A stretch of DNA of 64,000 nucleotides from Candidatus Undinarchaeales archaeon. GTDB taxonomy: Archaea > SpSt-1190 > JASMDC01. Position 1 is the first letter of the stretch, and the number at the start of each line of letters is the position of its first letter. Below the pieces are notes generated by a model. That model saw nothing but the letters and a program-made list of their open reading frames with translations, was not told the origin of the DNA and ran no database searches. The position numbers and the translations under genes were made by a program. Of the stretch, positions 1 to 64,000 are shown one piece after another. Location of the stretch: contig JASMDC010000004.1 in the NCBI GenBank assembly GCA_030753015.1, forward strand, positions 84,046-148,045. Reading direction: 5' to 3'.

Positions 1-1362
1 TACGAGCTCGCCCCGGGCCTCGGAGATGGCCGCGCCCGCCTTGGCAGCAGCCCCGCTCGCCTGGGCCACGGTCTCGGGTATGTCCTTCGGTCCCTGGGAT
101 ACTCCTGCGACGAATATCCCCGGCCGGTTCGTCTCCAGGGGCCTGTCCAGCGAGGTCCGCAGGTAGCCGAAGTCATCAATCTCAAGGCCGAGCGTCTCCG
201 CGAGCCTGGATATGTTGGGTGTCGGGTCGAGCCCGGTACCGAGCACCACCATGTCGAAGTCCATCGTCCGGATCTTTCCGGTGTCCAGGTCCTCGTACTT
301 GAGCGAGAGGCCCTCTGTCCTGGGATCTATCCGGATCGCGCCGATCCGTGATCGTACGTAAGTGATCCCGAACTCGTTCTTGCCCCTCTCGTAGAACTCG
401 TTGAACGCCTTACCACAGGCACGGACGTCCATGTAGAACATGTAGGGCTCGATGTCCGGATCGTGCTCTTTTGCGATGATTGCCTCTTTCGTCGTCATCA
501 TGCAGCATACCGACGAGCAGAGGTCCCTGTTGATGTGGGGGTTCCTCGAACCCACGCATTGGATGAACGCGATCCTTCGCGGCGTTGTTCCGTCCGACGG
601 CTTCTTCACATGTCCGCCGGTAGGACCGGAGGCGCTGAGGTATCGCTCGAACTCCAGCGAGGTCAGGACGTCGGGATGATGGTAGCCGAGCTCCGTCTGG
701 TTGGTAGGATCGAACGGAGTGAAGCCCGTGGCGACGATGACCGAGCCGACGTCGATGTCGAACTTCCGGTCCTCCTGCTCGAAGTCGATCGCACCGGCCC
801 CGCACGCCTTCTCACAGAGGCGACACACACCCTTCGCGTGATAGAGACATTTCTCCTTGTCCATCACGGCAACCAGAGGCACAGCCTGGGGGAAGGGGAT
901 GCGGACGTTCTTGGTAACGACCGTCCCGGCGTTGTACTCGTCGGAAATCTTTATGGGGCATTTCTCCTGGCATAGCCCACAGCCGGTACACTTCTCCTCG
1001 TCCACAAAACGTGTCTTCTTCTTGATGGTGAGGCTGAAAGCACCCGCCTCTCCAGTGATGCCCTCCACCGTGGACATGGTCAGGAGCTCTATGTTCGGAT
1101 GCCGCGCAATCCCAACGAGCTTCGGGCCCAGGATGCACATAGAGCAGTCGAGTGTGGGGAAGGTCTTGTCCAGCTGCGCCATCCGTCCACCGATGCTCGG
1201 CCCCTTCTCGATGAGGTACACCTTGAACCCAGAATCAGCAAGGTCGAGGGACGCCTGCATCCCGGCGATCCCGCCGCCGATGACCGCGACGGCGCCAACC
1301 TTCTTGCTCGCCGGTGGTGCCCCCTGGGCCTTATCATCCTTGGTCTCGTCAGTGTTGTTCAT
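1..1362 (-). CDS. hdrA: HdrA-like FAD/iron-sulfur subunit (partial, runs off the window)
   Basis: Subunit A of a heterodisulfide reductase-type complex, the FAD protein that collects electrons in the cytoplasm and passes them to HdrC and HdrB. The first 454 codons are present and the stop lies before base 1. I see a Rossmann motif GGGIAGM near residue 29, the DCSMC segment near 73, a 4Fe-4S motif CTGCGLCQEKCP near 125, a second Cys group CLYHAKGVCRLCEKAC near 175, and a Cys-rich CSSVCC stretch near 280. The ATG lies one base after the hdrB stop, so the three genes form one transcript in order C-B-A. No selenocysteine site or fused subunit is seen in the visible part. Without methanogenesis genes the partner substrate is unknown; a disulfide or sulfur compound is an inference. 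Confidence 0.95.
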   Translation of the reverse strand, partial: MNNTDETKDDKAQGAPPASKKVGAVAVIGGGIAGMQASLDLADSGFKVYLIEKGPSIGGRMAQLDKTFPTLDCSMCILGPKLVGIARHPNIELLTMSTVEGITGEAGAFSLTIKKKTRFVDEEKCTGCGLCQEKCPIKISDEYNAGTVVTKNVRIPFPQAVPLVAVMDKEKCLYHAKGVCRLCEKACGAGAIDFEQEDRKFDIDVGSVIVATGFTPFDPTNQTELGYHHPDVLTSLEFERYLSASGPTGGHVKKPSDGTTPRRIAFIQCVGSRNPHINRDLCSSVCCMMTTKEAIIAKEHDPDIEPYMFYMDVRACGKAFNEFYERGKNEFGITYVRSRIGAIRIDPRTEGLSLKYEDLDTGKIRTMDFDMVVLGTGLDPTPNISRLAETLGLEIDDFGYLRTSLDRPLETNRPGIFVAGVSQGPKDIPETVAQASGAAAKAGAAISEARGELV

Positions 1363-1363
1363 C

Positions 1364-2221
1364 TCACTCCACCTCCAAGACCTTCAGCGGGGATACCATG
1401 TTCCGGCTCAGGCCCAGTTCCGAGGGATCTATCCCGAGGGCATAACCGAGGAGCTGTGTGAAGTAGAGGATCGGGATCTGGAACTTCTTCTTGAGCACCC
1501 GCTCCACCTTGAACTGGATCCCGTCCAGGGCCATGTGACACATGGGGCAGGGAACGACGATGAAGTCTGCTCCCGCGTCCTGCGCCTCGGTGAGGATCTC
1601 CCCCGCCAGGGCGTAGGCATGATCCTCGTTCGTTACCATGAGCGGACCGCCGCAGCATTTGGACTTCCTCTCGAAGGGCAGGGGCTCCGCTCCCGCGAGC
1701 TTGATGATGGTATCGAGCGACGTGGGATTCTCCGGGTCCTCGTAGGCGACCTCCGCGGGCCGCACGATCAGGCACCCGTAGTAGCCGACGCCCTTCTTCC
1801 CCTTCAGGCGTCGCTTCACCTTCTTCTCGATTTCCTCGGATCCGAGGTCGTTGACGAGCACATCGAGAAAACGCCTCGACTCGACCGTGCCCTCGAATTT
1901 CACGTCCATGATGTCGTTGATCTTGGTACGGAGCGCCTCGTCCTCGAGGAGCTCGCGATGCGCCCTCTTGACCCGGTTGAAGCATGCGCTGCACACCATG
2001 ACGAGGTCCATTCCCTCCTTCTCTGCAACGGCCAGGTTCCTCGCCGGCAGTGCCACCGAGGCGACGTGGTCGAGGGCCCCTACCTCCAACGCACCACAAC
2101 AGTTCCAGTCCTCGATCTCTACAAGCTCGATGCCGAGCGCCTTGGCCACGGCCTTGGTCGACATGTTGTATTCCTTTGCAGAGGAGTCCAGGGAGCACCC
2201 GGGGAAATAGGCGTACTTCAT
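1364..2221 (-). CDS. hdrB: Heterodisulfide reductase subunit B
   Basis: Catalytic-type HdrB with two CCG domains that hold the non-cubane 4Fe-4S clusters at which heterodisulfides are cleaved. The protein has 285 residues, the family's usual length. Domain one shows FPGCS near residue 9, NCCG near 41 and CSAC near 80; domain two shows YGC near 150, KCCGGP near 190 and CPMC near 226. All expected cysteines are present. The start ATG overlaps the hdrC stop in ATGA, giving translational coupling. It could serve a sulfur-oxidising or other electron-confurcating Hdr complex rather than a methanogenic one. Confidence 0.95.
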   Translation of the reverse strand: MKYAYFPGCSLDSSAKEYNMSTKAVAKALGIELVEIEDWNCCGALEVGALDHVASVALPARNLAVAEKEGMDLVMVCSACFNRVKRAHRELLEDEALRTKINDIMDVKFEGTVESRRFLDVLVNDLGSEEIEKKVKRRLKGKKGVGYYGCLIVRPAEVAYEDPENPTSLDTIIKLAGAEPLPFERKSKCCGGPLMVTNEDHAYALAGEILTEAQDAGADFIVVPCPMCHMALDGIQFKVERVLKKKFQIPILYFTQLLGYALGIDPSELGLSRNMVSPLKVLEVE

Positions 2222-2859
2222 TCCTTCCCCCCCCCCTTTGTACCAAAGAGCCTTCTGACCTTCGAGGAGCCCTCTATCCAGTGGGGCAGCAGCGGGATCT
2301 TACCCTTGAGGAACATCCTGAGCCCGAGCTCCGTGTAGCCGAGCGCGCCGATGGGCCCCTTTCCGAAGAGGAGGTATCGGGTCATCATCTCGGGCTCGAA
2401 GATGCGTCCATAGCGGCGGACGGTCCCGGCGAACGCCCGATCGAAGATGGGCTTGGAGCTACCGAGCTTGATGCGGCCCGCATCCGATTCCTTGAGCGCG
2501 ATCCTTCGCAGGGATTCGACGACGTCGGTGAACCGCACGTTCTGTGGACATCGCTCGTAGCACATCAGACATCCGGCACAGTTCCAGATGTCCTCGGAGG
2601 AGAGCACGTCCTCCCGCATCCCCAGCAGGACCTTCCGGATGATTCGGCGGGGATTGAATCCATCATCGAGCTCGGTGATGGGGCATGAGAGCGTGCACGA
2701 GCTGCACTGGAAGCAGGCCTTGATGTTCTCGCCCCCGGGCTCTCGGGCCACCTCGTGCTTGAATTCCGAATCAAGGAGAGCGATCTCGACTTTATTTTCA
2801 TCCGCTGCCATGCGCGATTCCTCCAGAGCAGAGAGGGTCTTAAACCTTCCTTTTTCCAT
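2218..2859 (-). CDS. hdrC: Heterodisulfide reductase subunit C
   Basis: Electron-transfer subunit linking HdrA to HdrB through two 4Fe-4S clusters. The 213-residue protein has CFQCSSCTLSCP near residue 49 and CAGCLMCYERCP near 94, both complete. It has no membrane segments, so the complex is the soluble type. It is the first gene of the hdrCBA transcript, with a leader of about 100 bases from the likely promoter at about 2990. The start ATG at 2859 follows a purine-rich stretch without a strong ribosome site, and an internal Met at residue 17 is an alternative start. Confidence 0.92.
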   Translation of the reverse strand: MEKGRFKTLSALEESRMAADENKVEIALLDSEFKHEVAREPGGENIKACFQCSSCTLSCPITELDDGFNPRRIIRKVLLGMREDVLSSEDIWNCAGCLMCYERCPQNVRFTDVVESLRRIALKESDAGRIKLGSSKPIFDRAFAGTVRRYGRIFEPEMMTRYLLFGKGPIGALGYTELGLRMFLKGKIPLLPHWIEGSSKVRRLFGTKGGGKE

Positions 2860-2958
2860 TTGGTCGGGGACGTACCTTCACGATATCCGATCCCTCCGGG
2901 ACGTGCGTCGCGGCCGGGGATGATCCGTGTGGATATTCCCTATTTCCGATGGAGCTAT

Positions 2959-2995
2959 TAACGATTGTTATCGCCATTGGGAGGGCATTTTTAAG
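2959..2995 (-). promoter_or_regulatory. Candidate hdrCBA promoter with near-palindromic operator
   Basis: Read on the minus strand, the TATA-like CTTAAAAATG (2986-2995) is followed about 20 bases later by TAACAATCGTTA (2959-2970). This is one base from the perfect palindrome TAACAATTGTTA found at other promoters in this window. Its position at the expected transcription start suits a repressor. Function is inferred from position and repetition only. Confidence 0.4.
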
Positions 2996-3118
2996 GGTTG
3001 CTAAGATGCCCTCGCGTTTTTAATTAGAACCGGCATATCGGTTAACATTCCATGAGGCGATCCGGCGCATCCCGCCACCACAACCCCAGATCCCGGTGGG
3101 TATGTCCGTCCCACCATC

Positions 3119-3295
3119 CTAATCTGTGCGAGGTTTGCCCTCTTCCGGATCGTCATCACTGGAAACACCCTTCTTGAATTCGGACCGTGCCCTGCCAAGT
3201 GACCTGGCGAGCTCAGGTATCCTCTTCGCTCCGAAGAGGAGGACCGCTACCAGTAATATGACCAGCCATTCCGAGAGACCGACAGAGAATACCAT
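3119..3295 (-). CDS. tatA: Twin-arginine translocase subunit TatA
   Basis: A 58-residue Tat pore-forming protein. A single membrane helix (WLVILLVAVLLFG, residues 10-22) is followed by the hinge FGAKRIPELARSLG and an acidic, charged tail ending PEEGKPRTD. The length suits small archaeal TatA. The start ATG at 3295 lies 13 bases after the moeA stop, so tatA is the last gene of the molybdoenzyme operon. This makes sense because at least the catalytic subunit upstream has a twin-arginine signal. No tatC is seen in the window. Confidence 0.9.
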   Translation of the reverse strand: MVFSVGLSEWLVILLVAVLLFGAKRIPELARSLGRARSEFKKGVSSDDDPEEGKPRTD

Positions 3296-3308
3296 GGTTT
3301 TTCACATC

Positions 3309-4640
3309 CTAAGGTAAGTTATCAAGAGAGTCCATGAGGAGAACGTCCACTTCCGATCCCGCCTCGAGAGGCTCCCTTCCGGGAGGGATTACCGCAAGGC
3401 CGTGGGATCCCATCATCGAGAGCAGGCGCGACGAGCCATGGCGTCCCGCCGCCATCCTTGCGATGTATTTTCCTTCGGACAAGCTGAGGGAGACAGCTAT
3501 GATGCGGGTCTTCTTGGCCTCCCTCTTGAGGCCTGTCTCAAGGACCGCCTTTACACTTGGCCGCTGGTACTGTTTCCTTCCACTCAGGCGTAGCACCATG
3601 GGGCGGCCGAACAGCTCGAAGGCGATCATGGCAGCGAGCGGATTGCCGGGGAGACCCAGGACGGGGCTCGCGCCGATCCTACCGAATGCCACAGGCTTCC
3701 CGGGCTTCATGGATACCTTCCAGAAGATGAGCTCACCTATCTCGTCCAGAGTGCGGGTGACCAGATCGAACTTCCCCATGGAGACGCCGCCGGACGTGAC
3801 GATCGCGTCCGCCTTCAGCCCTTCCTCAAGTCGGGACGTCAACTCATCCTGGTTATCTCGGGCCGTAGGAAGGAGGATGGGAATCCCGCCCGCACGTGAT
3901 ACCTGGGACGCGATGAAGTACCGGTTCGCATCCCATATCTTGCCTGGGGAGAGCCTGAGACCCTCATCGAGGTCCTCGATCTCCCCTCCAGTTGAGATGA
4001 TCGCGATCCGGGGTCTCCGGTGGACCGGGATGCGGCCAATCCCGATTGATGCCAGTATACCCACCTCCGGTGGGCGGACGACCGAGCCTTTAGTCACGGC
4101 GACCTCACCCGCGTGGAGGTTCTCCCCGCAGAGGGCGACGTGCTTCCCCTCCTTGGACTCATAGAGGATCTCAACTTGGTCCTCGCGGGGCCTAGTCCTC
4201 TCCACCATCACAACCGCATCGGCTCCAGCAGGGAGGAGTGCTCCGGTCATAATCCGTATCGCGTCCCCGGCCCCCACTTTAAGTGTGGACGCCGAGCCGG
4301 CCTCTAGCTCCCCCACCACTCTGAGGGTGGCAGGTGAATCCTCGCTCGCACCTCGCGTGTCCGACGCACGCACGGCGTAGCCGTCCATGGCTGCCCGGTC
4401 GAAAGGGGGTACGTTCATGGGGGAGACTATGTCCTCGGCAAGGACCCTGCTGAGAGCATCGAGGATCGGGACGTTCTCGATTCCCTCTACCACGTTGGTA
4501 CAGGAGAATATGTGGGAGAGCGCCTCATCTATGGGAATGAGGCTCGGAGGGGCTGTCGATAGGAGAGGCATTCCCTCATCCCAAGGTGATGGGACGGCAA
4601 CGACATTCTTCCTGGCACGTTCTCGTTCCATCCCTATCAC
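3309..4640 (-). CDS. moeA: Molybdopterin molybdenumtransferase MoeA
   Basis: Inserts molybdenum or tungsten into molybdopterin in the last steps of cofactor synthesis. The 443 residues match the family. Visible motifs are the N-terminal PPFDRAAMDGYAV near residue 78, the MoCF domain TSGGVSMGKFD near 284 and GLPGNPLAAM near 328, followed by the C-terminal beta-barrel domain IV. It sits directly after the TorD-like chaperone and before tatA, so cofactor synthesis, enzyme maturation and export are transcribed together. Archaea often carry two MoeA copies; only one is in this window. Confidence 0.95.
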   Translation of the reverse strand: MIGMERERARKNVVAVPSPWDEGMPLLSTAPPSLIPIDEALSHIFSCTNVVEGIENVPILDALSRVLAEDIVSPMNVPPFDRAAMDGYAVRASDTRGASEDSPATLRVVGELEAGSASTLKVGAGDAIRIMTGALLPAGADAVVMVERTRPREDQVEILYESKEGKHVALCGENLHAGEVAVTKGSVVRPPEVGILASIGIGRIPVHRRPRIAIISTGGEIEDLDEGLRLSPGKIWDANRYFIASQVSRAGGIPILLPTARDNQDELTSRLEEGLKADAIVTSGGVSMGKFDLVTRTLDEIGELIFWKVSMKPGKPVAFGRIGASPVLGLPGNPLAAMIAFELFGRPMVLRLSGRKQYQRPSVKAVLETGLKREAKKTRIIAVSLSLSEGKYIARMAAGRHGSSRLLSMMGSHGLAVIPPGREPLEAGSEVDVLLMDSLDNLP

Positions 4641-4656
4641 TCCTGGAACATATCAC

Positions 4657-5295
4657 TTACACATCTTCGGTCCCGAGCCGGTCCCGTTCGCTAAGGATGA
4701 AGCTCTCCATGGCTCCCGCCACCTCCAGGTAGAGGGGATTGGTAGTGGAGCTGCGGATCTTGTCGCAGAGCTGTGTGATCCACTTGGCAAGATGCTTGTC
4801 GATGAACTTCCTTTGAATATCCCGCGTTCGGCGGACTGCGTCGTCATCCCTCTTCCCTAGCTCTTCAGCCTCTCTACGGCAAAGCAGTTCCATGAATCCC
4901 AGCTCCACCCCTATGTGATCGTGTGGCTCGGGAAAGCTGGTGGGGAGTGCCACTCCTGTTTCCATGTACATGCTCTCAACAGCATGTGTGGACTTCCCCA
5001 AGACCTGGCCCCCGGTCTCCCCCTCTGTATCGAGATAGACCGATTCGAATGGTTTCACGTACAGGGTACCCGGGACTATGAAGAGGGTGTTGAACTCGAT
5101 TACGGTGTCCTCCAACACGGGACGAGGAACGTCTTTCTCGCCTTTTACGCGTGGGGCCAGTTCGCGGAGTACTCTCTTCTCAAGGATGGCGCTCAGCAAG
5201 TTGTCCGTCGGTTCCAGGAGGACCGACCGGGAGAGCAACGCGTAGATGCTCTCCCGGGCACTCGCCTCGTCCTGTTTGGTCCTGGGGCGAGACAC
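4657..5295 (-). CDS. TorD/DmsD-type molybdoenzyme chaperone
   Basis: A cytoplasmic chaperone thought to hold the catalytic subunit while cofactor is inserted and to guard its Tat signal. The protein has 212 residues from the chosen GTG at 5295. That start lies 7 bases after the oxidoreductase stop and behind GGTGA. The open frame extends 58 codons further, but only antisense to a clear coding region. Typical TorD content is visible: an N-terminal helix with YALLSRS, a central segment with VPGTLYVKPFESVYLD and EPHDHIGVELGFMELL, which matches the family motif EPxDHIxxEL. A second, divergent copy is at 43157. Confidence 0.88.
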   Translation of the reverse strand: MSRPRTKQDEASARESIYALLSRSVLLEPTDNLLSAILEKRVLRELAPRVKGEKDVPRPVLEDTVIEFNTLFIVPGTLYVKPFESVYLDTEGETGGQVLGKSTHAVESMYMETGVALPTSFPEPHDHIGVELGFMELLCRREAEELGKRDDDAVRRTRDIQRKFIDKHLAKWITQLCDKIRSSTTNPLYLEVAGAMESFILSERDRLGTEDV

Positions 5296-5302
5296 GAATG
5301 TC

Positions 5303-8170
5303 TCACCCGATGCGCTTGATCTCGACTGCAGTGTCGTAGAAGGACGAACTCCCGCCGATGGGATCCTGGAGTCCGATGTCCTTGAGCACTGGATCAAGGC
5401 GCATGATCGGATTCCCCGACACACCAGCGCCCCTCCATGTCTGGGCCTCGGTCTTCGTCCCGTCGACATCGGTCGCCTTGGCGCCGTACTCCCAGTGGCC
5501 GTAGGAGTGGCAGATGTTCACCACACCGGGCCGGACGCCCTCTATGACTAGTGCCTTGCCCTCGACACCCTTGCTGGAGCTTGCGGACGTTATACGAATG
5601 CGGTCGCCTGTCTTGATACTCCTTGCCGCGGCGTCCTTCGAGTTGATCTCAATGGAGTTCTCGGGCTCGAGCTCCATGAGCCACTCGTTCTGGGCGGTCC
5701 GCGACTGGGTGTGGTACGACTTCTTGTAGGTGTTCAGGACGAGGGGGAAGCCCGAGTTGTCGATGGGTTTCCACATGCAATCCTTGATGGCCTCATACAT
5801 AGGCAGACCGTCGTAGGTCTTGCCGGTCATGGAGTCGATGGTTGTCGCGAGCTTCTCCGAGTAGAAGAGGCAGACGCCCTTCCAGGTATGCGCGTGCACG
5901 TCGTCCTTGTAGCGCTTGGAGTGGTCCTCGAACCGCCCGCCACGGGCGAGGATGTAGTCGACCTTCTCCTGCTCCGTTGAGCCGGGGACACCGTCACCCT
6001 CGCCGGCGATGTTGGCGATACACTTCATGTACCAGTCCACCGCCGAGTTGAGCGGCATCCCGGGGCCGAATCCGTCGTCGCCGTAGCCGGGAAGCCCCAT
6101 CTTCTTGGCGATATCGATGATGACGTCCTCCTCCAGGCGCGTCTCCGGGTACACGGGATCGACGAGCGGGGTACGGACCTGGCTTACCGTGGTGAGGATG
6201 GCAGGCGCCGTGTGCGTCGTTGAGTAGCGCTCCAGGTAGTGGCGGTCGGGAAGTATGTAGTCACAGAGCGCGTCCGTCTCCCCCATGATGGTTGTGAAGG
6301 CTATGTGAAGCGGCAGCTTCTTGGAGTCCTTCAGCATCTCGATGTAGACCGATCCCGCCGGTGTCGAGTAGACCGTGTTCCCCATGTGGTTGATGAGGCA
6401 CTTCACGGGATAAGGGTAGTTGTCCTTGATGCTCGGTACGATCTCCTGCCAGTTCCCGTGGAGGGCCAGGGGGAACCACGGCCGCTTTGCCGGGTAACCG
6501 TTGGTCTTGAACTCCGTGGAGCTCTCGTAGTTCTTCTTCACCCGCGTCAGTGGGATGCCGGAGGCCTTGACCTTCCCGGGATGGAGCTCCTTTGCGAGGT
6601 TGTAGTCGTTGCCCTTCTTCCCGCCGGTCTCGTGCCAGTGGCCTCCGCCCTGGGCCATGCCGCCCTTGAAGCCCACGTTGCCGATGAGCCAGTTGAGCTC
6701 GGCGATGGCCATGGCGTTGTAGGTGCCGTTTGTGTGCTGCACCGTGCCGCGGTAGAAGTCCGCGCACGCCTTCCTCCCGTGGGATGTGAACTCGTCCGCG
6801 GCAGTGGTGATGATGTTGGCGTCCAGCCCGCAGATGTCAGCGTACTCCTGGATCGATTTCTCCATCACCCGCTCCTTCAGGAGCTGGAACACGGTCTTTG
6901 TCTGGATGCCGTTGACATCGACTGCGTTGCCGTCGGGAGTGAAGAGGTCACCCGCGTCGGCCTTGTCGGCGATGGCGGGTGCCCCACCTGAGAGAACCAC
7001 CAGTTGCTCGTCCGTGCCCTCGGGAAGGCCTGCGGCGTCGGCACGCAAGTACTTCATGGTGTCCAGTCGCACGAGCCAGGTGGCGTCCGACCAGTTGGGG
7101 ATGCCGTCGGCAGAGGCTGCGTCCTTGCTCGGGTTCTCGAGGTACTTCGTGTCGAAACGCCAGTTCTCGAAGATCCAGCGCATCATGCCCAGGGCGAACG
7201 CGGCGTCAGTGCCCATCTTGATGGGAATCCACTGGTTCGCCTTCGCTGCGGACTTGGAGTACCGCGGGTCGACGATGACCAGCTTACCGCCCCGCACTCT
7301 CATCTGGACGAGCTTGCGCGCCAGCGCCTGCATGGGGAAGTTCGCCTCGATAGGGGAAGAGCCGAACCAGATGATGTACTCGGAGTTCTCGATATCGGGC
7401 TTGAGATGGTTCTTGGGCTTGCCGCCGAGGCCTCCCTTGTGGAGGAGGAGCTCGTAGCCCACGTGGTGACTGGTCTCGCAGATGCTCGTGTGGTCGATCC
7501 GCTTGTTGGTCGTCCCAAAGGAGCTTCCGAAGAAGCGGTCCGTGAACTCCTTGCGCCCGTGCTCGGAGCGTCCCACGCTGTAGACGAGCTGGTTGGCCTT
7601 GGGACCCAGCTCGGGGGCGTTGGCGTCGATGGGGGTGTCAAGGTCGCGGATTGCCGCAAGCCCGTCCACTTGACCCTCGCCGAACAGGTCCCCGCCGTTT
7701 ATGATCTCGTCGATCGCCTGGTCCCAGGAGATCCGCTTCCACTTGCCCGAGCCCCGGGGGCCCGCGCGCTTCAGCGGGTACTTCACCCGAAGGGGATCGT
7801 AGAGCTCCTTGAAGCCTGCCTGTCCCTTCACGCAGGCGGTCCCCGCGATCTTCATGGCTTCGGACGGGTCCGTGGCGTAGGGGAGATGGGGCTCCTTCGT
7901 GCGCGGGTCGTAGGGGTTGCCGTCGATCTTGATGATCCGGCCGTCCTTGATCCGTGCACGAATAGCGCACCCGCTGTGGCACATGAGGCAGGTGCTGTAC
8001 TTGACCTGCACTCCGGCGTCCATTTCAGTGTTCCCTTCCGGCCCTACCTTGTAGGCCGTTGCGGGGACGAAAAGCTTATCCCGTCCCTCGAGGGCTAGCA
8101 CGGCCGCTGCCGCAGCCCCCACCTTGATCATACCGAACATGTTGCGCCGGGATATCTTCTTGCTATTCAT
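5303..8170 (-). CDS. Tat-exported molybdopterin oxidoreductase catalytic subunit (polysulfide/thiosulfate/tetrathionate reductase-like)
   Basis: Catalytic subunit of a DMSO-reductase-family enzyme, 955 residues, placed outside the membrane by an N-terminal Tat signal (SRRNMFGMIKVG then a hydrophobic Ala-rich run). The start at 8170 is fixed by GGAGGAAGGTGAT just upstream; a Met 15 codons earlier lacks support. The N-terminal 4Fe-4S motif is CLMCHSGC near residue 62 with a fourth Cys near 110. HTSICETSHHVGY near 225 carries a Cys that could ligate molybdenum. With NrfD and TtrB/PsrB-like partners the complex is of the Psr/Phs/Ttr/Arr type. The substrate cannot be decided from sequence; a sulfur oxyanion or polysulfide is most likely, arsenate less so. 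Confidence 0.88.
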   Translation of the reverse strand: MNSKKISRRNMFGMIKVGAAAAAVLALEGRDKLFVPATAYKVGPEGNTEMDAGVQVKYSTCLMCHSGCAIRARIKDGRIIKIDGNPYDPRTKEPHLPYATDPSEAMKIAGTACVKGQAGFKELYDPLRVKYPLKRAGPRGSGKWKRISWDQAIDEIINGGDLFGEGQVDGLAAIRDLDTPIDANAPELGPKANQLVYSVGRSEHGRKEFTDRFFGSSFGTTNKRIDHTSICETSHHVGYELLLHKGGLGGKPKNHLKPDIENSEYIIWFGSSPIEANFPMQALARKLVQMRVRGGKLVIVDPRYSKSAAKANQWIPIKMGTDAAFALGMMRWIFENWRFDTKYLENPSKDAASADGIPNWSDATWLVRLDTMKYLRADAAGLPEGTDEQLVVLSGGAPAIADKADAGDLFTPDGNAVDVNGIQTKTVFQLLKERVMEKSIQEYADICGLDANIITTAADEFTSHGRKACADFYRGTVQHTNGTYNAMAIAELNWLIGNVGFKGGMAQGGGHWHETGGKKGNDYNLAKELHPGKVKASGIPLTRVKKNYESSTEFKTNGYPAKRPWFPLALHGNWQEIVPSIKDNYPYPVKCLINHMGNTVYSTPAGSVYIEMLKDSKKLPLHIAFTTIMGETDALCDYILPDRHYLERYSTTHTAPAILTTVSQVRTPLVDPVYPETRLEEDVIIDIAKKMGLPGYGDDGFGPGMPLNSAVDWYMKCIANIAGEGDGVPGSTEQEKVDYILARGGRFEDHSKRYKDDVHAHTWKGVCLFYSEKLATTIDSMTGKTYDGLPMYEAIKDCMWKPIDNSGFPLVLNTYKKSYHTQSRTAQNEWLMELEPENSIEINSKDAAARSIKTGDRIRITSASSSKGVEGKALVIEGVRPGVVNICHSYGHWEYGAKATDVDGTKTEAQTWRGAGVSGNPIMRLDPVLKDIGLQDPIGGSSSFYDTAVEIKRIG

Positions 8171-8186
8171 GATAATCACCTTCCTC

Positions 8187-9212
8187 CTAGGACAGGGGAA
8201 TCGTCTGACCCCCAATTATCAGAACGTACTTCATAGCGAACACCCCGATGAGCACGAGGAGCGACACCAGCTGGTAGGTGGCGACGGACTCTCCGCCGAT
8301 GAAGACCAGAATGGCCAGAGGGATGAGCAAACCCACTACGACCTGTCCGCCGATGTACAGGGTGCTCATGCTCCCCTCGGTGAGGAGCTTGGCCGTGGCC
8401 TGGCCCTCGGCGCCCGAGTACTTCAGGACGATCATGTCCGAGAACACCAGGATCAGTTCGAAGGCAAGGAAGATCGCAAGAATCGTTCCCAGGAGCGAGA
8501 TGACCTCGCCCTTCGTGGGACAGTAGTCGTCCTCAGACTCCGCCTTCACCACCTTCGCAGCGGGCTTCGGCTTGGCCTCCTCCTTGGACTCCTTGACTGT
8601 CTTCTCTTCCTTCTCCTCCTCTTCGGCCTCGTCATCCTCTTCTTCGTCAGCCTTCTTCGGGCAGCTGTGCGCGGGACCAATTATCCCGTGGACGAGGATG
8701 ATGAGGGCGGCCGATGACGTGATCGCCGACACCAGGAACACCAGGGGAAGTGTGGGGCTATGCCAGAGCGGACGCTGTCGGATCACACCGAAGAGAACAC
8801 CCTTGTACATCTCGATGGCAACGGCGGAGAGGAAGCCGAGCTTGCCGGCGAATTGGACGAGATCGTTCTTCCCGGTATTGAGGGCATAGAAGTAGAGCGC
8901 GCTCATCAGTGTGAAGAGAGATCCGATGTACACGTCCCAGGTCATGGGAGAGGTCACGTTCACCCTGAAGAACAGGGTTATGAAGCGCTCAGGGCGCCCC
9001 ATCTCTGCGATGATGAAGAGGGGACCGACCATGGCGAAGATCAGCGCCAGGAGGGCTGCCGTCTTCGCAATGGGCTTGAGCCGGCGTATACCGAACACCG
9101 GACCCAGGGTGGCGAGCATGAAGGAACCCGCCCCGAGCCCCAGAAGGGTCGAGTAGATCACGACGAGGTTCCCCCAGAAGAGCTCAGTGACGACCGTGTG
9201 GAAGATCGCCAT
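8187..9212 (-). CDS. NrfD/PsrC-family membrane subunit with a charged insert
   Basis: Membrane anchor that exchanges electrons with quinone, 341 residues and about eight to nine helices. The start ATG at 9212 lies one base after the stop of the iron-sulfur subunit. Helices run from TVVTELFWGNLVVIY to the C-terminal YQLVSLLVLIGVFAMKYV. An unusual feature is a strongly charged loop (residues about 182-220, mostly Glu, Asp and Lys with Ala/Pro) between two helices; ordinary PsrC proteins lack it. The C-terminal 80 residues have a decayed second copy at 10126. Together with the flanking genes it forms the quinone-linked oxidoreductase. Confidence 0.87.
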   Translation of the reverse strand: MAIFHTVVTELFWGNLVVIYSTLLGLGAGSFMLATLGPVFGIRRLKPIAKTAALLALIFAMVGPLFIIAEMGRPERFITLFFRVNVTSPMTWDVYIGSLFTLMSALYFYALNTGKNDLVQFAGKLGFLSAVAIEMYKGVLFGVIRQRPLWHSPTLPLVFLVSAITSSAALIILVHGIIGPAHSCPKKADEEEDDEAEEEEKEEKTVKESKEEAKPKPAAKVVKAESEDDYCPTKGEVISLLGTILAIFLAFELILVFSDMIVLKYSGAEGQATAKLLTEGSMSTLYIGGQVVVGLLIPLAILVFIGGESVATYQLVSLLVLIGVFAMKYVLIIGGQTIPLS

Positions 9213-9213
9213 G

Positions 9214-9909
9214 CTAGAAACCCCCTTCGTATGACTCTTCCTCAATTCTGCCCATGATCGTTCCCTCCGGATAGATGTAGAACACGTGGGGATCGGTCCC
9301 GAGCTCGGGCTTCAGCACGATGGTCGGGTTCTGGCTGATGAGCTTGAAGGCCTCGCTATCGGGATCGGTTAGGTCGCCGAAGACGCGTGCCCTTCCCGTG
9401 CAGTTGTCTACACAGACGGGCTTCAGGCCCTTATCAACCCGGTGGGAGCAGAACGTGCACTTGTTCGCCACGCCATCGATCGGGTTGCGGAAGCGGGCGT
9501 CGTAGGGGCAGGCGACGATGCAGTAGCCGCACCCGACACAGATGTCGTAATCGATGAGCACGATGCCGTCGTCCCTCTTGTGGGCTGCCTTCGTGGGGCA
9601 GACGGAGACGCATGGGGGGTCCTCACAGTGGTTGCACAGGCGGGGAAGGAACTGCCGTGAGACGTTCGGGTACTTGCCTTGCTCCACATCCTTCACCCAT
9701 GCGCGCCATTTACCCTTGGGGACCTCGTACTCGCTCTTGCACGCTATTGTGCAGCTGTGGCACCCGGTGCATTTGCGCAGGTCGATGACCATGCCGTAAC
9801 GCGGTCCGGGGTGTGTGGGATGTCCCGCCAGCGACGATATAGGCACCATCGCTGCCGCGGCGGCGGTTGCGGCGACCGCCTTTACTACGTTCCGTCTCTT
9901 TTCGTCCAA
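9214..9909 (-). CDS. Four-cluster ferredoxin-type electron-transfer subunit (PsrB/TtrB-like)
   Basis: Carries electrons between the NrfD anchor and the molybdenum subunit through four 4Fe-4S clusters. In 231 residues the Cys groups are CTGCHSCTIACK (near 47), CNHCEDPPCVSVCP (near 92), CVGCGYCIVACP (near 124) and CTFCSHRV with a later CVDNC. The N-terminus KRRNVVKAVAATAAAAAMV resembles a twin-arginine signal, as in TtrB. The start is TTG at 9909, nine bases after a strong GGAGG; no ATG in frame fits. It is the first gene of a run that continues through chaperone, moeA and tatA. Confidence 0.88.
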   Translation of the reverse strand: MDEKRRNVVKAVAATAAAAAMVPISSLAGHPTHPGPRYGMVIDLRKCTGCHSCTIACKSEYEVPKGKWRAWVKDVEQGKYPNVSRQFLPRLCNHCEDPPCVSVCPTKAAHKRDDGIVLIDYDICVGCGYCIVACPYDARFRNPIDGVANKCTFCSHRVDKGLKPVCVDNCTGRARVFGDLTDPDSEAFKLISQNPTIVLKPELGTDPHVFYIYPEGTIMGRIEEESYEGGF

Positions 9910-9939
9910 GCATATCCCTCCAATAACACGGTGATAGCG

Positions 9940-10026
9940 CCGGGGAGGTGCCCCGGTTTTTTAAAAGTTATCATCGAAACTTTGCATTTTAAAGATTATT
10001 CCGATATAAGTTTCAAAATAGAAACT
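9940..10026. promoter_or_regulatory. Upstream region of the molybdoenzyme operon: hairpin and GAAACT repeats
   Basis: Three elements lie ahead of the TTG start. A 6-bp GC hairpin, CCGGGG-AGGTG-CCCCGG (9940-9956), is followed on the plus strand by six T, which looks like an intrinsic terminator for plus-strand transcription or a leader hairpin for the minus-strand operon. A TATA-like ACTTTTAAAAAACC reads leftward at 9956-9969. An inverted repeat AGTTTC-6-GAAACT spans 10009-10026, and a further GAAACT lies near 9976, so the half-site occurs three times. A redox-responsive operator is an inference. Confidence 0.35.
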
Positions 10027-10125
10027 CTCTCTTCGATTGAACGTTTATTTTGTCCTATCTATACCCATTATATCCTTCAGTTCATAGGTTTCAGACCATA
10101 ATTATAACAGGGGGATAATCTGCCC

Positions 10126-10347
10126 TCATATCACGATCATGTACTTCATCGTAAAGACCTCGACGAGGACGAGAAATGACGCGAGCTGGAATACAGGAAC
10201 GGGCTTCTCTCCACCAAGGAACGCGAGGATGGCGAGCGGGATGATCGATCCCAGAACGATATTGATCCAGATGAACTGGGTGCTCATGGCGCCCTCCGTG
10301 AGGAGTTTTACGGTTTCATCCCCATTATCTGGGCGGGGCCATGGCCA
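10126..10347 (-). pseudogene. Decayed C-terminal fragment of a second NrfD-type subunit
   Basis: The minus strand translates without a start into about 70 residues that align with the tail of the NrfD protein at 8187. It has KLLTEGAMSTQFIW against KLLTEGSMSTLYIG, then IPLAILAFLGGEKP, and ends FTMKYMIVI before a stop at 10126-10128. Upstream, the frame meets a TAG near 10350, just after the nrdG stop. No matching N-terminus or partner genes remain. It is a remnant of a duplicated or rearranged operon, so the region probably once held a second oxidoreductase copy. Confidence 0.7.
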
Positions 10348-10362
10348 CTTCTACCACACGTC

Positions 10363-11055
10363 CTACCTTATCTGGCACGATGCCACATATCCCCCCACGA
10401 CCTCCTTCATGACCCGCAGCTCATCCTCGCCGGGGCTCCTCGCGTCCATGAGGTCCGGATCGAGGAGCTTCGATGAAGGGCGGAATCCCTGGAGGAAGAA
10501 TCGTCGGGCCCCGCGGACCATGGCCCCCACTTCCATGAGGTCCCCCTCCTTGAGCTGGGACCCGACGACGGTGGTCCTGAACTCGTGGTCGATCCCCGAA
10601 TCGATGATCGTGGCGATGCTTCGAAGGACCCGGTCCTTGTCGATCCTTTTCCGGACGATCGATCCGTACCTGTCCAGGGGCCCTTTCACGTCCATGGCGA
10701 CATAGTCGACGAGCCCGGAGCTTATCACCCTCGCGAGCCTGTCCGGGAAGCTGCCGTTGGTGTCCAGCTTAACGAGATAGCCGAGCCTCTTGACCTTGTC
10801 GAGGAAGTCGTCGAGATCACGGTGTAGGAGGGGCTCGCCGCCCGTGACGGTGACGGCGTCGAGCTTCCCTCTTCGCTCTCCCAGGAAGGACAGGACTTCC
10901 GCTTCCGGGATGGGAGCGTGGAACCGTTCCGGGTCCACGAGCTCGGGATTGTGGCAATAACCGCATCTCAGATTGCACCCCTGGGTGAAAACGACGGCCG
11001 AGAGCTTGCCAGGGTACTCTATCAGCGAGAACCTCTGGAGGCCGGCGATCTTCAT
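10363..11055 (-). CDS. nrdG: Anaerobic ribonucleotide reductase activating protein
   Basis: Radical SAM enzyme that generates the glycyl radical on NrdD. The 230-residue protein has the radical SAM motif CNLRCGYC near residue 27 and TGGEPLL near 70. The ATG at 11055 is two bases past the nrdD stop and sits behind GGAGGGGTGA, so the longer open frame is not used. The motif spacing CxxxCxxC is standard. It forms a two-gene unit with nrdD for oxygen-free dNTP synthesis, consistent with anaerobic growth. Confidence 0.93.
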   Translation of the reverse strand: MKIAGLQRFSLIEYPGKLSAVVFTQGCNLRCGYCHNPELVDPERFHAPIPEAEVLSFLGERRGKLDAVTVTGGEPLLHRDLDDFLDKVKRLGYLVKLDTNGSFPDRLARVISSGLVDYVAMDVKGPLDRYGSIVRKRIDKDRVLRSIATIIDSGIDHEFRTTVVGSQLKEGDLMEVGAMVRGARRFFLQGFRPSSKLLDPDLMDARSPGEDELRVMKEVVGGYVASCQIR

Positions 11056-11057
11056 GG

Positions 11058-13163
11058 TCACCCCTCCACGGCATACACGGTCCTCGTCCCGAACTCGGCT
11101 TTCTTTCCCTTGTTCCACTGACTCGTGGGCCTCAGGTACCCCACCACCCTCGAGAAGACCTCCGCTCTGCGCCCGCAGGTGGGACAAGTCTCATGCTCGC
11201 CTGCAAGATAGCCATGAGTGGGGCAGACGCTGAAAGTCGGGGTGAAGGTAATATAGGGTAGGCGGTAGTTCTCGCAGAGCCGTCGGACCAGGAGCTTGAC
11301 CGTGTCGGGGCTCAGGGGCATTTCACCTGCGAAGACGTGCAGGACCGTCCCCCCGGTGTACCGTGTCTGGAACTCGTCCTGCAGATCGAACGCCTCGAAC
11401 ACGTCGTCGGTGAAGTTCACGGGCAGGTGTGTGGAGTTGGTATAGAACGGCTCGGCCCCTTGGCCGTGGTGTTCCTCGTTGGCGCATATGATGGCGGGAT
11501 GCTTCTCCTTGTCGGCCTTGGCAAGCCTGTAGGACGCTCCCTCCGCAGGGGTGGCCTCGAGGTTGTAGTTGTTCCCCGTCTCCTCCTGGAACGTCACGAG
11601 CTTCTCCCTCATTGCGTCAAGGACCTTGAGCGTGAAGGCATGCCCGCGCTCGCTTGCGATGTTTTCTCCGAACAGGTTCAAGCAGGCCTCGTTCATCCCA
11701 ATGAGACCGATCGTCGAGAAGTGGTTCTTCCAGTATTCACCGAACCTTTCTTTGATATGGTCGAGGTAATGCTTCGTATATGGATAGAGGTCGTTCTCCG
11801 TGAACTTCTCCAGCGCCTTCCTCTTTATCTCAAGGCTCTCCCTGGCCAGGACCATCAGTGCGTCAAGGCGCTCCATGAACCCGTTCTCGTCATCGGCGAG
11901 AAAGCCGATCCTCGGCATGTTCAACGTGACCACACCGATGGAGCCTGTCAGTGGATTGGCGCCGAAGAGCGCGCCTCCCCTCTTCTCCAGGACCCGGTTG
12001 TCCAGTCGTAGCCGGCAGCACATCGAGCGGGCGTCCTCGGGACTCATATCGGAATTGATGAAGTTGGAGAAGTAGGGCACCCCGTACTTTGCCGTCATCT
12101 CCCACAATCCCTCCAACCGGGGATTTTCCCAGTCGAAATCCTTGGTGATGTTGTAGGTCGGGATCGGGAAGGTGAACACCCTCCCCTTGGCGTCCCCTTC
12201 CATCATCACTTCGAAGAGCGCTCTGTTGAAGATGTCCATCTCCTCTTGGAACTCCCGATAGGGCTCACTCTGCATGACGCCGCCGATAATGACGCCTTGA
12301 TCGGAATAGGCGCTCGGCACCGTCAGGTCCAGGGAAAGGTTCGTGAAAGGCGTCTGGAAACCCACTCTCGTGGGAACGTTCACGTTGAAGACGAACTCTT
12401 GGAGGCACTGCTTGACCTCTTTATAATTCAGCCCATCGTACCGTATGAAGGGGGCCAGGAGGGTGTCGAAATTGGATAGTGCCTGTGCACCAGCGGCCTC
12501 ACCTTGCAGCGTGTAGAAGAAGTTGACCACCTGTCCGAGAGCACTGCGAAAATGTCTAGCCGGATCGCTCTCCACCTTCCCCGGAACACCCCTGAATCCT
12601 TCCATCAGCAGTTGATGGAGGTCCCAGCCGACGCAGTAGACGGAGATGGTATTGAGATCATGGATGTGAAGGTCGCCGTTCACATGGGCCGCTCTCACCT
12701 CCGGCGGGTAGATGCTGTTCAACCAGTAGACCTTGCTGACCTCCGAGGATATGTAATTGTTCAATCCCTGCAATGAGAAGGCCATGTTGCTGTTCTCGTT
12801 GACCTTCCAATCGTTCAGCTCGAGATACTGGTCCACGAGGTCAACTCCTGCCTTCTCTGCGATCTCCCGCATCCGTGCATGTTGCTCTCGGTACAGGATG
12901 TACGCTTTGGCCGTCATGCGGTAGGGGGATGACAGCAGCACCTCCTCGACGACGTCCTGCACCTCTTCCACCGTCGGGACCTTGTGGGTGATCACCTGCT
13001 GGACAAGGCTCAGGACCTTCAGCGTAAGCCGCTTGGCGACCACCTCGTCGAACTCGCCCGTGGCCTCCCCGGCCCGCCGGATGGCGACCGTTATCTTTGC
13101 AGGATCGAACTTCCGGATCTTCCCGTCCCTCTTCCTAATTCTCTTGAATACATGGGGGGCCAT
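11058..13163 (-). CDS. nrdD: Anaerobic (class III) ribonucleoside-triphosphate reductase
   Basis: Reduces ribonucleoside triphosphates to dNTPs with a glycyl radical. The protein has 701 residues. An N-terminal ATP-cone regulatory domain (residues 1-100, RIRKRDGKIRKFDPAKI) precedes the barrel. The C-terminus has the zinc site CPTHG...CPTC (near 655-672) and the radical loop SRVVGYLRPTSQWN near 680-693, where the Gly carries the radical. All key parts are intact, with no intein. The gene is upstream of nrdG and separated by a non-coding kilobase from etfA. Confidence 0.95.
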   Translation of the reverse strand: MAPHVFKRIRKRDGKIRKFDPAKITVAIRRAGEATGEFDEVVAKRLTLKVLSLVQQVITHKVPTVEEVQDVVEEVLLSSPYRMTAKAYILYREQHARMREIAEKAGVDLVDQYLELNDWKVNENSNMAFSLQGLNNYISSEVSKVYWLNSIYPPEVRAAHVNGDLHIHDLNTISVYCVGWDLHQLLMEGFRGVPGKVESDPARHFRSALGQVVNFFYTLQGEAAGAQALSNFDTLLAPFIRYDGLNYKEVKQCLQEFVFNVNVPTRVGFQTPFTNLSLDLTVPSAYSDQGVIIGGVMQSEPYREFQEEMDIFNRALFEVMMEGDAKGRVFTFPIPTYNITKDFDWENPRLEGLWEMTAKYGVPYFSNFINSDMSPEDARSMCCRLRLDNRVLEKRGGALFGANPLTGSIGVVTLNMPRIGFLADDENGFMERLDALMVLARESLEIKRKALEKFTENDLYPYTKHYLDHIKERFGEYWKNHFSTIGLIGMNEACLNLFGENIASERGHAFTLKVLDAMREKLVTFQEETGNNYNLEATPAEGASYRLAKADKEKHPAIICANEEHHGQGAEPFYTNSTHLPVNFTDDVFEAFDLQDEFQTRYTGGTVLHVFAGEMPLSPDTVKLLVRRLCENYRLPYITFTPTFSVCPTHGYLAGEHETCPTCGRRAEVFSRVVGYLRPTSQWNKGKKAEFGTRTVYAVEG

Positions 13164-13256
13164 TACAATCTTCCTCTAATCCCAAGGAATCGGGGATGAG
13201 TTCCGCCCGGGGGTGGGGGTGGGTGGAAATGTCCTTCTTCGAAGGGGATAAAGATA

Positions 13257-13277
13257 CAATAATTGATTCTTTATATT
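13257..13277 (-). promoter_or_regulatory. Candidate nrdDG promoter
   Basis: Reading leftward there is a TATA-like AAATATAAAG (about 13270-13277), then the short inverted repeat CAATTATTG (13257-13265) at the place a repressor would block. A leader of about 85 bases to the nrdD ATG follows. Support is position and composition only. Confidence 0.3.
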
Positions 13278-13819
13278 TCCATGCTTGGGGTTGTTGAGTT
13301 GCCATTCTTCACCTGCGGAAATCGTGTTTGATTGGGCTGCGGGTCATCGGTTTTCAGAGTCTTTATAAACGTCACGGCCGCGTGTTAAGGTATCCCTATT
13401 GATACTATTTATTTAATAGTTATCGGGATTCTGTCGATTTTACATTCCCTGCGGCCGAGGCCGGCTGATTCATGGAGATTTTGATGGAATGGACCGCTCC
13501 CACGTTCCCACTGGGTTTGCAGTGGCCCAGTTAATGTGATCTCCGAGAGCGGCGCCTTTAGAGTCATTACATTGGATTTGAGGTAGATGAAGGCGTCCCA
13601 TGAATCACTCTCAATGAGCGTCGCCTCTTTATTCCACCAGATGAAGGCCCTTGAGCATCCCTCCGGACAATAGTAGGCGGTTCAACGTTATATACAAAAG
13701 GAGGGTGGCATGCCGGTACTCAGGTGGATCTCGTACCTTTCGGATTTGGTTCCCCCCCGGGAAACACGATATTCATCCTACCCATGAATTTGTGGGCTTT
13801 CTAGATGCTCCGCCACTAG
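13278..13819. other. Non-coding stretch between nrdD and the TnpB relic
   Basis: No convincing gene. A plus-strand TATA-like CTTTATAAACG near 13360 and another, GTTATATAC followed by GGAGGG and an ATG near 13710, would only drive a peptide of about 25 residues. An open frame of 98 codons from 13651 has no recognisable product and crosses the TnpB relic in another frame. The stretch may hold the left part of the dead transposon, but I could not find a left-end hairpin. Confidence 0.4.
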
Positions 13820-14157
13820 GCTGCAACGGCCAGGGCGGAGCTGGTCGAGGTGGAACCGAGGAACACGTCACGGATGTGCAGCCTGTGCGGGAACATCGTT
13901 CCCAGGGCGCGGATCAGCGCCCATCGGTGCCCGCATTGTGGGTCTGAGGAGCATTAGGACGTGAACGTCGCAGTGAACATTCTCGCAGAAACTAGGGCTG
14001 GACGAGCCCGAAGTCATGCCTGTGGAGATCCTGCCTCTACTCCCTCCCTGAACGCGGGGGCTAGCGGAGTCGACGAAACTGGAACTATACGCGGTTGTCC
14101 GCACGCCCGTGTGGTCACCGCTGGAAGCCCGTGGATTTATCCACGGGAGGATGTCAC
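13820..14157 (+). mobile_element. IS200/IS605-type element relic: TnpB C-terminus and right end
   Basis: In one plus frame I read VEVEPRNTSRMCSLCG, a zinc-ribbon half, then CPHCGSEEH, a TAG stop at 13955-13957, and DVNVAVNILAETRAG with RSHACGDPAST. This is the conserved end of TnpB proteins: a four-Cys zinc ribbon then the third catalytic Asp in DxNxAxNI. It is broken by an in-frame amber stop where Arg is usual and by another stop upstream at 13817. The remainder reaches a right-end stem-loop at 14128-14147. The nuclease is dead and no TnpA is present. It marks past transposition in an otherwise gene-free kilobase. Confidence 0.8.
14126..14157 (+). repeat. IS605-family right-end stem-loop
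   Basis: A perfect inverted repeat CCCGTGGAT-TT-ATCCACGGG (14128-14147) is followed by AGGATGTCAC. Such hairpin-plus-tail ends close IS1341/IS605-type elements and, in live elements, also form the scaffold of the TnpB guide RNA. Here it lies about 170 bases after the TnpB DxN motif, the expected distance. Confidence 0.7.
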
Positions 14158-14264
14158 CTACAGTTTGACTTCAACGGCCCTTTGCGTCGGAATTCCTGCA
14201 TCGTATCCTGGCGCTCATGGGATGCCAATGTCGGGAGGCCCGGTCGCCCATGCGACTCCTACCA

Positions 14265-15512
14265 TCATTCCTGCTCGTGTTCGCACACGTCTCTGACGTC
14301 GTCCTGGGACAACGCCCGCCGCAGCTGCGCCGTGAGCACGGGTATCACCTCGTTCACGTCCCCCACGATACCGAAGTCGGTGTGGTCGAAGATGGGGGCC
14401 TCCGGATCGTTGTTGATGGCCACGATGACCTCCGATGTCTGCATGCCCGCCATGTGCTGGACGGCACCGGAGATGCCGCAGGCGATGTAGAGCCGTGGGC
14501 TGACTGTCCTGCCGCTCAGTCCGACCTGATGTGCGTGATCGGTCCAACCCTCGTCCACCAGCGGCCGGCTCACGCCAACCACGCCCCCCAGGAGATCCGC
14601 AAGCTCCCGGAGCATCAACAGTCCCTTCCGGTCACCAAGACCGCGCCCGCCGGCGACGACCACATCGGCGTCGACGATGCTCTCCTCCCGTACACCACAG
14701 ACGATGTCAAGGACACGGATGCGCTCGGTGAGGCCGGACAGGTCGGACACCTGACGCGCGATGTCGCCCTCGTGATGGGGGTTCGACAGCGGCCTGGGGA
14801 AGGTGCGCGGGCGCACGGTGGCCATCTGCGGCCGGCTGTCAGGGCAGACGATGGTGGCCATGACGTTGCCGCCGAAGGCGGGGCGCGTCTGGAGAAGGAG
14901 CCGTCGTCCCTCGTGCTCGCCAATTGCCAGACCGGTGCAGTCGGCCGTCAGTCCCGTTCGCAGTCGCACCGCCAGACGCGGGCCCAGGGATCTACCCAGG
15001 GAGGTGGCGCCGATCAGCAGGATGCTCGGACACACCTCGCCTACGAGCCCGGCCATCGCCGCTGTGAGGGCTTCCACGCGGGGATTGGTGAGGCAAGGGT
15101 CGTCGAGCAGAAGGACGCGGTCGGCCCCCGACATCACCAGGGAGCTGGCCAGTCCTTCATCAACTGGTCCCGGCAGGGCGCACACCAGAGGCTCGGCCAG
15201 CTCGTCGGCCAGCTCCCGGCCCTTGCTCAGGAGCTCGAAGGCAACGTCCCGCACGGCATCACCATCGCGCTCGGCGAATACCATGACACCACATCCTTCG
15301 TCAGGTCCCCGGCGCGGGACGGCCTCGCGAAGGATGAGCGCCACCTCGGGACAGGCTTTGATGCACGCACCGCACAGGCGGCAGCTATCGTCGATGACGG
15401 GGTACGGATCCAGCAAGACCGAGCCGAAGGGGCAGACGTCGCGACACACGCCGCATCGCGAGCACCGGTCGCGGTCCAGATCGATGGCGCCCTGATCCCT
15501 TTTGCCGCTCAT
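14265..15512 (-). CDS. etfA: Electron transfer flavoprotein alpha subunit with N-terminal ferredoxin domain
   Basis: FAD-binding half of an electron transfer flavoprotein, 415 residues. The N-terminus holds two 4Fe-4S motifs, CSRCGVCRDVCP (near 17) and CRLCGACIKACP (near 45), fused ahead of the EtfA domain. The FAD site near the C-terminus is intact, with LYIACGISGAVQHMAGM and IFDHTDFGIVGD. The start ATG at 15512 overlaps the etfB stop (ATGA). It is the last gene of an operon with two glutamate-synthase proteins, which suggests that ETF rather than a GltD subunit feeds electrons to that enzyme. Similar ferredoxin-fused EtfA is known from caffeyl-CoA reductase complexes. Confidence 0.9.
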   Translation of the reverse strand: MSGKRDQGAIDLDRDRCSRCGVCRDVCPFGSVLLDPYPVIDDSCRLCGACIKACPEVALILREAVPRRGPDEGCGVMVFAERDGDAVRDVAFELLSKGRELADELAEPLVCALPGPVDEGLASSLVMSGADRVLLLDDPCLTNPRVEALTAAMAGLVGEVCPSILLIGATSLGRSLGPRLAVRLRTGLTADCTGLAIGEHEGRRLLLQTRPAFGGNVMATIVCPDSRPQMATVRPRTFPRPLSNPHHEGDIARQVSDLSGLTERIRVLDIVCGVREESIVDADVVVAGGRGLGDRKGLLMLRELADLLGGVVGVSRPLVDEGWTDHAHQVGLSGRTVSPRLYIACGISGAVQHMAGMQTSEVIVAINNDPEAPIFDHTDFGIVGDVNEVIPVLTAQLRRALSQDDVRDVCEHEQE

Positions 15513-16339
15513 AGGCCGCCATCCCCTACGATGCGCTGTTCGAGGAGCACCTGGACGAGCCCGGAGACCGCGTCCTCGGGATCCCCGTCGAACACCCTGC
15601 CCCGTGCCCGCTTCGGCGGCGGGAACACACGTACTACGCGGGTCGGTGAGCCCGCGAGGCCCAGGCGCCGGATGTCCACGTCGAGGTCCTTGGCCGTCAG
15701 TACCTTGAAGGATCGCTCCCGGGCCGCCATCCATTGTTCGAGGTCGGGCATCCGCGGCTCATTGATCCCCTTGACGACGGTGACGAGGCAGGGGAGGTCC
15801 ACCACGAGCGTCTCGACCCGAAGGTCCAGCTCCCGCTCCACGGTGAGCGCCCCTTCATCCGGCCCCGAGACGGACGTGACATAGCACACGTGGGGTATCG
15901 CCAGGAGCTCGGCCAGTCCCGGCCCCACCTGACCAGTGTCCCCGTCGGTCGTCTTGGTACCGCAGAGGATCAGGTCGAACCGGCCGCACGCCGCCACACC
16001 TCGGGCGAGCGTGTAGGATGTAGCGAGGGTGTCAGCGCCGGCGAAGGCCCGGTCGGAGAGGAGCACAGCGCGATCGCAGCCTAGGGCCAGCGCGTACCGT
16101 AGAGCGTGCTCTGCCTGGGGCGGGCCCATGCTCAGCGCGGTCACCTCAGCGCTGCACCCCGTGGCCGCCAACCGCCCGCGTATGCGCACCGCTTCCTCGA
16201 GTGCATAGAGGTCGAAAGGGTTGAGCTGCGAGGCGACACCGGTGCGCTTCAGCGTCCCCGTCCCCTCGTCGGTCTCCACCGTCTCGGAGGCCGGCACCTG
16301 CTTGACACAGACAATGATGGAGAACGTATCGCCGGTCAC
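15509..16339 (-). CDS. etfB: Electron transfer flavoprotein beta subunit
   Basis: Partner of EtfA; it binds AMP or a second FAD in bifurcating forms. The 276-residue protein starts with a GTG at 16339 that overlaps the preceding stop (GTGA) behind GGAGGTG. It has the family pattern IIVCVKQVPASETV at the N-terminus, QLNPFDLYALEEAVRI near 37, and CGTKTTDGDTGQVGPGLAELL near 125. The protein ends with a C-terminal arm. Whether it carries bifurcation-type FAD cannot be judged by eye. It is coupled to both its neighbours by four-base overlaps. Confidence 0.9.
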   Translation of the reverse strand: MTGDTFSIIVCVKQVPASETVETDEGTGTLKRTGVASQLNPFDLYALEEAVRIRGRLAATGCSAEVTALSMGPPQAEHALRYALALGCDRAVLLSDRAFAGADTLATSYTLARGVAACGRFDLILCGTKTTDGDTGQVGPGLAELLAIPHVCYVTSVSGPDEGALTVERELDLRVETLVVDLPCLVTVVKGINEPRMPDLEQWMAARERSFKVLTAKDLDVDIRRLGLAGSPTRVVRVFPPPKRARGRVFDGDPEDAVSGLVQVLLEQRIVGDGGL

Positions 16340-18813
16340 GCGAGCACCTCCACCCGAGGGACGACCTTGCGGTACACCGCCTGCGGCGGGCAAAGGCGTC
16401 CGTCCACCGTGAGGAGCTCGCGCAGCGCAATGCCGAACAGCCGCTCGTTCTCCTCGAGGTAGGGTCTGATGAGCTCCCAGTCGTCGGCGGAGAGCTCGGT
16501 GAAGACGCCTCCGTTGAGCTGGCCCTCATCCAGCTGACTACGAGGATCGCGGATGTAGAGCGCGCCACCCGACGCGAGCGAGAACAGGTTCCCGCCGGAG
16601 AAGGGGGTGTCAAGCTCGTGCAGGGTGCCGTCTGGGAGGGCCGCAACGCCGTTGAGCACGGCGAAGCCGCCACCGGCAAGCGGATCGCCCGCCATGAAGC
16701 TCTCAGCCAGGTAGTCGAGGCAGGTGCCGTTGATGACCACCCGCGGACCCCCCACGGCGTTGATAAGGGGACGGCCCGCGGCGTTGCCCCGCACGTAGAC
16801 CTCGCCGCCCTTGGCGCCGTAGAGGAAGGTCTGTCCCACGTCCCCGTGGACCACCAGGCGTCCCGCGGCGAGGATCTGGCCCAACTGGTCCTGGCCATCG
16901 GCGTGGACGCGGACCTCGCCGTTCATGAGACCTGAGCCCAGGTAGTCGCCGGGGCTGCCGTACACGTCGATGATCACCGGCTCCTCCTGCCCCAAGAGCC
17001 CGCACCCCACGAACCGCTGGCCGCACAGGTCGAAGGCGATGATGTGCCGCCATCCGGCACGATAGGCGTCCACGATGGACCGGGAGAGGGAGTCTGGGCC
17101 CTCCATGGGATATCCCCTGCCGCGCACCACGAGGGTGGCTCCGGAGCCGGGTGGCGAGGGAACAGGGCCCGTCCCCGCGTGGCGGTGAAGCCCGCCCACG
17201 TCAGGTCCGGGGAGCACCATGGTGCGGAGGAGGAGGTCGTTGATCGCGCTCTCGATGAGCGTCCGACGCCATCCTGGTGAGACGTGCGGCGTGTCTACCC
17301 CGCGGTCCAGGAGCAGGGTGAGGAGCCCGAGCACGGTCCGGGGTCCAGGTCCTTCGGTGTCGTGGGCACTCGCGGCGAGCCCGCTCAGCAGGCCGCGCAG
17401 TCCGTCACTGGTCGCCCCTGCAAGCAGCGGGCGGAGCCACAAGAAGGCGCTTTCGACCCCGTTGCGTGCGAGGTGGGCCATCACCGTGTCCGCTGACGGG
17501 ATGGATCCGTTACGGGAGGAGGGCGTTGCTCGCGGACAGTCCACCTCACCACCGTACTTGTCGCGGCATACGAGCAGGCCGTCCTCCAGGGAGAACGCGA
17601 AGGCGCCACCATCGGTGTGGCTCCCGCCCCGGGCGTTCCAGTACAGGTCCGCCCGCGTCGGCACACCTGATCGCTCGCCGTGGATGTTCTCCAGCACGGC
17701 GTCGATGGCCTGCTTCTCGCTGGCGACGAGCCCGATATCCAGCTCCCCCCGCTGGAGGGCGAACACCTGGGGGCGGAGCATGGAGGTATCGGTGATGCCC
17801 ACCAGCTGCAGCAGGCCCCGGTCCGGCTTGGCGCGCCCGATGATGAAGAACCACGGGCCGTCGGGCGAGCCATGGATGTGGGTGCGCTGGATGGCTGCGT
17901 ACACCTCCTGCTTCCCTTCGGGCAGCATGAGGAAGTCACGCTCGGTGGTGGGGGCGAGCGCCTCGATGATGTACTCTAGCGGGTAGCCATACACTCTGTC
18001 CAGCAGGTCGAAGAGCTGGACGGACACCTCGGTGTCCGTGAGGAACAGGGGCGTCATCCCGTGCTGTCCCAGATAGTCGCGCACGCTCTGGTAGTTGGCG
18101 AAGTCACCGTTGTGCACTAGCGCCTCGTTGAGGCCAATGAAGGGGTGGGCGCCACCGGGGTGCCAGACCCTGCCCTTGGTTGGGTAGCGCTGGTGGGCGA
18201 TCCAGAGTCGGGCGTGAAGGTCGCCCAGGCGGTAGTTGGTGATTACCTGCTCGGCGAACCCGACTATCTTGAACACCAGAAGGTCCCGCCCGTGACAGAG
18301 CACGAAGGCCTGCGGGTCCGGGCGGTCAGTGTAGTAGGCGGTGTTGAGGGCGAAGGAGTTGGCGTGGACGAAGGCGTCCTCCTGCGAACGGCGGTCCAGG
18401 TCCGCAAACCCCCGCTCCGCGACGAACGCAGCCAGCTGCTCCTCCCGTGGTCGACAGAAGTACCGCCACACCTCGGGAGGCGGCACCTCCAGCCCCGGGA
18501 CGTCATGCCAGTCATCGATGGCAGGCACCCGTTCGGACCGGGCCACTGCAAACGGCCCGAGGACGTGCCGGTCCTCGACCTCCTCCCGGCACTCTGGATC
18601 CAGGTAGGCCACCTGGACGAGGTAGTGGGAGCGCAGAACCTCGGGCGACACTCCCAGCTGTGCCGGATCGAGGCCGGCGGCCACGATACCACCGCCCTTA
18701 CCGTTACCGCGGTTGTTCATCTGTCGGGCGGCCGCCTCCAGGTGCCGTCCGGCCACGGGCTCGGAGGCCAGGAACCCCACGACCCCGCATCCGCCCTCGG
18801 CCGGCTGTCTCAA
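16336..18813 (-). CDS. Glutamate synthase-type protein: class II glutaminase fused to GXGXG domain
   Basis: An 825-residue fusion of two pieces that archaea usually split. Residues about 9-480 form a class II glutamine amidotransferase with Cys at residue 9 (GGCGVVGFLA) as the expected N-terminal nucleophile after removal of a short propeptide. WIAHQRYPTKGRVWHPGGAHPF and LVHNGDFANY are glutaminase motifs. Residues about 600-800 form the GXGXG beta-helix (GEVRVHADGQDQLGQI, GDVGQTFLYGAKGG, GGFAVLNG). Start TTG at 18813 overlaps the upstream stop (TTGA). It hydrolyses glutamine and passes ammonia to the FMN subunit upstream. N-methylglutamate synthase (MgsABC) has the same domains and is an alternative. 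Confidence 0.85.
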   Translation of the reverse strand: MRQPAEGGCGVVGFLASEPVAGRHLEAAARQMNNRGNGKGGGIVAAGLDPAQLGVSPEVLRSHYLVQVAYLDPECREEVEDRHVLGPFAVARSERVPAIDDWHDVPGLEVPPPEVWRYFCRPREEQLAAFVAERGFADLDRRSQEDAFVHANSFALNTAYYTDRPDPQAFVLCHGRDLLVFKIVGFAEQVITNYRLGDLHARLWIAHQRYPTKGRVWHPGGAHPFIGLNEALVHNGDFANYQSVRDYLGQHGMTPLFLTDTEVSVQLFDLLDRVYGYPLEYIIEALAPTTERDFLMLPEGKQEVYAAIQRTHIHGSPDGPWFFIIGRAKPDRGLLQLVGITDTSMLRPQVFALQRGELDIGLVASEKQAIDAVLENIHGERSGVPTRADLYWNARGGSHTDGGAFAFSLEDGLLVCRDKYGGEVDCPRATPSSRNGSIPSADTVMAHLARNGVESAFLWLRPLLAGATSDGLRGLLSGLAASAHDTEGPGPRTVLGLLTLLLDRGVDTPHVSPGWRRTLIESAINDLLLRTMVLPGPDVGGLHRHAGTGPVPSPPGSGATLVVRGRGYPMEGPDSLSRSIVDAYRAGWRHIIAFDLCGQRFVGCGLLGQEEPVIIDVYGSPGDYLGSGLMNGEVRVHADGQDQLGQILAAGRLVVHGDVGQTFLYGAKGGEVYVRGNAAGRPLINAVGGPRVVINGTCLDYLAESFMAGDPLAGGGFAVLNGVAALPDGTLHELDTPFSGGNLFSLASGGALYIRDPRSQLDEGQLNGGVFTELSADDWELIRPYLEENERLFGIALRELLTVDGRLCPPQAVYRKVVPRVEVLA

Positions 18814-21371
18814 CCCATCACCTCCTCGCCCAGTTCCCGGCCCTCGGCCATGAGGAGGAGCTCGGGATGTCCCCGCAGGTCGGCGATGGAGCCCAGACCC
18901 AGACCGAGGCAGATGGCCCGCAGCTGTGCCTCCCAGGAGCGCCGGAGGTTGACGATGCGCTGGCGACCCCACTGCGGATCTATGAGCGCCGCGCGCCGGG
19001 GATCAGTGGTGGTGATGCCCAGCGGGCACCCCCAGTCCTTCTCACAGCTCCCCAAGCGCTCGCAGCCCAGCGCCACGAGGTCCGCTGTCCCGACCATGGC
19101 CCCGTCGGCGCCCAGTGCCACAGCCTTGGCTATGTCGAACGCCGTCCGTACCCCGCCCGAGGCGATGAGCACCACCTCGTCGCGAACGCCCTCCGACTGC
19201 AGGAAGTCGTGTACCTTGGGGATGGCGTACTCCACGGGCATGGCGATGTTCTTCTTGCTCACCTCAGGGGCGGCGCCGGTGCCGCCGTAGGAGCCGTCGA
19301 GGTTGATGACGTTGCTCCCGGCGTGGTAGCTGCCCACCGCCACCATGTCGACGTCGGTGGGGGTGGACACCTTGGTGATGACCAGGGCGTCGGGATTGAT
19401 GGACCTGATCCAGTCGATGTGCTTCTTGTGGTCCTCCACCGAGTACACCGAGTGGAAGGGGAAGGGGGAGAACAGGGAGATGCCGGGGACCGAGCCCCGG
19501 GCGATGGCCACGGCCTTGGACACCTTCTCGGCGAGGAGGTGGCCGCCCAGCCCGGGCTTGGCACCCTGGGCGTACTTGAACTCCACCACGGGCACGCTGG
19601 CGATGGTCTCCTCGCTCACCCCGAACAGCCCGGTCGCCACCTGGGTGATGACGTGATCGCGGTAGGGGACCAGCTCCCGGGGAAATCCGCCCTCGCCCGT
19701 GGACACCAGGCTCCCGGTGTCCGCCGATGCCATGGCGCGGGCGAGCATGACGTTGCTGGAGATGGAGCCGAAAGACATCCCGCCGCCGTACAGGGGCATG
19801 CGCAGGGTGTACTGGGGACCGTTGCTCCGACGGTTGAGGGGGAGGGCGAGATCCACCGACCGGTCGACGGTCCCGCGCTCCATGAGCGCATCAAGGTCCG
19901 TACCATCGGTCTCGAAGGGAAGGAAGAGGGCATCGAACCCGCCGCCAGAGCGACCGGCACGGTAGTCAATGGAGCTTGCCGGGGGATGGCCGGTCCGGGC
20001 CTGCTCGATGGTGGCGCGCAGGAGCTCAGGTGTCCAGCGCATATCGCCGATCAGGCCCTCGCGGAAGCCGCCGGCCCGGTCACGCAGGGGAGACCCGGCG
20101 GGGAGCCTCCCCGTCACCAGTTCCCTGAAGGCGGCCTCCTCGTGGGCGTAGAAGATGACGCGGCCCGTCTCCCCGCGCAGCCGTCGCACCTCCCGCATCC
20201 CCATGGCGCCCAGCACCTCCAGCAGCTGGTTGCGCCAGGCGGCCATGAGGTTGCAGATATGGGCGGCACCCTCTGTGGGTTCGACATCGCCGTGCTCCAC
20301 GGGACAGGGGTACCGGGTGTCGGCCCAGAGCATGCACCCGAGCGCCACCATGAGCGCGAGGTCCACGGTGACCGCGTCAGCGCCGCACGCCAGCGCCTTG
20401 GGCACGTGCTCGGCATCGGCGATCCCGCCGCTAAAAAGCACCGTCACGGCGTCTCGACTCTCTGCCTCCAGCAGCAGCCTGTGGAGCCGGTGAAGAGTGC
20501 GGCCGGCGAAGCGACCCGATCCGTCCCGGTCCCGGGCATGGTGGTCGGCGTTGAGGTGGATCCAGTCAAGCTCTACGCCACCAGCCACCAGGGCGGCGAG
20601 GGCGTCGGCAGCGCGGAGCGTGCACGGTGCCCGCACGCCCACTAAGGCGTCGGGAGCGAGGTCCCTGAGCACGCCAAGGAGATCGACGACCGTCTCCCTG
20701 TCCAGCTCGTCATTGTCCAGGCTGAGTTCGATGGCAGGGAGGCCCGCGGAAGCGAGCTCGTTCACACGCTCGACCTGGCTCGCCTCGATCCGGAGCACGA
20801 CCGAGTGACGGAACGGTTCACGGTCCTCCCCCCACTGGGACACGGGCACCACCGCCAGTGTCCCGACATCCTGTGCTGCACGCAGCACGGACAGGTGGGC
20901 GCCCCGGCCCGAGGTCGGGATGTTGGGGAGCTCGAAGAGCACGGGGAGTGGAAGGTCGATGTGGGGCGGCATCTCGGTGGCTACCCTGCCGTCGGGATGG
21001 AACCGGAGGAAGGACGGCGCCCGTCCGAGCTGAACGGTCGTCGAGATGTACTCGCGCCCGTGGATGCCGTCCCGGGTGGGCCGCACGATCTCGGACATGT
21101 CGAACCAGATGCTGTCGAAACCAACACCCGCGAACCGACCCCCATACCCAGCCCCGGAGATGGGGATGCGGCCGGTGACGGCCTGGTAATGGGTGCGGCT
21201 GAGCACTTGGGATGTCCAGTGGGGATCACCACCCCTGCCGATGTCGAAGGCAAGGCGTCCGAACCGTACGTAATCATCGACCTTCTGGAGGTGGAAACGG
21301 GTGGGCAGCCCCGTCGGCTCCACTTGCCGGACCGCTATGGTATACCTGCCCGAGCCTGCTGGGTTGACCAT
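18810..21371 (-). CDS. Glutamate synthase FMN/iron-sulfur subunit with extra N-terminal barrel
   Basis: An 853-residue protein whose C-terminal half is the FMN TIM-barrel of glutamate synthase: MSFGSISSNVMLARAMA, NLDGSYGGTGAAPEVSKK, LIASGGVRTAFDIAKAVALG and the cluster Cys group CERLGSCEKDWGCPLG. The N-terminal 390 residues look like a second, degenerate barrel (GRIPISGAGYGG, VLFSGGIADAEHVPKAL). Archaeal homologues are usually about 500 residues, so this one is long. It is the first gene of the operon. A 15-bp inverted repeat lies between its TATA box and start. No GltD is present. Confidence 0.85.
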   Translation of the reverse strand: MVNPAGSGRYTIAVRQVEPTGLPTRFHLQKVDDYVRFGRLAFDIGRGGDPHWTSQVLSRTHYQAVTGRIPISGAGYGGRFAGVGFDSIWFDMSEIVRPTRDGIHGREYISTTVQLGRAPSFLRFHPDGRVATEMPPHIDLPLPVLFELPNIPTSGRGAHLSVLRAAQDVGTLAVVPVSQWGEDREPFRHSVVLRIEASQVERVNELASAGLPAIELSLDNDELDRETVVDLLGVLRDLAPDALVGVRAPCTLRAADALAALVAGGVELDWIHLNADHHARDRDGSGRFAGRTLHRLHRLLLEAESRDAVTVLFSGGIADAEHVPKALACGADAVTVDLALMVALGCMLWADTRYPCPVEHGDVEPTEGAAHICNLMAAWRNQLLEVLGAMGMREVRRLRGETGRVIFYAHEEAAFRELVTGRLPAGSPLRDRAGGFREGLIGDMRWTPELLRATIEQARTGHPPASSIDYRAGRSGGGFDALFLPFETDGTDLDALMERGTVDRSVDLALPLNRRSNGPQYTLRMPLYGGGMSFGSISSNVMLARAMASADTGSLVSTGEGGFPRELVPYRDHVITQVATGLFGVSEETIASVPVVEFKYAQGAKPGLGGHLLAEKVSKAVAIARGSVPGISLFSPFPFHSVYSVEDHKKHIDWIRSINPDALVITKVSTPTDVDMVAVGSYHAGSNVINLDGSYGGTGAAPEVSKKNIAMPVEYAIPKVHDFLQSEGVRDEVVLIASGGVRTAFDIAKAVALGADGAMVGTADLVALGCERLGSCEKDWGCPLGITTTDPRRAALIDPQWGRQRIVNLRRSWEAQLRAICLGLGLGSIADLRGHPELLLMAEGRELGEEVMG

Positions 21372-21389
21372 CTCGATGCCTTGCCGGGG

Positions 21390-21416
21390 TTGGCACTATG
21401 CCAATCTAATATACTG
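21390..21416 (-). promoter_or_regulatory. Glutamate synthase operon promoter with TTGGCA-3-TGCCAA operator
   Basis: Leftward TATA box GTATATTAG (about 21408-21416) is followed by the perfect inverted repeat TTGGCACTATGCCAA (21390-21404), and the ATG lies at 21371, giving a short leader. The repeat covers the expected initiation site. The divergent neighbour is an Lrp/AsnC gene, so local control of nitrogen assimilation is a reasonable inference. TGCCAA-type sites also resemble NrpR operators of archaeal nitrogen genes. Confidence 0.5.
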
Positions 21417-21524
21417 ATATTGGACTCTAGATATATAACACTGAAAGAAAATAATAAAATTGGAAATAAATTTATAGTAATTAACGAAAATAATTAACAA
21501 AGTAGAAAAATCGAGGGAAATACC

Positions 21525-22025
21525 GTGCCACAGATTACGAAACATTCCATCGATGCCACGGACCTGCGCATCCTGGACCTCCTCATGGACGATGCCCGAC
21601 GCACCTACCGTCAACTTGCCGACGAGGTCGGTGTGTCACCGGTAACGGTGATGAAGCGCGTCCACAGCATGGAGCGCACGGGCGTCGTCCAGGGCTATAC
21701 TGCGCGGCTGGACTACCAGGCACTGGGATACGACATCCTGGCCATCATCCAGCTGCGGATCTCTAAGGGGAAGCTCCTGGAGGTGGAGAAGCGCATCGCC
21801 ACCCACAACGCCGTGTTCGCCGTGTACGACATCATCGGCCCCTTCGATGCACTGCTGCTGACGCGGTTCCGCACGACACCAGACATGGACCGGTTCCTTA
21901 AGACCATCCAGACCTACGATTTCGTGGAGCGGACCGAGACTATACTGGTGCTGAACACGATCAAGGACGAGCCGCTGCGGGTAGGGGAGGACCGGTCTCC
22001 CCCGCTGCCGCCGCGCCTGCCGTAG
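21525..22025 (+). CDS. Lrp/AsnC family transcriptional regulator
   Basis: A 166-residue regulator: winged helix-turn-helix at residues 8-60 (DLRILDLLMDDARRTYRQLA, then VSPVTVMKRVHSME) followed by a RAM ligand-binding domain to about residue 145. The start is GTG at 21525 after CGAGGGAAATACC. The Pro-rich tail PPLPPRLP is unusual, and its coding bases (22001-22022) recur exactly at 26454-26475. It faces the glutamate synthase operon across 150 bases of AT-rich DNA, so an amino acid or 2-oxoglutarate effector is plausible. It is one of two stand-alone Lrp genes in the window. Confidence 0.88.
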   Translation: MPQITKHSIDATDLRILDLLMDDARRTYRQLADEVGVSPVTVMKRVHSMERTGVVQGYTARLDYQALGYDILAIIQLRISKGKLLEVEKRIATHNAVFAVYDIIGPFDALLLTRFRTTPDMDRFLKTIQTYDFVERTETILVLNTIKDEPLRVGEDRSPPLPPRLP

Positions 22026-22082
22026 CAGGGGGCCAGTGCTCCTGAGCGGTCTGCGTGACCCCCCAGGACCTGTGCGAGCCGT

Positions 22083-23144
22083 TCACGGGGGCCTGGCCAC
22101 GCGGTCCCCACTGAAGGCGACGATGTGCGCTGGGGCCGCCGTCACGCTGACCCTCGTTCCTCGCTCGACCAACAAGGTGGAGGGACGGCTGCTGTGCACC
22201 AGCTTCCCCGAGGCGAGGCTCAGGGTGTAGATGTTCTCCGAGCCCCTGAACTCCTGTCCTTCCACGACCGCTCCACCCTGGTCATCCACCGTGAACGTGA
22301 TGTCATCGGGCCTGATCATGAGCTGAACGTCCGATCCCTCCGCCAATCCCGCTTTGTTCGGGAACACACCCAGTTCGGTCTCGATGCCCTCCTTTTCCAC
22401 GAGGCCGTCGATGAAATCGGCCTGCCCCACGAAGTCTGCGACAAAGCGGGTGGATGGGAAATGATAGATCTCCTCCGGGGTTCCGACCTGCTCGGTCCGC
22501 CCAGCGTTCAGCACGGCCACGCAGTCGGCCATGGAGAAGGCCTCCGCCTGGTCGTGCGTCACCAGGATCGCGGTGGAGTGTGCCTTTTTCAGGATGTTCA
22601 GCACCTCGTCCCGCATCTGGGCACGCATGTCGGCATCGAGGTTGCTGAGAGGTTCATCCAGTAGTATGACCACCGGACAGGGGGCAAGCGCCCTGGCCAG
22701 GGCGACGCGTTGCTGCTGGCCGCCGGAGAGCTGGTGCGGATAGCGATCCCCCAATCCCTCCAGCCCGACGAACTCCAGCATGTTATCAACGATCTTCTCA
22801 CTCTTCTCCCTGTCGAACCCGGTCAGCCCATAGGCGATGTTGTCCTTCACCCTCAGGTGGGGGAACAGGGCGTAGCCCTGGAACACCATGCCGACATTCC
22901 GCCTATTGGGGGGGATGAACACCCCGCCGCCGGCGACGGGCTCACCGTCGATCAGTATCTCACCGCTGTCCGGTGTCTCCACTCCGGCGATCAGGCGGAG
23001 GGCCGTGGTCTTCCCGCATCCGCTGGGACCGAGGAAGGCAAATATCTCCCCCTTCTCCACCGTAAAGGACATGTCATCGATTGCCTTCACGTCGTCGTAG
23101 CTCTTGGCCACGTTCCTCAATTCGATTCTCGTCATAGATCCCAT
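22083..23144 (-). CDS. fbpC: Iron(III)-type ABC transporter ATP-binding protein
   Basis: Energises the permease encoded next to it. The 353-residue protein has Walker A GPSGCGKTT near 39, Q-loop GMVFQGYALFPHL near 85, signature LSGGQQQRVALARAL near 139 and Walker B VVILLDEPLSNLD near 159. A C-terminal TOBE domain starts at about residue 245. Domain order matches FbpC, PotA and ThiQ types; the binding-protein sequence favours iron or a related anion chelate. It lies 130 bases downstream of the permease, in the same direction, and converges with the Lrp gene. Confidence 0.9.
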   Translation of the reverse strand: MGSMTRIELRNVAKSYDDVKAIDDMSFTVEKGEIFAFLGPSGCGKTTALRLIAGVETPDSGEILIDGEPVAGGGVFIPPNRRNVGMVFQGYALFPHLRVKDNIAYGLTGFDREKSEKIVDNMLEFVGLEGLGDRYPHQLSGGQQQRVALARALAPCPVVILLDEPLSNLDADMRAQMRDEVLNILKKAHSTAILVTHDQAEAFSMADCVAVLNAGRTEQVGTPEEIYHFPSTRFVADFVGQADFIDGLVEKEGIETELGVFPNKAGLAEGSDVQLMIRPDDITFTVDDQGGAVVEGQEFRGSENIYTLSLASGKLVHSSRPSTLLVERGTRVSVTAAPAHIVAFSGDRVARPP

Positions 23145-23274
23145 CCCCCTCGTCCTCGGGACGTCACTTCAGGGCCCTCCTGCAAAGGTCCTTGCCGTAA
23201 CCCGATCGTGCATCGAGCGAGTCCAGCAGGGCCGTATGGAGGCCCACGTCGTCATCATAATCTCCATCACGGAT

Positions 23275-24882
23275 TCACCCGTTCTCATCGCTGCCCGGTT
23301 CCTGGGAGAGGATGATCATCATGGAGAGGGCCGAAACGCCCACCAATAGAAGTGCCGGGATCGCGGCACGTGCAAAGTAGACATCGTCCGTGGCTGACCA
23401 CACGCGGGTCGCCAGGGTGCTGAAGCCCGTGGGCGCCAGGAGGAGCGTCGCCGGGAGCTCCTTCATGGTAGTGAGGAACACAAGGGACGCGCCGGTGAGC
23501 AGGCCTGGGGAGATAAGGGGCAGGGTAACCGTACGCATGGCACGCCAGGGCGTGGCACCCAGGCTCCGGGCCGCCTCCTCCAGCTGGGGGCTCAACTGCA
23601 GGAGGGATGCGCGGATCGTGCCCACAGCCTGGGGGATGAACAGCACCACATAGGCGAAGATGAGCATGGCCGTGGACTGGTAGAGGGGCATGGCGTACGT
23701 TACGCCGAAGAACACCAGGGAGAGGGCGACCACGATGCCCGGTAGGGCGAATCCGATGTAGGTGCTCCGCTCCAGCAGGTTGCTGAGCAGTCCAGGGAAC
23801 CGCACCGAGAGCGAGGCTACGGGAATTGCTGCGAGCATGGCAACGAGGGCCGTCAGTCCGGAGACGTAGATGGAGTTCGCGGCGAGATGCCATACGGGAG
23901 TGAGCTGCTCCCCGGCGGAGAGCCCGCGCACAAGCCAATAGGTGATCACGCTCAGGGGCATCACCAGCGACAATCCCACGATTGTTGTGCAGAAGAGCAG
24001 GGCAGGCCAACGCCAGCGGCCCAGCTCGACAGTACCGGGGGATCTCCTGGAGCCTGTGCCGCTGGTGTAGTACCTGCCCCCGCTGCGGGCCAGGTATTCC
24101 AAGATGAGGAGAATTGCCGCTAGCCCGACCAGGGAGATGGAAAGAACGGCCGCCATGCTCCGATCGAAGCTGGACTGGTACTGGATGTAGATGACCCTGG
24201 TGAATGAGTCGAAGCGCATCAGGGAGGGCGTCCCGAAGTCTCTCAGGGTGTAGAGGGCCACCAACAGCCCACCCGCCGCGATGGAGGACTTGAGGAGGGG
24301 GAGGGTCACCCGAATGAAAGTCTGCCAGCGACCGTGCCCGAGGCTGCGCGAGGCCTCCTCGAGGGCCGGGTCGAGGGAAAGCAGGCTGGCACGCACGGTC
24401 AGGAGGACGTAGGGATAGCTGAAGAGGGTGAGCGACAGCAGCGCACCGGGCCATCCGTAGATGGACGGCAGCCGCTGTACACCGAGCAGCTCGAGCCATG
24501 TCTGGAGGATGCTCCCCTTGGGGCCGAGGGCGGCGATGATGGCGAAGCTCCCCACGTAGCTGGGGATAACCAGGGGGAGTGCCGTGGCCACCGACCAGAA
24601 CCGTCTTCCCGGGAGGTCCGTCCGCACCGTGAGGAAGGCAAGGGGCACGGCGATGAGGGTGGACGCAACGGTGACGGCGAGGGCAAGGAGTGCGCTGTTG
24701 ACAAAGACCCGGATCGTGCGGGGATGGAGGAGGAGATCCCAGACGCCATCCCCTACACCGGCCGTGCGGATGACCAGATAGGCGAGCGGGAACAGCATGG
24801 CAGAGGCGACGAGGATGGAGGCGAGGACCAGGGGAAGGGGGGGCCTGGGTGAGGGGATGAGGCGCGTCAGCAACGTCACCAT
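23275..24882 (-). CDS. fbpB: Iron(III)-type ABC transporter permease (two fused domains)
   Basis: The membrane channel, 535 residues with about twelve helices in two tandem binding-protein-dependent transport domains, the arrangement of FbpB/SfuB. Each half has the coupling-loop pattern: EEASRSLGHGRWQTFIRVTLP near 170 and EEAARSLGATPWRAMRTVTLP near 445. The start ATG at 24882 lies 266 bases after the binding-protein gene, so a separate promoter or a long spacer separates them. The spacer (24883-25148) is GC-rich with no gene that I can recognise. Confidence 0.9.
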   Translation of the reverse strand: MVTLLTRLIPSPRPPLPLVLASILVASAMLFPLAYLVIRTAGVGDGVWDLLLHPRTIRVFVNSALLALAVTVASTLIAVPLAFLTVRTDLPGRRFWSVATALPLVIPSYVGSFAIIAALGPKGSILQTWLELLGVQRLPSIYGWPGALLSLTLFSYPYVLLTVRASLLSLDPALEEASRSLGHGRWQTFIRVTLPLLKSSIAAGGLLVALYTLRDFGTPSLMRFDSFTRVIYIQYQSSFDRSMAAVLSISLVGLAAILLILEYLARSGGRYYTSGTGSRRSPGTVELGRWRWPALLFCTTIVGLSLVMPLSVITYWLVRGLSAGEQLTPVWHLAANSIYVSGLTALVAMLAAIPVASLSVRFPGLLSNLLERSTYIGFALPGIVVALSLVFFGVTYAMPLYQSTAMLIFAYVVLFIPQAVGTIRASLLQLSPQLEEAARSLGATPWRAMRTVTLPLISPGLLTGASLVFLTTMKELPATLLLAPTGFSTLATRVWSATDDVYFARAAIPALLLVGVSALSMMIILSQEPGSDENG

Positions 24883-25148
24883 CGGATCAGTCTCCAGATG
24901 TTACAGTGCATGTTTTATCGTTTCCCCTCCTTCGACGTGACTGGCGCTCATCCCGCGGGACGTGCCCCCCGCCGGAGGGTCGGGGCTCTCGTGCTTCACC
25001 CCTTTCGTCCGTGCGTTGCCGGCCTCGGACTCCGCGTGCATCCTCCACAGGCACGACCCGCCGCTCACATGGTCACCTCGGGAGGTCGGTTCCGGCAGCG
25101 GGCGGGAGTGGCGGCCCCCACCCACGCTTGCGGATCCCTGTCCTCCCG

Positions 25149-26234
25149 CTACAGGGCACCAACATCCTGAAGGAGCTTCAGCGTCCCCCTCAGATCGTCC
25201 AGGTCGCTCAGGTCGATGTCCGGCGAATTGATGTCCGAGAGGCGCTTCTGCGGTCCGAGCACGCTCGTTCCATTGACCAGCGGGTACTCGTAGGTCTGCG
25301 TGGCGTAGGAGGTCTGTGCTCCCTCGTTGAGCATGAACCCGATGAACCTCTCTGCAAGCGCTTGATCAGTTGAGGTGTCAACGATCCCCAGCCCCGCCAC
25401 GTTGATCATGGAGCCGGCGTCGCCCGTGGTGTAGTGGTGCGCTACGGGGAACCCGGGGTCCTCCGCTTGGAAGCGGTGGAGGTAGTAGTTGTTCACGAAG
25501 CCTACGTGGATCTCTCCGCGGCCAAGGGCCGCGACGATGGGTGAGTTCTTGGGGTAGACCTGGGGCTCGTTGGCTATGATCCCTGTCAACCACTCCCGCG
25601 CCTTCTCCTCGCCCTCGAGCACCCTGAAGGCGGTGATGAATGACTGGAAAGAGCCGTTTGTCGGCGCCCAGCCGATCTTACCACCGCCCCATTTCTCCTC
25701 GACGAACCCCCAGATGGAGTCGGGAAGCTCCTCCTTGCTCACCAGCTTCATGTTGTAGTCGACCGTCCTCGCCCTGCCGGAAATGCCGATCCATTTCCCC
25801 GAGCGGGAGCGAAATCGAGGCTCCACACGCTGCAAGAGCGCGTCGGAGAGTGTGGACAGGCGTCCCTCCTTGGAGAGTGCGCCGAGCGCCCCTGCGTCCT
25901 GAGCGAAGAAGAGGTCGGCAGGGCTGTTCTTTCCCTCCTCCAGGATCGTGGCGGTCAGCTCGGCCGTCTTGCCGTACCGAACCTCGGTCTTGATGCCTGT
26001 CTCCTCCTTGAACTTGTCGATCATAGGGCCGACAAGGCTCTCCCCGCGACCGGAATAGATTGTCAGTGTCGGCGGTTCGGCCGAGACGCTCCCGCCGGCC
26101 GGCCCCTGTTTCAGACAACCTGCGGTCGCGACGCCCAGTGCCGCCACGCCCAGGTATTTCACGAGTGTCCGCCTATTCATCACGGTGTAGCCGGGTTCAG
26201 GATTGTCGAGCGTTGGGGTGAACATGGTCATCAC
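25149..26234 (-). CDS. fbpA: Iron(III)-type ABC transporter substrate-binding lipoprotein
   Basis: Captures substrate outside the cell. An ATG at 26234 is close to the promoter, but the signal peptide begins at Met 19 (26180): NRRTLVKYLGVAALGVATAGC, a twin-arginine-like motif ending in a lipobox Cys, typical of archaeal lipoproteins. The mature part reads LTIYSGRGESLVGPMIDKFKEETGI, the family 1 iron-binding pattern, and later GFVNNYYLHRF with adjacent Tyr residues that bind Fe(III) in FbpA. An operator-like repeat precedes it at 26247. Iron is the likely substrate. Confidence 0.9.
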   Translation of the reverse strand: MMTMFTPTLDNPEPGYTVMNRRTLVKYLGVAALGVATAGCLKQGPAGGSVSAEPPTLTIYSGRGESLVGPMIDKFKEETGIKTEVRYGKTAELTATILEEGKNSPADLFFAQDAGALGALSKEGRLSTLSDALLQRVEPRFRSRSGKWIGISGRARTVDYNMKLVSKEELPDSIWGFVEEKWGGGKIGWAPTNGSFQSFITAFRVLEGEEKAREWLTGIIANEPQVYPKNSPIVAALGRGEIHVGFVNNYYLHRFQAEDPGFPVAHHYTTGDAGSMINVAGLGIVDTSTDQALAERFIGFMLNEGAQTSYATQTYEYPLVNGTSVLGPQKRLSDINSPDIDLSDLDDLRGTLKLLQDVGAL

Positions 26235-26246
26235 TTTTTTTGTAAA

Positions 26247-26275
26247 CCTAACATTGTTAGGCCCCCATATAATAT
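26247..26275 (-). promoter_or_regulatory. Iron transporter promoter with CCTAACA-T-TGTTAGG operator
   Basis: The leftward TATA element TTTAAATATTATATGG (about 26263-26279) runs straight into the perfect inverted repeat CCTAACATTGTTAGG (26247-26261), with the ATG 13-20 bases beyond. The repeat resembles DtxR/IdeR-type iron-repressor sites (TTAGG...CCTAA in the reverse arrangement) and also the TAACAATTGTTA elements elsewhere here. Iron repression is inferred; no DtxR gene is in the window. Confidence 0.5.
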
Positions 26276-26279
26276 TTAA

Positions 26280-26570
26280 ACTTTTCGAACTTCATTAACC
26301 TCAAGCCCGCCCGAGTGCTGACAGGATATCTGCGGCGTCGCGTCGGCACCTCACGCATACAGCCTTGTCTCTCCAGCTCGTCAGGATCCAAGAACCTCAA
26401 CCACCAGCGGTATGGTCCTCCCCGACACCACGTCGGCGAGGAACGGATCACCCCCCGCTGCCGCCGCGCCTGCCGAACGCGTGCGCCGGTGCAGCGAGTA
26501 GGATCCCCCGAGGGTGAGCCCTAGTCGTCCCGTCAGACGCTGACGACATCCTTGACCGAGGGAACCCCCC
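26280..26570. other. Gene-free stretch with coding relics
   Basis: No intact gene. The minus strand reads ADVVSGRTIPLVVEVLGS then a stop, which looks like the tail of a lost protein that I cannot name. A 22-base string at 26454-26475 is identical to the end of the Lrp gene at 22001-22022. The stretch lies between the iron transporter promoter and a decayed DUF2249 copy, so it seems to be debris from local duplication. Confidence 0.4.
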
Positions 26571-26573
26571 TAG

Positions 26574-26880
26574 TCATAGGCCCATACGTACATGCCTTTC
26601 TGCTCCGCCTCGAACAGGTAGTGGAGCAGCATTGAGTCGTGGTCGTTGATGATCCTCAGCGTCTGGCCCGGCTCGAGCCGCTCCCTATTCCTCGAAGATC
26701 CTCTCGTGCCGTTAGAACGACAGCATGGGCTGCATGTGCAGCTCCACGGCGACCTCTCCGGGCCCTTGGTCCTCCGAGGTGAAGCAGCAGTAGCCAATCT
26801 TGTCGCAGTCCCTCTTGATCGTGTCCCACTCCTCGGGCGTGAGCACCTGGAGGGCGATCTGGTAGAGAGCGACATGACCA
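26574..26880 (-). pseudogene. Decayed copy of the hemerythrin-DUF2249 C-terminus
   Basis: The minus strand carries a second copy of the last 100 codons of the protein at 28210. Frame one reads YQIALQVLTPEEWDTIKRD and KIGYCCFTSEDQGPGEVAVE, then stops. A shift leads to EPGQTLRIINDHDSMLLHYL and GMYVWAYD, then a stop. The DNA stays highly similar across about 290 bases. At least one frameshift and two stops kill it. The copy sits just after mrp, while the intact gene sits just before nfu, so a segment was duplicated across the two Fe-S genes. Confidence 0.85.
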
Positions 26881-26893
26881 AGTGAACGCCAAT

Positions 26894-27706
26894 CTACGTC
26901 AGCTTCCTCCGGATGGCGTCGGCGATCCTCATGACGTGTCGGGACGCGGGGGCGTCCAGGTCCTCGGCGACGATGGGGTTCCCCGCATCGCCCGAGGTGC
27001 GCATCTCTAGCGAGAGGGGGATGGAGCCCAGATGGTCGATCCCGTACCGCTCTGCGGTCCTGGCCACGCCCCCCTCGCCGAAGATGTGGCTCTCGGTCAG
27101 GCAGTTGGGGCACACGAACCCAGCCATGTTCTCCACGAGCCCCAGCACGGGGACGTCGATCTGTCTGGCCATATTGATGGTCTTGCGCGAGTCCAGGAGG
27201 GCCACGTCCTGGGGGGTGGAGACGATGACGACACCGTCGAGGGGGATTGTCTGCATCACGGTCAGCGGCTCGTCGCCGGTGCCCGGTGGGAGGTCCACTA
27301 GGAGGATGTCCAGCTCCCCCCACGCGACATCCGAGAGGAACTGCCGCAGCACCCCCATTTTGAGGGGGCCCCGCCAGATGACGGGTGCGTCGTCCTCGTC
27401 GAGGAGGAAGGACATGGACATGGTGAGTATCCCTCCCTTGCTTACCACCGGGAATATCCCGGGGGGACCGGACGTCGCCCGCCGCCCCTGGACGCCCAGC
27501 ATCTTGGGGACGTTGGGGCCATGGATGTCTGCGTCCAGGACACCCACGCGCAATCCTTTCGCGGCGAATGCCGCGGCCAGGTTCACGGTGACCGAGGTCT
27601 TGCCCACGCCGCCCTTGCCGCTCATGACGGCGACCTTATACCTGATGTGGTCAAGCGTAAGACTGATCCTCTCGTTCTGCTCCTCCATCTCTTCCTTGTG
27701 TCCCAT
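26894..27706 (-). CDS. Mrp/ApbC-family iron-sulfur cluster carrier ATPase
   Basis: A P-loop ATPase of the Mrp/NBP35 family that delivers 4Fe-4S clusters to target proteins in the cytosol. It has 270 residues. The deviant Walker A MSGKGGVGKTS is near residue 30, VDLPPGTGDEP near 138, and the cluster-binding CPNC near 199. The chosen ATG at 27706 follows GGAGGCATGACC; an ATG six bases upstream is the alternative. It lies downstream of nfu in the same direction, giving a small Fe-S maturation group that fits the many iron-sulfur enzymes around it. Confidence 0.93.
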   Translation of the reverse strand: MGHKEEMEEQNERISLTLDHIRYKVAVMSGKGGVGKTSVTVNLAAAFAAKGLRVGVLDADIHGPNVPKMLGVQGRRATSGPPGIFPVVSKGGILTMSMSFLLDEDDAPVIWRGPLKMGVLRQFLSDVAWGELDILLVDLPPGTGDEPLTVMQTIPLDGVVIVSTPQDVALLDSRKTINMARQIDVPVLGLVENMAGFVCPNCLTESHIFGEGGVARTAERYGIDHLGSIPLSLEMRTSGDAGNPIVAEDLDAPASRHVMRIADAIRRKLT

Positions 27707-27708
27707 GG

Positions 27709-27867
27709 TCATGCCTCCATCCGTACATCCTGTTTTGTTTTCCGGGCCATTGTCCGGAAGAACGTCCTCCGGCCGAGCTCGGTCATATGCTTGATGCGCT
27801 CGAACCTCTCGCCGTGGTCCTCCCCCTCGGAGGCGGTCCCTCCGGGATCAGGATACGGCGCCATCAT
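27709..27867 (-). CDS. Possible 52-residue protein ahead of mrp (unrecognised)
   Basis: A short frame MMAPYPDPGGTASEGEDHGE... ending MARKTKQDVRMEA. Its stop TGA is three bases upstream of the chosen mrp start. It is rich in Arg and Lys at the end and has no recognisable domain or ribosome site. It may be an upstream reading frame coupled to mrp, or chance. I see nothing else in the 27713-27973 spacer except another broken frame (DIPLAVPSNCVGVLLRQTRR). Confidence 0.25.
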   Translation of the reverse strand: MMAPYPDPGGTASEGEDHGERFERIKHMTELGRRTFFRTMARKTKQDVRMEA

Positions 27868-27973
27868 GTTGTGGTCGGGGCGGGGAGCCCATCAACTACC
27901 GCCGCGTCTGCCGCAGCAGGACGCCGACACAGTTGGAGGGGACCGCCAGAGGTATGTCTTGGAAAGAGCCCAG

Positions 27974-28195
27974 TCAGGCGCTCACGACCTCCGTGACGCC
28001 CGGCACCCGCTCCTTGAGCAGGCGCTCGATCCCCATCTTGAGCGTCATCATGCTCATCGGGCACCCAGCGCAGTGGCCCATGAGCCGTACCGTCACCACA
28101 CCATCGTCGCTGACGTCCAACAGCTCGACGTCGCCGCCGTCGGCCTGGAGCGCGGGCCTGATATCGTCCAATGCCTTTTCAATGTCATCTTTCAT
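27974..28195 (-). CDS. Nfu-type iron-sulfur scaffold (NifU C-terminal domain)
   Basis: A 73-residue stand-alone NifU C-terminal domain that assembles or carries a 4Fe-4S cluster on its CxxC pair. It reads LQADGGDVELLDVSDDGVV and then LMGHCAGCPMSMMTLK, where the two Cys flank AG. The length equals that of other single-domain archaeal and bacterial Nfu proteins. It begins 14 bases after the hemerythrin-DUF2249 stop, so the two are probably co-transcribed. Confidence 0.93.
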   Translation of the reverse strand: MKDDIEKALDDIRPALQADGGDVELLDVSDDGVVTVRLMGHCAGCPMSMMTLKMGIERLLKERVPGVTEVVSA

Positions 28196-28209
28196 GTGGT
28201 TTCACCTCG

Positions 28210-29430
28210 TCACTTCGTTCGCGTGATCCTCACGATCCAGTCACGGGGCCCTTCCTGGTCGTAGGCCCATGCGTACTTGCCTTTCTGCTCCGCCTCGAAC
28301 TGGTAGTGGAGCGGCCTGGGGTCGTGGTCGTTGATGATCCTCAGCGTCTGGCCCGGCTCGAGCCGGTCCCATTCCTCGAAGATCCTCTCGTGTCGCTGGA
28401 ACGGCGGCATGGGCCGTAGATCCAGCTCCACGGTGACCTCCTTGGGCCCCTGATCCTCCGGTGTGAAGCAGCAGTAGCCGATCTTGTCGCAGTCCCTCTT
28501 GACCGTGTCCCACTCTTCCGGAGTGAGCAGCTGGAGGGCGATCTGGTAGAGAATGTTGTCCTCCTTGAATATGTGGGCCTCCAGCTCCCGGGACAGGTAG
28601 CGGCCCAGCTCGATGATCCTTCCCTTGAACTCGTCGAAGGGGAGGTCCTCGGGGTTGTGGGCGAGCCGGTACAGCTCTTGCTTCCGCTTCCGCAGCTCGA
28701 GGTGGTCCATCCGCATGATGTTCGGGGGCTCGACCACGTCGTGCTTCTCCAGCGCAGGGAACAGCGCCTCCTCCTCCCGCTCGTGATGGCTCTCCGCCTC
28801 CACCAAATGGTGGGCGATGTCCTGCAGTCTCGCCACGTCGTCACCCATGGCCTTCAGGTCCTTTACGTCCTCCAGCCGCCCCACGAGGGTGGCCAGCTCA
28901 CCCAGGCTCTCGAGGATGACCTTGTGCTCCTCCATGAGGGTGTTCACCGGGTGGGGCGCTTGCACCTCCTTCCTGCTCTCCACCAGTGCGTCCCGCATGA
29001 ACTCGAGGTGGATGTCGCACAGTCCCCCCCGGATCTCGTCGTGGGACACACCCTCCCTGATCAGCTCTTGTTCCAGAATTCCCAGGGTGCTCGCGTCCAC
29101 CTCACTCAGAAGCTCCCGAACGCGCTCCTTGATCTCCTCCGACACATCACCACTCTGCAGTTCCCTCAGCAGCGCTCTCAGGCGGTCTTTCTTGTCCCCG
29201 CCGCTGGTGATGCGCTTCACGCCCAGGATCCATGCCTCGGGGCCCTCCTTCTCGTGGGCGACCTCGAACTCTTCCCTGGCTTTGAGCATGTGGACGAGCG
29301 GTACGGGATTGAACTCTATTACGAGCCGGAGCGCATCCCCGTCCCTGAGAGCCTCTAGCGCGGGGAAGATCAGCGCCTCCCGCTCGCTGTGTTCCAATCC
29401 TCTCACATCGATCGTTCTTGCAGTTTCCAT
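28210..29430 (-). CDS. DUF2249/DUF438/hemerythrin multidomain protein
   Basis: A 406-residue soluble protein with, in order, a DUF2249 domain (residues 1-75, TIDVRGLEHSEREALIFPAL), a DUF438 helical domain (about 80-165), a hemerythrin HHE domain (about 170-300: LMEEHKVILESL, AESHHEREEEALFPALEKHD, LEAHIFKEDNILYQIAL) and a second DUF2249 (about 320-400). The His and Glu ligands for a di-iron centre are present. Such proteins occur with NO and nitrite stress genes and are thought to sense or repair. The start ATG at 29430 follows AAGGAGG. The last 100 codons are duplicated as a pseudogene at 26574. Confidence 0.87.
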   Translation of the reverse strand: METARTIDVRGLEHSEREALIFPALEALRDGDALRLVIEFNPVPLVHMLKAREEFEVAHEKEGPEAWILGVKRITSGGDKKDRLRALLRELQSGDVSEEIKERVRELLSEVDASTLGILEQELIREGVSHDEIRGGLCDIHLEFMRDALVESRKEVQAPHPVNTLMEEHKVILESLGELATLVGRLEDVKDLKAMGDDVARLQDIAHHLVEAESHHEREEEALFPALEKHDVVEPPNIMRMDHLELRKRKQELYRLAHNPEDLPFDEFKGRIIELGRYLSRELEAHIFKEDNILYQIALQLLTPEEWDTVKRDCDKIGYCCFTPEDQGPKEVTVELDLRPMPPFQRHERIFEEWDRLEPGQTLRIINDHDPRPLHYQFEAEQKGKYAWAYDQEGPRDWIVRITRTK

Positions 29431-29431
29431 G

Positions 29432-30079
29432 TCATATCCTCCTTGTCTCGATAGTAATCCACTGGTCGATATCCCGTCGCTCCGCGACCATGAGCTGCAC
29501 CCGTTCCATCCACAGGTCCTGGAACTCCTTCCGCTCCTCGTCCCTGGCGGCGTCCCATACGACCTTCTCAAGAAGGCGGGCCATCCGCTCCCCGCCCGCG
29601 GGTACGGGCACCAGCCCTGGTCGGTAGGTGACCAGAACGGCCTCATGTGTGTCCGATCGTTCGAACTCGAAGCATATGGCCCCAGGCTCGCTCCCTCCGG
29701 GCTCGAACCGGAGCAGGTCCTTCCTCCTGAACTTGTGCCCTAGTCCTCTGAAGCCCGAGTGCGGGGCGGCGCCGGTCAGAAAGGAGAACACCTGTCCCAT
29801 GACACCGAAGACGCCCTCGTCGGGCTCGCCGTGGACGGTGACCGCCACCTCCCCCCTCACGGGTACGGCATCGGGATAGAGCCGCTCGAGTGCCAGCTGG
29901 CAACAGAGGTAGGCGGCCGCCACCGTGGGGCAGGCATGGCCGGCCATCTTCACGGTATCGATGAAGGTGTACTCGATGACGTTGTCCTCTGAAGTGAGGG
30001 CCCCCAAGGTTCCGGCAAGGGGTTCCTTGAAGAGGATCGGCTCGACCTGAGTGAGGGCCTCCTTGAACGCTTTAACCAT
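29432..30079 (-). CDS. FmdE-like zinc/iron-binding protein
   Basis: A 215-residue member of the FmdE (formylmethanofuran dehydrogenase subunit E) family. Its conserved segment VKMAGHACPTVAAAYLCCQ near residue 43 carries the His-x-Cys pair of the family. The C-terminal half is less typical. No other formylmethanofuran dehydrogenase subunit is present, so a stand-alone molybdoenzyme-related or metal-chaperone role is more likely than methanogenesis. It is transcribed away from the Cys-rich regulator at 30160 and is the first gene of a run with hemerythrin-DUF2249 and nfu. Confidence 0.75.
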   Translation of the reverse strand: MVKAFKEALTQVEPILFKEPLAGTLGALTSEDNVIEYTFIDTVKMAGHACPTVAAAYLCCQLALERLYPDAVPVRGEVAVTVHGEPDEGVFGVMGQVFSFLTGAAPHSGFRGLGHKFRRKDLLRFEPGGSEPGAICFEFERSDTHEAVLVTYRPGLVPVPAGGERMARLLEKVVWDAARDEERKEFQDLWMERVQLMVAERRDIDQWITIETRRI

Positions 30080-30108
30080 GGGGCATCGACCTTTTCTTCA
30101 TTATACAC

Positions 30109-30136
30109 ACTATATTGTTAGTAAAATATATAAATA
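30109..30136. promoter_or_regulatory. Divergent promoter between FmdE-like gene and Cys-rich regulator
   Basis: The segment 30121-30136 (GTAAAATATATAAATA) reads as a TATA box on both strands. On the minus side it is followed by ACTAACAATATAGT (30109-30122), an inverted ACTA/TAGT with a TAACAAT core like other operators here. On the plus side the regulator ATG at 30160 lies at leaderless distance. Autoregulation is inferred. Confidence 0.45.
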
Positions 30137-30159
30137 TTCCCCTCCTTTATATTATCAGC

Positions 30160-30816
30160 ATGGCGGAGGACACCCAAGAGGTCCGGATGCCCGAGAAGGG
30201 GCCACGTATCACCATCCTCAAGCACCTTCTGGGCGAGGACCTCGGCGCCGTGGAGCTGTGCGCTCTGCTGGGGATCGCCGAGAACGCGGCACGGCGACAC
30301 CTGGACATCCTCGAGAACAAGGGATTGGTGGAGCACCACTTCGAGCGGGCGGCCCGTGGCCGGCCCAAGAAGCTCTACCGGCTCACCCAGGCCGGGCGCG
30401 ACCTCTTCCCGCGGCAGACGGGACTGTTACTTTCCATCATGCTGAGGAAATGTGAGGAGAGGTTCGGGAGCCGGGAGGTGGAGGACCTGCTGAACGCGGT
30501 GGTCGAGGAGCTGGTGGACCACTTCGTCGCCGAGGACGTAGGTGACGACCTTGAGACTCGGCTGGAGGCACTGGTGAGAGCCTTCGACGAGTTCGGGTTC
30601 TTCTCCACCCTCTCGCGGGAGGACGGCTCTTACAACATCGAATACCGGAACTGCGCTTTCTCGGACGTGTCACGGGACACCGCCACGCTGCTCTGCAAGG
30701 TGCACCGCCGGGTGGTCCGGCGTGCCCTGCGGAACGTTGACATCAGACAGGACCTGTGCGTCATAAAGGGCGACTGCCTGTGCCGGCATGTCGTCAACAT
30801 CAAACCGGACCGGTGA
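30160..30816 (+). CDS. Winged-helix regulator with C-terminal Cys cluster (SufR-like, COG2345 type)
   Basis: A 218-residue regulator. Residues about 15-75 form a winged helix (LGEDLGAVELCALLGIAENA, HLDILENKGLVEHH). The middle is helical, and the C-terminus has Cys in RNCAF, LLCKVH, DLCVIKGDCLC, an arrangement that in SufR-type proteins binds a 4Fe-4S cluster. Start at ATG 30160 is leaderless relative to the TATA box at about 30130; the open frame continues upstream without support. It probably senses Fe-S status, NO or oxygen and controls the divergent FmdE-hemerythrin-nfu genes. Confidence 0.82.
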   Translation: MAEDTQEVRMPEKGPRITILKHLLGEDLGAVELCALLGIAENAARRHLDILENKGLVEHHFERAARGRPKKLYRLTQAGRDLFPRQTGLLLSIMLRKCEERFGSREVEDLLNAVVEELVDHFVAEDVGDDLETRLEALVRAFDEFGFFSTLSREDGSYNIEYRNCAFSDVSRDTATLLCKVHRRVVRRALRNVDIRQDLCVIKGDCLCRHVVNIKPDR

Positions 30817-30879
30817 GTGCAGTGGTCGACCAATTATTAACTGTTACGTCGGAAGGGTAAGAAACAAGGAAGGCGTATA

Positions 30880-32088
30880 ATGATGGAACCAAGGAAGATG
30901 ACCGACTCAGTGACCTGGATGGGAGCGATCGACTGGGACCGCCGACTGTTCGACGCGCTCATCCCGCTACCTGATGGCACGAGCTACAACGCGTACCTCA
31001 TCAGAGGAAGCGAGAAGACCGTGCTGTTGGACACGGTCGATCCGACAAAGGCTGAGGTGCTCCTGCGTCAGTTACAGGACGTCAGGTCCATAGACTACAT
31101 CGTGTCCCATCACGCCGAGCAGGACCATTCAGGCGCTATACCGGACGTCCTCGAACGCTACCCCGAAGCACGGGTGATCACGACACCCAAGGCTAAGCCG
31201 ATGCTCATCGACCTCCTGGGTATCGACGAGGACCGAATCATAACGGTAGAGGATGGTTCTACCATATCGCTCGGGGACAGGACCCTCACCTTCATCCACA
31301 CGCCCTGGGTGCATTGGCCTGAGACGATGGTCACGTATATGCCCGAGGAGCGCATCCTCTTCAGCGGCGATTTCTTCGGTTCGCATTTGGCGACCACTGA
31401 CCTCTACGTGACCGACGGGGCGAGGGTGCTCGAGGCGGCCAAGCGGTACTACGCCGAGATCATGATGCCGTTTAGGACGATCATCGCCAAGAACCTGGCG
31501 AAGCTCGAACAATTCGACATCAGGACTATAGCTCCAAGTCACGGCCCCCTGTACGACCAGCCATCGTTCATTGTGGACGCCTACAAGGCCTGGACGTCGG
31601 ACCATCTGACGAATATCGTGGTGCTCCCCTACATTTCCATGCACGGCAGCACCGGGACGATGGTGACGCATCTCATCGGGGCGCTCGCGGAACGTGGCGT
31701 GATGGTGGAGCCCTTCGACCTCGCCGTCACGGACATAGGAAAGCTCGCGATCGCCCTGGTGGACGCCCCCACCATTGTGGTAGGTACGCCGACGGTACTT
31801 GGCGGGCCGCACCCGTCCGTGACGTACGCCGCAACGCTGGCGAACGCGCTCCGGCCCAAGACGCGGTTCGCGGCGGTCATCGGCTCCTACGGCTGGGGTG
31901 GGAAGGCCGTGGAGACCGTGGTAGGATCGATCCCCAACCTCAAGGTCGAGGTCGTCGGCTCGGTCCTGTGCAAGGGCACGCCTGGAAAGGATGAGTTCGT
32001 CGCCCTAGACGGGCTCGCCGACACCATCGCCGGCAAGCACCGGGAGATCGGTGTCCTGGAGGTCGCAGGGGATGAGGGCGATGTTTGA
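30880..32088 (+). CDS. fprA: Flavodiiron protein (F420H2 oxidase/NO reductase type)
   Basis: A 402-residue A-type flavoprotein that reduces oxygen or NO in the cytoplasm. The beta-lactamase-like domain has the di-iron ligands in HHAEQDHSG near 85, SGDFFGSH near 167 and APSHGPLY near 228. The flavodoxin domain begins near 255 (VVLPYISMHGSTGTM) and has the FMN loop GTPTVLGGPHP near 305 and GSYGWGG near 335. All metal ligands are present. Start at 30880 follows AGGAAGG; Met 7 is an alternative. A short TAACTGTTA repeat lies near its promoter (30838-30846). Confidence 0.93.
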   Translation: MMEPRKMTDSVTWMGAIDWDRRLFDALIPLPDGTSYNAYLIRGSEKTVLLDTVDPTKAEVLLRQLQDVRSIDYIVSHHAEQDHSGAIPDVLERYPEARVITTPKAKPMLIDLLGIDEDRIITVEDGSTISLGDRTLTFIHTPWVHWPETMVTYMPEERILFSGDFFGSHLATTDLYVTDGARVLEAAKRYYAEIMMPFRTIIAKNLAKLEQFDIRTIAPSHGPLYDQPSFIVDAYKAWTSDHLTNIVVLPYISMHGSTGTMVTHLIGALAERGVMVEPFDLAVTDIGKLAIALVDAPTIVVGTPTVLGGPHPSVTYAATLANALRPKTRFAAVIGSYGWGGKAVETVVGSIPNLKVEVVGSVLCKGTPGKDEFVALDGLADTIAGKHREIGVLEVAGDEGDV

Positions 32089-32227
32089 GCCGAAGATAGA
32101 GCGTGCCTGATGCCCCGAGATCGACACCATCATCGATGATCATGGACGTATCATCGCGCAGAGCGACCGTCTCGGGCAGCCCATATGGAGGTCTGATGAT
32201 CCGGAGGGACGTGATGTCGGGTCCCGC

Positions 32228-32797
32228 TCAGCCCTTGGCCCTGCCCTCGAGCTCCTCCACGATCGACAGGAACCGCTCCTTGGACCCTTTCTCGAACCTC
32301 TTTTGCTCGGCCTGGTCAAACCGCTTCAGGATCGATTGCTTCACCTTTGCGTCCAACGCCTCCTCGGCCATGACGTAGAGGATGTTGTCCTCCTTGTAGA
32401 TGTGCTCCTGGAGCAGCTGCGCGTAGTTCAGAGCGTTCTCCATGACCTTGGACGGATCGTTCTCACCCACCCCTGCCTCCATGCCCTTGACGAAGTCCCT
32501 CCCGATGTCGTGCTCGTGTAACATTTGCGGTATGGGATTGCAGTGCATTTGCACGTCGTCCTTGCACAGCTCGACGAACAGGATGTCCTCCTCCTTCGCA
32601 TGGTGGAACCTGTCGGCATAGTTACGTATGAAGTCGATGGCCTTCTCAAAGAACTCCCTGTCTAGCTCCTTGCCCGATCGAAGGGACTCGCATTCCTTGA
32701 CCAGTGCACCTATCAGCCTCAGTATGTTCTGGTGTTCCTCTGAAAGGATCGTTGTTGGTCTTTCGGCAGGGTTCATGTCAGTGGTTGATGAAGCCAA
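32228..32797 (-). CDS. Hemerythrin HHE-domain protein
   Basis: A 189-residue single-domain hemerythrin-like protein, probably a four-helix di-iron protein binding oxygen or NO. Ligand candidates are HQNILRLIGAL near 22, FHHAKEEDILFVEL near 65, MLHEHDIGRDFV near 93 and LLQEHIYKEDNILYVMAEE near 128. The C-terminus is a charged helix. It faces an ArsR gene across a 24-bp perfect palindrome at its promoter, so it is very likely controlled by that regulator. Its ATG lies about 15 bases after the expected start of transcription. Confidence 0.9.
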   Translation of the reverse strand: MASSTTDMNPAERPTTILSEEHQNILRLIGALVKECESLRSGKELDREFFEKAIDFIRNYADRFHHAKEEDILFVELCKDDVQMHCNPIPQMLHEHDIGRDFVKGMEAGVGENDPSKVMENALNYAQLLQEHIYKEDNILYVMAEEALDAKVKQSILKRFDQAEQKRFEKGSKERFLSIVEELEGRAKG

Positions 32798-32810
32798 TAA
32801 TTATTTATAC

Positions 32811-32834
32811 ATATGTGAATTTAAATTCACATAT
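32811..32834. promoter_or_regulatory. 24-bp perfect palindrome between hemerythrin and ArsR genes
   Basis: Half-site ATATGTGAATTT followed by its exact reverse complement AAATTCACATAT. It is flanked by TATA-like elements for both directions (TTATTTATA at 32801-32809 for plus, ATTATATGTG for minus). The position over both initiation regions and the symmetrical sequence fit an ArsR-family dimer operator controlling both genes. Confidence 0.75.
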
Positions 32835-32839
32835 AATGT

Positions 32840-32917
32840 ATGGACGAGGTGGACAATAGCATAGGGATAGCCATGTTCCTCTTAGAGACCGGGGACCACC
32901 AGATGGTGTTCATTTGA
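32840..32917 (+). CDS. Possible 25-residue leader peptide ahead of arsR-type gene
   Basis: A short frame starting MDEVDNSIGIAMF and ending HQMVFI. It begins six bases after the palindrome, at leaderless distance from the plus-strand TATA box, and ends 51 bases before the ArsR start. It could be a translated leader or the decayed start of a longer protein. No homology is recognised. Confidence 0.3.
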   Translation: MDEVDNSIGIAMFLLETGDHQMVFI

Positions 32918-32968
32918 CAGCTTTCGCTGGAGGTGGAGGATGCACAGCACATGTGAGTCCCATTTCAA

Positions 32969-33283
32969 ATGACGCGTGAATGTCATCTCTTCTTTGAGAC
33001 CCTGGGCACAAAGGTGAAGCTCAACATCCTCACCACCCTGAGGGAAGGGCCGTTGAGCGTCAATGAGCTTTCAAGGGCCGTCAATCATGAAAGGAGCAAA
33101 GTCTCCCATGCACTACGCTCCCTTCATGACTGCCGCTTCGTCGTGGTCAGTAAGGATGGGAGGAGGAGAATCTACTCTCTGAACACGGACACGATCGTGC
33201 CGCTGCTCGACCTGGTCGAGAGGCACATGAACACCTATTGCATGGGCAAGGGCTGCAACAAACAGGCCCGCGGGGGTCGGTAG
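32969..33283 (+). CDS. ArsR-family transcriptional regulator
   Basis: A 104-residue winged-helix protein: FFETLGTKVKLNILTTLREG, then LSVNELSRAVNHERSKVSHALRSL (recognition helix) and a wing VVVSKDGRRRIYSLN. Cys residues at the N-terminus (RECHLF) and the end (YCMGKGCNKQ) could bind metal or sense redox state. The start ATG is the only one in frame after a TGA 18 bases upstream. It likely binds the palindrome at 32811 and controls itself and the hemerythrin gene. Confidence 0.88.
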   Translation: MTRECHLFFETLGTKVKLNILTTLREGPLSVNELSRAVNHERSKVSHALRSLHDCRFVVVSKDGRRRIYSLNTDTIVPLLDLVERHMNTYCMGKGCNKQARGGR

Positions 33284-33500
33284 GCCGGGCGTTCGGGACG
33301 CTAGACGGCTATCGCAACAGTGCCAGAAGCCGCTCCTCCGCGCCGTAGAGCCATCCCTGGAAGGAAGGTCGTCCCCACGTAACGGTTCAAGATGATCAGC
33401 TCCCTAGAGAAGATGAGGTCGCCCAGCACGAGGAACAGCAGTCCGGAGACCAGCGAAGTGGAATGGAGAAAGGCCGAGTCAGACGGGAACCGAAGGAAGT
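33284..33500. other. Spacer with a possible membrane-protein remnant on the minus strand
   Basis: From 33301 the minus strand is open for about 65 codons, reading LVSGLLFLVLGDLIFSREL and GTTFLPGMALRRGG, which resembles one or two membrane helices. The open frame has no start of its own after the plus-strand promoter at 33501, and I recognise no family. It may be a truncated gene or chance. Nothing else is seen here. Confidence 0.3.
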
Positions 33501-33518
33501 TTTTATAACAATTGTTAT
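33501..33518 (+). promoter_or_regulatory. TATA box fused to palindrome ATAACAATTGTTAT
   Basis: TTTTATA (33501-33507) runs into the 14-bp perfect palindrome ATAACAATTGTTAT (33505-33518). The same core, TAACAATTGTTA, sits in the same place against the TATA box of the UbiA-fusion gene at 50251. A repressor that covers the TATA box is the simplest reading. The next gene starts about 110 bases downstream. Confidence 0.55.
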
Positions 33519-33627
33519 GTTCGCTTTGCCATGGACACGTGTGGACACCACGAACATGTCCCGGCCGGAACGACACCGGTCACGAGCAGAGGGGGCACAC
33601 CCCCCGCCCTTCCCTGAGATAAGGACC

Positions 33628-35184
33628 ATGGAAACCATATCGCGTACCGTTGCCCTGACCCTGCTCATCTGTTTTGTCCAAGCAGCGAGCCTGTCGCCAA
33701 CACCTGTCCCTACCATGACTGCCGTACCGACCTCGGCGGGCATTGAAGTAGAATGGTGCGGACGCTACACCCGCATCTGCGGGCCGTGGCCAGCCGACGC
33801 CGAGAAGGGGTGCGGGTCGTTCTGGGAGAAATCCCCGACGGGCAGCGAAGGGGACACCCGTGGAGCGACGAAGGTCTGCTACAACACCCACCTCACCTTT
33901 GCAGAGGTGGAGGGGCCGGGCAGCGACGAGCGGACCATGCACTGCGGTCACGCCCGCGGGGAGCCGCCGTGCGTCGATCCGGAATGGTGCGGACGCTACA
34001 CACGCATCTGCGGGCCGTGGCCAGCCGACGCCGAGAAGGGGTGCAGGTCGTTCTGGGAGGGAGCACCGACGGGCGGCGAAGGGGACACCAGTGGAGCGAC
34101 GAAGGTCTGCTACAACGCCCACCTCACCTTTGCAGAGGTGGAGGAGCCGGGCAGCGACGAGCGGGCCATGCACTGCGGTCACGCCCGTGGGGAGCCGCCG
34201 TGCGTCGAACCGGATGAGGTGGAGGGCGAGGTCACCCCCGTGCCGGTGGATGCCGTCGAGCTAGAGGAGTCCAGAGCAGCGACCACCGGCCCCGAGGTCA
34301 CCGCTCCACCGGCGCCGCCGTCCCCCACGCCCTCACCAAGCCCCGCACCCGAGCTCCTGTTCGGAGTCATCCCCAAGGCCAGGGAGGGGATGATCGCCTT
34401 CGCCAAGGAGTACTGGGAGATCTTGGCCGGCGCCATCGGCTCCCTGGGTGTCGTCGCCTACTACCTCCACGTCCTCAAGCGCAAGACTCTGGGCGAGGAG
34501 GACGTGGTTGTCGAGCGGGGGAAGACGCTGGATGGGAACGCTGTCAAGGTGGCTATCACGGTCAGGAACAACTCCACCTTCAAGATCACCGATATCAAGG
34601 TCACCATCGACCACCCCCCCGCCTTCAAGGTCCAGGGCGGCTCCCCCACCGTGGAGCTGGGTAACATCAGGGCCGGCGAGTTCCAGAGCTCCGTCTTCCA
34701 CCTCGTCCCCACCAGGAGCGTGAAGGGTTCGGTGACCGGCTCCATCACCTACGAGAACAACAAGGGCAGGCCCAAGGTCGTTCCCATCGAGCCCATTGAT
34801 CTGGGCTCGGTGTCCCCCGCCCTTGAGCAGGTGCGGCTCTCCCACGAGGAGTTCGCTCAAAGGGTCCAATCCCTCATACAGGACAGCAAGACCGTGACCA
34901 TCCGAACCGACCCCGCCACGGTCTTTGGCAGGATCAAGGAGCGGTTCTCCGCCATCCACACCGTGTATGAGGTGGTGGACCCCGAGCGGACGACGTTCCT
35001 CGGCGAGTATGCGGGCCAGAACGCCTACAGCAAGGCATTCATCGGCGCATGGATCAATGTCGTCGGGGGCGCTGCGGAAGGCCAGGTCGAGCTCATCGTG
35101 TACGGCGAGGAGGAGGCGAGTGTCACGGGCCTCCTGAGCGAGCTCGTGGAGCTCATCGAGACTAAGGAGAGCTGGGTGGCGTAG
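33628..35184 (+). CDS. Exported membrane protein with two tandem Cys-rich domains (unrecognised)
   Basis: A 518-residue protein from the ATG at 33628, which follows GAGATAAGG and opens a signal peptide (TVALTLLICFVQAAS); the open frame extends 55 codons upstream through the promoter. Residues about 42-195 hold two 77-residue repeats with Cys in WCGRYTRICGPWP, AEKGCG, KVCYN, MHCGH and PPCV. A Pro/Ala/Glu-rich linker (to about 245) and one membrane helix (AGAIGSLGVVAYYLHVL, about 270) follow, then a cytoplasmic part with an Ig-like NEW/CARDB-type fold (VKVAITVRNNSTF) and a C-terminal alpha/beta domain. I do not recognise the family. The operator suggests control together with the UbiA-fusion gene. 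Confidence 0.7.
   Translation: METISRTVALTLLICFVQAASLSPTPVPTMTAVPTSAGIEVEWCGRYTRICGPWPADAEKGCGSFWEKSPTGSEGDTRGATKVCYNTHLTFAEVEGPGSDERTMHCGHARGEPPCVDPEWCGRYTRICGPWPADAEKGCRSFWEGAPTGGEGDTSGATKVCYNAHLTFAEVEEPGSDERAMHCGHARGEPPCVEPDEVEGEVTPVPVDAVELEESRAATTGPEVTAPPAPPSPTPSPSPAPELLFGVIPKAREGMIAFAKEYWEILAGAIGSLGVVAYYLHVLKRKTLGEEDVVVERGKTLDGNAVKVAITVRNNSTFKITDIKVTIDHPPAFKVQGGSPTVELGNIRAGEFQSSVFHLVPTRSVKGSVTGSITYENNKGRPKVVPIEPIDLGSVSPALEQVRLSHEEFAQRVQSLIQDSKTVTIRTDPATVFGRIKERFSAIHTVYEVVDPERTTFLGEYAGQNAYSKAFIGAWINVVGGAAEGQVELIVYGEEEASVTGLLSELVELIETKESWVA
33751..34212 (+). repeat. 231-bp tandem duplication inside the Cys-rich protein gene
   Basis: Two copies (33751-33981 and 33982-34212) differ by only a few bases, mostly in the middle. 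The repeat is 77 codons and keeps the frame. The high DNA identity points to a recent duplication or ongoing gene conversion. Confidence 0.9.
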
Positions 35185-35274
35185 CTGCATCCAAAGATCC
35201 CCTGCATCGTCGGCGACGGTTGTCATCACACGACGGGCCCCCCGTCATCTCTTTAGCCACCTCAGGAGACCCAC

Positions 35275-35880
35275 CTATGCTTCGTCGCTTTCTCCCAGCA
35301 ACGTGACGATGTCCTTCCTGATGCCCTCGGGCTCCCACTTGTTCATAAGGTACATCTTCCTCACGTTGTTGTCCCGGTCAATGAGAAGGGCGATCATGGA
35401 ATGGCGGAAGGTCTCGTCATCCTGCCTCTCCGCGATGATCTCGTACTCGTCGAGGATCTTTTCTATGGCTTCTTCGTCCCCACCGAGGAAGTGCCAGTTA
35501 CTGAAGTCCGCGCCGTACAGCTCCCCGTACTTCTTGAGCATACCGAGGGTGTCGCGCTCGGGATCGAACGAGACGAGAATAAGCACGGTCCTTCCACCGA
35601 GCTCCTCCCCCAGGGATTCCTGGAGCCTCCTGAAGTTCTTGGTGGTCCTCGGACACATGTTCGGCATCTCGCAGCTCGTGTAGATGAAGCTCATCACCTT
35701 CACCTTTCCAAGGAGCTGGTCCGAGGATATCGTCTCATTGTCCTGGTTCAGAAGCTCGAAATCGGGAGCCTTTTTGATGATGTGTAGAACTTTCTTCTCA
35801 GGTGCTGCTCTATAGGAGATTATAAATATACTCCCTAATACGATTATCCCTATTATTATGGCTATTATCTTCGATTCCAT
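35275..35880 (-). CDS. Sco/SenC-type copper chaperone-like protein
   Basis: A 201-residue thioredoxin-fold protein with an N-terminal membrane anchor (IIAIIIGIIVLGSIFIISY) and the Sco pattern APDFELLNQDNETIS, YTSCEMPNMCP, SFDPERDTL and FRHSMIALLIDRD. The His of the copper site is present. The two Cys are separated by five residues, not the usual three, which is unusual and may change copper binding. The start ATG shares a base with the upstream stop (TAATG). The nearby CuA proteins at 40077 and 40465 are the likely copper clients. Confidence 0.85.
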   Translation of the reverse strand: MESKIIAIIIGIIVLGSIFIISYRAAPEKKVLHIIKKAPDFELLNQDNETISSDQLLGKVKVMSFIYTSCEMPNMCPRTTKNFRRLQESLGEELGGRTVLILVSFDPERDTLGMLKKYGELYGADFSNWHFLGGDEEAIEKILDEYEIIAERQDDETFRHSMIALLIDRDNNVRKMYLMNKWEPEGIRKDIVTLLGESDEA

Positions 35881-36722
35881 TATTTCACCTCGAGCTTGAC
35901 CCAGTCCGATATGTACTTCCTGCCTCCACGGTCGCCCTTTGCACCGTTCCACACGGCGAACGCAAAATAGCTTATCTCACCGGATACGAACGTAGCATCG
36001 GGCTCACTGTGGGCGGAATCGAGCCTCCGTTTGAACACCACGTGCCACCTCCCGTTGTCGTACAGGCCCCGACCCTGCACCGTCTGGTTCTCCTTCACCA
36101 CAGAGGTGCCGATCCCCGTCGCCACGAGGTCACGCACCGCCGAATTGAGCGCAGGTCGTGTGACGACGAGCACCTCCTCCTCCTCGAACGGATAATGATA
36201 GTCGGCATAGGGCGTCGACCCCTCTGGAACCTCGTTCGACCAGAACTGACCATCCAGGTCGGCCTTCCAGTGCCAGATACCGACCATGTCCTTGAAGCCC
36301 ATTATGATCGAGGAGGGCTTTGTCCTGTTCTTCAGGGGGAACATGATCGCGCAGGCGTCAGAGAACGTGTTCGTGCCAGACAGGATGTCCTCGGTTTCGT
36401 CATCCCAGCTCACATAGAGATAGATGTCCTTCCCGTTGTGGAAGGCCTTCACGGCGATGGGGGGGAGCGAACCTTTTGCGGGCCAGGGGATCACCGTGAG
36501 CTGGTAGACGAGCTCGACCTCCGTTGGTGGCTGCGTGTCCCACACCTCCAGGGAGATGCCCGTGGACAGATCTATGTCCCTGTCGACGAAGGGCGCTTCT
36601 GTAACCTCCGGTTCCCCCACCCCCACCGGGCCCTCCACCGACCGGATGAAGCCATAGGTGACGAGCACCAGGAAGGAGAGCACCAATGTGATCGATACGA
36701 TCACGACGGTCTTCGGTCTCAT
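35880..36722 (-). CDS. Ethylbenzene dehydrogenase-type heme b subunit (first copy)
   Basis: A 280-residue exported protein with an N-terminal membrane anchor (VIVSITLVLSFLVLVTYGF) and the EB_dh fold of gamma subunits of type II molybdoenzymes. Such subunits bind one heme b through a Met and a Lys outside the cytoplasm. Typical segments are VKAFHNGKDIYLYVSWDDET, TFSDACAIMFPL, GIWHWKADLDGQFW and FAVWNGAKGDRGGRK. It begins 94 bases after the ahbD gene and is followed at once by the Sco gene. The paralogue at 42315 has the same layout, so the oxidoreductase may have two heme relays or alternative partners. Confidence 0.85.
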   Translation of the reverse strand: MRPKTVVIVSITLVLSFLVLVTYGFIRSVEGPVGVGEPEVTEAPFVDRDIDLSTGISLEVWDTQPPTEVELVYQLTVIPWPAKGSLPPIAVKAFHNGKDIYLYVSWDDETEDILSGTNTFSDACAIMFPLKNRTKPSSIIMGFKDMVGIWHWKADLDGQFWSNEVPEGSTPYADYHYPFEEEEVLVVTRPALNSAVRDLVATGIGTSVVKENQTVQGRGLYDNGRWHVVFKRRLDSAHSEPDATFVSGEISYFAFAVWNGAKGDRGGRKYISDWVKLEVK

Positions 36723-36816
36723 GCAGGCGTCCCTCCACGGCGATCCTCCCCGGCCCGTCCGGACACACTATCCATGAACCCCTTCAGAGGCCTACGGGAC
36801 CATTGATCGCGAGGGA

Positions 36817-37905
36817 TCATCGATGACCCTCCCCCGAAGGATGGTACACGCAGTACGGCTCCTCGCCCAGGAGGTTCCCCGAGGTGCCCAGCGCTCTGGC
36901 CCTGCACCCCCCGCAGACCGACCGGTACTCGCAGACGCCGCATCTGCCCTCTAGCAGGTCGTGGTCCCTGAGCGACCGGAAGAGGGGGGAGCCCTGGTAT
37001 ATCCTCTGGAAGGACTCCTGCCGGACGTCCCCCGCCTTCACCGGCAGGAATCCGCACCCGTACACCTCGCCCGTGCTGGAGATGAAGCAGAAGCCGTTGC
37101 CGGCCATGCATCCCCTACCACCCGAGCGTGAGCCCCGTCCACCGCCGTGGGGCCGGCCCGCAGGTCCATCCGGCGGCTTGCCGTCGTCCTCCCCCTCCAT
37201 CTGGGCGATGACCCTCGTGTAGTGCGGGGCGCAGGTCATCTTGATAGGGAGCGGCAGAGAACGGTTCCATCCATATACTCTCCTCAGCGTCCGCTCGTAC
37301 TCCTCGGGAGATATCTCCATCCTCACCTTGGCCCTTCCCGTGGGCACCAGCATGAACACGTCCCACGCCTTGGCACCGAGCCTCTCGGCAAGGTCCCGGA
37401 TGTTGGGAAGGTCCCCCAGGTTGTGCTGGGTGACGGTCGTGTTGATCTGGAAGGGCATCCCGCCGTCCTTGAACACCTTGAGGGCCGATGCGGCCATCTC
37501 GAACGAACCCGCCACCTTGCGGAAGCCGTCATGCACCTCGGGATTCGAACCGTCGATGCTTATGGAGACCATCCTCACCCCGCTCTCCTTCATCCTCCGA
37601 ACGGTCCCGGGCACTATTTTGCTCCCGCTCGGCGCCATGACAACCCTGAAACCCCGCTCGTCGGCGCGTGCCGCTATGTCGAAGATGTCCTTCCTGAGAA
37701 GGGGATCACCGCCCGACAGGATGAAGACGGGTTTGGCGAACCCGGCGATGTCATCGATAAGCCTGAAGGTCTCCTCGGTGGTGAGCTGGTGTGGATCGGG
37801 CTCGGTCTGCGCATTGGCCCTGCAGTGGACGCACGCGAACCTGCAGGCCCTGGTGGACTCCCAAGCAATGACCCGGGGCGAAGGGTGATCGTCCGACACC
37901 CTCAT
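36817..37905 (-). CDS. ahbD: Radical SAM heme synthase AhbD-like
   Basis: The last enzyme of the siroheme-dependent heme route, oxidative decarboxylation of iron-coproporphyrin to heme b. The 362-residue protein starts at ATG 37905, overlapping the ahbC stop (ATGA). The radical SAM motif is CRFACVHC near residue 21 and SGGDPLL near 68. The C-terminal auxiliary-cluster (SPASM-like) Cys are CMAGNGFC, YGCGF and CGVCEYRSVCGGC. A Gly/Arg-rich insert (residues about 242-262) is unusual. Assignment as AhbD rather than a NirJ-type paralogue rests on gene order A-B-C-D. Confidence 0.82.
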   Translation of the reverse strand: MRVSDDHPSPRVIAWESTRACRFACVHCRANAQTEPDPHQLTTEETFRLIDDIAGFAKPVFILSGGDPLLRKDIFDIAARADERGFRVVMAPSGSKIVPGTVRRMKESGVRMVSISIDGSNPEVHDGFRKVAGSFEMAASALKVFKDGGMPFQINTTVTQHNLGDLPNIRDLAERLGAKAWDVFMLVPTGRAKVRMEISPEEYERTLRRVYGWNRSLPLPIKMTCAPHYTRVIAQMEGEDDGKPPDGPAGRPHGGGRGSRSGGRGCMAGNGFCFISSTGEVYGCGFLPVKAGDVRQESFQRIYQGSPLFRSLRDHDLLEGRCGVCEYRSVCGGCRARALGTSGNLLGEEPYCVYHPSGEGHR

Positions 37906-38972
37906 ACAACCTCCATCCCGATCTCCTCGTCGGTGAGGTAGCATGCCGGATCGGGTGCCCAGAGGTCGTGGTGGGCGGCCTCCGCCCGCACCCTGAGGTT
38001 CCCGTTGCACATGTCGAGGTAGCTGCATCCAGCACACCTCCCCGTGAGGAGCGTTTTACGGTTCCTGAGGTCCTTCAGCAGCGGTTGGTCCGGATCCGAC
38101 CAGATCTCGCTGAACCTGCGCTCCAGGATGCTCCCCACCGAGTGGTGGTGCCAGAACTGGTCGGCATGCACGAATCCGTTGAAGTCGACGCATCCTATGC
38201 CCGAGCCGGAGCTGTTCCCGCCGTTCATCCGGAAGAGCTCCCGGGCCTCCTGCGCCCTCTCGGGATCCTGTTCGAGCAGCTTCCGATAGACATAGGGGGC
38301 ATCGCAGTGGTTGTCCACGGTCAGGACCTCCACGTCCCTCCCGCTCCTGTCCAGTGCCTCGACCCTCTCTATCATGTGGTCGATGAAACCGCGCCTCTCG
38401 GCGTGCGACAGGTCGTCGTGGATCAGGTCTGCCGCTCTCCCCGAGTAGACCAGGTGGTAGAAGCACACCCGCGGTATCCCCTCCTCCTCAACAAGGTCGA
38501 ACATCCGGTAGGCGTCCGGAAGGTTGTGCCTCGTGAGTGTGAACCTCAGACCGGTCCTGAGCCCGGCCGAGATGCAGTTCCGGATCCCCTGCACAGCGGA
38601 AGCATAGGCGCCGTTCAGTCCCCTGAAGCGGTCGTTCGTCCCCTCCATCCCGTCCAGGCTTATCCCGATGTAGGAGAATCCCGCTCTCTTCAGTCTCCCG
38701 GCATTCTCCCTGGTGATGAGCGTCCCGTTGGTGGACAGGACAGTCCTCATCCCGAGATCCTTCGCCCTGCCTGCCAGGTCGAACAGGTCTTCCCTCATGA
38801 GGGGCTCACCTCCCGAGAATATGAGGACGGGCACGCCGAACTGAGCAAGATCGTCGATGAGGTCCTTCCCCTGCTCCGTGGTGAGCTCGTCCGGGCGGAT
38901 CCCGCCCTCGGCCCGGGCATAGCAGTGCACGCAGCTCAGGTTGCATCTTTGCGTGGTGTTCCAGACCACCAC
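37902..38972 (-). CDS. ahbC: Radical SAM AhbC-like (12,18-didecarboxysiroheme deacetylase)
   Basis: Removes the acetate side chains of didecarboxysiroheme. The 356-residue protein has VVWNTTQRCNLSCVHCYAR at the very N-terminus, FSGGEPLM near 52, LSTNGTLIT near 78 and the C-terminal Cys set GIGCVDFNG, GRCAGCSYLDMCNGN. The pattern is that of the NirJ/AhbC group. No ATG fits; the first candidate is GTG at 38972, and in-frame codons RRGVHRRP just upstream look protein-like, so a non-standard start a few codons earlier is possible behind GGAGGGG. Confidence 0.85.
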   Translation of the reverse strand: MVVWNTTQRCNLSCVHCYARAEGGIRPDELTTEQGKDLIDDLAQFGVPVLIFSGGEPLMREDLFDLAGRAKDLGMRTVLSTNGTLITRENAGRLKRAGFSYIGISLDGMEGTNDRFRGLNGAYASAVQGIRNCISAGLRTGLRFTLTRHNLPDAYRMFDLVEEEGIPRVCFYHLVYSGRAADLIHDDLSHAERRGFIDHMIERVEALDRSGRDVEVLTVDNHCDAPYVYRKLLEQDPERAQEARELFRMNGGNSSGSGIGCVDFNGFVHADQFWHHHSVGSILERRFSEIWSDPDQPLLKDLRNRKTLLTGRCAGCSYLDMCNGNLRVRAEAAHHDLWAPDPACYLTDEEIGMEVV

Positions 38973-39043
38973 GGGCCTGCGGTGAACACCCCTCCGGTAC
39001 CGGAGGTGGTCACCCGCTCCCTCCCTTCCACACCATATCCTGG

Positions 39044-39574
39044 TTATATTGATAATGTCCGATCAACTTCCCCTGTGACGGCTGCTATCGCCCGTTCCAC
39101 GATGCGGCCGTTGCTCGTCTTCTTGAACTGCCTCGTGCTGAAGAGGATGAGGTAGTTCGCGATCCCGGTGGAGTCGCTCATCTCCTGCACGAGCCCCTCG
39201 ACCGTTGCACGATCACGGCCGTGGAGTACGGTGAACAGGTTGTACGTCCATCGGCCGGGCACCGTCCCGCGGAGGATGCAGTGTGTCACCCGCTCGTTTC
39301 CCGCGAACGCCGTCCCCACGTCCTCGATCCGGCTCTGCGGCACCTCCCAGGCTACCAGGGCGTTGGCAACGATCCCCACCCTTCTGTGGTTTATCGATGC
39401 ACCGAAGCGGCGTATCACGCCATTCTCCTTCAGCCTCTTCAGCCTCGTCACGACCTCGTCCTCGCTCAGGCCTGTGACCCTGGCTATGTCGCGGAAGGGC
39501 TCTGGCACGAGCGGTATCCCGTCCTGGGTGGCTCGCAGTAGGGCGACATCCCTCCCATCCAACTGAGGCTCCAT
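39044..39574 (-). CDS. ahbB: Siroheme decarboxylase subunit (AhbB-type, Lrp/AsnC fold)
   Basis: A 176-residue Lrp-fold protein that, with its partner, decarboxylates siroheme rather than regulating genes. It has an N-terminal helix-turn-helix-like region (LSEDEVVTRLKRLKENGVIRRFG) and the catalytic-type core INHRRVGIVANALVAWEVP, VTHCILRG, WTYNLFTVLHG. The start lies two bases after the ahbA stop. The A/B order is assumed from other archaeal clusters; the two names could be swapped. Confidence 0.82.
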   Translation of the reverse strand: MEPQLDGRDVALLRATQDGIPLVPEPFRDIARVTGLSEDEVVTRLKRLKENGVIRRFGASINHRRVGIVANALVAWEVPQSRIEDVGTAFAGNERVTHCILRGTVPGRWTYNLFTVLHGRDRATVEGLVQEMSDSTGIANYLILFSTRQFKKTSNGRIVERAIAAVTGEVDRTLSI

Positions 39575-39576
39575 GA

Positions 39577-40068
39577 CTACCGCCCGCCCATGTTGAAGTT
39601 CACCCTTACCTTGAAGAGGCGTTCTGTGGGGAGGTTCAGGACATCGCCTTCAGAGATCCCTGTCCTCATGTGTATCTCGGAGAGGAGGTGGGTCAGGCTC
39701 TCTCGGTCAGGTGCGGTGAGCGTGAACCAGACGTTGTATATGTGGTCCCTCTCGTAGTTGTGTGAGACCTCATCGTAGCCGTTGATGATCCCCACGATCT
39801 CGGAGAGCTTCCTGGAGGGCACCTTCATCGCCACCAAGGTCGCAGCCCTCAGCCCCACCTTCCGTGCGCTTATCACGGGGCCCAGCTTTCTCACAATCCC
39901 CTCCTCGCTCAGCCGTCTCAGCCGCGCCAGCACCTCCTCGCCGCTCAGGCCAAGCCCCCTGCCGATCTCCGCCCACGGCTCCTCTGTCAGGGGTATCTCC
40001 CTCTGTACCGCATCCAGAAGCTGCCTGTCCGGGCCATCAAGCCCTTCATCCACATCTCTTTCGGGCAT
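39577..40068 (-). CDS. ahbA: Siroheme decarboxylase subunit (AhbA-type, Lrp/AsnC fold)
   Basis: A 163-residue partner of AhbB. It reads GIVRKLGPVISARKVGLRA, then VSHNYERDHIYNVWFTLTA, the His/Tyr-rich strand typical of siroheme decarboxylases (and nitrite reductase NirDLGH). The start ATG at 40068 is eight bases after the CuA-protein stop behind GGAGTAGG; the longer frame overlaps that gene and is not used. Placing heme synthesis within the operon supports local heme b supply to the EB_dh subunits. Confidence 0.83.
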   Translation of the reverse strand: MPERDVDEGLDGPDRQLLDAVQREIPLTEEPWAEIGRGLGLSGEEVLARLRRLSEEGIVRKLGPVISARKVGLRAATLVAMKVPSRKLSEIVGIINGYDEVSHNYERDHIYNVWFTLTAPDRESLTHLLSEIHMRTGISEGDVLNLPTERLFKVRVNFNMGGR

Positions 40069-40076
40069 GCAAGGAC

Positions 40077-40460
40077 CTACTCCACCGTCAGCTCTCCGGT
40101 CATGTCCATGTGATGGTTGGAGCACCACACCGTGCACATGAAGGGGAAGGTCCCCTTCCTGTCGGGCGTGAACTCGATCACCTTCACGTGCCCGGCCTTG
40201 ATCTCGGGGGCCGCGACATCGAACGCCGGCAGGGCGAACCCGTGGCTCACGGTGTCGACGTTCCTGATGCGCATGGTGACCTTCTCCCCCACAGGGACCG
40301 TGACGTGCCTCGGTTGCCAGTTTCCCCTCTCGGGTGCCCTGGCGATGAGGTCCACTGTGTATGCGCTGCTCCGGTAGCTCTCGGCCCCGAGTATAGCTGC
40401 GACGACGCCCACCGTGGAGATGAGCACGATGATGACTGCAATCATTTCTCGTATTTCCAT
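40077..40460 (-). CDS. Membrane-anchored CuA-domain protein
   Basis: A 127-residue protein with an N-terminal helix (MIAVIIVLISTVGVVAAIL) and a cupredoxin domain. The full CuA ligand set is present: His in DTVSHGFALP near 73 and the loop CTVWCSNHHMDM near 109 (Cys-3-Cys-3-His-2-Met). In oxidases and N2O reductase this dinuclear copper site receives electrons from outside the membrane. No oxidase subunit I or N2O reductase gene is adjacent, so here it probably shuttles electrons within the molybdoenzyme pathway. It begins four bases after the preceding stop behind GGGTGAGG. Confidence 0.87.
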   Translation of the reverse strand: MEIREMIAVIIVLISTVGVVAAILGAESYRSSAYTVDLIARAPERGNWQPRHVTVPVGEKVTMRIRNVDTVSHGFALPAFDVAAPEIKAGHVKVIEFTPDRKGTFPFMCTVWCSNHHMDMTGELTVE

Positions 40461-40464
40461 GTCC

Positions 40465-42318
40465 TCACCCCAGGAACAGCTTCAGGAACCCCAACGTCGC
40501 CAGCGTCAGGAAGCAGAGCATGGGAAGCCAGCCACGCTGTGCCTCTCCGGGTTCAGGATAGGTCTGCTTGGACAGCCGGTAGCCGAACGCGATACAGAAC
40601 AGCTGGAACACGATCAGGACGGCTCCCTGCAGGTACCCCATCACATCCGTGAACACAGGTGTCCAGGGGAAGTTCGCCGTGCCCAACAGGTTCCATCCCC
40701 AGGCGAAGGGATCGGAGATCACGTGCAGGAGATAGCTCCCGTTCGGGAGAAGTATGCCGAGGCTGAACGCTATCCACACGCCAAGACCCATGGGGACGAG
40801 GGTGTAGGAGAAGTTCACGAACACCCTCTTCAGCGACACCTCCCTGTTCCCGCTCGCAAGCTTCGAAAGATAGGCGAACACGCCGAACACGGCGGGTAGG
40901 GCGATGAGGCTGACCGTCGAGTGGATGGCGATGAACGTCAGGAATCCCGAGTAGGTCGTTGCCCTCATCATGTCCTTGAGCTCGCCGTAGGGACCCTGGT
41001 AGATTATGAAGAAGACCACGGCGATACCCAGCATGATGAAGCCCTTCCACGCCTCGTCAAGCCCCCTCTTCTCCCTCTTGGTCTCCACCAGCAGGTCCAC
41101 ACCGGGAGGCCTCAGGTTGAACGCCATGTTGTCGTGGGGGCAGGTCTTGAAGCACTCGAGGCACATGCCGCAGTAGGTGTTCTTCTTGAAGTCGAAGGGG
41201 GTCAGGAGCCAGGGGCATCCGTGCCCCTCCTCACTTCCCACGAAGCATGTCTTGGGTGTGTGGCCCTTACAGATTTCCGGGTCCTTGCACCGAATCTCGC
41301 TCATGGCGAACTGGGAATAGAGCGCCTGGAACCCGGAGACGGGACACATGTACAGGCAGAAGGACCGCTTCTTGTACACCAGCCCTACGATGAACGAGGC
41401 CAGGATGACGGCTCCCAGGAGGATGAAGCTTGCCAGCGGCTTCACGGTCATGAATCCGGAGAAGAACGTGGTGCCCAGGAACAGGAAGTTCATGACCCAC
41501 ATGTTCTTGAGGCTCTTGGGCCACGGCTTGTTCAGGCCCGATTGCTTCCCCGGCTTGACCTCGATCACCGCTCCCCGGTGGTACCAGTCGGAGAAGAGGG
41601 GGAACGGGCACACCATGCACCACGTCCGGGCGAAGAAGGGTACCAGGATGAACATCAGCATGACCCACCAGAGGATCCATACGAACATCACTCCCACGTT
41701 GTAGTTACCGGCCGAGTACCCCCCCACGAACATGGAGAGGAGGAGGGCGAAGAAGAAGAGGAGGTTGACCAGGATGGCTCCGAGGGGGAACCACCTCGAC
41801 TTGAAGAGCGTCCTTATGGGCTTGAAGCTCGTGAGGTCGAACCGCCAGTCCAGGTCGATGAGCCCGAACAGCTTGTCCTTCGCAGGCTTGTCACCGTTCC
41901 CTTCCCGAGCCATCACAATCAGGCTTCCCAATGCCACGAGCACCGCCAGGGCCGCGTACCCGTTGAACGGCGAGTTGGGCTCGACGTAGAGGTGGCCGAC
42001 CATGTAGGGATGGAACTCCCCGCAGGTCACCGAACACCTGAAGGTGAACCGACCCGGTTTGTCGGCGACGAACGTGATAACACCGTCCTGTCCTGGATGG
42101 GCCTTGGTCTGGACCTCATATCCGTCTAGGAACAGTCCGTGGTGCACGTCCTCGCTCGTCAGGCGGATCGTCACCACGTCACCCTCGTTTACCTTGATGA
42201 CGCCGGGCGTATAGGAGAACGTCTTTCCGCTGACCTCGATGTATCTCTCCTCGGCAACGACAAAAGGCGCGATGAGAAGGCCTACCAGGAGGGCCAGCGC
42301 CAGTACCCTGATCATCAT
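40465..42318 (-). CDS. CuA domain fused to NapH/NosR-like polyferredoxin membrane protein
   Basis: A 617-residue fusion. After a signal peptide (LALALLVGLLIAPFVVA), residues about 20-110 form a cupredoxin with CuA ligands DVHHGLFLDG and CSVTCGEFHPYM. One helix follows, then a NapH/NosR-like membrane part with CMVCPFPL near 245, FCLYMCPVSG near 325 and a ferredoxin motif CGMCLECFKTCPHDN near 400, plus Cys in KDPEICKGHTPKTCF. Several helices follow to the end. The start ATG at 42318 overlaps the upstream stop. The protein could take electrons from quinol inside the membrane and pass them by CuA to the outside. I know of no standard family with this order. Confidence 0.82.
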   Translation of the reverse strand: MMIRVLALALLVGLLIAPFVVAEERYIEVSGKTFSYTPGVIKVNEGDVVTIRLTSEDVHHGLFLDGYEVQTKAHPGQDGVITFVADKPGRFTFRCSVTCGEFHPYMVGHLYVEPNSPFNGYAALAVLVALGSLIVMAREGNGDKPAKDKLFGLIDLDWRFDLTSFKPIRTLFKSRWFPLGAILVNLLFFFALLLSMFVGGYSAGNYNVGVMFVWILWWVMLMFILVPFFARTWCMVCPFPLFSDWYHRGAVIEVKPGKQSGLNKPWPKSLKNMWVMNFLFLGTTFFSGFMTVKPLASFILLGAVILASFIVGLVYKKRSFCLYMCPVSGFQALYSQFAMSEIRCKDPEICKGHTPKTCFVGSEEGHGCPWLLTPFDFKKNTYCGMCLECFKTCPHDNMAFNLRPPGVDLLVETKREKRGLDEAWKGFIMLGIAVVFFIIYQGPYGELKDMMRATTYSGFLTFIAIHSTVSLIALPAVFGVFAYLSKLASGNREVSLKRVFVNFSYTLVPMGLGVWIAFSLGILLPNGSYLLHVISDPFAWGWNLLGTANFPWTPVFTDVMGYLQGAVLIVFQLFCIAFGYRLSKQTYPEPGEAQRGWLPMLCFLTLATLGFLKLFLG

Positions 42319-43160
42319 GTCCCCGCCTCCAAAGAGACGAAGTCGGAAATCGATTTCCTGCCGCCCCTGTCGCCGCTCGCACCGTCCCATACGGCGAACG
42401 CGATGGAGTAGGTCTCCCCGGGAGTGAAGGCGGCGTCCACCTCCGGATCGGAGGCGGTGAGCGAGCGCCTGAACATGACGTGCCAAGTGCCGTCGATCCA
42501 GAAGCCCCTGCCCTCCACCAGGCTCACGTTCTTGCGGGTTAGCGTGGCGATCCCTGTTGCGATTATGTCATTTACGGCAGATACGTGTTCGAGGCCCATG
42601 ACCGTGAGCGTCTCATTCTCCTCGAAGGGATAGTAGTAATCCGCGTACACCCTGGCCCCCGGCCCCTTTCCCGACCAGAACTCCCTGTCCTGGTTGGCCT
42701 TCCATTGCCAGATATTGGAGCTCCCCATGAAGCCCATCATGAGGGTCGAGTTGGGCACGTCCTCGCCCAGAGGGAACATGATGGCGTTAGCGTCGGAGAA
42801 CGTGTTCCCCCCATGGATCTCGTCCAAGGTATCGTCCTTATAGCTCAAATAGAAGTAGATGTCCTTCTTATTGTGGAAGGCCTTCACGGTTACGGACGGC
42901 ACCGAATCCTTCGGCCACGGGAGGACCATCAACTGGTAGAACAGCTTGATCTCCTTGGAATCGATGCCCTCCCACTCGTCCAACGACGTCGCCCCCCTGA
43001 AATCGATGTCCTTGTCGATAAAGGGAGCCTTGAGGACCACCCGTTCATACTCGTAGTCGGCAGGGATGCCCCATGCATGTTGCATGCCGTAACGGACCAG
43101 GCCCAGGAACAATGCAATCAAGACGATAGACAATACTATGACGGTGTTCTTCTTCATCAT
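42315..43160 (-). CDS. Ethylbenzene dehydrogenase-type heme b subunit (second copy)
   Basis: A 281-residue exported gamma-type subunit with an N-terminal anchor (IVLSIVLIALFLGLVRYGM) and EB_dh motifs VKAFHNKKDIYFYLSYKDD, TFSDANAIMFPL, NIWQWKANQDREFW and FAVWDGASGDRGGRK. It is paralogous to the protein at 35880, with matching blocks along the whole length. It lies between the chaperone and the CuA-NapH fusion, overlapping both by four bases (ATGA). It probably carries the heme b that links the NarGH-like catalytic pair to the copper protein. Confidence 0.86.
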   Translation of the reverse strand: MMKKNTVIVLSIVLIALFLGLVRYGMQHAWGIPADYEYERVVLKAPFIDKDIDFRGATSLDEWEGIDSKEIKLFYQLMVLPWPKDSVPSVTVKAFHNKKDIYFYLSYKDDTLDEIHGGNTFSDANAIMFPLGEDVPNSTLMMGFMGSSNIWQWKANQDREFWSGKGPGARVYADYYYPFEENETLTVMGLEHVSAVNDIIATGIATLTRKNVSLVEGRGFWIDGTWHVMFRRSLTASDPEVDAAFTPGETYSIAFAVWDGASGDRGGRKSISDFVSLEAGT

Positions 43161-43717
43161 GCATCCCTCCCGAGGAAGCGTTCATCGGATTCCAGGAACT
43201 CGAGCAGTTCCTGTGCGGTCTCCCGATAGAAACCGTTCTCGGACTTGGCGAGGATCGCTTCCGCTATCTTCGTTGCCGCGGGATGTACGTGCCTGCGGAA
43301 GAACTTCCTCTCCGCATCCTGGCATATCCGGGCCTTCTCGCGGGCGTCCTCGGTGTCGCCGTTCTTGAGGGCATGAAGCCTTTTGAAGATGAGATAGTGC
43401 ATGAACTCGAGCTCGCCTGACAGGGAATCCGGTCGGTCCCTGTCCGGCTCAACGCCGAAGGCCCGGTAGAACCCCATGATGTCGGCCAACTCGTTCGACC
43501 GCTGGAACTCGTTCTTCGCAAGGTGCTCCGTCCCGTAGAGCCAGACCTCGCTGGCCCTGAAGAGCCCGTCATATGCCCGCTTCAGCTCGTCCAGTTCCTT
43601 GTTCGAGAACGAACCCTTGAAGAATGAGAGGAATTGATCGTCGGGGTACGAGAACGCAACGGCGAAGCTCTTGTAGGTGAGCATCCGGTCCCTCTCGCCC
43701 CTTTCCTTCTTGCTCAT
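43157..43717 (-). CDS. TorD-family chaperone of the NarG-like enzyme
   Basis: A 186-residue helical protein that matures the type II molybdoenzyme, like DdhD, EbdD or NarJ. The start ATG at 43717 stands six bases after GGAGGTG; earlier in-frame GTG and ATG codons at 43735 and 43723 are possible. The family pattern includes SFAVAFSYPDDQFLSFF near 15 and LSGELEFMHYLIFKRLHALK near 98. It is distinct from the chaperone at 4657, so each oxidoreductase operon has its own. Confidence 0.82.
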   Translation of the reverse strand: MSKKERGERDRMLTYKSFAVAFSYPDDQFLSFFKGSFSNKELDELKRAYDGLFRASEVWLYGTEHLAKNEFQRSNELADIMGFYRAFGVEPDRDRPDSLSGELEFMHYLIFKRLHALKNGDTEDAREKARICQDAERKFFRRHVHPAATKIAEAILAKSENGFYRETAQELLEFLESDERFLGRDA

Positions 43718-43739
43718 GTCCATCACCTCCGTCACAGGC

Positions 43740-44879
43740 TCAGCTGATGCTGATCCTATGGACATCCCGTTGTCCGTCATAGACGTCCCTCACGACGATC
43801 GGCTCCTTCAACGGCACCTTGATGATCTCCTTCCCGTCCGCGTCATACCCATAACAGGAGCCGCTGTCCAGGTCCCCCTCGACCTTGAACGAGTGGATGA
43901 TATTGTCGGTGGCGCCGAAGAGCATCAGGAGACCGATGAGGTTCATGTCCTCGGTGGCCTTCTTGTAGCGCTCGACCGCCTCATTTGCACCGGGACCGAA
44001 GAGCTGTCGGTTGAAATCCTCCGGTACATGGATGGGGGGGATGTAGTACACGTTAGGCTCGGTGCCGAACTGCGGATAGAGGGGACGCGCGATCTTTGCG
44101 ATGTGTACGAGGTAGTCGATAGGGTTGTCCTCTCTCGGAGCGTCGGGAGGGCTGATGAAACCGAACATACGAATCTTGCCAATGCAGTTCTGGACGCACT
44201 GGGTCTGTTTGTCGTTCTCGATAGCGGGGTAGCAGGAGATACATTTCTCCGAGTTCCCCGTGTGGGACCGGAACATTGATTTCTTGTAGGGACACGCACG
44301 CACGCATTCCTGGTAGCCACGACACCTCTTCTGGTCGATGAGCACAATGCCGTCGTCCCGTTTGTAGATGGCCTTTCGCGGGCAGGCGGCCACACATGCA
44401 GGATATGTGCAATGGTTGCATATCCGCGCCAGGTAGAACATCCACCGATTGTGGGGCACCTTGATGAACTCGCCCTGCTTGACCGCCTCGTTCACCTCGT
44501 CCTCGCCGATGTTCGGATAGGTGTAGTCCTCCTCGTCGGGGATAAAGCCGAGTATCTCCTCGCCGAAGGACGGGCTCTCGAAGATCGTGTCGCCAACGTA
44601 CCTGTCCCCCCTCCATTTCTGTGTCCCGAGCTTCTCCAGGAGCCTCACATCCCAGCCAAGCGGATAGAACCCCCAAGGCTTGGTTTCCACGTTGTTCCAG
44701 AACATGAACTCCTGGCCCTTTCCGGAGGTCCATGCGTTCTTGCAGGCAATGGTGCACGTCTGGCAGGCGATGCACTTGTTCGTGTCGAAGATCCAGGCCA
44801 CTTGCTTCTCGTGACGCTTCGATGGATACTTGTAGTCCATCTCCCTCCCGATCTGCCAGTTATAGGCCTTGTACGTCAT
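43740..44879 (-). CDS. narH: NarH-like iron-sulfur subunit of a type II molybdoenzyme
   Basis: A 379-residue electron-transfer subunit with four clusters. Cys groups: [15 protein letters not shown] (near 36), [14 protein letters not shown] (near 157), [15 protein letters not shown] (near 188) and CISCYP with CVQNC (near 215). In the third group Tyr stands where a fourth Cys would be, the sign of a 3Fe-4S cluster as in NarH, DdhB and EbdB. The start ATG at 44879 overlaps the alpha-subunit stop. The length and order match nitrate, selenate, chlorate or hydrocarbon-oxidising relatives. Nitrate reductase is the simplest guess. Confidence 0.87.
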
Positions 44880-47800
44880 TGGACGAACCCTCCCTTGATG
44901 AACCTCTTCATCACGTCGCTCTCGTACATCGGCCTCAGGCCCAGGCGGGCGGGTCTCCACAACTTGTTCCCCTCGTAACCCCCGTCCTCGGCTTTAGTGA
45001 ATTTCACGAAGCTGTCCCGGGGAGCCCCGTTGGGACAGTTCACGTCCGCCGCGAATCCCTTTCCTATCACGGGGCCGATGGTGTTCTTCCTAACGAGGCT
45101 GTCCGTCATGAGCGTGGGCCTCAGCCATCCCCTCGTGCAGCTCTGGTGTGAGCCGAACCGGTACATGGCCTGGTACCCGGTCCTCGGATTCCTGGCGAGG
45201 CCATCGGCGTTCTCCAGGTGTCCCTGGACCGAGCCATAGCTTGCGCCGTACATGTGAAACCACGAACGAGAGATCGTCGGGGGGATGCCAAGATAATATC
45301 TGGCGCGCAGCATCAGCCGCGAGAGCCTGTACTCCTCGCTTCCCTCCTTCTTCTCTCCACGATACGGTCGGTCCTCGGGATCGGCATCGACCCAGATATA
45401 ATCACCGTCCTCGATACCCAGGGCCTTGGCATCCTGAGGGTTGATATCGACGTACCCTTCACCCACCCAGGGCATGCGCTTGTCCCTTCGGTACGGATCA
45501 CCGAATGGACCGAAAAACATGGCGATGACGTCGATGTCCACGGGCATGGTATGTGAGGAATGCCGGTATTTAGGGGTGATGTAGACGTGTGAGAAGCCTT
45601 CCTTCTTCAGGGGATGGGACGACACTAAAAGCTCGTTCGGCGTCATGACGACGTTCCTCACCTGACGTACCTCGCCGGAGCGGTCGTCCTTCGCAATCCC
45701 GTACGCCTCCGGTCCCGTGGGTCTGAGGGCAGGGTGTGGTTTTGCAACGATCACGTTCGGCTCGTACATTGTCCCGTCCACTGTCTCCCGGTGAACGGGC
45801 AGGTTCTCCCCGTACTCGATGAACTCGTCCTCGTCCCGGTAGAACTCGAGCCTTCCCGTCTTGGAGTACCACTGCTTGTCCTCGTTGGACTGCTCCCAAC
45901 CGATTATCTTGGGGTAGGTGCGGCTCATCATGAGGGCGGGTATCCCCTGAGCGGAATTCTTCGCCAGTTCGGCGAAATCATACCCCTTCGTCATGGAGGT
46001 TGCGTCCATGATCCTCTGGATGTAGACGCCGACCTTCCCCTCGTTGACGAACTTCCAGTAATCGTTGAACCGTTCGTCCCCCAGGATCCTTGCCAGGGCA
46101 GCCGATACACCGGAATACACCTCGATGTCGCCCCTCGTATCGTGTATCCGCTCGAGCGGTGACGGGGTGAAGATCTGCAGGAAGGGATTGGTCACCGAGG
46201 CGGTGGCGTCCGGATGCTTGAACTCGCCCCAGGAGTCCACGGGATAGACCACGTCCGCATACTCGCAGGACGCCGTCCACCACCACTCGCTCACGGCCAT
46301 CATCTCGATCTTTGGAAGGACATTCACCACCATGTCGTAATGCCCCTTCAGGTTGCCGAAGATGGAGTTGGCGTTGCAGAACATGAGCGACTTGGTGGGG
46401 GTGGGGATGTGGGACGCGCCGGTGAACATCTTGTTCCCCACCTTCAGCGGATGGTCCCCGTGGTTGTAGTAATGCGCCGATTCGAACTTGAAGTACCGTT
46501 TCAGCCTCGAGCTCTTCTCCTCATCGAGCTCGATGTCGAACGGGTTCTCCGCGATGTACTTGCCCATGCCGTCGAAGTACGCTGCTCGGTAGTTCCCCGC
46601 AAAGCTACCGACGTTTCCGCCGTGCGTCCCCACGTTCTTGGTGAGGGCGCACACCAGAAAGATTGCCCGATCCTTCAGGTCTGCGTTGAAGAACTGGTTG
46701 GGGCCCATCCCAACGGCGATGAGGGTCTTTCCCTTGTTCGCAGCGATGTCGCGTGCAAGGCTCGTGATCGCCTCCTTGGGCGCCCACGTGAGCCTTGAGA
46801 CAGTTTCGGGATCGAAGTTCTCCGTGAGGTACTCCGATATGAGGCTGAACACGGTCCTGACCTCGACCTTCGTGTCGCCGATGTCGATCTCGCGCGCGGC
46901 ATCCAGGTCGGGTGAGATCCCTTTCTCCTTGAAGTACTTGCCGACCTCGTCACGGGTCACAGCCGCGAGTCCATCCTTGCTCTCGTCCCACACGACGAAG
47001 TTGCCCCACTCATCGAGCAGCGTCTCGGATATGACCTGCTTCCCATCCGCCTTTATCGGGGCGGGAGCGCTCTCGCCCTTCTTGAGGACGATGGTCTCCC
47101 TTCTCTCGGTGGGAGGGGCAAAGCCCGGGAGCACGTCCTCGGCACGAACCAGCTTGAGGGTGTCCATCCTCACCAGGAGCGGGAGGTCCGTTCTGCTGTT
47201 AACGTACTCCTCGTCGTACAGCCCTTCCTTGATGATCACGTAGGCCAGCCCCAGGGCGAAGACGGGATCGGAGGCGGGCCTGATGATGATCACCTCGTCG
47301 GACTTGGAGGCGACCGACGAGTATTCCACGGTCACGGTAACGACCTTGGAGCCCTTCACCCGGGCCTCGGTGAGCCAGTGGGCGTCGGGCATCTTGGTGG
47401 ATATCCAGTTCATTCCCCAGGGTATGATCAGCTTTGCGTTCTCTGCATCCACGAGGTCGAAATCAACCGTCTGCTGACCCGTCACCATGGGGTGGCCGGG
47501 AGGCAAATCCGTGTGCCAGGTGTAGTTGTCCCATCCCTTCGCCCCAAGTGCGGTCTCCGGGGTCGTCCCCCTGATATGGGTGTCAAGGAGGGCCAGGGAG
47601 TTCGCGAAGCGATACATCCCGAACACGCGTGTGATCCCCAACAACGGCATGCCACCGCGGAACTTGAGCACCTGGGTGCCTGCGCCCTTGGTGGCCTCGA
47701 TCACCTCCGGGTCGTAGAGGAGCTCGCCCGTCCTCTCGTCCGTCTGGATCCCGAGCAACTTCTGACCCGCATCTCCGCTGTAAGTGGTGGCAATGTTGAT

Positions 47801-48349
47801 CATCGACTTGGCGACTATATCGAAGATCTCGTCCCAGGAGACCTTCACGAAGTTCTCCTTGCCCCGATTGAAATACTCCAGCGGCGGTCTACCGTCCTCG
47901 CCCCGGGGGAAGCCCGCCTCGATCCATCTCTTGAAGCCCTCCCTGACCATGGGATACTTGACCCGCCTCGGTCCGTAGATCCTGCGGATCAGCGTCAGGC
48001 CCTTCTGACACAGTCGCGGCTCCCATCGTGGGGATGCGGTGTTGCCGTACAGGTCCTTCGCCTTACTATAGCCGTAGCTGGGTCCGATCCTCGTGATGAC
48101 GCCGTTCTTGACATAGGCCTTGAGGAGGCAGTTGTGGGTGTCATTGGGCGCGCACATGAAGTGGAACGTGGAGTCATGCCTGAACTGGTCCCGGTAGATC
48201 TTCTCCCAGTCCCTCTCCGGATAGTGGTCCAGGGGATTGTCGGTCGTTGTAGAGTACACGAGATTCGAGAGGAGCGGCTTGCTCAACGCAAGCCCGGCAA
48301 GACCGGTCAAGGAAAGCGTCAGGAACTTCCTACGTGGTATCTGTTTCAT
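44876..48349 (-). CDS. narG: NarG-like catalytic subunit, Tat-exported type II DMSO-reductase family
   Basis: A 1157-residue molybdenum subunit with a twin-arginine signal ([15 protein letters not shown]), so it acts outside the membrane as in archaeal pNar enzymes. The likely Asp ligand of molybdenum lies in [16 protein letters not shown] near 291, matching DLPP of NarG, followed by [15 protein letters not shown]. The N-terminal cluster segment reads [22 protein letters not shown] with LCQKG later: the first two Cys are seven residues apart rather than three as in E. coli NarG. The substrate may be nitrate, another oxyanion, or a compound being oxidised. A TATA box at about 48410 and GCAGGGGA before the ATG support the start. 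Confidence 0.85.
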
Positions 48350-48402
48350 TGCAATCCCCTGCTATCAATATCGAGTAGAAGCAAGAACAAAAAAAGGAAA
48401 TA

Positions 48403-48414
48403 AGCTTTAAAAAT
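48403..48414 (-). promoter_or_regulatory. Promoter of the NarGH-heme-copper operon
   Basis: A leftward TATA element TTTTTAAAGC at 48403-48414 sits about 60 bases ahead of narG. No clear operator palindrome is seen close by. Intergenic gaps downstream never exceed about 95 bases, so this is probably the only promoter for the run that ends with the Sco gene. Confidence 0.4.
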
Positions 48415-48585
48415 GATGCGTTGACACCCTTAACTATCGAAGGTTTTTCCGGGGTTTGACCTTCCATCTTTCATCGGTCGTGGACAAGGATACATCCTCG
48501 AGCGCCGTTGGGATCGGTCAGCCCCGTGCCCACCTTCGTGACAATTACAAGGCGACCTGTCGTCGTTGACGATAGAACCCCATTA

Positions 48586-50115
48586 TCAGTCCATGGCCTG
48601 CTTGAGGCCGAGGAAGATGTTCTTTTGTCTCTCGATATAGAGGTACATGTACGCAACAGAGGCGGCGAACACCAGTCCTAGGATGACCACGTAGGCCGTG
48701 ACCTGCTGTCCGAATCCCTCCCAGGCATAGGCCAGCGTCAGGAGGAGCCCCGTGGCAAGGTGGCTGGTGACGGTCAGGGCGTTGGCCGGCACTAGGTCGA
48801 ACGACTCATCGTAGTGTCTCCTGGCGTGGGCGATGGCCCTGAGCGAGAGCGGGAGCGTGATGAAGGCCAGTAGGGTGGCCTGGGGCAGACGTTCGGCGAT
48901 CACACCGGCCAAGATGACGAGGTGCGCCGACACCATGAGCGCTCCGTACACCACCGACGCCCGTGACCGCCCAAGCCTGACCACCAGAGTCTTCTTGCCC
49001 ACCGCCTTGTCGGCCGCGTAGTCGGGGAACTCGTTTATCCAGAGCACTGCCGTTATGAGGAGCGCCACGGGGAGGCTGGCCAGTACCGGGACCCAGCTCA
49101 GTTGCTGCGTCTGCACGAAGTAGGCGCCCAGGGTCATCAGGACGCCGAAGTTCAACCCGATGAGAAGCTCCCCCACACCCCTGCCCGCCCAGTTGAACGG
49201 ACGCCCGGTGTAGAACATCCCCGAGACGAACCCGAACACACCCAGCGCGAGAACGACCGGACCCCTCGCCCACGTCAGGTAGAGGCCGATCAGGCTGGCG
49301 AGGAAGAAGCTGAGGAGTCCGCCCGTCAGCACCTCGAGAGGGGAAAGCAGGCCCGACTGGATCACTCGGCTCCCACCACTGAAGGGCCTGACGAACTCCG
49401 TGTTCGCCTCGTCGTTGCCGCTCACGTGGTCGAAGTAGTCGTTGACCACGTTGGCGCCGATGTGCAGCAGCACTGCAGCGATCAAGGTCAGGGCGAAATA
49501 CCCCCAGTGGAGCATCCCGGTCCCTTCCCATGCCACGGCCGAGCCGAGCAGGACGGGAACGATACTAGCGGTGAGGAACGGCATCCTGATCTCCATCAGC
49601 CAGCTCCTGGCCTTGGTCCTCAGCTGCTCCCCGTCGCTGACCACCGTCCGGTTCTCCGGGTACTCGAGCACAGTGGGCGGCAGCCCCTGGACGATCTCCT
49701 TGAAGATTCGGAGCTTGACCACCTCCGGCGCCACCTTGATGCAGTCCAGGATACCCTCGTTTCCCGCACCCACCAGGTGCTTGACCACCGGCGATCTCTT
49801 TGCGGTGAGCTCGAGTGCCCTCTGTCGCTCTTTCCGATCCTTCACGATCACGGCCTTGCCGCTGATCTCCACCTCGTGCGAATCGTTGATATCGTCCCCT
49901 CCCTTGTAGACGAGGAGCGATACCGAGGGGTGGTGGGTGATCTGCACGGTCTTGGGATCACCCTTCATGGTGGCCAGATAGAGATTGAGATCATCGTCGG
50001 AGGCGAAGTGCATCATGCGGTTCCTCGTCCCTCCACCGGCCGATGTTGCCACCGCGGCCACGGGTATGCTCTCCAGGACCGACTGGATCTCGGCCTTCGT
50101 GTGTTGCGTTTTCAT
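48586..50115 (-). CDS. Flavin split-barrel domain fused to UbiA/MenA-type prenyltransferase
   Basis: A 509-residue fusion. Residues 1-150 are a pyridoxamine-phosphate-oxidase-like split barrel (IPVAAVATSAGGGTRNRMM, DDLNLYLATMKGDPK, EVEISGKAVIVKD) that probably binds FMN, F420 or heme. Residues about 180-500 are a UbiA prenyltransferase with nine helices and the prenyl-diphosphate motifs NVVNDYFDHVSGND near 230 and NEFPDYAADKAVGKKT near 350. The MenA-like features suggest a menaquinone role, which fits the quinone-linked oxidoreductases. The leader is about 110 bases from a TATA box joined to the TAACAATTGTTA palindrome. Confidence 0.85.
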   Translation of the reverse strand: MKTQHTKAEIQSVLESIPVAAVATSAGGGTRNRMMHFASDDDLNLYLATMKGDPKTVQITHHPSVSLLVYKGGDDINDSHEVEISGKAVIVKDRKERQRALELTAKRSPVVKHLVGAGNEGILDCIKVAPEVVKLRIFKEIVQGLPPTVLEYPENRTVVSDGEQLRTKARSWLMEIRMPFLTASIVPVLLGSAVAWEGTGMLHWGYFALTLIAAVLLHIGANVVNDYFDHVSGNDEANTEFVRPFSGGSRVIQSGLLSPLEVLTGGLLSFFLASLIGLYLTWARGPVVLALGVFGFVSGMFYTGRPFNWAGRGVGELLIGLNFGVLMTLGAYFVQTQQLSWVPVLASLPVALLITAVLWINEFPDYAADKAVGKKTLVVRLGRSRASVVYGALMVSAHLVILAGVIAERLPQATLLAFITLPLSLRAIAHARRHYDESFDLVPANALTVTSHLATGLLLTLAYAWEGFGQQVTAYVVILGLVFAASVAYMYLYIERQKNIFLGLKQAMD

Positions 50116-50250
50116 CCTCTCACCTCAAAACCCCGAAGAACCACAGCATCCGGGCTCAATCGCCACGTCGAACGTAAATGTTGGATACATTGTCGCGACC
50201 TCGGTCATCCCATTTTGGTCGAGTACCTGAGATAACCGACGATGGAATCT

Positions 50251-50268
50251 TAACAATTGTTATATTTC
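50251..50268 (-). promoter_or_regulatory. TATA box joined to palindrome TAACAATTGTTA (UbiA-fusion promoter)
   Basis: Leftward reading gives AAATATAACAATTGTTAAG: the TATA element at about 50261-50268 and the 12-bp perfect palindrome at 50251-50262 overlap by two bases. The arrangement is the same as at 33501 on the plus strand. It suggests one repressor for both genes. Confidence 0.55.
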
Positions 50269-50269
50269 T

Positions 50270-50555
50270 TTGCACCCGCTCCACGGACAGCGCTTTCATC
50301 TCGGCACGGCACCCCTCTTTCCCGTTCGACCTCCGGATGATGCCCTTGGAACAAACCATCACATCCTCTGGACGGGAGTTCACTTGTATTGCCATCACGG
50401 TTGTTCAGACCGCATATGCATGTCCTATCCGCTACGCCAGCTCGGACACGCGCGCCCTCATGGGTACGTCTCTCGAACGATAATCAGGGTGCGACATCTG
50501 CTGGAACACGAGCAGAAAACTGGGAAGCTCCCTAGCATCGATGGTGAGTAAGCCC
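50270..50555. other. Gene-free spacer between the UbiA-fusion promoter and the Lrp gene
   Basis: Both strands have open frames of 80-100 codons (plus from 50178, minus from 50398), but they cross the promoter palindrome, lack ribosome sites and show no recognisable domain. I see no RNA gene or terminator that I can support. Confidence 0.4.
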
Positions 50556-51095
50556 TCAGGTCCCTTCCGCCAGCACCATCCCCTCGTCGAGGTCCCCATC
50601 AGAGACTACTTCGGATCCGAGGCAGCGTTTGTACTCCTTTAGGATGATGAAGGTGTGCTCGTTGTTGATACCCTCGATGGTGAATAACTCCTTCCTCAGG
50701 AACGTGTTCAGCTCCTCTTGCCCTTTGAATAGGCCATGAACCATGAGGTTGTAGTTCCCCGAGACGGAATACATGAGCGTCACCTGGGGGAGCACCTTCA
50801 GTCGGTTGGTCACCGTCTCCACCATGTTGGGCGAGATGTTGAGGCCGAAGATCACGGAGATGTCCTTTCCGAACTTCTTCGGATCTATAGCCGTGATGAA
50901 TCCGGTGATGTACCCCTCATCCATGAGCCTCCGAACACGGCTGCCCACGGTGACGGAGGAGACGCCGATCTCACGTCCGATCTTGCGGAAGGACTTGCGT
51001 GCATCTTTGTTGAGATGTGTGAGAATCCTCTTATCGATCGAGTCGATACCGACCGAGGAATCCATTCTCGGTCGGGCCTTGTTTCTCGCTTCCAT
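50556..51095 (-). CDS. Lrp/AsnC family transcriptional regulator (second)
   Basis: A 179-residue regulator with helix-turn-helix residues 18-70 (IDKRILTHLNKDARKSFRKIG, SVTVGSRVRRLMDEGYITGF) and a RAM domain (VIFGLNISPNMVETV, LMYSVSGNYNLMVHGLF). A short acidic tail follows. The ATG at 51095 stands 24 bases after the TATA element, so the mRNA is leaderless. A 14-bp palindrome just upstream of the TATA box could be its own activator site. Its neighbours suggest control of respiration or molybdenum cofactor genes. Confidence 0.88.
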   Translation of the reverse strand: MEARNKARPRMDSSVGIDSIDKRILTHLNKDARKSFRKIGREIGVSSVTVGSRVRRLMDEGYITGFITAIDPKKFGKDISVIFGLNISPNMVETVTNRLKVLPQVTLMYSVSGNYNLMVHGLFKGQEELNTFLRKELFTIEGINNEHTFIILKEYKRCLGSEVVSDGDLDEGMVLAEGT

Positions 51096-51119
51096 TGTAA
51101 AGATATTTGGTGTCCTATC

Positions 51120-51145
51120 TTTAAAAATGTTATCACAATTGTGAT
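51120..51145 (-). promoter_or_regulatory. Leaderless promoter of the second Lrp gene with ATCACAATTGTGAT
   Basis: Palindrome ATCACAATTGTGAT (51132-51145) lies directly upstream of the leftward TATA box TTTTTAAAG (51119-51127), and the ATG is 24 bases beyond. The site lies upstream of TATA, unlike the TAACAATTGTTA sites downstream of or over TATA. It shares their ACAATTGT core, so related regulators may use them oppositely. Confidence 0.5.
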
Positions 51146-51212
51146 GTTTCTAGGTCGCTCTTTTGTTTTTTCCCCTGCCAAGCATACCCGTACCTTTGCT
51201 TATTTCTTTTAA

Positions 51213-51695
51213 TTATCGATCCTCTTCCCCTTTCTTCACTACGCGGACCTCGTCCCCCATCCTAATCTCACCCGGACAGGAAACAGAGGCGAAGTGACTG
51301 TTCTCTCCAAGAGCACAGGCGTTCTCACGGCGGTCCAGACCACAGGAGAGAGGACACTTCCTGCGTGCTGAAGTGATGCGCAGCTGGGCCGTACCGATTC
51401 TCAGCAGGTCCCCACGCTCCAAGCGTTCCCATCCCTCCCCTTCCACAAGGATGTTCTCGCGGAAACGGCCCCTCTTCAGGCATGCCTCTCCCCCGGGGCT
51501 TTCCAAGAACACCCGCATCCCGTCATAGTACAGGAGCGAAAGAGTCCTCTCCTCGACACCGTAATGAGCATCCCTTACATCACCCCCTGCCTCGAGTGTT
51601 AGTGTATCCACTGGAATTGTCCTCCTGCTTTCGTGCTTTTCCCCAGGAGGCACAATCCTTCCTTCGTACACAAAGAGAGCCCTGACCCTCAGCAT
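51213..51695 (-). CDS. MOSC-domain molybdenum cofactor protein
   Basis: A 160-residue single MOSC domain, the sulfur-carrier fold of molybdenum-cofactor sulfurase and YiiM-like proteins. It has the core GRFRENILVEG near 77 and an N-terminal beta strand set. The usual conserved Cys may be that in RKCPLSC near 113. It lies among mobA, fdhD and two oxidoreductase operons, so cofactor sulfuration or handling is likely. It is divergent from the CPPC peptide and mobA. Confidence 0.8.
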   Translation of the reverse strand: MLRVRALFVYEGRIVPPGEKHESRRTIPVDTLTLEAGGDVRDAHYGVEERTLSLLYYDGMRVFLESPGGEACLKRGRFRENILVEGEGWERLERGDLLRIGTAQLRITSARRKCPLSCGLDRRENACALGENSHFASVSCPGEIRMGDEVRVVKKGEEDR

Positions 51696-51867
51696 AGAAT
51701 CGCCCGCAAGACATCTGTTCCCTATGAAGAAGCTGTAAAAAGGTTACGCGAACGGCCCCGACTCAATCGATCGTGAGATTCGATCATTGGTTGCTGAGGC
51801 AGGGCGTTACTGACACGATCTTACAGAGTTTCAGTATAGGTAGGATTTCTTTAATTGAGGTGCTTAA

Positions 51868-51951
51868 GTGGCCTCTGTGTACTACTTCGTGCACACTAAG
51901 GCCCTGTGCCCCCCTTGTGAGAAAAAGGAAGAGAAGAAGGAGAAGAAGTAA
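51868..51951 (+). CDS. Candidate 27-residue CPPC peptide
   Basis: A tiny gene opened by GTG directly after a TAA, reading ASVYYFVHTKALCPPCEKK then a Lys/Glu tail. It ends one base before a strong hairpin terminator, which is the main evidence that it is an independent transcript. The CPPC pair could bind zinc or act in redox or sulfur transfer. FdhD, a sulfur-transfer protein for molybdenum cofactor, is 700 bases downstream. No ribosome site is obvious. It could instead be a small RNA. Confidence 0.45.
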   Translation: MASVYYFVHTKALCPPCEKKEEKKEKK

Positions 51952-51990
51952 GGCAGGGGGTCACCCCTGCCTCTCCCTTTTTCTTTCTTT
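51952..51990 (+). terminator. Hairpin terminator after the CPPC peptide
   Basis: Perfect 8-bp stem GGCAGGGG-GTCA-CCCCTGCC (51952-51971) followed by TCTCCCTTTTTCTTTCTTTC. It is the clearest plus-strand terminator in the window and separates the small gene from mobA. Confidence 0.8.
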
Positions 51991-52009
51991 CGATTCCAAC
52001 TACCAATCA

Positions 52010-52639
52010 ATGGAAAGGAGCTTGTTCACCTCTGCGGCGGTCCTTGCCGGCGGGCAGTCCCGTCGAATGGGATTCGACAAATCGCAGCTGCATATCGGGG
52101 GAAGACCGCTCCTCGACAGCATACTCGAACAGCTCGAGACAAGGTTCGATCGGATCGTCATCGTTGCGGACCGGGAAAAGGACCTGGTCGAGCGCACTGA
52201 CGTGGAGGTCATGTACGACCTAGTCCCTGGCATCGGACCCCTCGCAGGGCTCTACACCGCGCTAAAACATTTCAGGGAAGGATTCGTGTTCCTTACGGCG
52301 TGTGACATGCCCGTAGTGGACGTGGGCTTCATCGACCGGATGAAGGAGGAGTACCGCTCCCGGGAGAGTAACATGTGCGACGCCATCCTGGGAAAGCATA
52401 TAGGGACGGGCATGATCGAGCCGTTCCATGCATTCTACTCGTGCGGACTTGTACCTGAGATCGAACACCTTCTGGAGGCGGGGGAAGGGGGCGAGCCGCG
52501 CAGACGCTCCTTCCAGTCTCTTCTGCATGACAGGGAAACGCTGTTCGTCGATATGGAGGAGGCGGGTTTCTCCCTCAATCTCAACCGCCAGGCCGACGTG
52601 GATACATTTATCAAATCGAACCAGGAGCGCGAAGAGTGA
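52010..52639 (+). CDS. mobA: Molybdenum cofactor guanylyltransferase MobA
   Basis: Adds GMP to molybdopterin to form the guanine dinucleotide cofactor used by DMSO-reductase-family enzymes such as the two in this window. The 209-residue protein begins at ATG 52010 with AAVLAGGQSRRMGFDKSQL, the nucleotide-binding loop of the family. It has DLVPGIGPLAGLYTALKH near 70 and TACDMPVVD near 93. The much longer open frame upstream crosses a terminator and is not used. Its stop overlaps the fdhD start. Confidence 0.92.
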   Translation: MERSLFTSAAVLAGGQSRRMGFDKSQLHIGGRPLLDSILEQLETRFDRIVIVADREKDLVERTDVEVMYDLVPGIGPLAGLYTALKHFREGFVFLTACDMPVVDVGFIDRMKEEYRSRESNMCDAILGKHIGTGMIEPFHAFYSCGLVPEIEHLLEAGEGGEPRRRSFQSLLHDRETLFVDMEEAGFSLNLNRQADVDTFIKSNQEREE

Positions 52640-53460
52640 TGGAACCGTCCATAATCACCGAGGTCGGTGCGATCAAGGTCAAGGAGGGCAAATCCACTCC
52701 CATCAGCGACACTGTCGTCCTGGAGTATCCGTTCACACTGCACATCAACGGCGAACAGTACGTCACGCTGGTGTGCAGTCCCCAGCATTTGGAAGAGATG
52801 GTCTACGGCCTGCTGTTCAGTGACAACATCATCCACGGTATGGAGGACGTGGAGGACCTTTCGGTGGTACAAGACAAGGGATTGGCGCGAATCCAACTGA
52901 GGGACCACCTCGACGACAGGAAAAAGCACAGGGGAAGGCGTGTGATCACCTCCGGCTGCGGTAAGAGCACAGTGTTCTACAACGTCGAGGACCTTGTCAC
53001 CCAGAGACCGATTCGCTCAGATGTGACGGTTACGCCCGAAGTCATCCAAGAGATCATGAAGGCGTTCGACAAGTCGTCCGGGATCTACTTCTCCACGGGC
53101 GGTACCCACTCCTGTGCCCTCTGCAAGGAGGATGCGATACTGTTCTTCGCCAGCGACATCGGTAGGCACAACGCCCTGGACAAGTGCGTGGGCTACCTTC
53201 TCAAGAACGCGATCGAGCCAGATGGCTGCTACGTTGTGTCCTCGGGCAGGCTCTCCTCAGAGATGGTCTACAAATGCATGCGCGCTGGAATAGGTGTCGT
53301 GGCCTCACGCTCCGCTACCACGAAGCTCGCCATTGAAGTAGCCGACCAGGTGGGGATGACCCTTATAGGATTCGTGAGGGGTCGCAGGATGAACGTTTAC
53401 ACTCATCCAGAAAGGATCTGCCTTGAAGGGGCTGTACCAGAGGGGAGTGACGAGGCCTAG
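52639..53460 (+). CDS. fdhD: FdhD sulfurtransferase for molybdoenzyme maturation
   Basis: Passes sulfur from a cysteine desulfurase to the bis-MGD cofactor, best known for formate dehydrogenase. The 273-residue protein has the conserved TGGTHSCALCKED near 155, where the CxxC pair is the sulfur carrier, and SDIGRHNALDKCVGYLL near 175. The start is ATG 52639 or the GTG three bases earlier. No formate dehydrogenase is in the window, so it may serve the oxidoreductases here or one elsewhere. Confidence 0.92.
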   Translation: MEPSIITEVGAIKVKEGKSTPISDTVVLEYPFTLHINGEQYVTLVCSPQHLEEMVYGLLFSDNIIHGMEDVEDLSVVQDKGLARIQLRDHLDDRKKHRGRRVITSGCGKSTVFYNVEDLVTQRPIRSDVTVTPEVIQEIMKAFDKSSGIYFSTGGTHSCALCKEDAILFFASDIGRHNALDKCVGYLLKNAIEPDGCYVVSSGRLSSEMVYKCMRAGIGVVASRSATTKLAIEVADQVGMTLIGFVRGRRMNVYTHPERICLEGAVPEGSDEA

Positions 53461-54197
53461 AGCTCTTTGACCTTCTTGTCCAGCTCCAAGGAGAACAGGT
53501 CGTGTTTGTCGATGATATCATTCAGGCTCTTCTTGTCGGTCTTCCGGTATTCCTTCTCATCCAGGTAGGCATGGTCGAGCTTGACCTGTAGTACCCCCTT
53601 GCCATCCTCACGCTTCCGTTGAAATGCTACTGAGGAGAACGGGAGGATCTTCGTACCGGTCGAGAAGGCCTTCTCGTTGATAACCCACACACCCGTGGTA
53701 TAGGACATTTCTTCTGTACTGTCCATGGCGGACACCAGCTCCCCCCACCGTTTGTGCTCGGTGTACAGAGAATTGCCCTTCGTCTCGGAGGCCGAAGGAC
53801 TATAGTTAACTTGAACATTCCATTCAGTGATCCTGAGCTCCGGATCGCTCTCCATGTTGAAGGTGTAGGGCTTGTCGTTGGCCGTGCCCTTAGCGTCAAT
53901 GCCATAGAGTATCCCTCGACCGTCCGAGAACCCATCCTGGAACCGCGACAGGTTCTTGGAGGCGTAGTCGCGGGCCTCTTCCTCGGGGACCACCCATCGA
54001 TGGCGTTCCTCGGCAAGGGTGTAGGAGGGGAACAGACCCATGAGCCCGCGGTCCACGTCGAACGTGTATCGGTGCTGGGACTCGCCGTCCTTCTGTACTG
54101 TAAGGAACAGGCGCTCCTCCCGTCGTCCGAGGATGCCGTGCTTGTATGTAGCCTCCAGCTTCACCTCTCGACCATCCTCGAGCTCGTAGGTCTCCAT
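53457..54197 (-). CDS. Unrecognised protein of 246 residues
   Basis: Not recognised. The protein starts METYELEDGREVKLEATY and is mostly beta-strand-like, acidic/basic mixed and soluble: no signal peptide, no membrane segment, no Cys cluster. Segments such as YTFDVDRGLMGLFPSYTLAEE and ITEWNVQVNYSPSASE suggest a beta-sandwich. The C-terminus is a charged helix. The ATG at 54197 follows GCAGGGTGATAG; a leftward TATA box TTTATATCG lies near 54237. It ends tail-to-tail with fdhD, sharing four bases. It opens the accessory-looking part of the window. Confidence 0.65.
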   Translation of the reverse strand: METYELEDGREVKLEATYKHGILGRREERLFLTVQKDGESQHRYTFDVDRGLMGLFPSYTLAEERHRWVVPEEEARDYASKNLSRFQDGFSDGRGILYGIDAKGTANDKPYTFNMESDPELRITEWNVQVNYSPSASETKGNSLYTEHKRWGELVSAMDSTEEMSYTTGVWVINEKAFSTGTKILPFSSVAFQRKREDGKGVLQVKLDHAYLDEKEYRKTDKKSLNDIIDKHDLFSLELDKKVKEL

Positions 54198-54288
54198 GAC
54201 TATCACCCTGCAGCTATACTGCGCTCTTCAACCGCGATATAAACCTTTCTCTCTGTACAAGCTCGATATTAACTTCTGGAGCAACGTT

Positions 54289-55182
54289 CTAGATCCCGAA
54301 GAACCGTAATGCGTTCGCGACCGTGACCTCGGCCACTTCCTGCTGAGATATTCCGTGGGTTGAGGCGATGGCAGCTATGGCGTACGAAACGTTCACCGGC
54401 TCGTTCACGGGCTCAAGCCTCGTCGGATGCTGGTATGGAGCATCGGTCTCCGTGACCAGTGCTTCGAGCGGTACCTCTGCGGTGATGCGCCTCCAACGCT
54501 TGAACTTGTAAGCAGAACTAGGAACCGATAAGGTGAAGCCCGCCTCTGCCAATCGCGGCCCATATTCCTTCGGACCGGCGAAGCAGTGCCACATGACCCG
54601 TTCCGGTAGAATCCCCTGTTTATCAAGGAGGTCAAGGATGGCACTCAGTGCACCATCCCGCTCGTTGTAGCGGTGGTCTGACCGTTCCTTGTCCACATCT
54701 CGCTCTGATGCGTTACGTACATGGAGCACGTAGGGCTTCCTCAAGTTCTTCGTGAGCTTAAGCACCCATTTCAGTTCAGATAGTTGACGTTCCCTCCCTG
54801 CTAGGGTGCGCGCGTGGTGGAAGTCGAGCCCCACCTCCCCGATAGCCAAGAATTCCTCCGGATTCTCCAGCACATAGTTCTCCCATTCTTCCCTTTGCAC
54901 CCGGTAGACCGCGGCATCTGTGTACGTGACATGTTGCGGTGCCCATCCGCACGTGAATCCCGTCCGCTCTTGCTGGCTGACTATCTCTCGGACCGAATTG
55001 AGAGATGGGATGTCCGTGCTGCTCGTGATGAGATACTTGCCACCCGCAGCGAAGAACCTGTCCATCTGTTCCGAGTATGGTGGGAGTGATGGATCCCTTC
55101 GTCCCAGCCATGGAAGATGACAGTGGACGTCTATGAAGCCGAGCCCGCCCTCCGGTTCCGTTGGGAGCTTCCTTCTCGACAT
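54289..55182 (-). CDS. TatD-family metal-dependent hydrolase
   Basis: A 297-residue TIM-barrel nuclease or hydrolase with two metals. The first ligands are DVHCHL near 18, later EVGLDFHHART near 117, VLHVRNA near 153, MWHCFAG near 198 and VTETDAPYQ near 243. All family ligand positions are present. The ATG at 55182 is close to a leftward TATA box TTTATAAAAGGG (about 55207-55218). It is divergent from the unknown gene A at 55284. Its N-terminal tail of 14 residues is slightly long. Confidence 0.88.
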   Translation of the reverse strand: MSRRKLPTEPEGGLGFIDVHCHLPWLGRRDPSLPPYSEQMDRFFAAGGKYLITSSTDIPSLNSVREIVSQQERTGFTCGWAPQHVTYTDAAVYRVQREEWENYVLENPEEFLAIGEVGLDFHHARTLAGRERQLSELKWVLKLTKNLRKPYVLHVRNASERDVDKERSDHRYNERDGALSAILDLLDKQGILPERVMWHCFAGPKEYGPRLAEAGFTLSVPSSAYKFKRWRRITAEVPLEALVTETDAPYQHPTRLEPVNEPVNVSYAIAAIASTHGISQQEVAEVTVANALRFFGI

Positions 55183-55240
55183 CGCATATCTGTCTCTCTT
55201 TTTGCCCTTTTATAAATGAGCCTCGCAATTGTCCGAAACC

Positions 55241-55272
55241 TTTATATACTTGTTACTACTTTATAGTAGTGA
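55241..55272 (+). promoter_or_regulatory. TATA box plus TTACTAC/GTAGTGA palindrome before gene A
   Basis: TTTATATA (55241-55248), four bases, then TTACTACTTTATAGTAGTGA (55253-55272), which differs from the perfect palindrome at 57121 at two positions. The palindrome covers the expected start of transcription, a repressor position. One of three very similar promoter-operator units in 1.9 kb. Confidence 0.75.
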
Positions 55273-55283
55273 AGGTTCCCCCC

Positions 55284-56273
55284 ATGTACGATGCTGCTCC
55301 TGCACCGGACGCTGGCGATGCCTACACCGAGCGTGTGTACGGTCTGGTGCGCGACCTCGGGGTCAAGGATAAGGAGCTAGCGGACGACCTGGCCTACCTC
55401 CACAAGGACGGCCTGAAGCCCGAGGACCTCACGGAGCTCAAGGGCAGGGCCGACGGTTACCGCACTTTCTCCTCATACCTCAAGGACGATATCGAGGGCG
55501 ATATCACCGGCCTCATGGCAGATAAGAAGGCCGCCCGTGACAAGCAGTACGGTAGCCAGATGAGCAAAGACGAGATCAACGAGGCCTACGAGCTCATGTG
55601 TGATATCGACGGTGGTAACCGCACTCTCAAGCTCCATGAGTGGGAGCGAAAGGACGGTTCCAAGGGGTCCCGTCGAGGGTACACCGAGAACGCCATGCTC
55701 CGCTCACTGGGCTTCGATACATTCCAGAAGAAATTCGGTGAATCCTCACATCGCGACGACACTCTCACACGCATCGACGGATACCTTGACGAGCTTGACC
55801 GGTTCGAGATCCCCGCTCAGGGGCCTTCCTACTGGGAGCGCCTTGGCGAGTACGGGGAGAAGTTCCTCGATTGGGGCAAGGCCGCATACGAGACCGGTAA
55901 GGACATTGCCGTCAAAGGCTACCACGTCGCTGCCGACGGCCTAGAGAAGGGCTACGCGATCGCCAAGGACGCTGCCATCAAGGGCTACCATCTCGCGGGC
56001 GAAGGCCTCTCCAAAGGCTGGGAGGCTACGAAGCGGAGTGCCAAGGCCTTCGGTGAAGGTGTCGAGTCCACTATAGCTCGTATAGGTGCCTCCTACAAAA
56101 CGGACTCAGCCGCACGCGCCCGTGACCTTCTCGAGTACAACAAGACCATGGGCGAGGCCCGTGACTCACTCTTCATCGGTATACTCCAGAACAAGGCGAA
56201 GATGCAGTCCGAAGTGAACCGCATAGAGAAAGAGACCGGAGGAGCCATCGATAACCTATTCGCCTGGGCCTAG
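55284..56273 (+). CDS. Unknown protein A with C-terminal 66-residue shared module
   Basis: Not recognised; 329 residues, soluble, highly charged, no Cys cluster. Residues 1-170 are helical and acid-rich. Residues about 195-260 contain Gly-spaced amphipathic helices with a 22-residue tandem repeat (KDIAVKGYHVAADGLEKGYA, KDAAIKGYHLAGEGLSKGWE). Residues 264-329 form a module, IARIGASYKTDSAARARDL onward, that is 36/66 identical without gaps to the end of protein B. The ATG at 55284 is used because TATA and operator lie just upstream. A GTG at 55269 would be leaderless. Membrane-surface binding or a delivery tag are possible roles, both speculative. Confidence 0.8.
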   Translation: MYDAAPAPDAGDAYTERVYGLVRDLGVKDKELADDLAYLHKDGLKPEDLTELKGRADGYRTFSSYLKDDIEGDITGLMADKKAARDKQYGSQMSKDEINEAYELMCDIDGGNRTLKLHEWERKDGSKGSRRGYTENAMLRSLGFDTFQKKFGESSHRDDTLTRIDGYLDELDRFEIPAQGPSYWERLGEYGEKFLDWGKAAYETGKDIAVKGYHVAADGLEKGYAIAKDAAIKGYHLAGEGLSKGWEATKRSAKAFGEGVESTIARIGASYKTDSAARARDLLEYNKTMGEARDSLFIGILQNKAKMQSEVNRIEKETGGAIDNLFAWA

Positions 56274-56345
56274 GACCTCCAATCGCCCCCATCGGCCGGG
56301 AAATGCATCACCAGAACGAGCCATAGCGCACGAAAAAAGGAAATA

Positions 56346-56376
56346 TTTATATAGCTTCACCACTATATAGTAGTAA
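56346..56376 (+). promoter_or_regulatory. TATA box plus TCACCACTATATAGTAGTAA before gene B
   Basis: TTTATATA (56346-56353), three bases, then a 20-mer (56357-56376) two bases different from the perfect palindrome at 57121. The ATG of gene B is 12 bases further. The layout matches that at genes A and HAD. Confidence 0.75.
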
Positions 56377-56387
56377 ACTGGTGATGA

Positions 56388-56996
56388 ATGATGATCGAAG
56401 GTATTGACAAGGATGGCGGCGAGTGCAGGGCAATGGAGCTCTACACCGGCGGCAAGGACATAGCACCTTACGCCGAGGCCGGTCTTCCTGTTTCATATTC
56501 ACTCAACGGCAAGGAGCTCTCCCCCTACGCCAAGGGCGGCGAGCTGGTCCTGGCCGAGGACGGGAAGAGCGCACAGGGCTCCTACTCCGTTCCCTCCGGT
56601 TCTTACAGCGATAACGGGGCCGAGCTCAGCTACCTCTTGGCTGGCGAGAACCCCCACGAGGATAACCCCCAGGAGACCGCTGAGCGGAATGCGAAGCTCG
56701 GTAAGTACTGGGAAGGTGCCAAGGAGTTCGGAAAGGGTGCCCTCGACCTCGGTGGTCGCGCCGTCAAGGGCGTCGGCAACGCCATAGAGACTGGTATAGG
56801 TCGCATCGGCGGTTCCTACAAGACGGATTCCGCATCACGCGCTCAAGATCTCTACCAGACATCCAAGACACTCGGCGAGGCCCGAGACGTCTACTACCAG
56901 GGCATCCTCAAGAACAAAGCGCAGATGCAGGGATACATCAACCAGATAGAGGAGATCACCCCTAGCACCATGGAGCTCATGTTCGACTGGATGTAA
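56388..56996 (+). CDS. Unknown protein B with the same C-terminal module
   Basis: Not recognised; 202 residues, soluble. The N-terminal 90 residues have Tyr/Gly/Ser-rich strands (LYTGGKDIAPYAEAGLPVSY, SAQGSYSVPSGSYSDNG). A Gly-spaced amphipathic stretch (YWEGAKEFGKGALDLGGRAV, about 105-125) follows, then residues 137-202, IGRIGGSYKTDSASRAQDL through to LMFDWM, aligned without gaps to protein A. The N-terminal parts of A and B are unrelated, so the module is a mobile C-terminal domain, as in secreted effectors or tagged cargo. The start ATG at 56388 is one of two adjacent Met codons. Confidence 0.8.
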   Translation: MMIEGIDKDGGECRAMELYTGGKDIAPYAEAGLPVSYSLNGKELSPYAKGGELVLAEDGKSAQGSYSVPSGSYSDNGAELSYLLAGENPHEDNPQETAERNAKLGKYWEGAKEFGKGALDLGGRAVKGVGNAIETGIGRIGGSYKTDSASRAQDLYQTSKTLGEARDVYYQGILKNKAQMQGYINQIEEITPSTMELMFDWM

Positions 56997-57108
56997 GCAC
57001 GCTCATCCATCATAACAGATAGACAGAGGACCAAACCCCCGGCAACGGCTCCGGAGGCACAGGCCCCAAAGGCCTATTTATAAAGTGGACGTGTTTTTCA
57101 AGGAAACA

Positions 57109-57140
57109 TTTATATACAAGTTACTACTATATAGTAGTAA
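57109..57140 (+). promoter_or_regulatory. TATA box plus perfect palindrome TTACTACTATATAGTAGTAA
   Basis: TTTATATA (57109-57116), four bases, then a 20-bp perfect palindrome (57121-57140). The ATG of the HAD gene is 12 bases further. This is the most symmetrical member of the operator family and defines its consensus. Confidence 0.8.
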
Positions 57141-57151
57141 AGGACATACCG

Positions 57152-57889
57152 ATGGAATCGTACGCCTTGGTGTTGGACTGGGACCAGACGCTTTCTCCAG
57201 ACTACATGCAGGTGCCGCTCCTCAAGCATATGGGAAAAGAGCCCGCCCAGTACTGGAAGCAGGTCAAGGAGTACGATAAGAAGTACGCTCACGGGGAGTC
57301 GTTCCTTCGCGTGTTCCTGGAGGAGCCCGAGTACCAGGGAATGACCCGCAATGACCTCGAAGAGGCCGCCCAGAAAGTGCCTTACTTCGACGGTGTCAAC
57401 GACTTCTTCCGCGACCTCAAGGCCTATGCCAAGGAGAAGGACATCGACCTCAAGATCTATATCGCTTCCACCGGCCATAAAGAGATGGTGGAGGCGTCCG
57501 AGCTCGGCAAGTACTTCGATGGCGTCTATGGAGCCGAGTTCACCTACAAGGGTGACAAACCCGTTGACGTAGCCTCCGTCCTCCCTCCCGAGGACAAGCC
57601 CGACGCGCTCAAGGACATCAGCGTCAAGGAAGGCATCCCTCTCGACAACTTCATCTACTTCGGTGACGGTTTCTCCGACCTCCCCGCGTTCCACCTCGTG
57701 AACGAGCACGGGGGCGCATCTGTATGCGTTGGTGAGAAGGAGGAGTACGGACGCCAGGCCACCTACTGGGAAAAGCCCGATTACACGAAGCTCACAGGTC
57801 TCGTCAAGGAGATCATCGAGAGCGATGCGAGCTCAAGGAAGACCGCTGAGCCCCCACAGTCGCTGCCCGTCGGCTACTTCATGATGTAG
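57152..57889 (+). CDS. HAD-superfamily hydrolase (phosphatase type)
   Basis: A 245-residue HAD protein. Motif I is LVLDWDQTLSPD near residue 7 with both Asp residues, motif II is YIASTGH near 105, the Lys of motif III is probably in YKGDKP, and motif IV is YFGDGFSDLPAF near 168. A cap of about 80 residues between motifs I and II (TRNDLEEAAQKVPYFDGVND) resembles the cap of MtnX/SerB-like phosphatases. The substrate is unknown. It shares its promoter-operator with genes A and B, so it probably works with them. Confidence 0.85.
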   Translation: MESYALVLDWDQTLSPDYMQVPLLKHMGKEPAQYWKQVKEYDKKYAHGESFLRVFLEEPEYQGMTRNDLEEAAQKVPYFDGVNDFFRDLKAYAKEKDIDLKIYIASTGHKEMVEASELGKYFDGVYGAEFTYKGDKPVDVASVLPPEDKPDALKDISVKEGIPLDNFIYFGDGFSDLPAFHLVNEHGGASVCVGEKEEYGRQATYWEKPDYTKLTGLVKEIIESDASSRKTAEPPQSLPVGYFMM

Positions 57890-57973
57890 GAAGGTCTCGC
57901 CGGGACCCGGTTCATTCGATTCCCCGCGACGAAAGCAAACGTACTTAAGGCGGGATTCTGGCAGGGGATCGCT

Positions 57974-59011
57974 GTGCTCACAACTACCGACGGAGAGCAA
58001 GATCGCCCCTCCGCCAATCCCGTGCTCCCGAGCCTTGAGCCCGTCGTCCGGGATCTCCTGCACCTCTCTATCGACACGGATCGCATCCGCGAGGTGGCCC
58101 GTGGGCTCGACGATGAACAGCTCGGCACCCAGAAGGATGACTGGTGGCGGGGCCCGGTGTTCCTCGAGGAGGACTCGGAGCGCACTATCCAGTTCTTCAT
58201 GGTCGCCAACACGCTCAACTTCAAGTACTGGGACTCGGAGGACCCGAACAAGGTGTACGCCACGGAGTACAAGGGCACGACCTGGGACGGGGCCTACGGC
58301 ATGTTCGCCGCCCTGGTCCGAGCCCTAGATGAAGGACGGGACATCCTCGACGCCGAATACCTCGCCGGGCTCACCGACGAGGAGGCCGAGGACATCTTCC
58401 GCGGCACCGTCCCCATGCCCATGGTAAAGGAGCGCGCCGCCATCCTCCGGGAGACCGGCCAAGTGCTGCGGGACAAGTACCACGGCAGCTTCACCAACCT
58501 TATCGAACGATCCGGCCACCGTGCCTTCGATCAAGGGAACGGCATCGTGGACCGCCTTGCACGCGACTTTCCCTCCTACAGCGACACGAGCCTGTACGTG
58601 GACCGCGAAGTTGTATTCCACAAGCGAGCGCAGCTAGCTGTGGGCATGCTGTACAATCGTCTGAGGGACGGTGACTTGTTCAAGGTAGAGGACGTGGACG
58701 AGCTCACGGTATTCGCCGACTACCAGCTCCCCCGCGCACTGCGCTCCCTGGGCATTCTGAAGTACTCGGACGAGCTGGCCCAGAAGGTGGACGGGCGGGA
58801 GCTCATACCCCAGGACTCTCCCGAGGAGGTGGAGCTGCGGGCAGCCACGGTGTATGCTGCCGACCTGCTCCTGACGGAGGTCAACGCCGCCAGGGCTAAA
58901 GAGGGCAATGAGGCGGTGAGCGTGCTAAACATCGATTACTGTCTGTGGCTTGCTGGCCGGGACGCCCCAGAGGACCAGTACCACCACCTCACGGAGACCA
59001 CGGCGTACTAG
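57974..59011 (+). CDS. Queuosine salvage (DUF2419/Qng1-like) nucleotide N-glycosidase
   Basis: A 345-residue protein matching the DUF2419 family, which frees queuine from queuosine nucleotides so it can be put into tRNA. Conserved blocks visible: VANTLNFKYW near 77, YKGTTWDGAYGMFAALVRAL near 95, YHGSFTNLIERSG near 168, VVFHKRAQLAVGMLYNRL near 215, VFADYQLPRALRSLGILKYS near 243 (the Asp of FADY is a catalytic candidate), and VLNIDYCLWLAG at the end. Start GTG 57974 follows GGGGATC. A queuosine-salvage enzyme is unexpected in an archaeon, which normally makes archaeosine. Confidence 0.78.
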   Translation: MLTTTDGEQDRPSANPVLPSLEPVVRDLLHLSIDTDRIREVARGLDDEQLGTQKDDWWRGPVFLEEDSERTIQFFMVANTLNFKYWDSEDPNKVYATEYKGTTWDGAYGMFAALVRALDEGRDILDAEYLAGLTDEEAEDIFRGTVPMPMVKERAAILRETGQVLRDKYHGSFTNLIERSGHRAFDQGNGIVDRLARDFPSYSDTSLYVDREVVFHKRAQLAVGMLYNRLRDGDLFKVEDVDELTVFADYQLPRALRSLGILKYSDELAQKVDGRELIPQDSPEEVELRAATVYAADLLLTEVNAARAKEGNEAVSVLNIDYCLWLAGRDAPEDQYHHLTETTAY

Positions 59012-59048
59012 GGGATCGAATCCCTATAAAGTAAGCTCAGTAGATGGT

Positions 59049-59828
59049 CTACTCATCCTCAAGCACGTGGTTCGTGTTGACGTAGGTGCCCTTTTCCAGG
59101 TCCGCCTCGATCTCGATCCAGCCCGTCTCGTCCAGCCGGCAGGTGCCGTTCTCCATCACAACTGAGGACCCACCGTTCTCGGTGAGATACATTCCACCAG
59201 ATCTGTTACCCCCGTTGGCGAAGAGCACCATCTTGGTACCTGTCCTGCGCATGATTGTGCGGAGGTTCCCCTCGAAGAGGTCCGGTGAGTTGGGCCAGTA
59301 GGCCGGTACGAGCATGACATCGGGATTGAAGTCCGCCACCTCGCTGTAGAGCGACTTCTCACGCCCTTTGCGCATGATGTGGTTGGTCTCGATGCAAATC
59401 GGTGTCGAATAGCGCACGCCGTCGAGCTCCATCCCCCCGTCCCATTCTTCAGGGGCTTTGAACACCTTGGTCTCGTTGGAGCCGGTGTAGAGCTTGAACT
59501 TGTCGTGGTGCCAGACCTCTTCGCCATCCTTGATGCAGACCAGCGAGTTATAGAGCCCCTCGTCATCCTGACGCGCTGTCCCAAGGAAGAGCGTGAGGTT
59601 CTTCTCTCGTGAGATGTCATAGACCTCTTTCGGGACCGGAGCGTTCTTCTCGAAATAGGGTCGTGCTACTTCGGGCGAGCGCTCGAACACACCGTCCTCG
59701 TACTGCATCACGAGCTCAGGTGTGAGCACAACCGCATCGGTCGGGAACCGCTCATCGTAGAGGATGTCCATAAGCTCCTCTCGTTCCGTGCAGTTCACGA
59801 CGACGTACCGTTCCATCCGGTCAATCAT
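59049..59828 (-). CDS. Nitrilase-superfamily (carbon-nitrogen hydrolase-like) protein
   Basis: A 259-residue protein with the nitrilase catalytic triad: Glu in VLTPELVMQYE near 40, Lys in WHHDKFKLYTG near 110 and Cys in STPICIETN near 142. The surrounding segments, LFLGTARQDDEGLYNSLV and DVMLVPAYWP, fit the fold. The start is uncertain: the TATA-like GCTTAAGTATG at about 59845 makes the upstream ATG at 59843 unlikely, and ATG 59828 would be leaderless. Substrate class is not clear; an amidase or an inactive homologue are possible. Confidence 0.78.
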   Translation of the reverse strand: MIDRMERYVVVNCTEREELMDILYDERFPTDAVVLTPELVMQYEDGVFERSPEVARPYFEKNAPVPKEVYDISREKNLTLFLGTARQDDEGLYNSLVCIKDGEEVWHHDKFKLYTGSNETKVFKAPEEWDGGMELDGVRYSTPICIETNHIMRKGREKSLYSEVADFNPDVMLVPAYWPNSPDLFEGNLRTIMRRTGTKMVLFANGGNRSGGMYLTENGGSSVVMENGTCRLDETGWIEIEADLEKGTYVNTNHVLEDE

Positions 59829-59919
59829 GCCAAGAAATCCCATACTTAAGCCTTGCCTTTCGGCGTCGACGTTCGTACTGGAACAAGGACCACATCGACA
59901 CTCTCCTTTCTAAGAGCAT

Positions 59920-59997
59920 AAAAAACAGCCCCGCCCGGGAAGGCGGGGAAAGGGGATATCCCATGCGGGGAAGCATGGGAAGGGGGTACGGAACAAA
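59920..59997 (-). ncRNA. Candidate small RNA with two C-rich-loop hairpins
   Basis: Between PCMT and the nitrilase-like gene, the minus strand has its own promoter (60003-60025), a predicted start near 59997, hairpin one TCCCATGC-TTCCCC-GCATGGGA (59959-59980), hairpin two CCCCGCC-TTCCCG-GGCGGGG (59929-59948) and a T6 tail (59920-59925). The length would be about 78 bases. Both loops expose UUCCC, which is complementary to GGGA/GGAGG ribosome-binding sites, as in C-rich-loop regulatory RNAs. No protein reading frame of note is inside. The second hairpin could alternatively be a terminator for PCMT. Confidence 0.6.
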
Positions 59998-60002
59998 GTT
60001 GT

Positions 60003-60025
60003 CACTAGGGGGTAGTGTATATATA
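60003..60025 (-). promoter_or_regulatory. Small-RNA promoter with CACTA-5-TAGTG repeat
   Basis: Leftward TATA box TATATATA (60018-60025) is followed directly by the inverted repeat CACTACCCCCTAGTG (60003-60017). Half-sites resemble the ACTAC/GTAGT halves of the operators at 55253, 56357 and 57121, with a different centre. Membership of the same regulon is plausible but weaker than for the other three. Confidence 0.55.
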
Positions 60026-60041
60026 GATTGTCTTGGGTGGA

Positions 60042-60896
60042 TTAATCCCGGGCTCTGCCCGTCATTGGCACGAACCGGACGTCGAGCACGTGCCGACTGG
60101 TCACCTTTCCGTCCTTCTTCTCGACAACGGTGAGGCTCTGATAGAGCCGTGGATCCCCTAGAGGAAGAACGATCATTCCCCCTTCAGCGAGCTGGGCCAC
60201 GAGGGAGGGCGGTACGTGGTCCACTGCACAGGTGATGATGATCGCGTCGTACGGAGCATGCTCGGCCCAGCCGTCGTACCCGTCCGCGTTGAGCACGTGG
60301 ACGTTGTCGTACCCCACGGCATCGAGCGTGGCCTGGGCCCGTTCTGCAAGCGCGTCGATGATCTCGATCGAGTAGACCTCCGGCACTATGGTCGCGAGGA
60401 CTGCGGCCTGGTAACCCGAACCCGTACCTATCTCAAGTACCTTCTCGTCCCCCTTCAACCGCATCTCCTCCGTCATGAGGGCGACGATATAGGGCTGGGA
60501 GATGGTCTGACCGTGACCGATAGGAACAGGGCGGTCCTCATATGCGTAATCGCGGACATCCCCGGGCATGAAGCGATGGCGGAGGACCGAGCGCATGGCG
60601 GCCAATGTCGCCGGATCGCTAACACCCCGTCGTTCAACGGTCTCGGTCACGAGCAAGTCGCGTTCCCGAGCATAGACCTGTTCCTGAGGGTCCTCGGTAG
60701 GCGAAGGGACAGGAGGCTGACCAAGCGTCGAGGACGGTGAAGTGGACTTCGCCGCGGGCTGTGGAGATGAGGTCGGCACCATGGGCGTGTCCCCCGGCAT
60801 GAGCACGATCCGCGAGGGCTCTTCCAGCAGATAGGGGAGCGAGAGAAGCACGAGCGTAACGGAAAGGGCCAAAACCATGAGCCTGTCCCCGTCCAT
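60042..60896 (-). CDS. Membrane-anchored protein-L-isoaspartate O-methyltransferase
   Basis: A 284-residue PCMT, which repairs isoaspartate by SAM-dependent methylation. Residues about 85-284 are the standard enzyme: MRSVLRHRFMPGDVRDYAY, GHGQTISQPYIVALM near 129, VLEIGTGSGYQAAVLA (SAM loop, near 152) and GMIVLPLG near 245. Ahead lies a hydrophobic helix (MVLALSVTLVLLSLPYLL) and a Pro/Ser/Thr-rich linker (residues 35-75), so the enzyme is tethered, perhaps outside. Ordinary archaeal PCMT is about 215 residues without this. Start may be ATG 60896 or ATG 60878, which has a better ribosome site. Confidence 0.88.
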   Translation of the reverse strand: MDGDRLMVLALSVTLVLLSLPYLLEEPSRIVLMPGDTPMVPTSSPQPAAKSTSPSSTLGQPPVPSPTEDPQEQVYARERDLLVTETVERRGVSDPATLAAMRSVLRHRFMPGDVRDYAYEDRPVPIGHGQTISQPYIVALMTEEMRLKGDEKVLEIGTGSGYQAAVLATIVPEVYSIEIIDALAERAQATLDAVGYDNVHVLNADGYDGWAEHAPYDAIIITCAVDHVPPSLVAQLAEGGMIVLPLGDPRLYQSLTVVEKKDGKVTSRHVLDVRFVPMTGRARD

Positions 60897-60919
60897 GGGG
60901 AAATCTAGGACGACAAGGT

Positions 60920-60959
60920 AGAAAAAGATAATGGAAGGGGCCCGTTACCGGACCCCTTC
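60920..60959 (-). terminator. Hairpin terminator after the M14-like gene
   Basis: On the minus strand, a stem pairs AAGGGG-T-CCG with CGG-G-CCCCTT (60935-60958, one G-U pair, loop GTAA), followed by CATTATCTTTTTCTACC. It lies 12 bases after the M14-like stop, before the PCMT start. Confidence 0.75.
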
Positions 60960-60970
60960 ATCCTAACGGT

Positions 60971-62380
60971 TCAGGCGCCGTAGCCGCTGAAGGGCCCGTC
61001 GACGTCCTCGTAGAGTCCGCTGTTGTCGGTGAGCCACTCGTGAACGGCCCGCATACCGCTCCTGACCGCTCGCACCGGGGCAGCAGCTATGCTCTCTACA
61101 CTCTCGAGGAAGGCACCCTTCTTACCAAGGACCTTGCCATCGATGATCTTGTCGATCTTCTCACCGCCGACGTCCTTGTAACCCTCGCTCTGGAGCTCAT
61201 TGAGGCCGGCCTCCATGCGGTCACGCTGCTCCTCGAAGGCGGGGGCTAACCGCACGTCCACGTAGGACTTGCCGAACCACGCGCCGTACACATCGATCTC
61301 GCCACCATCGCCACGGATTGTCTGGTAGGTGTACTTGCCCACGTGGTGGGTGCGGACCTCGTACTGGTCGAAGAACTTGCCGGCCAGTGCATCCACATCC
61401 TCCACCTTGCCCTTGAGGGAGCCCAGGCGCTCGGTGGCACTGTAGCCCATGTGGGCCATGATGCCGCCCTCGACGCCGGCCACCTGTCCGTCCACGCGGT
61501 AGGAGAGCGGGTTCTCAAAGGTCTCGAAGGTGTATCCCTCGGCCCCGTGCTCCCTGGCCCACATGGTGAACACAGATATGCCGAGCCCGTCGATGAGAGG
61601 GCCGACCTCGTAGATGGCCTCCTCCTTCTTCACTACCTGGTCGGGCTGAGGGATGAGGGGCAGGACGACCTTCTCGATGAACCCGTCGTGGTAGATGTCG
61701 AATCCGCGGTCGACCGAGTTGCGGGTGATGTTCTTGCCAACACCCACTTTACCTTCGGGCACATCCTGGATGACCATGACGCCCTGGGTGGCCATGAGCG
61801 GAGACGTGGGCCCGCTGCCCAAGCTCGAGACCGTCTCGTGGAGGTCGAACACGATGGTGGGCTTGAAGTCCTCCAGCACTCCCTGAGTGGCCCTGACCTC
61901 CTCGGACTTGGACTCCTCGTTGCGGCGTCCGTGGGTTCCGTTGATGTCGCTCCACCAGCGGCCCTTGTCCAGAGGCCACAGCTCGCCGTTGCCGTTCAGG
62001 TCAACGAACTTCCGGCCTTGGTGGTCATAACCCTGAGCATCGATGCACGGGACCACGGCGATGTATGCGTCCTCCAACAGGCGTTCCATCATGGGTGTCT
62101 GTGGATCGGCGATCTCCCGGAGGATCTCCAGGGTCGCTAGCGGTCCCGCGACCTCGCCACCGTGATGGCCTGCGGTGATGAAGATGCGCTTGTCGGAGTC
62201 GGGATTGCCCGCGTAGACCACGTGCATGTCCCGCTCGTCCGACTGGCCAATGATCTCGTGCTTGAGCCCCGGGTTGGAATCGAGGACCTCGTTGAGCCGC
62301 TGCTCGTAATCCTCATAGGTCTTGTTGTCGTGGAGGTCCTTGGCATCGGACTGGATGGCGAAGAGGTCGCGATCGCTCAT
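60971..62380 (-). CDS. M14-like zinc carboxypeptidase/deacylase with C-terminal extension
   Basis: A 469-residue protein with the zinc ligands of the M14 superfamily: GHHGGEVAG near residue 72 (His-x-x-Glu) and FDLHETVSS near 180 (His), with a candidate catalytic Glu in EGYTFETFENP near 290. The N-terminal 40 residues form a helical lead. The final 100 residues are an amphipathic, Ala/Arg-rich helical tail (FLESVESIAAAPVRAVRSG) not part of the enzyme. No signal peptide. Its ATG overlaps the stop of gene C, so the two are coupled. A peptide or acyl-amino-acid substrate is likely. Confidence 0.75.
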   Translation of the reverse strand: MSDRDLFAIQSDAKDLHDNKTYEDYEQRLNEVLDSNPGLKHEIIGQSDERDMHVVYAGNPDSDKRIFITAGHHGGEVAGPLATLEILREIADPQTPMMERLLEDAYIAVVPCIDAQGYDHQGRKFVDLNGNGELWPLDKGRWWSDINGTHGRRNEESKSEEVRATQGVLEDFKPTIVFDLHETVSSLGSGPTSPLMATQGVMVIQDVPEGKVGVGKNITRNSVDRGFDIYHDGFIEKVVLPLIPQPDQVVKKEEAIYEVGPLIDGLGISVFTMWAREHGAEGYTFETFENPLSYRVDGQVAGVEGGIMAHMGYSATERLGSLKGKVEDVDALAGKFFDQYEVRTHHVGKYTYQTIRGDGGEIDVYGAWFGKSYVDVRLAPAFEEQRDRMEAGLNELQSEGYKDVGGEKIDKIIDGKVLGKKGAFLESVESIAAAPVRAVRSGMRAVHEWLTDNSGLYEDVDGPFSGYGA

Positions 62381-63855
62381 TCTTCATCCCTCCTTTCGAT
62401 GGTCATTATGCCTCTGTCCTGGTCGCTGACCTCCCATTGCTGGGCGAGCGCCATGCGATGGTACAGCGCGGTGAACGGAGCGAGGCCAACCTCGCTAGCG
62501 TCGTTGAACGCGTTGATATAGGCCTCTTCCTTCGTGTCGTACTTCAGCATCAGCTCCTCCATGTGCTCGAGCCCGGCGTGGTGCACCTGCTCGGCGCCCA
62601 CGATGCGCTCGTGAAGCTTGTCGACACCGGCGATGAGCTCCTTGGTGTGCTCTGCCATGCGCTTGTTCTTCTGCTTCTCGATGAGCTCGGTTGACGCGAT
62701 CATGTTACCGCCAATGGCTGCCTGGAAGGGCTCCAGGGCCGCCAGCCCACCGCTGAACACGCCGCTGATACCTCGGTAGAGGAAGAAGGCGCCAAGACCG
62801 TCCGAGAAGATCCTGCTGATTTTCCACCCCTTGGTGTATTGGGCCTCCTCGCTGTAGTGCTGGAGCGTCTTGCCCATCAGGATGGTGTCCTTGGCATAGT
62901 CGACGAAATGGGTGGTGATAGCGGACATCTGCTCGTCGCTCAGCTCGACGGGGCTGCGCACTGAGAGCTTGACATTCGCATCATCGCGGTCGTTTAGGAG
63001 GAAGTACATGTCGGGCGATTCGTCCACATAGACCGAGTAGCCCTCCTTCGTGGGCAGGAGATAGATGGGGACCTCACGTACGAGCTCATCCCGCTTTTCG
63101 GTTGATATATCGTCTGGTGCCTGATGGATTTCGAAGGTAGAGGTCTTCTTCTCGACGCCCAGATCGTAGTTACCGGTCACGAACTTCATGAAGCCTTGGC
63201 CGGCGTTCTTCATGGCCTCGAAGAAGCCCTTCTTCTCCCGGTTGGCTGTCTTGAACTTCTCGTGGTAGAACTCCTTGGCCTCGGTGAACTCGAGTCGTCC
63301 AGCCTCCTCTTCCATGGCCTGGTAGATCTCCTTCTCGGTGCCATGAAGGCCGTCGAAGTACTCACCTAGACCCTCGACCTTTTCCCTGAGCGCGGCGTCC
63401 TCGCCGTCAATCGCTTCAAGGCCCAGTGTGATGTCCTCGGCGATCTGCTTGCGCTCGTCACACCCCTTGAGGTCCTTCGTGAGATACTTGTAGCCCCCGT
63501 AGAGGTCGCGAGCGCCCCAGTAGCCCATGAGCGGTGACTTCGTCAGAATGGCAAGCCCACCAAAAAGGGCGCCACCAATGAACGATTTGATCGCTGGGAG
63601 CTTACCCATGTGGCCCACGACATCGGCCTTGAGCGCCTCGTTCCCGAAACCCTTAGCTGCGTACTCCTTACAATCCGCCAGCTCGCCATCGCTCAGGTCC
63701 TTGTAGGAGTACACCTCAAGATCCAGGTCGATTGAGCCGCCATCAGAGTACCCCTGGACCTCTCGGATGACGTTGTCCGCATTTAGCGGGACGTACATCT
63801 CAGGTCCCTCGATAGTCGGCAAACAGTAACCAACAATATTACCTTCGATATCCAT
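62377..63855 (-). CDS. Unknown protein C with hydrophobic hairpins, coupled to M14-like enzyme
   Basis: Not recognised; 492 residues. Two Gly-rich hydrophobic segments (SFIGGALFGGLAILTKSPLM, about 92-111, and LGAFFLYRGISGVFSGGLAA, about 350-370) lie in an otherwise helical, charged protein with a long coiled-coil-like part (about 150-230). A beta-rich domain (about 250-310, IYLLPTKEGYSVYVDESPDMYF) sits between. The layout resembles a membrane-inserting or pore-forming protein, as a guess only. A leftward TATA box TTATATACGG (63891-63900) gives a short leader. The M14-like gene begins inside its stop codon (ATGA), so the pair is expressed together. Confidence 0.7.
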   Translation of the reverse strand: MDIEGNIVGYCLPTIEGPEMYVPLNADNVIREVQGYSDGGSIDLDLEVYSYKDLSDGELADCKEYAAKGFGNEALKADVVGHMGKLPAIKSFIGGALFGGLAILTKSPLMGYWGARDLYGGYKYLTKDLKGCDERKQIAEDITLGLEAIDGEDAALREKVEGLGEYFDGLHGTEKEIYQAMEEEAGRLEFTEAKEFYHEKFKTANREKKGFFEAMKNAGQGFMKFVTGNYDLGVEKKTSTFEIHQAPDDISTEKRDELVREVPIYLLPTKEGYSVYVDESPDMYFLLNDRDDANVKLSVRSPVELSDEQMSAITTHFVDYAKDTILMGKTLQHYSEEAQYTKGWKISRIFSDGLGAFFLYRGISGVFSGGLAALEPFQAAIGGNMIASTELIEKQKNKRMAEHTKELIAGVDKLHERIVGAEQVHHAGLEHMEELMLKYDTKEEAYINAFNDASEVGLAPFTALYHRMALAQQWEVSDQDRGIMTIERRDEE

Positions 63856-63900
63856 GACTAAATCCCCTTGGCGGATTCGAGCAGGACAGGCCGTATATAA

Positions 63901-64000
63901 GGTTTTCTCTTACGGATACGGGGTGTAGAGTCCGGATATTTTTTCGCTCGAGCTTTCCTGGACTCTTGTCGCAAATAACCATGTAGTTCAGTCCTCCCTT
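63901..64000. other. Right edge of the window
   Basis: No complete gene. A minus-strand ATG near 63981 behind GGGAGG opens a frame that runs into gene C in another frame and stops; it is probably not real. A plus-strand run ATTTTTTC lies near 63939 without a clear hairpin. Confidence 0.3.

Follow-up and report, generated by a model that had tools for sequence, protein, structure and literature searches.

A CuA domain fused to a NapH/NosR-like iron-sulfur membrane protein, a probable copper feed for an external nitrate reductase of an Undinarchaeales archaeon

Introduction

The closest described counterpart of the locus studied here is an operon of the methanotrophic archaeon Methanoperedens, which lives by nitrate reduction. 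This operon encodes NarG, NarH, NarJ, Orf7 (a b-type cytochrome), HCOII, NapH with five extra helices, and again HCOII (Arshad 2015, PMC4683180). It is highly transcribed, and an unusual complex fed by cytochrome c was suggested (PMC4683180), with the HCOII and NapH proteins as potential membrane anchors (PMC4683180, PMC5690323). Later papers repeat the gene list (PMC5690323, PMC13079737).

External nitrate reductases of the nitrite oxidoreductase (NXR) type are present in many uncultured groundwater and vent microbes, and the route by which they are supplied with electrons is the gap addressed here. NXR-type enzymes sit outside the membrane together with an EB_dh heme-b subunit. They catalyze the reaction in both directions (PMC8387239).

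We analyzed a 64,000-nucleotide stretch of an archaeal genome (the window) that carries the same seven functions as the Methanoperedens operon, in the same order and in one operon: an external NarG with its partners, an EB_dh-type b cytochrome, two CuA-type proteins, and a nine-helix NapH (five extra helices). The first CuA protein (CuA1, or HCOIIa) and NapH are separate in Methanoperedens, as they are in most relatives, whereas here they are fused; this comparison with Methanoperedens is by published description, not by sequence. The gene set is already known from Methanoperedens. New here are the fusion, the spread over many phyla and the proposed wiring. Our search of the open-access literature, from which most subscription papers are missing, turned up no earlier account of the cassettes in bacteria, of the fusions, of a copper route, or of a bearer that lacks cytochrome c assembly.

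Results

The fusion gene lies in a compact minus-strand operon with genes for an NXR-type enzyme, heme b synthesis and copper loading. The order NarG-NarH-NarJ-EB_dh-fusion-CuA2 has tight spacing and is followed by AhbA, AhbB, AhbC-like and AhbD-like genes, a second EB_dh gene and SCO1. The features, in the direction of transcription, are:

48586..50115, minus strand: MenA-type prenyltransferase with an N-terminal PNPOx domain (TIGR00751, 126 bits against a cut-off of 102; UbiA and PNPOx_N)
44876..48349, minus strand: NarG/NxrA-like molybdopterin catalytic subunit, 1157 aa (PF00384; RRKF Tat-type N-terminus, predicted external)
43740..44879, minus strand: NarH-like iron-sulfur subunit (Fer4_11; TIGR03478, type II DMSO reductase beta, 254 bits)
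43157..43780, minus strand: NarJ/TorD-like chaperone (PF02613, TIGR03482)
42315..43160, minus strand: EB_dh heme-b subunit, Orf7/NxrC-like (PF09459, 5.8e-31; TIGR03477; N-terminal signal anchor)
40465..42318, minus strand: CuA-NapH fusion, 617 aa, ATG start (signal peptide, exported CuA, one helix, nine-helix NapH/NosR-like Fe-S membrane domain)
40077..40460, minus strand: CuA2, 127 aa, adjoining the fusion gene (N-terminal membrane anchor and CuA domain)
39577..40068, minus strand: AhbA, siroheme decarboxylase alpha, heme b synthesis (NF040708, 140.6 bits against a cut-off of 140)
39044..39574, minus strand: AhbB, siroheme decarboxylase beta (NF040707, 174.7 bits against a cut-off of 125)
37902..38972, minus strand: AhbC-like radical SAM protein, didecarboxysiroheme deacetylase (TIGR04546, 529 bits, profile positions 41-390)
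36817..37911, minus strand: AhbD-like radical SAM protein, heme b synthase (TIGR04545, 417 bits, best family)
35880..36722, minus strand: second EB_dh heme-b protein (PF09459, 5.6e-29)
35275..35880, minus strand: SCO1/SenC protein (PF02630, 5.7e-26)

The true start of the AhbC-like gene may lie upstream of the called one. SCO1/SenC is likely the copper chaperone for the CuA sites, and its homologues adjoin the cassette at three other loci (L002, L016, L027). The MenA-type gene, directly upstream of NarG, is a neighbor and not a conserved member of the cassette; its product is a possible source of quinone.

The catalytic subunit is of the NXR type. Its best match in the PDB, Kuenenia NxrA (7b04), aligned over the full length (906 bits over 4-1156), compared with 132 bits for E. 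coli NarG. NxrA binds its FS0 cluster through C67, D71, C75 and C115, and N70 is the proposed substrate residue (PMC8387239); the counterparts here are C66, D70, C74, C114 and N69. Full-length likeness and these cluster and substrate-side residues place the protein with the NXR-type NarG of the type II DMSO reductase group, and nitrate/nitrite activity is predicted.

The 617-residue protein is a CuA domain joined to a NapH/NosR-like membrane Fe-S protein. Both halves had been recognized in a sequence-only reading of this DNA, and the conservation among relatives bears this out. Pfam detected COX2/Cupredoxin_1 and, over its cut-off, Fer4_5, and the gene was the only match in the genome to PF00116. 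The best NCBIfam matches, all partial, were the CuA ends of NosZ and CoxB, and NapH/MauN for the membrane part (E 3e-4). The CuA domain (residues ~22-115) is predicted to be exported, and its ligands H60, C95, C99, H103 and M106 were kept in 19/19 aligned relatives. In the membrane part, eleven cysteines (C234, C237, C321, C325, C350, C358, C368, C383, C386, C389 and C393) were invariant in 22/22 aligned rows. They include C234xxC237P, C321xxxC325P and a ferredoxin-type CxxCxxCxxxCP (383-394), that is, the two CP motifs and ferredoxin-type cysteines of NapH/NosR-like proteins. Invariance of the CuA ligands and of the eleven cysteines is well beyond chance.

In the hydropathy profile, a signal peptide and the CuA domain are followed by one helix and then by eight segments above threshold; with a ninth just under threshold near residues 275-293, the membrane part has nine helices. 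From hydropathy and loop charge, CuA is predicted to be outside and the Fe-S cysteines inside. NapH/MauN proper (TIGR02163) scored 20.2 bits against a cut-off of 213, indicating that the membrane part is a relative and not NapH itself. The alignment of relatives contained no conserved heme ligands in the NapH-like part; with no invariant histidine there, a membrane heme is not expected.

The next gene encodes a second CuA-type protein, as the sequence-only reading had it, coordinates and neighbors included. Pfam detected COX2/Cupredoxin_1, and the ligands H73, C109, C113, H117 and M120 were kept in 26/26 aligned relatives, with one extra residue between C113 and H117 in the Nitrospinota loci L015 and L018. 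The predicted structure (pLDDT 92.7) comprises a single helix at the N-terminus and a cupredoxin barrel. Over ~91 residues the barrel superimposes on the CuA domains of NosZ with deviations of 1.1-1.3 A (Z ~13). The model of the whole fusion protein (pLDDT 81, pTM 0.83) likewise has a CuA part that matches CuA domains at Z ~13; the Foldseek matches listed for this protein were all of the CuA type, so that its membrane part was hardly probed. Structural modeling, put forward earlier as a check, thus agrees with a CuA-kind cupredoxin fold for both proteins, with equal scores for nitrosocyanin and other cupredoxins. Given those equal scores, the fold is no proof of CuA by itself; the pointer to CuA is the ligand set, as both proteins have the upstream His and the C-x3-C-x3-H-x2-M spacing of the COX2/NosZ type. 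Copper binding at both putative sites is predicted from the ligands and the models.

The same evidence bears on whether the copper site in these domains is mononuclear or of some other kind, or whether they handle copper in storage or delivery, instead of transferring electrons. Nitrosocyanin and copper carriers share the cupredoxin fold, and structurally they score as well as CuA does. However, the full five-ligand set in its exact spacing is invariant, and CuA1 is fused to two different redox proteins (see below), and we regard these alternatives as highly improbable.

The CuA domains have no oxidase to serve in this genome. At 3.85 Mb, the genome is 98.9% complete with 5.0% contamination, and its aRF1/eRF1-type release factor marks it as archaeal. 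Absences were scored by profile searches of the draft assembly. These searches found no COX1 (PF00115), cytochrome bd oxidase, cytochrome b (PF00033) or cytochrome c assembly family (PF01578) in the whole genome. The sequence-only reading had noted the lack of oxidase subunit I nearby, and the lack extends to the entire genome. With no COX1 or bd match, CuA is left without an oxidase. Nor is there the N-terminal propeller with CuZ that is joined to CuA in NosZ: CuA here is joined to a membrane Fe-S domain or stands alone, and of the NosZ models only the CuA ends matched. A subunit of an oxidase or of N2O reductase was ruled out on these grounds (no COX1 match, no propeller). The accompanying statement that CuA is normally restricted to those enzymes was too narrow, as PmoD forms a CuA site outside both (PMC6189053).

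With neither cytochrome b nor cytochrome c assembly matched, there is no visible bc1/cytochrome c route. The Rieske domains in the genome are in lipoprotein-like or multidomain Rieske-bearing proteins and, with no cytochrome b found, a Rieske/bc route was ruled out. FprA and hemerythrins are encoded in the window, consistent with exposure to nitrite or NO.

These absences also bear on the direction of the reaction. Working as a nitrite oxidoreductase, the system would take electrons from nitrite and deliver them, by way of heme b and CuA, to an acceptor in the membrane. In favor of this, Kuenenia NxrA is the solved structure nearest to NarG, and NXR works both ways (PMC8387239). Against this, the genome has neither COX1 nor bd, so that no oxygen reductase was found to take electrons at the nitrate/nitrite potential and make nitrite oxidation pay. 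Fifteen of the 17 other bearer genomes also lack a COX1 match, and nitrate reduction is the way of life of Methanoperedens, which shares the gene set (PMC4683180). We give operation in reverse little credence.

The electron donor is most likely a quinol, although the source of the quinone is not apparent in the genome. The sequence-only reading had electrons passing from quinol to an external NarG-like enzyme. The external enzyme stands (Tat-type start, NXR type); for quinol, MenA and an NrfD subunit (in a TtrABC-like set within the window) are present, and no MenD, MqnA/MqnD or complex-I-type NuoH/FpoH/EchB was found in profile searches of the 98.9% complete genome. A quinone is likely present, with no MenD or MqnA/MqnD match to source it. 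An HdrA-like gene, identified by eye, adjoins the window.

A cytoplasmic donor, ferredoxin or an Hdr complex, might instead feed the NapH-like domain directly through its inward Fe-S clusters. The clusters are predicted on the cytoplasmic side, the genes for MenD, MqnA/MqnD, complex I-type subunits and cytochrome b were not found, and besides the HdrA-like gene there is an HdrC-like Fe-S protein at 2218-2859 of the window. However, MenA beside NarG and the NrfD subunit point to quinone, and NapH mediates electron flow from menaquinol (as summarized in PMC9012536). We consider a direct cytoplasmic donor unlikely and quinol the better candidate.

The cassette recurs in many bacterial phyla. One scan of 84,980 species genomes gave 28 loci, among which L029 was a marginal match. 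A close group, at ~50-72% identity in NapH, comprises Omnitrophota, Hakubella, Planctomycetota (including a Brocadiaceae MAG), Chloroflexota, Spirochaetes (Spirochaetota), Lentisphaerae, Aminicenantes, Nitrospinota and bacterium HR10. The order NarH-NarJ-EB_dh-CuA1-NapH-CuA2 was found in 14 of the 16 close loci with sufficient upstream sequence, and NarG was also visible in 13 of those 14 (L003 begins inside NarH). Constant adjacency to NarGH and EB_dh, raised in the sequence-only reading, holds for these 14 close relatives and breaks down in Chloroflexota L004 and L014. There EB_dh-CuA1-NapH-CuA2 is kept with a methyltransferase-like gene in front, and there is no NarGH within the stretch examined. 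In L004, a COX1-like fragment lies 8 kb away from the partial cassette; given the distance, we judged it probably unrelated. In a distant group (Neomarinimicrobiota, a Bacteroides MAG and a Myxococcales MAG), CuA1 and NapH lie beside a CuA protein with a cytochrome c domain, and at one of these loci (L022) a Rieske protein is close by. A plasmid-borne cassette was set aside, as the plasmid collection searched contained none.

CuA1 has been joined to two different partners. It is a separate gene at most loci and is fused to NapH in the window and in L009, L015, L016 and L027, and probably in L018, which is cut by a contig end. In two Planctomycetota (L017 and L020) it is fused instead to EB_dh, with the domains confirmed by Pfam. 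On the NapH tree, the NapH fusion required ~4 changes, at least two of them forced by well-supported branches, and the EB_dh fusion required one. The fusion as an ancient invariant unit was ruled out by these ~4 changes and by the split genes of most relatives. Since CuA1 is fused to NapH in some genomes and to EB_dh in others, the three are physically linked, which suggests that NapH, CuA1 and the heme b of EB_dh work together, in the order NapH - CuA1 - heme b.

Cytochrome c assembly is widespread among the other bearers. COX1 was found in the genomes of L004 and L019 only, and in most other bearers CuA would serve no oxidase. Cytochrome c assembly was found in 13 of the 17 other bearer genomes and not in those of L002, L009, L010 (Hakubella) and L012, which are of uncertain completeness. 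The proposal of a copper relay in place of c-type cytochromes fits the archaeon's own genome; given the 13 of 17, copper is not a general replacement for cytochrome c.

The 13 of 17 also speak for the published Methanoperedens model, in which the HCOII-like proteins and NapH would serve chiefly as anchors in the membrane (PMC4683180, PMC5690323), the actual donor being cytochrome c or some other soluble carrier. The cytochrome c domain on the second CuA protein of the divergent branch fits that model too. However, the archaeon's own genome has no match to the cytochrome c assembly family, and five invariant copper ligands and eleven invariant cysteines are needless in an anchor. We consider this alternative improbable.

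Discussion

Gene content and order, ligand conservation, predicted folds, fusions and genome absences are established. Building on them, we consider it probable that the fusion protein and CuA2 form the module that feeds an extracytoplasmic nitrate reductase belonging to the NXR/type II DMSO reductase group, with electrons passing from quinol to NapH, CuA, heme b, NarH and NarG. The module is probably a copper feed for external nitrate reduction without cytochrome c in this archaeon.

The NapH/NosR-like domain would draw electrons from a carrier in the membrane, most likely a quinol of the menaquinol type, and hand them to its fused CuA outside the membrane. CuA1 would then reduce the heme b of the EB_dh subunit, and the Fe-S clusters of NarH would carry electrons to the molybdenum in NarG, where nitrate would be reduced to nitrite. 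CuA2, held by its own helix, may provide a further copper relay, probably linking the two EB_dh proteins to each other or the module to the enzyme. Copper would be loaded by SCO1, and AhbA-D would make the heme b. We infer the bound metal, the donor, the direction, the order of carriers and the role of CuA2 from the comparisons above. The lack of conserved heme ligands in the NapH-like part leaves the crossing of electrons from cytoplasmic clusters or quinol to CuA unexplained in this path. Points against the quinol-to-NarG path are the missing matches to MenD, MqnA/MqnD and NuoH/FpoH/EchB, the L004 and L014 cassettes without NarGH nearby, the bidirectionality of NXR-type enzymes, and the cytochrome c assumed as donor in Methanoperedens.

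A broader version is possible, but we hold it doubtful: over many bacterial and archaeal phyla, the module would work without c-type cytochromes, CuA centers alone linking the membrane to a Mo nitrate reductase. This archaeon might even lack a canonical quinone pool, its Fe-S membrane domain being fed from the cytoplasm or by a quinone built on salvaged head groups (MenA present, MenD and MqnA/MqnD not found).

If correct, the copper path NapH - CuA - heme b would supply a donor for external NXR-type nitrate reductases, account for nitrate respiration by organisms that lack cytochrome c, and link the turnover of nitrate in groundwater and vent habitats to the supply of copper. The CuA domain would be a mobile module, able to attach on the side of the membrane or on that of the enzyme.

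The known systems share parts of this arrangement. Methanoperedens has Rieske/cytochrome b and c-type cytochromes, whereas searches of the genome studied here found neither cytochrome b nor cytochrome c assembly. The quinol dehydrogenase proteins NapGH and NosR share the helices with two CP motifs and the ferredoxin-type clusters, and NosR likewise feeds a CuA enzyme, NosZ; in contrast, the protein here has five extra helices and an N-terminal CuA, and no FMN domain or NapG partner was seen. NXR-ABC of Kuenenia and Nitrospira resembles the enzyme here in the full-length NarG-NxrA alignment, the same cluster and substrate-side residues, and a heme-b EB_dh subunit as NxrC, but Kuenenia uses a heme c protein (NXR-T) and no CuA-NapH module is described (PMC8387239); the host here shows no oxygen reductase. 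The CuA domains of COX2 and NosZ have the same ligand set, spacing and fold, but here there is no COX1 and no NosZ propeller, and the domain is fused to NapH or EB_dh or stands singly with one helix. PmoD, like the proteins here, has a CuA site in a cupredoxin encoded beside another enzyme, but builds it from a homodimer with another set of ligands (PMC6189053).

Variants of the CuA-NapH module in other genomes

The first CuA copper domain (CuA1) and the NapH/NosR-like iron-sulfur membrane protein (NapH) were joined in a Nitrospinota locus (L015) to a thioredoxin fold that is without cysteines. The second domain (CuA2) was fused to cytochrome c in three distant relatives (L022, L024, L026), and near the L022 fusion were a Rieske protein and another carrying eight CxxCH motifs. 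Two Chloroflexota loci (L004, L014) retained a four-part module; NarGH was absent from the examined stretch around both, and the module may therefore serve another partner there. Lone proteins with a complete CuA motif (CSVFCGSGHGGM and similar) in small archaeal genomes (L062, L063, L065) were apparently secreted, with no oxidase gene evident adjoining them.

L015:142-2469, AhpC/TSA-type thioredoxin fold, CuA1, and NapH in one 775-aa protein
L022:12238-13185, L024:1270-2208, L026:2845-3795, CuA2-cytochrome c fusions
L004:9099-12338, L014:2771-6083, EB_dh (heme-b subunit), CuA1, NapH, and CuA2
L062:5531-6052, L063:5367-5789, L065:5507-6073, lone CuA proteins

Genes near the nitrate reductase operon

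28210-29646, hemerythrin with DUF438/DUF2249
30880-32088, FprA-like flavodiiron protein
32228-32797, second hemerythrin
33463-35184, 573-aa protein
48586-50115, UbiA prenyltransferase of the MenA type, preceded at its N-terminus by a PNPOx domain; directly adjoins NarG on the upstream side

The two hemerythrins and the FprA-like protein are likely a nitrosative-stress set. The 573-aa protein had no match in Pfam; a cysteine-rich repeat (EWCGRYTRICGPWPADAEKGC...) occurs twice in almost identical form in its N-terminal part, ahead of a hydrophobic segment. Profile searches of the draft genome that encodes the MenA-type prenyltransferase gave no match to MenD or MqnA/MqnD.

Other redox proteins of the genome

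L055:1960-3168 (contig C61), three consecutive Rieske domains in one lipoprotein-like protein
L058:17346-19046, HdrA-like gene, just upstream of the window
2218-2859, HdrC-like iron-sulfur protein, near the window start
5303-9909, TtrABC-like set (molybdoenzyme, NrfD subunit, and ferredoxin-type subunit)

The triple-Rieske protein adjoins a DsbD-like membrane protein. Rieske domains elsewhere in this genome were fused to a thioredoxin fold (L054) or an FGE-sulfatase domain (L057), or lay within a 1335-aa protein (L056). The HdrA-like gene and the HdrC-like protein suggest a soluble heterodisulfide-reductase-type complex.

In two Omnitrophota loci (L011, L012), the cassette is followed by a set related to the TtrABC-like set of the window, whose molybdoenzyme is closest to the tetrathionate reductase TtrA (588 bits, under the cut-off).

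Follow-up and report, generated by a model that had tools for sequence, protein, structure and literature searches.

Three consecutive genes on the plus strand of the window, the 64-kb stretch of DNA analyzed here (G000:C62:84046-148045), are each preceded by their own TATA box and a nearly identical 20-bp palindrome, which raises the question of what binds the palindrome and how many genes are controlled through it. The genes encode protein A (329 aa, 55284..56273), which is without a Pfam match, protein B (202 aa, 56388..56996), and a HAD-family hydrolase (245 aa, 57152..57889; PF12710 and PF00702). The TATA box of gene A, TTTATATA at 55241..55248 of the plus strand, is followed after 4 nt by the first, unstranded copy of the palindrome, TTACTACTTTATAGTAGTGA (55253..55272, matrix score 27.0). 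The same TATA sequence is located at 56346..56353 (+), 3 nt before the second copy, TCACCACTATATAGTAGTAA (56357..56376, score 24.9), and at 57109..57116 (+), 4 nt before the third copy, TTACTACTATATAGTAGTAA (57121..57140, score 28.7). Sequence comparison bears out the description in an earlier note on this DNA: the three units are present at 55241, 56346, and 57109, the third palindrome is perfect, and the other two differ from it at two positions each, a level at which zero matches are expected in shuffled sequences. The plus strand of the window contains only these three copies of TTTATATA, each positioned 3–4 nt 5′ of a palindrome. The gap between the palindrome and the ATG (55284, 56388, and 57152) is 11 nt in all three genes. 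Archaeal transcription starts approximately 25 nt 3′ of the TATA box. Because the ATG follows after 11 nt and the start is assumed at this distance, the palindromes in the window span roughly positions −20 to +1.

The earlier note also listed a looser fourth version of the motif at 60003, which is rejected here. In a scoring matrix derived from 63 sites, the 60003 version reaches −4.0 bits, which is chance level, whereas the weakest of the 63 sites scores 15.5 bits and the best chance matches in shuffled windows range from −2 to +8 bits. An Rfam search of the window, including the candidate small RNA at 60003, gave no family match. Tandem GC-rich hairpin-like repeats (CCCCGCC..GGCGGGG and CCCATGC..GCATGGG) occupy the intergenic segment 59918-59990, also without an Rfam match.

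The assembly that contains the window consists of 117 contigs totaling 3.85 Mb, with a completeness of 98.9% and a contamination of 5.0%. Nine genomes of the same class measure 0.6–1.1 Mb, and the assembly is thus either an unusually large genome or a composite bin. It harbors 13 sites within three mismatches of the 20-mer, compared to none for reversed controls, and 17 sites within one mismatch of TNACTACTNNNNAGTAGTNA, compared to one control. The TATA-coupled pattern with three mismatches has 30 matches versus two controls, in a count where near-symmetric sites can be included on both strands. A TATA box lies 0–6 nt from the palindrome at 14 of the 17 inspected sites (background 12%), which is the placement at the BRE/TATA or start site of targets that characterizes a TrmB-type regulon. 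Some of the sites adjoin the TATA box on its 3′ side and others on its 5′ side, and nearly all 17 have a start codon within approximately 62 nt to one side. When the genome is searched for the 20-mer close to TATA boxes, as proposed in the earlier note, the sites are found at promoters, neither scattered at random nor in coding regions. The distribution of the promoter sites supports the idea put forward there that one repressor may control several separate transcripts; however, the regulon is not compact, as had been suggested, but comprises at least 14 loci dispersed over approximately 13 contigs. At least 14 scattered genes are probably shut off together by one TrmB-family repressor of the sugar-sensing type.

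The target genes, which outside the window were called with a simple codon-score caller, are largely unrelated, and include those for a DnaJ-domain protein, HAD hydrolases, a metallophosphoesterase, kinase-like proteins, peptidases, and orphans. The DnaJ-domain protein is encoded on contig C33 and has a C-terminal domain in common with proteins A and B. Two orphans are located on C49, paralogous orphans on C41 and C57, an orphan with the sequence HELGH on C29, and an orphan with HEFAH, or a divergent aminotransferase-like gene, on C50. Contig C106 contributes an orphan (C106:33975) and an APH-kinase-like protein (C106:31617), and the two sites on C34 belong to a metallophosphoesterase and to an M28 peptidase or a divergent amidohydrolase-like gene. 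A lipid-kinase/DUF4135-like protein is present on C22, a xylose-isomerase-like TIM barrel on C95, a HAD hydrolase on C28, and a GATase with a divergent ArsR-like gene at C73:103339. A TldD-like protein (C95:6850) and tandem ParB-like paralogues (C117) were assigned by eye. Sugar-related targets are a GH15 trehalase-like gene and a glycosyltransferase-like gene after TrmB on C73; most of the others are not sugar genes. By-eye likeness of a C106 target (L034:8998-9906, 302 aa) to ADP-ribosyltransferases was discarded, as the protein has no Pfam match and no meaningful match in the PDB. AlphaFold predictions without alignment for protein A and the C106 target have a mean pLDDT of about 41, which is too low to interpret. 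A protein search in the named genomes found no relatives of the HAD protein.

A scan of 85,000 genomes for the TATA-coupled pattern returned 24 records, 15 of them archaeal, a proportion that is weak by itself because the TATA box favors archaea. Most of the archaeal records carry the labels Woesearchaeota, Aenigmatarchaeota, Nanoarchaeota, Micrarchaeota, or Jingweiarchaeum. The underlying 13 archaeal genomes, pre-selected for at least one site each, contain 51 sites with up to one mismatch, compared to three for controls. The genes 3′ of these sites include, by eye, metallophosphoesterase-like, kinase-like, and zinc-peptidase-like proteins. There is no general enrichment in 393 other archaeal genomes (six sites versus six controls), and nine genomes from the rest of the class do not exceed the control level (two versus two). 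Outside this genome, the motif turns up in a limited group of genomes, mostly DPANN, with several sites each, and is not general to archaea. A literature search on AGTAGTAA in archaea returned nothing relevant. Sixteen matches in viral contigs were set aside, as they are for the most part repeats within a small number of phage groups, with no evident archaeal link. Six phage contigs (L240-L244 and L246) have TATATT-N2-CTAACTACTAAATAGTAGTAAGGAG 5′ of one common phage gene; in these contigs the palindrome is located 5′ of a ribosome site of the bacterial type, and a relationship to the archaeal motif is improbable.

It is reasonably probable that the palindrome is bound by a dimer of a TrmB-family winged-helix regulator, which would switch dispersed single genes together. 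The palindrome contains TACT-N4-AGTA and TACT-N7-AGTA, and its inverted half-sites, TACT and AGTA, are identical to the published TrmB half-site. The sites are associated with TrmB genes both in this genome and elsewhere. A profile search identified 20 matches to PF01978 in the genome, six with E below 1e-15. Among these paralogues the most likely regulator is encoded outside the window, as the earlier note had anticipated, by the TrmB gene on C73 (G000:C73:10415-11191, minus strand; PF01978, E 9.9e-24). A copy of the operator is located in the intergenic region between this gene and the trehalase-like GH15 gene, 47–54 nt from both start codons (47 nt upstream of TrmB) and farther from a TATA box than the other sites of the genome. 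The promoters of the other TrmB genes of the genome lack the motif. In the 13 other archaeal genomes, 4 of the 51 sites are situated directly upstream of a divergent TrmB gene (G102:C8, G106:C22, G106:C123, and G110:C11). With 70 TrmB genes spread over about 13 Mb, approximately 0.5 such cases would be expected by our estimate. The promoters of 47 TrmB genes score above 73 neighboring promoters (Mann-Whitney p 6e-7), and a shuffle test gives 17/47 versus 5/73 (p 8e-5); the loci were not chosen for the motif, but the 13 genomes were chosen for containing it, and the test covered one HTH family, TrmB. Several of the enriched promoters belong to a conserved DPANN clade of TrmB proteins (LNLYEVKIWTALLSRG...VPRSRSYDVLESLEKKGF), which has two members in the genome studied here (C29:83172 and C50:29732), neither with a clear site of its own. 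The half-site, the C73 site, the four divergent neighbors, and the promoter enrichment therefore favor a TrmB-family regulator. The window itself encodes an ArsR-like HTH protein (104 aa, 32969-33283) with a weak match to the TrmB profile and no operator nearby.

The sites could also form a true operator regulon that is bound by a different winged-helix family, such as ArsR, MarR, or an archaeal orphan, in which case the association with TrmB would reflect generally similar regulators. An ArsR-like gene adjoins the C73:103339 site, possible HTH genes adjoin the sites at L074 (possibly wHTH) and L138, and genome G105 has three sites but no TrmB match at E 1e-8 in the 0.4 Mb covered. We consider this explanation unlikely, given the identity of the half-sites to published TrmB sites (PMC4158304), the five TrmB-adjoining sites, and the enrichment in TrmB promoters that were not picked for the motif.

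Parts of the locus have been duplicated, and the palindrome might have been copied along with gene cassettes, in which case it would mark a family of genes and not a regulon. The genome encodes the C-terminal domain exactly three times, in proteins A and B and the C33 DnaJ-domain protein, each time with the operator, and outside the genome there is one marginal match only (E 8e-4). Protein B and the C33 protein have 87% identity in this domain, and C33:1-127 (= L032:1-127) matches window positions 57014-57140, upstream of the HAD gene, at 88%; the C33 and HAD promoters are duplicates of one another. Because the cassette is partly duplicated, the operator copies at the three genes with this domain are not independent events. 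The copy at the start of C33 and the shared domain indicate a recent cassette duplication, perhaps the cause of the contig break. However, the genes that follow most of the other sites are unrelated, their loci showing no evident likeness apart from the TATA box and palindrome, and sites are present in distant archaea. Cassette copying, which appears largely refuted by these unrelated members, is thus very improbable. A perfect inverted repeat could also fold into an RNA hairpin acting in the 5′ leader in place of a DNA operator. However, the palindrome is located between the TATA box and the expected start, and would be mostly untranscribed, and other copies sit 5′ of the TATA box, which makes the hairpin the most remote of the explanations.

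If a TrmB-family dimer uses the 20-bp palindrome as its operator, as predicted, the protein bound 3–4 nt 3′ of the TATA boxes in the window would block the recruitment of RNA polymerase, whereas at other promoters of the genome, where the operator adjoins the upstream side of the TATA box, it would cover the BRE and block TFB. Repression is likely on either side of the TATA box in this genome, a direction suggested by occlusion, because the operators mostly adjoin the TATA box, and those upstream of it would cover the BRE. With a separate promoter and operator for each target, one regulator could switch many dispersed single genes together. The signal is probably a small ligand, which for known TrmBs is a sugar. 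In the other genomes, 36/51 sites are 0–6 nt from a TATA box (background 38%) and 26/51 are at 10–14 nt (background 28%), with little or no enrichment at 18–24 nt (17/51, background 29%). The typical layout of the second class is the palindrome, 12–13 nt, TATA box, approximately 22 nt, and ATG. According to the rule for TrmB and TrmBL1, a site downstream of BRE/TATA represses and one upstream activates (PMC4158304). The two position classes match the published rule, and by analogy the position 12–13 nt upstream may be activator-like.

The predicted system resembles TrmB of Pyrococcus furiosus and Thermococcus litoralis, which recognizes TACT-N3-AGTA at malE (PMC4158304), in combining a TACT/AGTA inverted repeat at BRE/TATA with a putative TrmB-family regulator, and in the proposed repression by blocking the transcription machinery. 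In contrast, the inner pair here is spaced by N4 within an extended conserved 20-bp operator, and the targets are mostly outside sugar transport. TrmB of Halobacterium salinarum (VNG1451C) binds TACT-N7-8-GAGTA and controls a global regulon with position-dependent activation and repression (PMC4158304). A global regulon, the TACT half-site, and position-dependent activation or repression are also predicted here; however, the extended palindrome is symmetric and lacks the GAGTA asymmetry, and the gene set differs. The Thermococcales glycolytic motif of TrmBL1/Tgr, TATCAC-N5-GTGATA, is likewise a single palindrome upstream or downstream of BRE/TATA across many promoters (PMC4158304), but its half-site sequence is unrelated, and it is not matched by the site consensus, TNACTACT-N4-AGTAGTNA.

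No regulon described for DPANN archaea was found in the literature searched, and a review of TrmB listed the copies of Nano-, Thaum-, and Korarchaeota as uncharacterized in 2014. It is conceivable, although doubtful, that DPANN-related archaea have redirected a TrmB-family regulator from sugar metabolism to dispersed orphan effector-like enzymes, possibly a toolkit for interaction with a partner or host. These would include kinases, proteases, phosphatases, and a DnaJ-domain protein, each with a TATA-coupled switch. The operator, candidate regulator, and list of targets provide a direct handle on co-switched genes, many of them of unknown function, and functionally linked unknown genes may be found through their promoters instead of their own sequences. 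Three archaeal genomes of about 1.5 Mb (G104, G106, and G110) encode 15–17 TrmB-family genes each, a notable expansion of the family.
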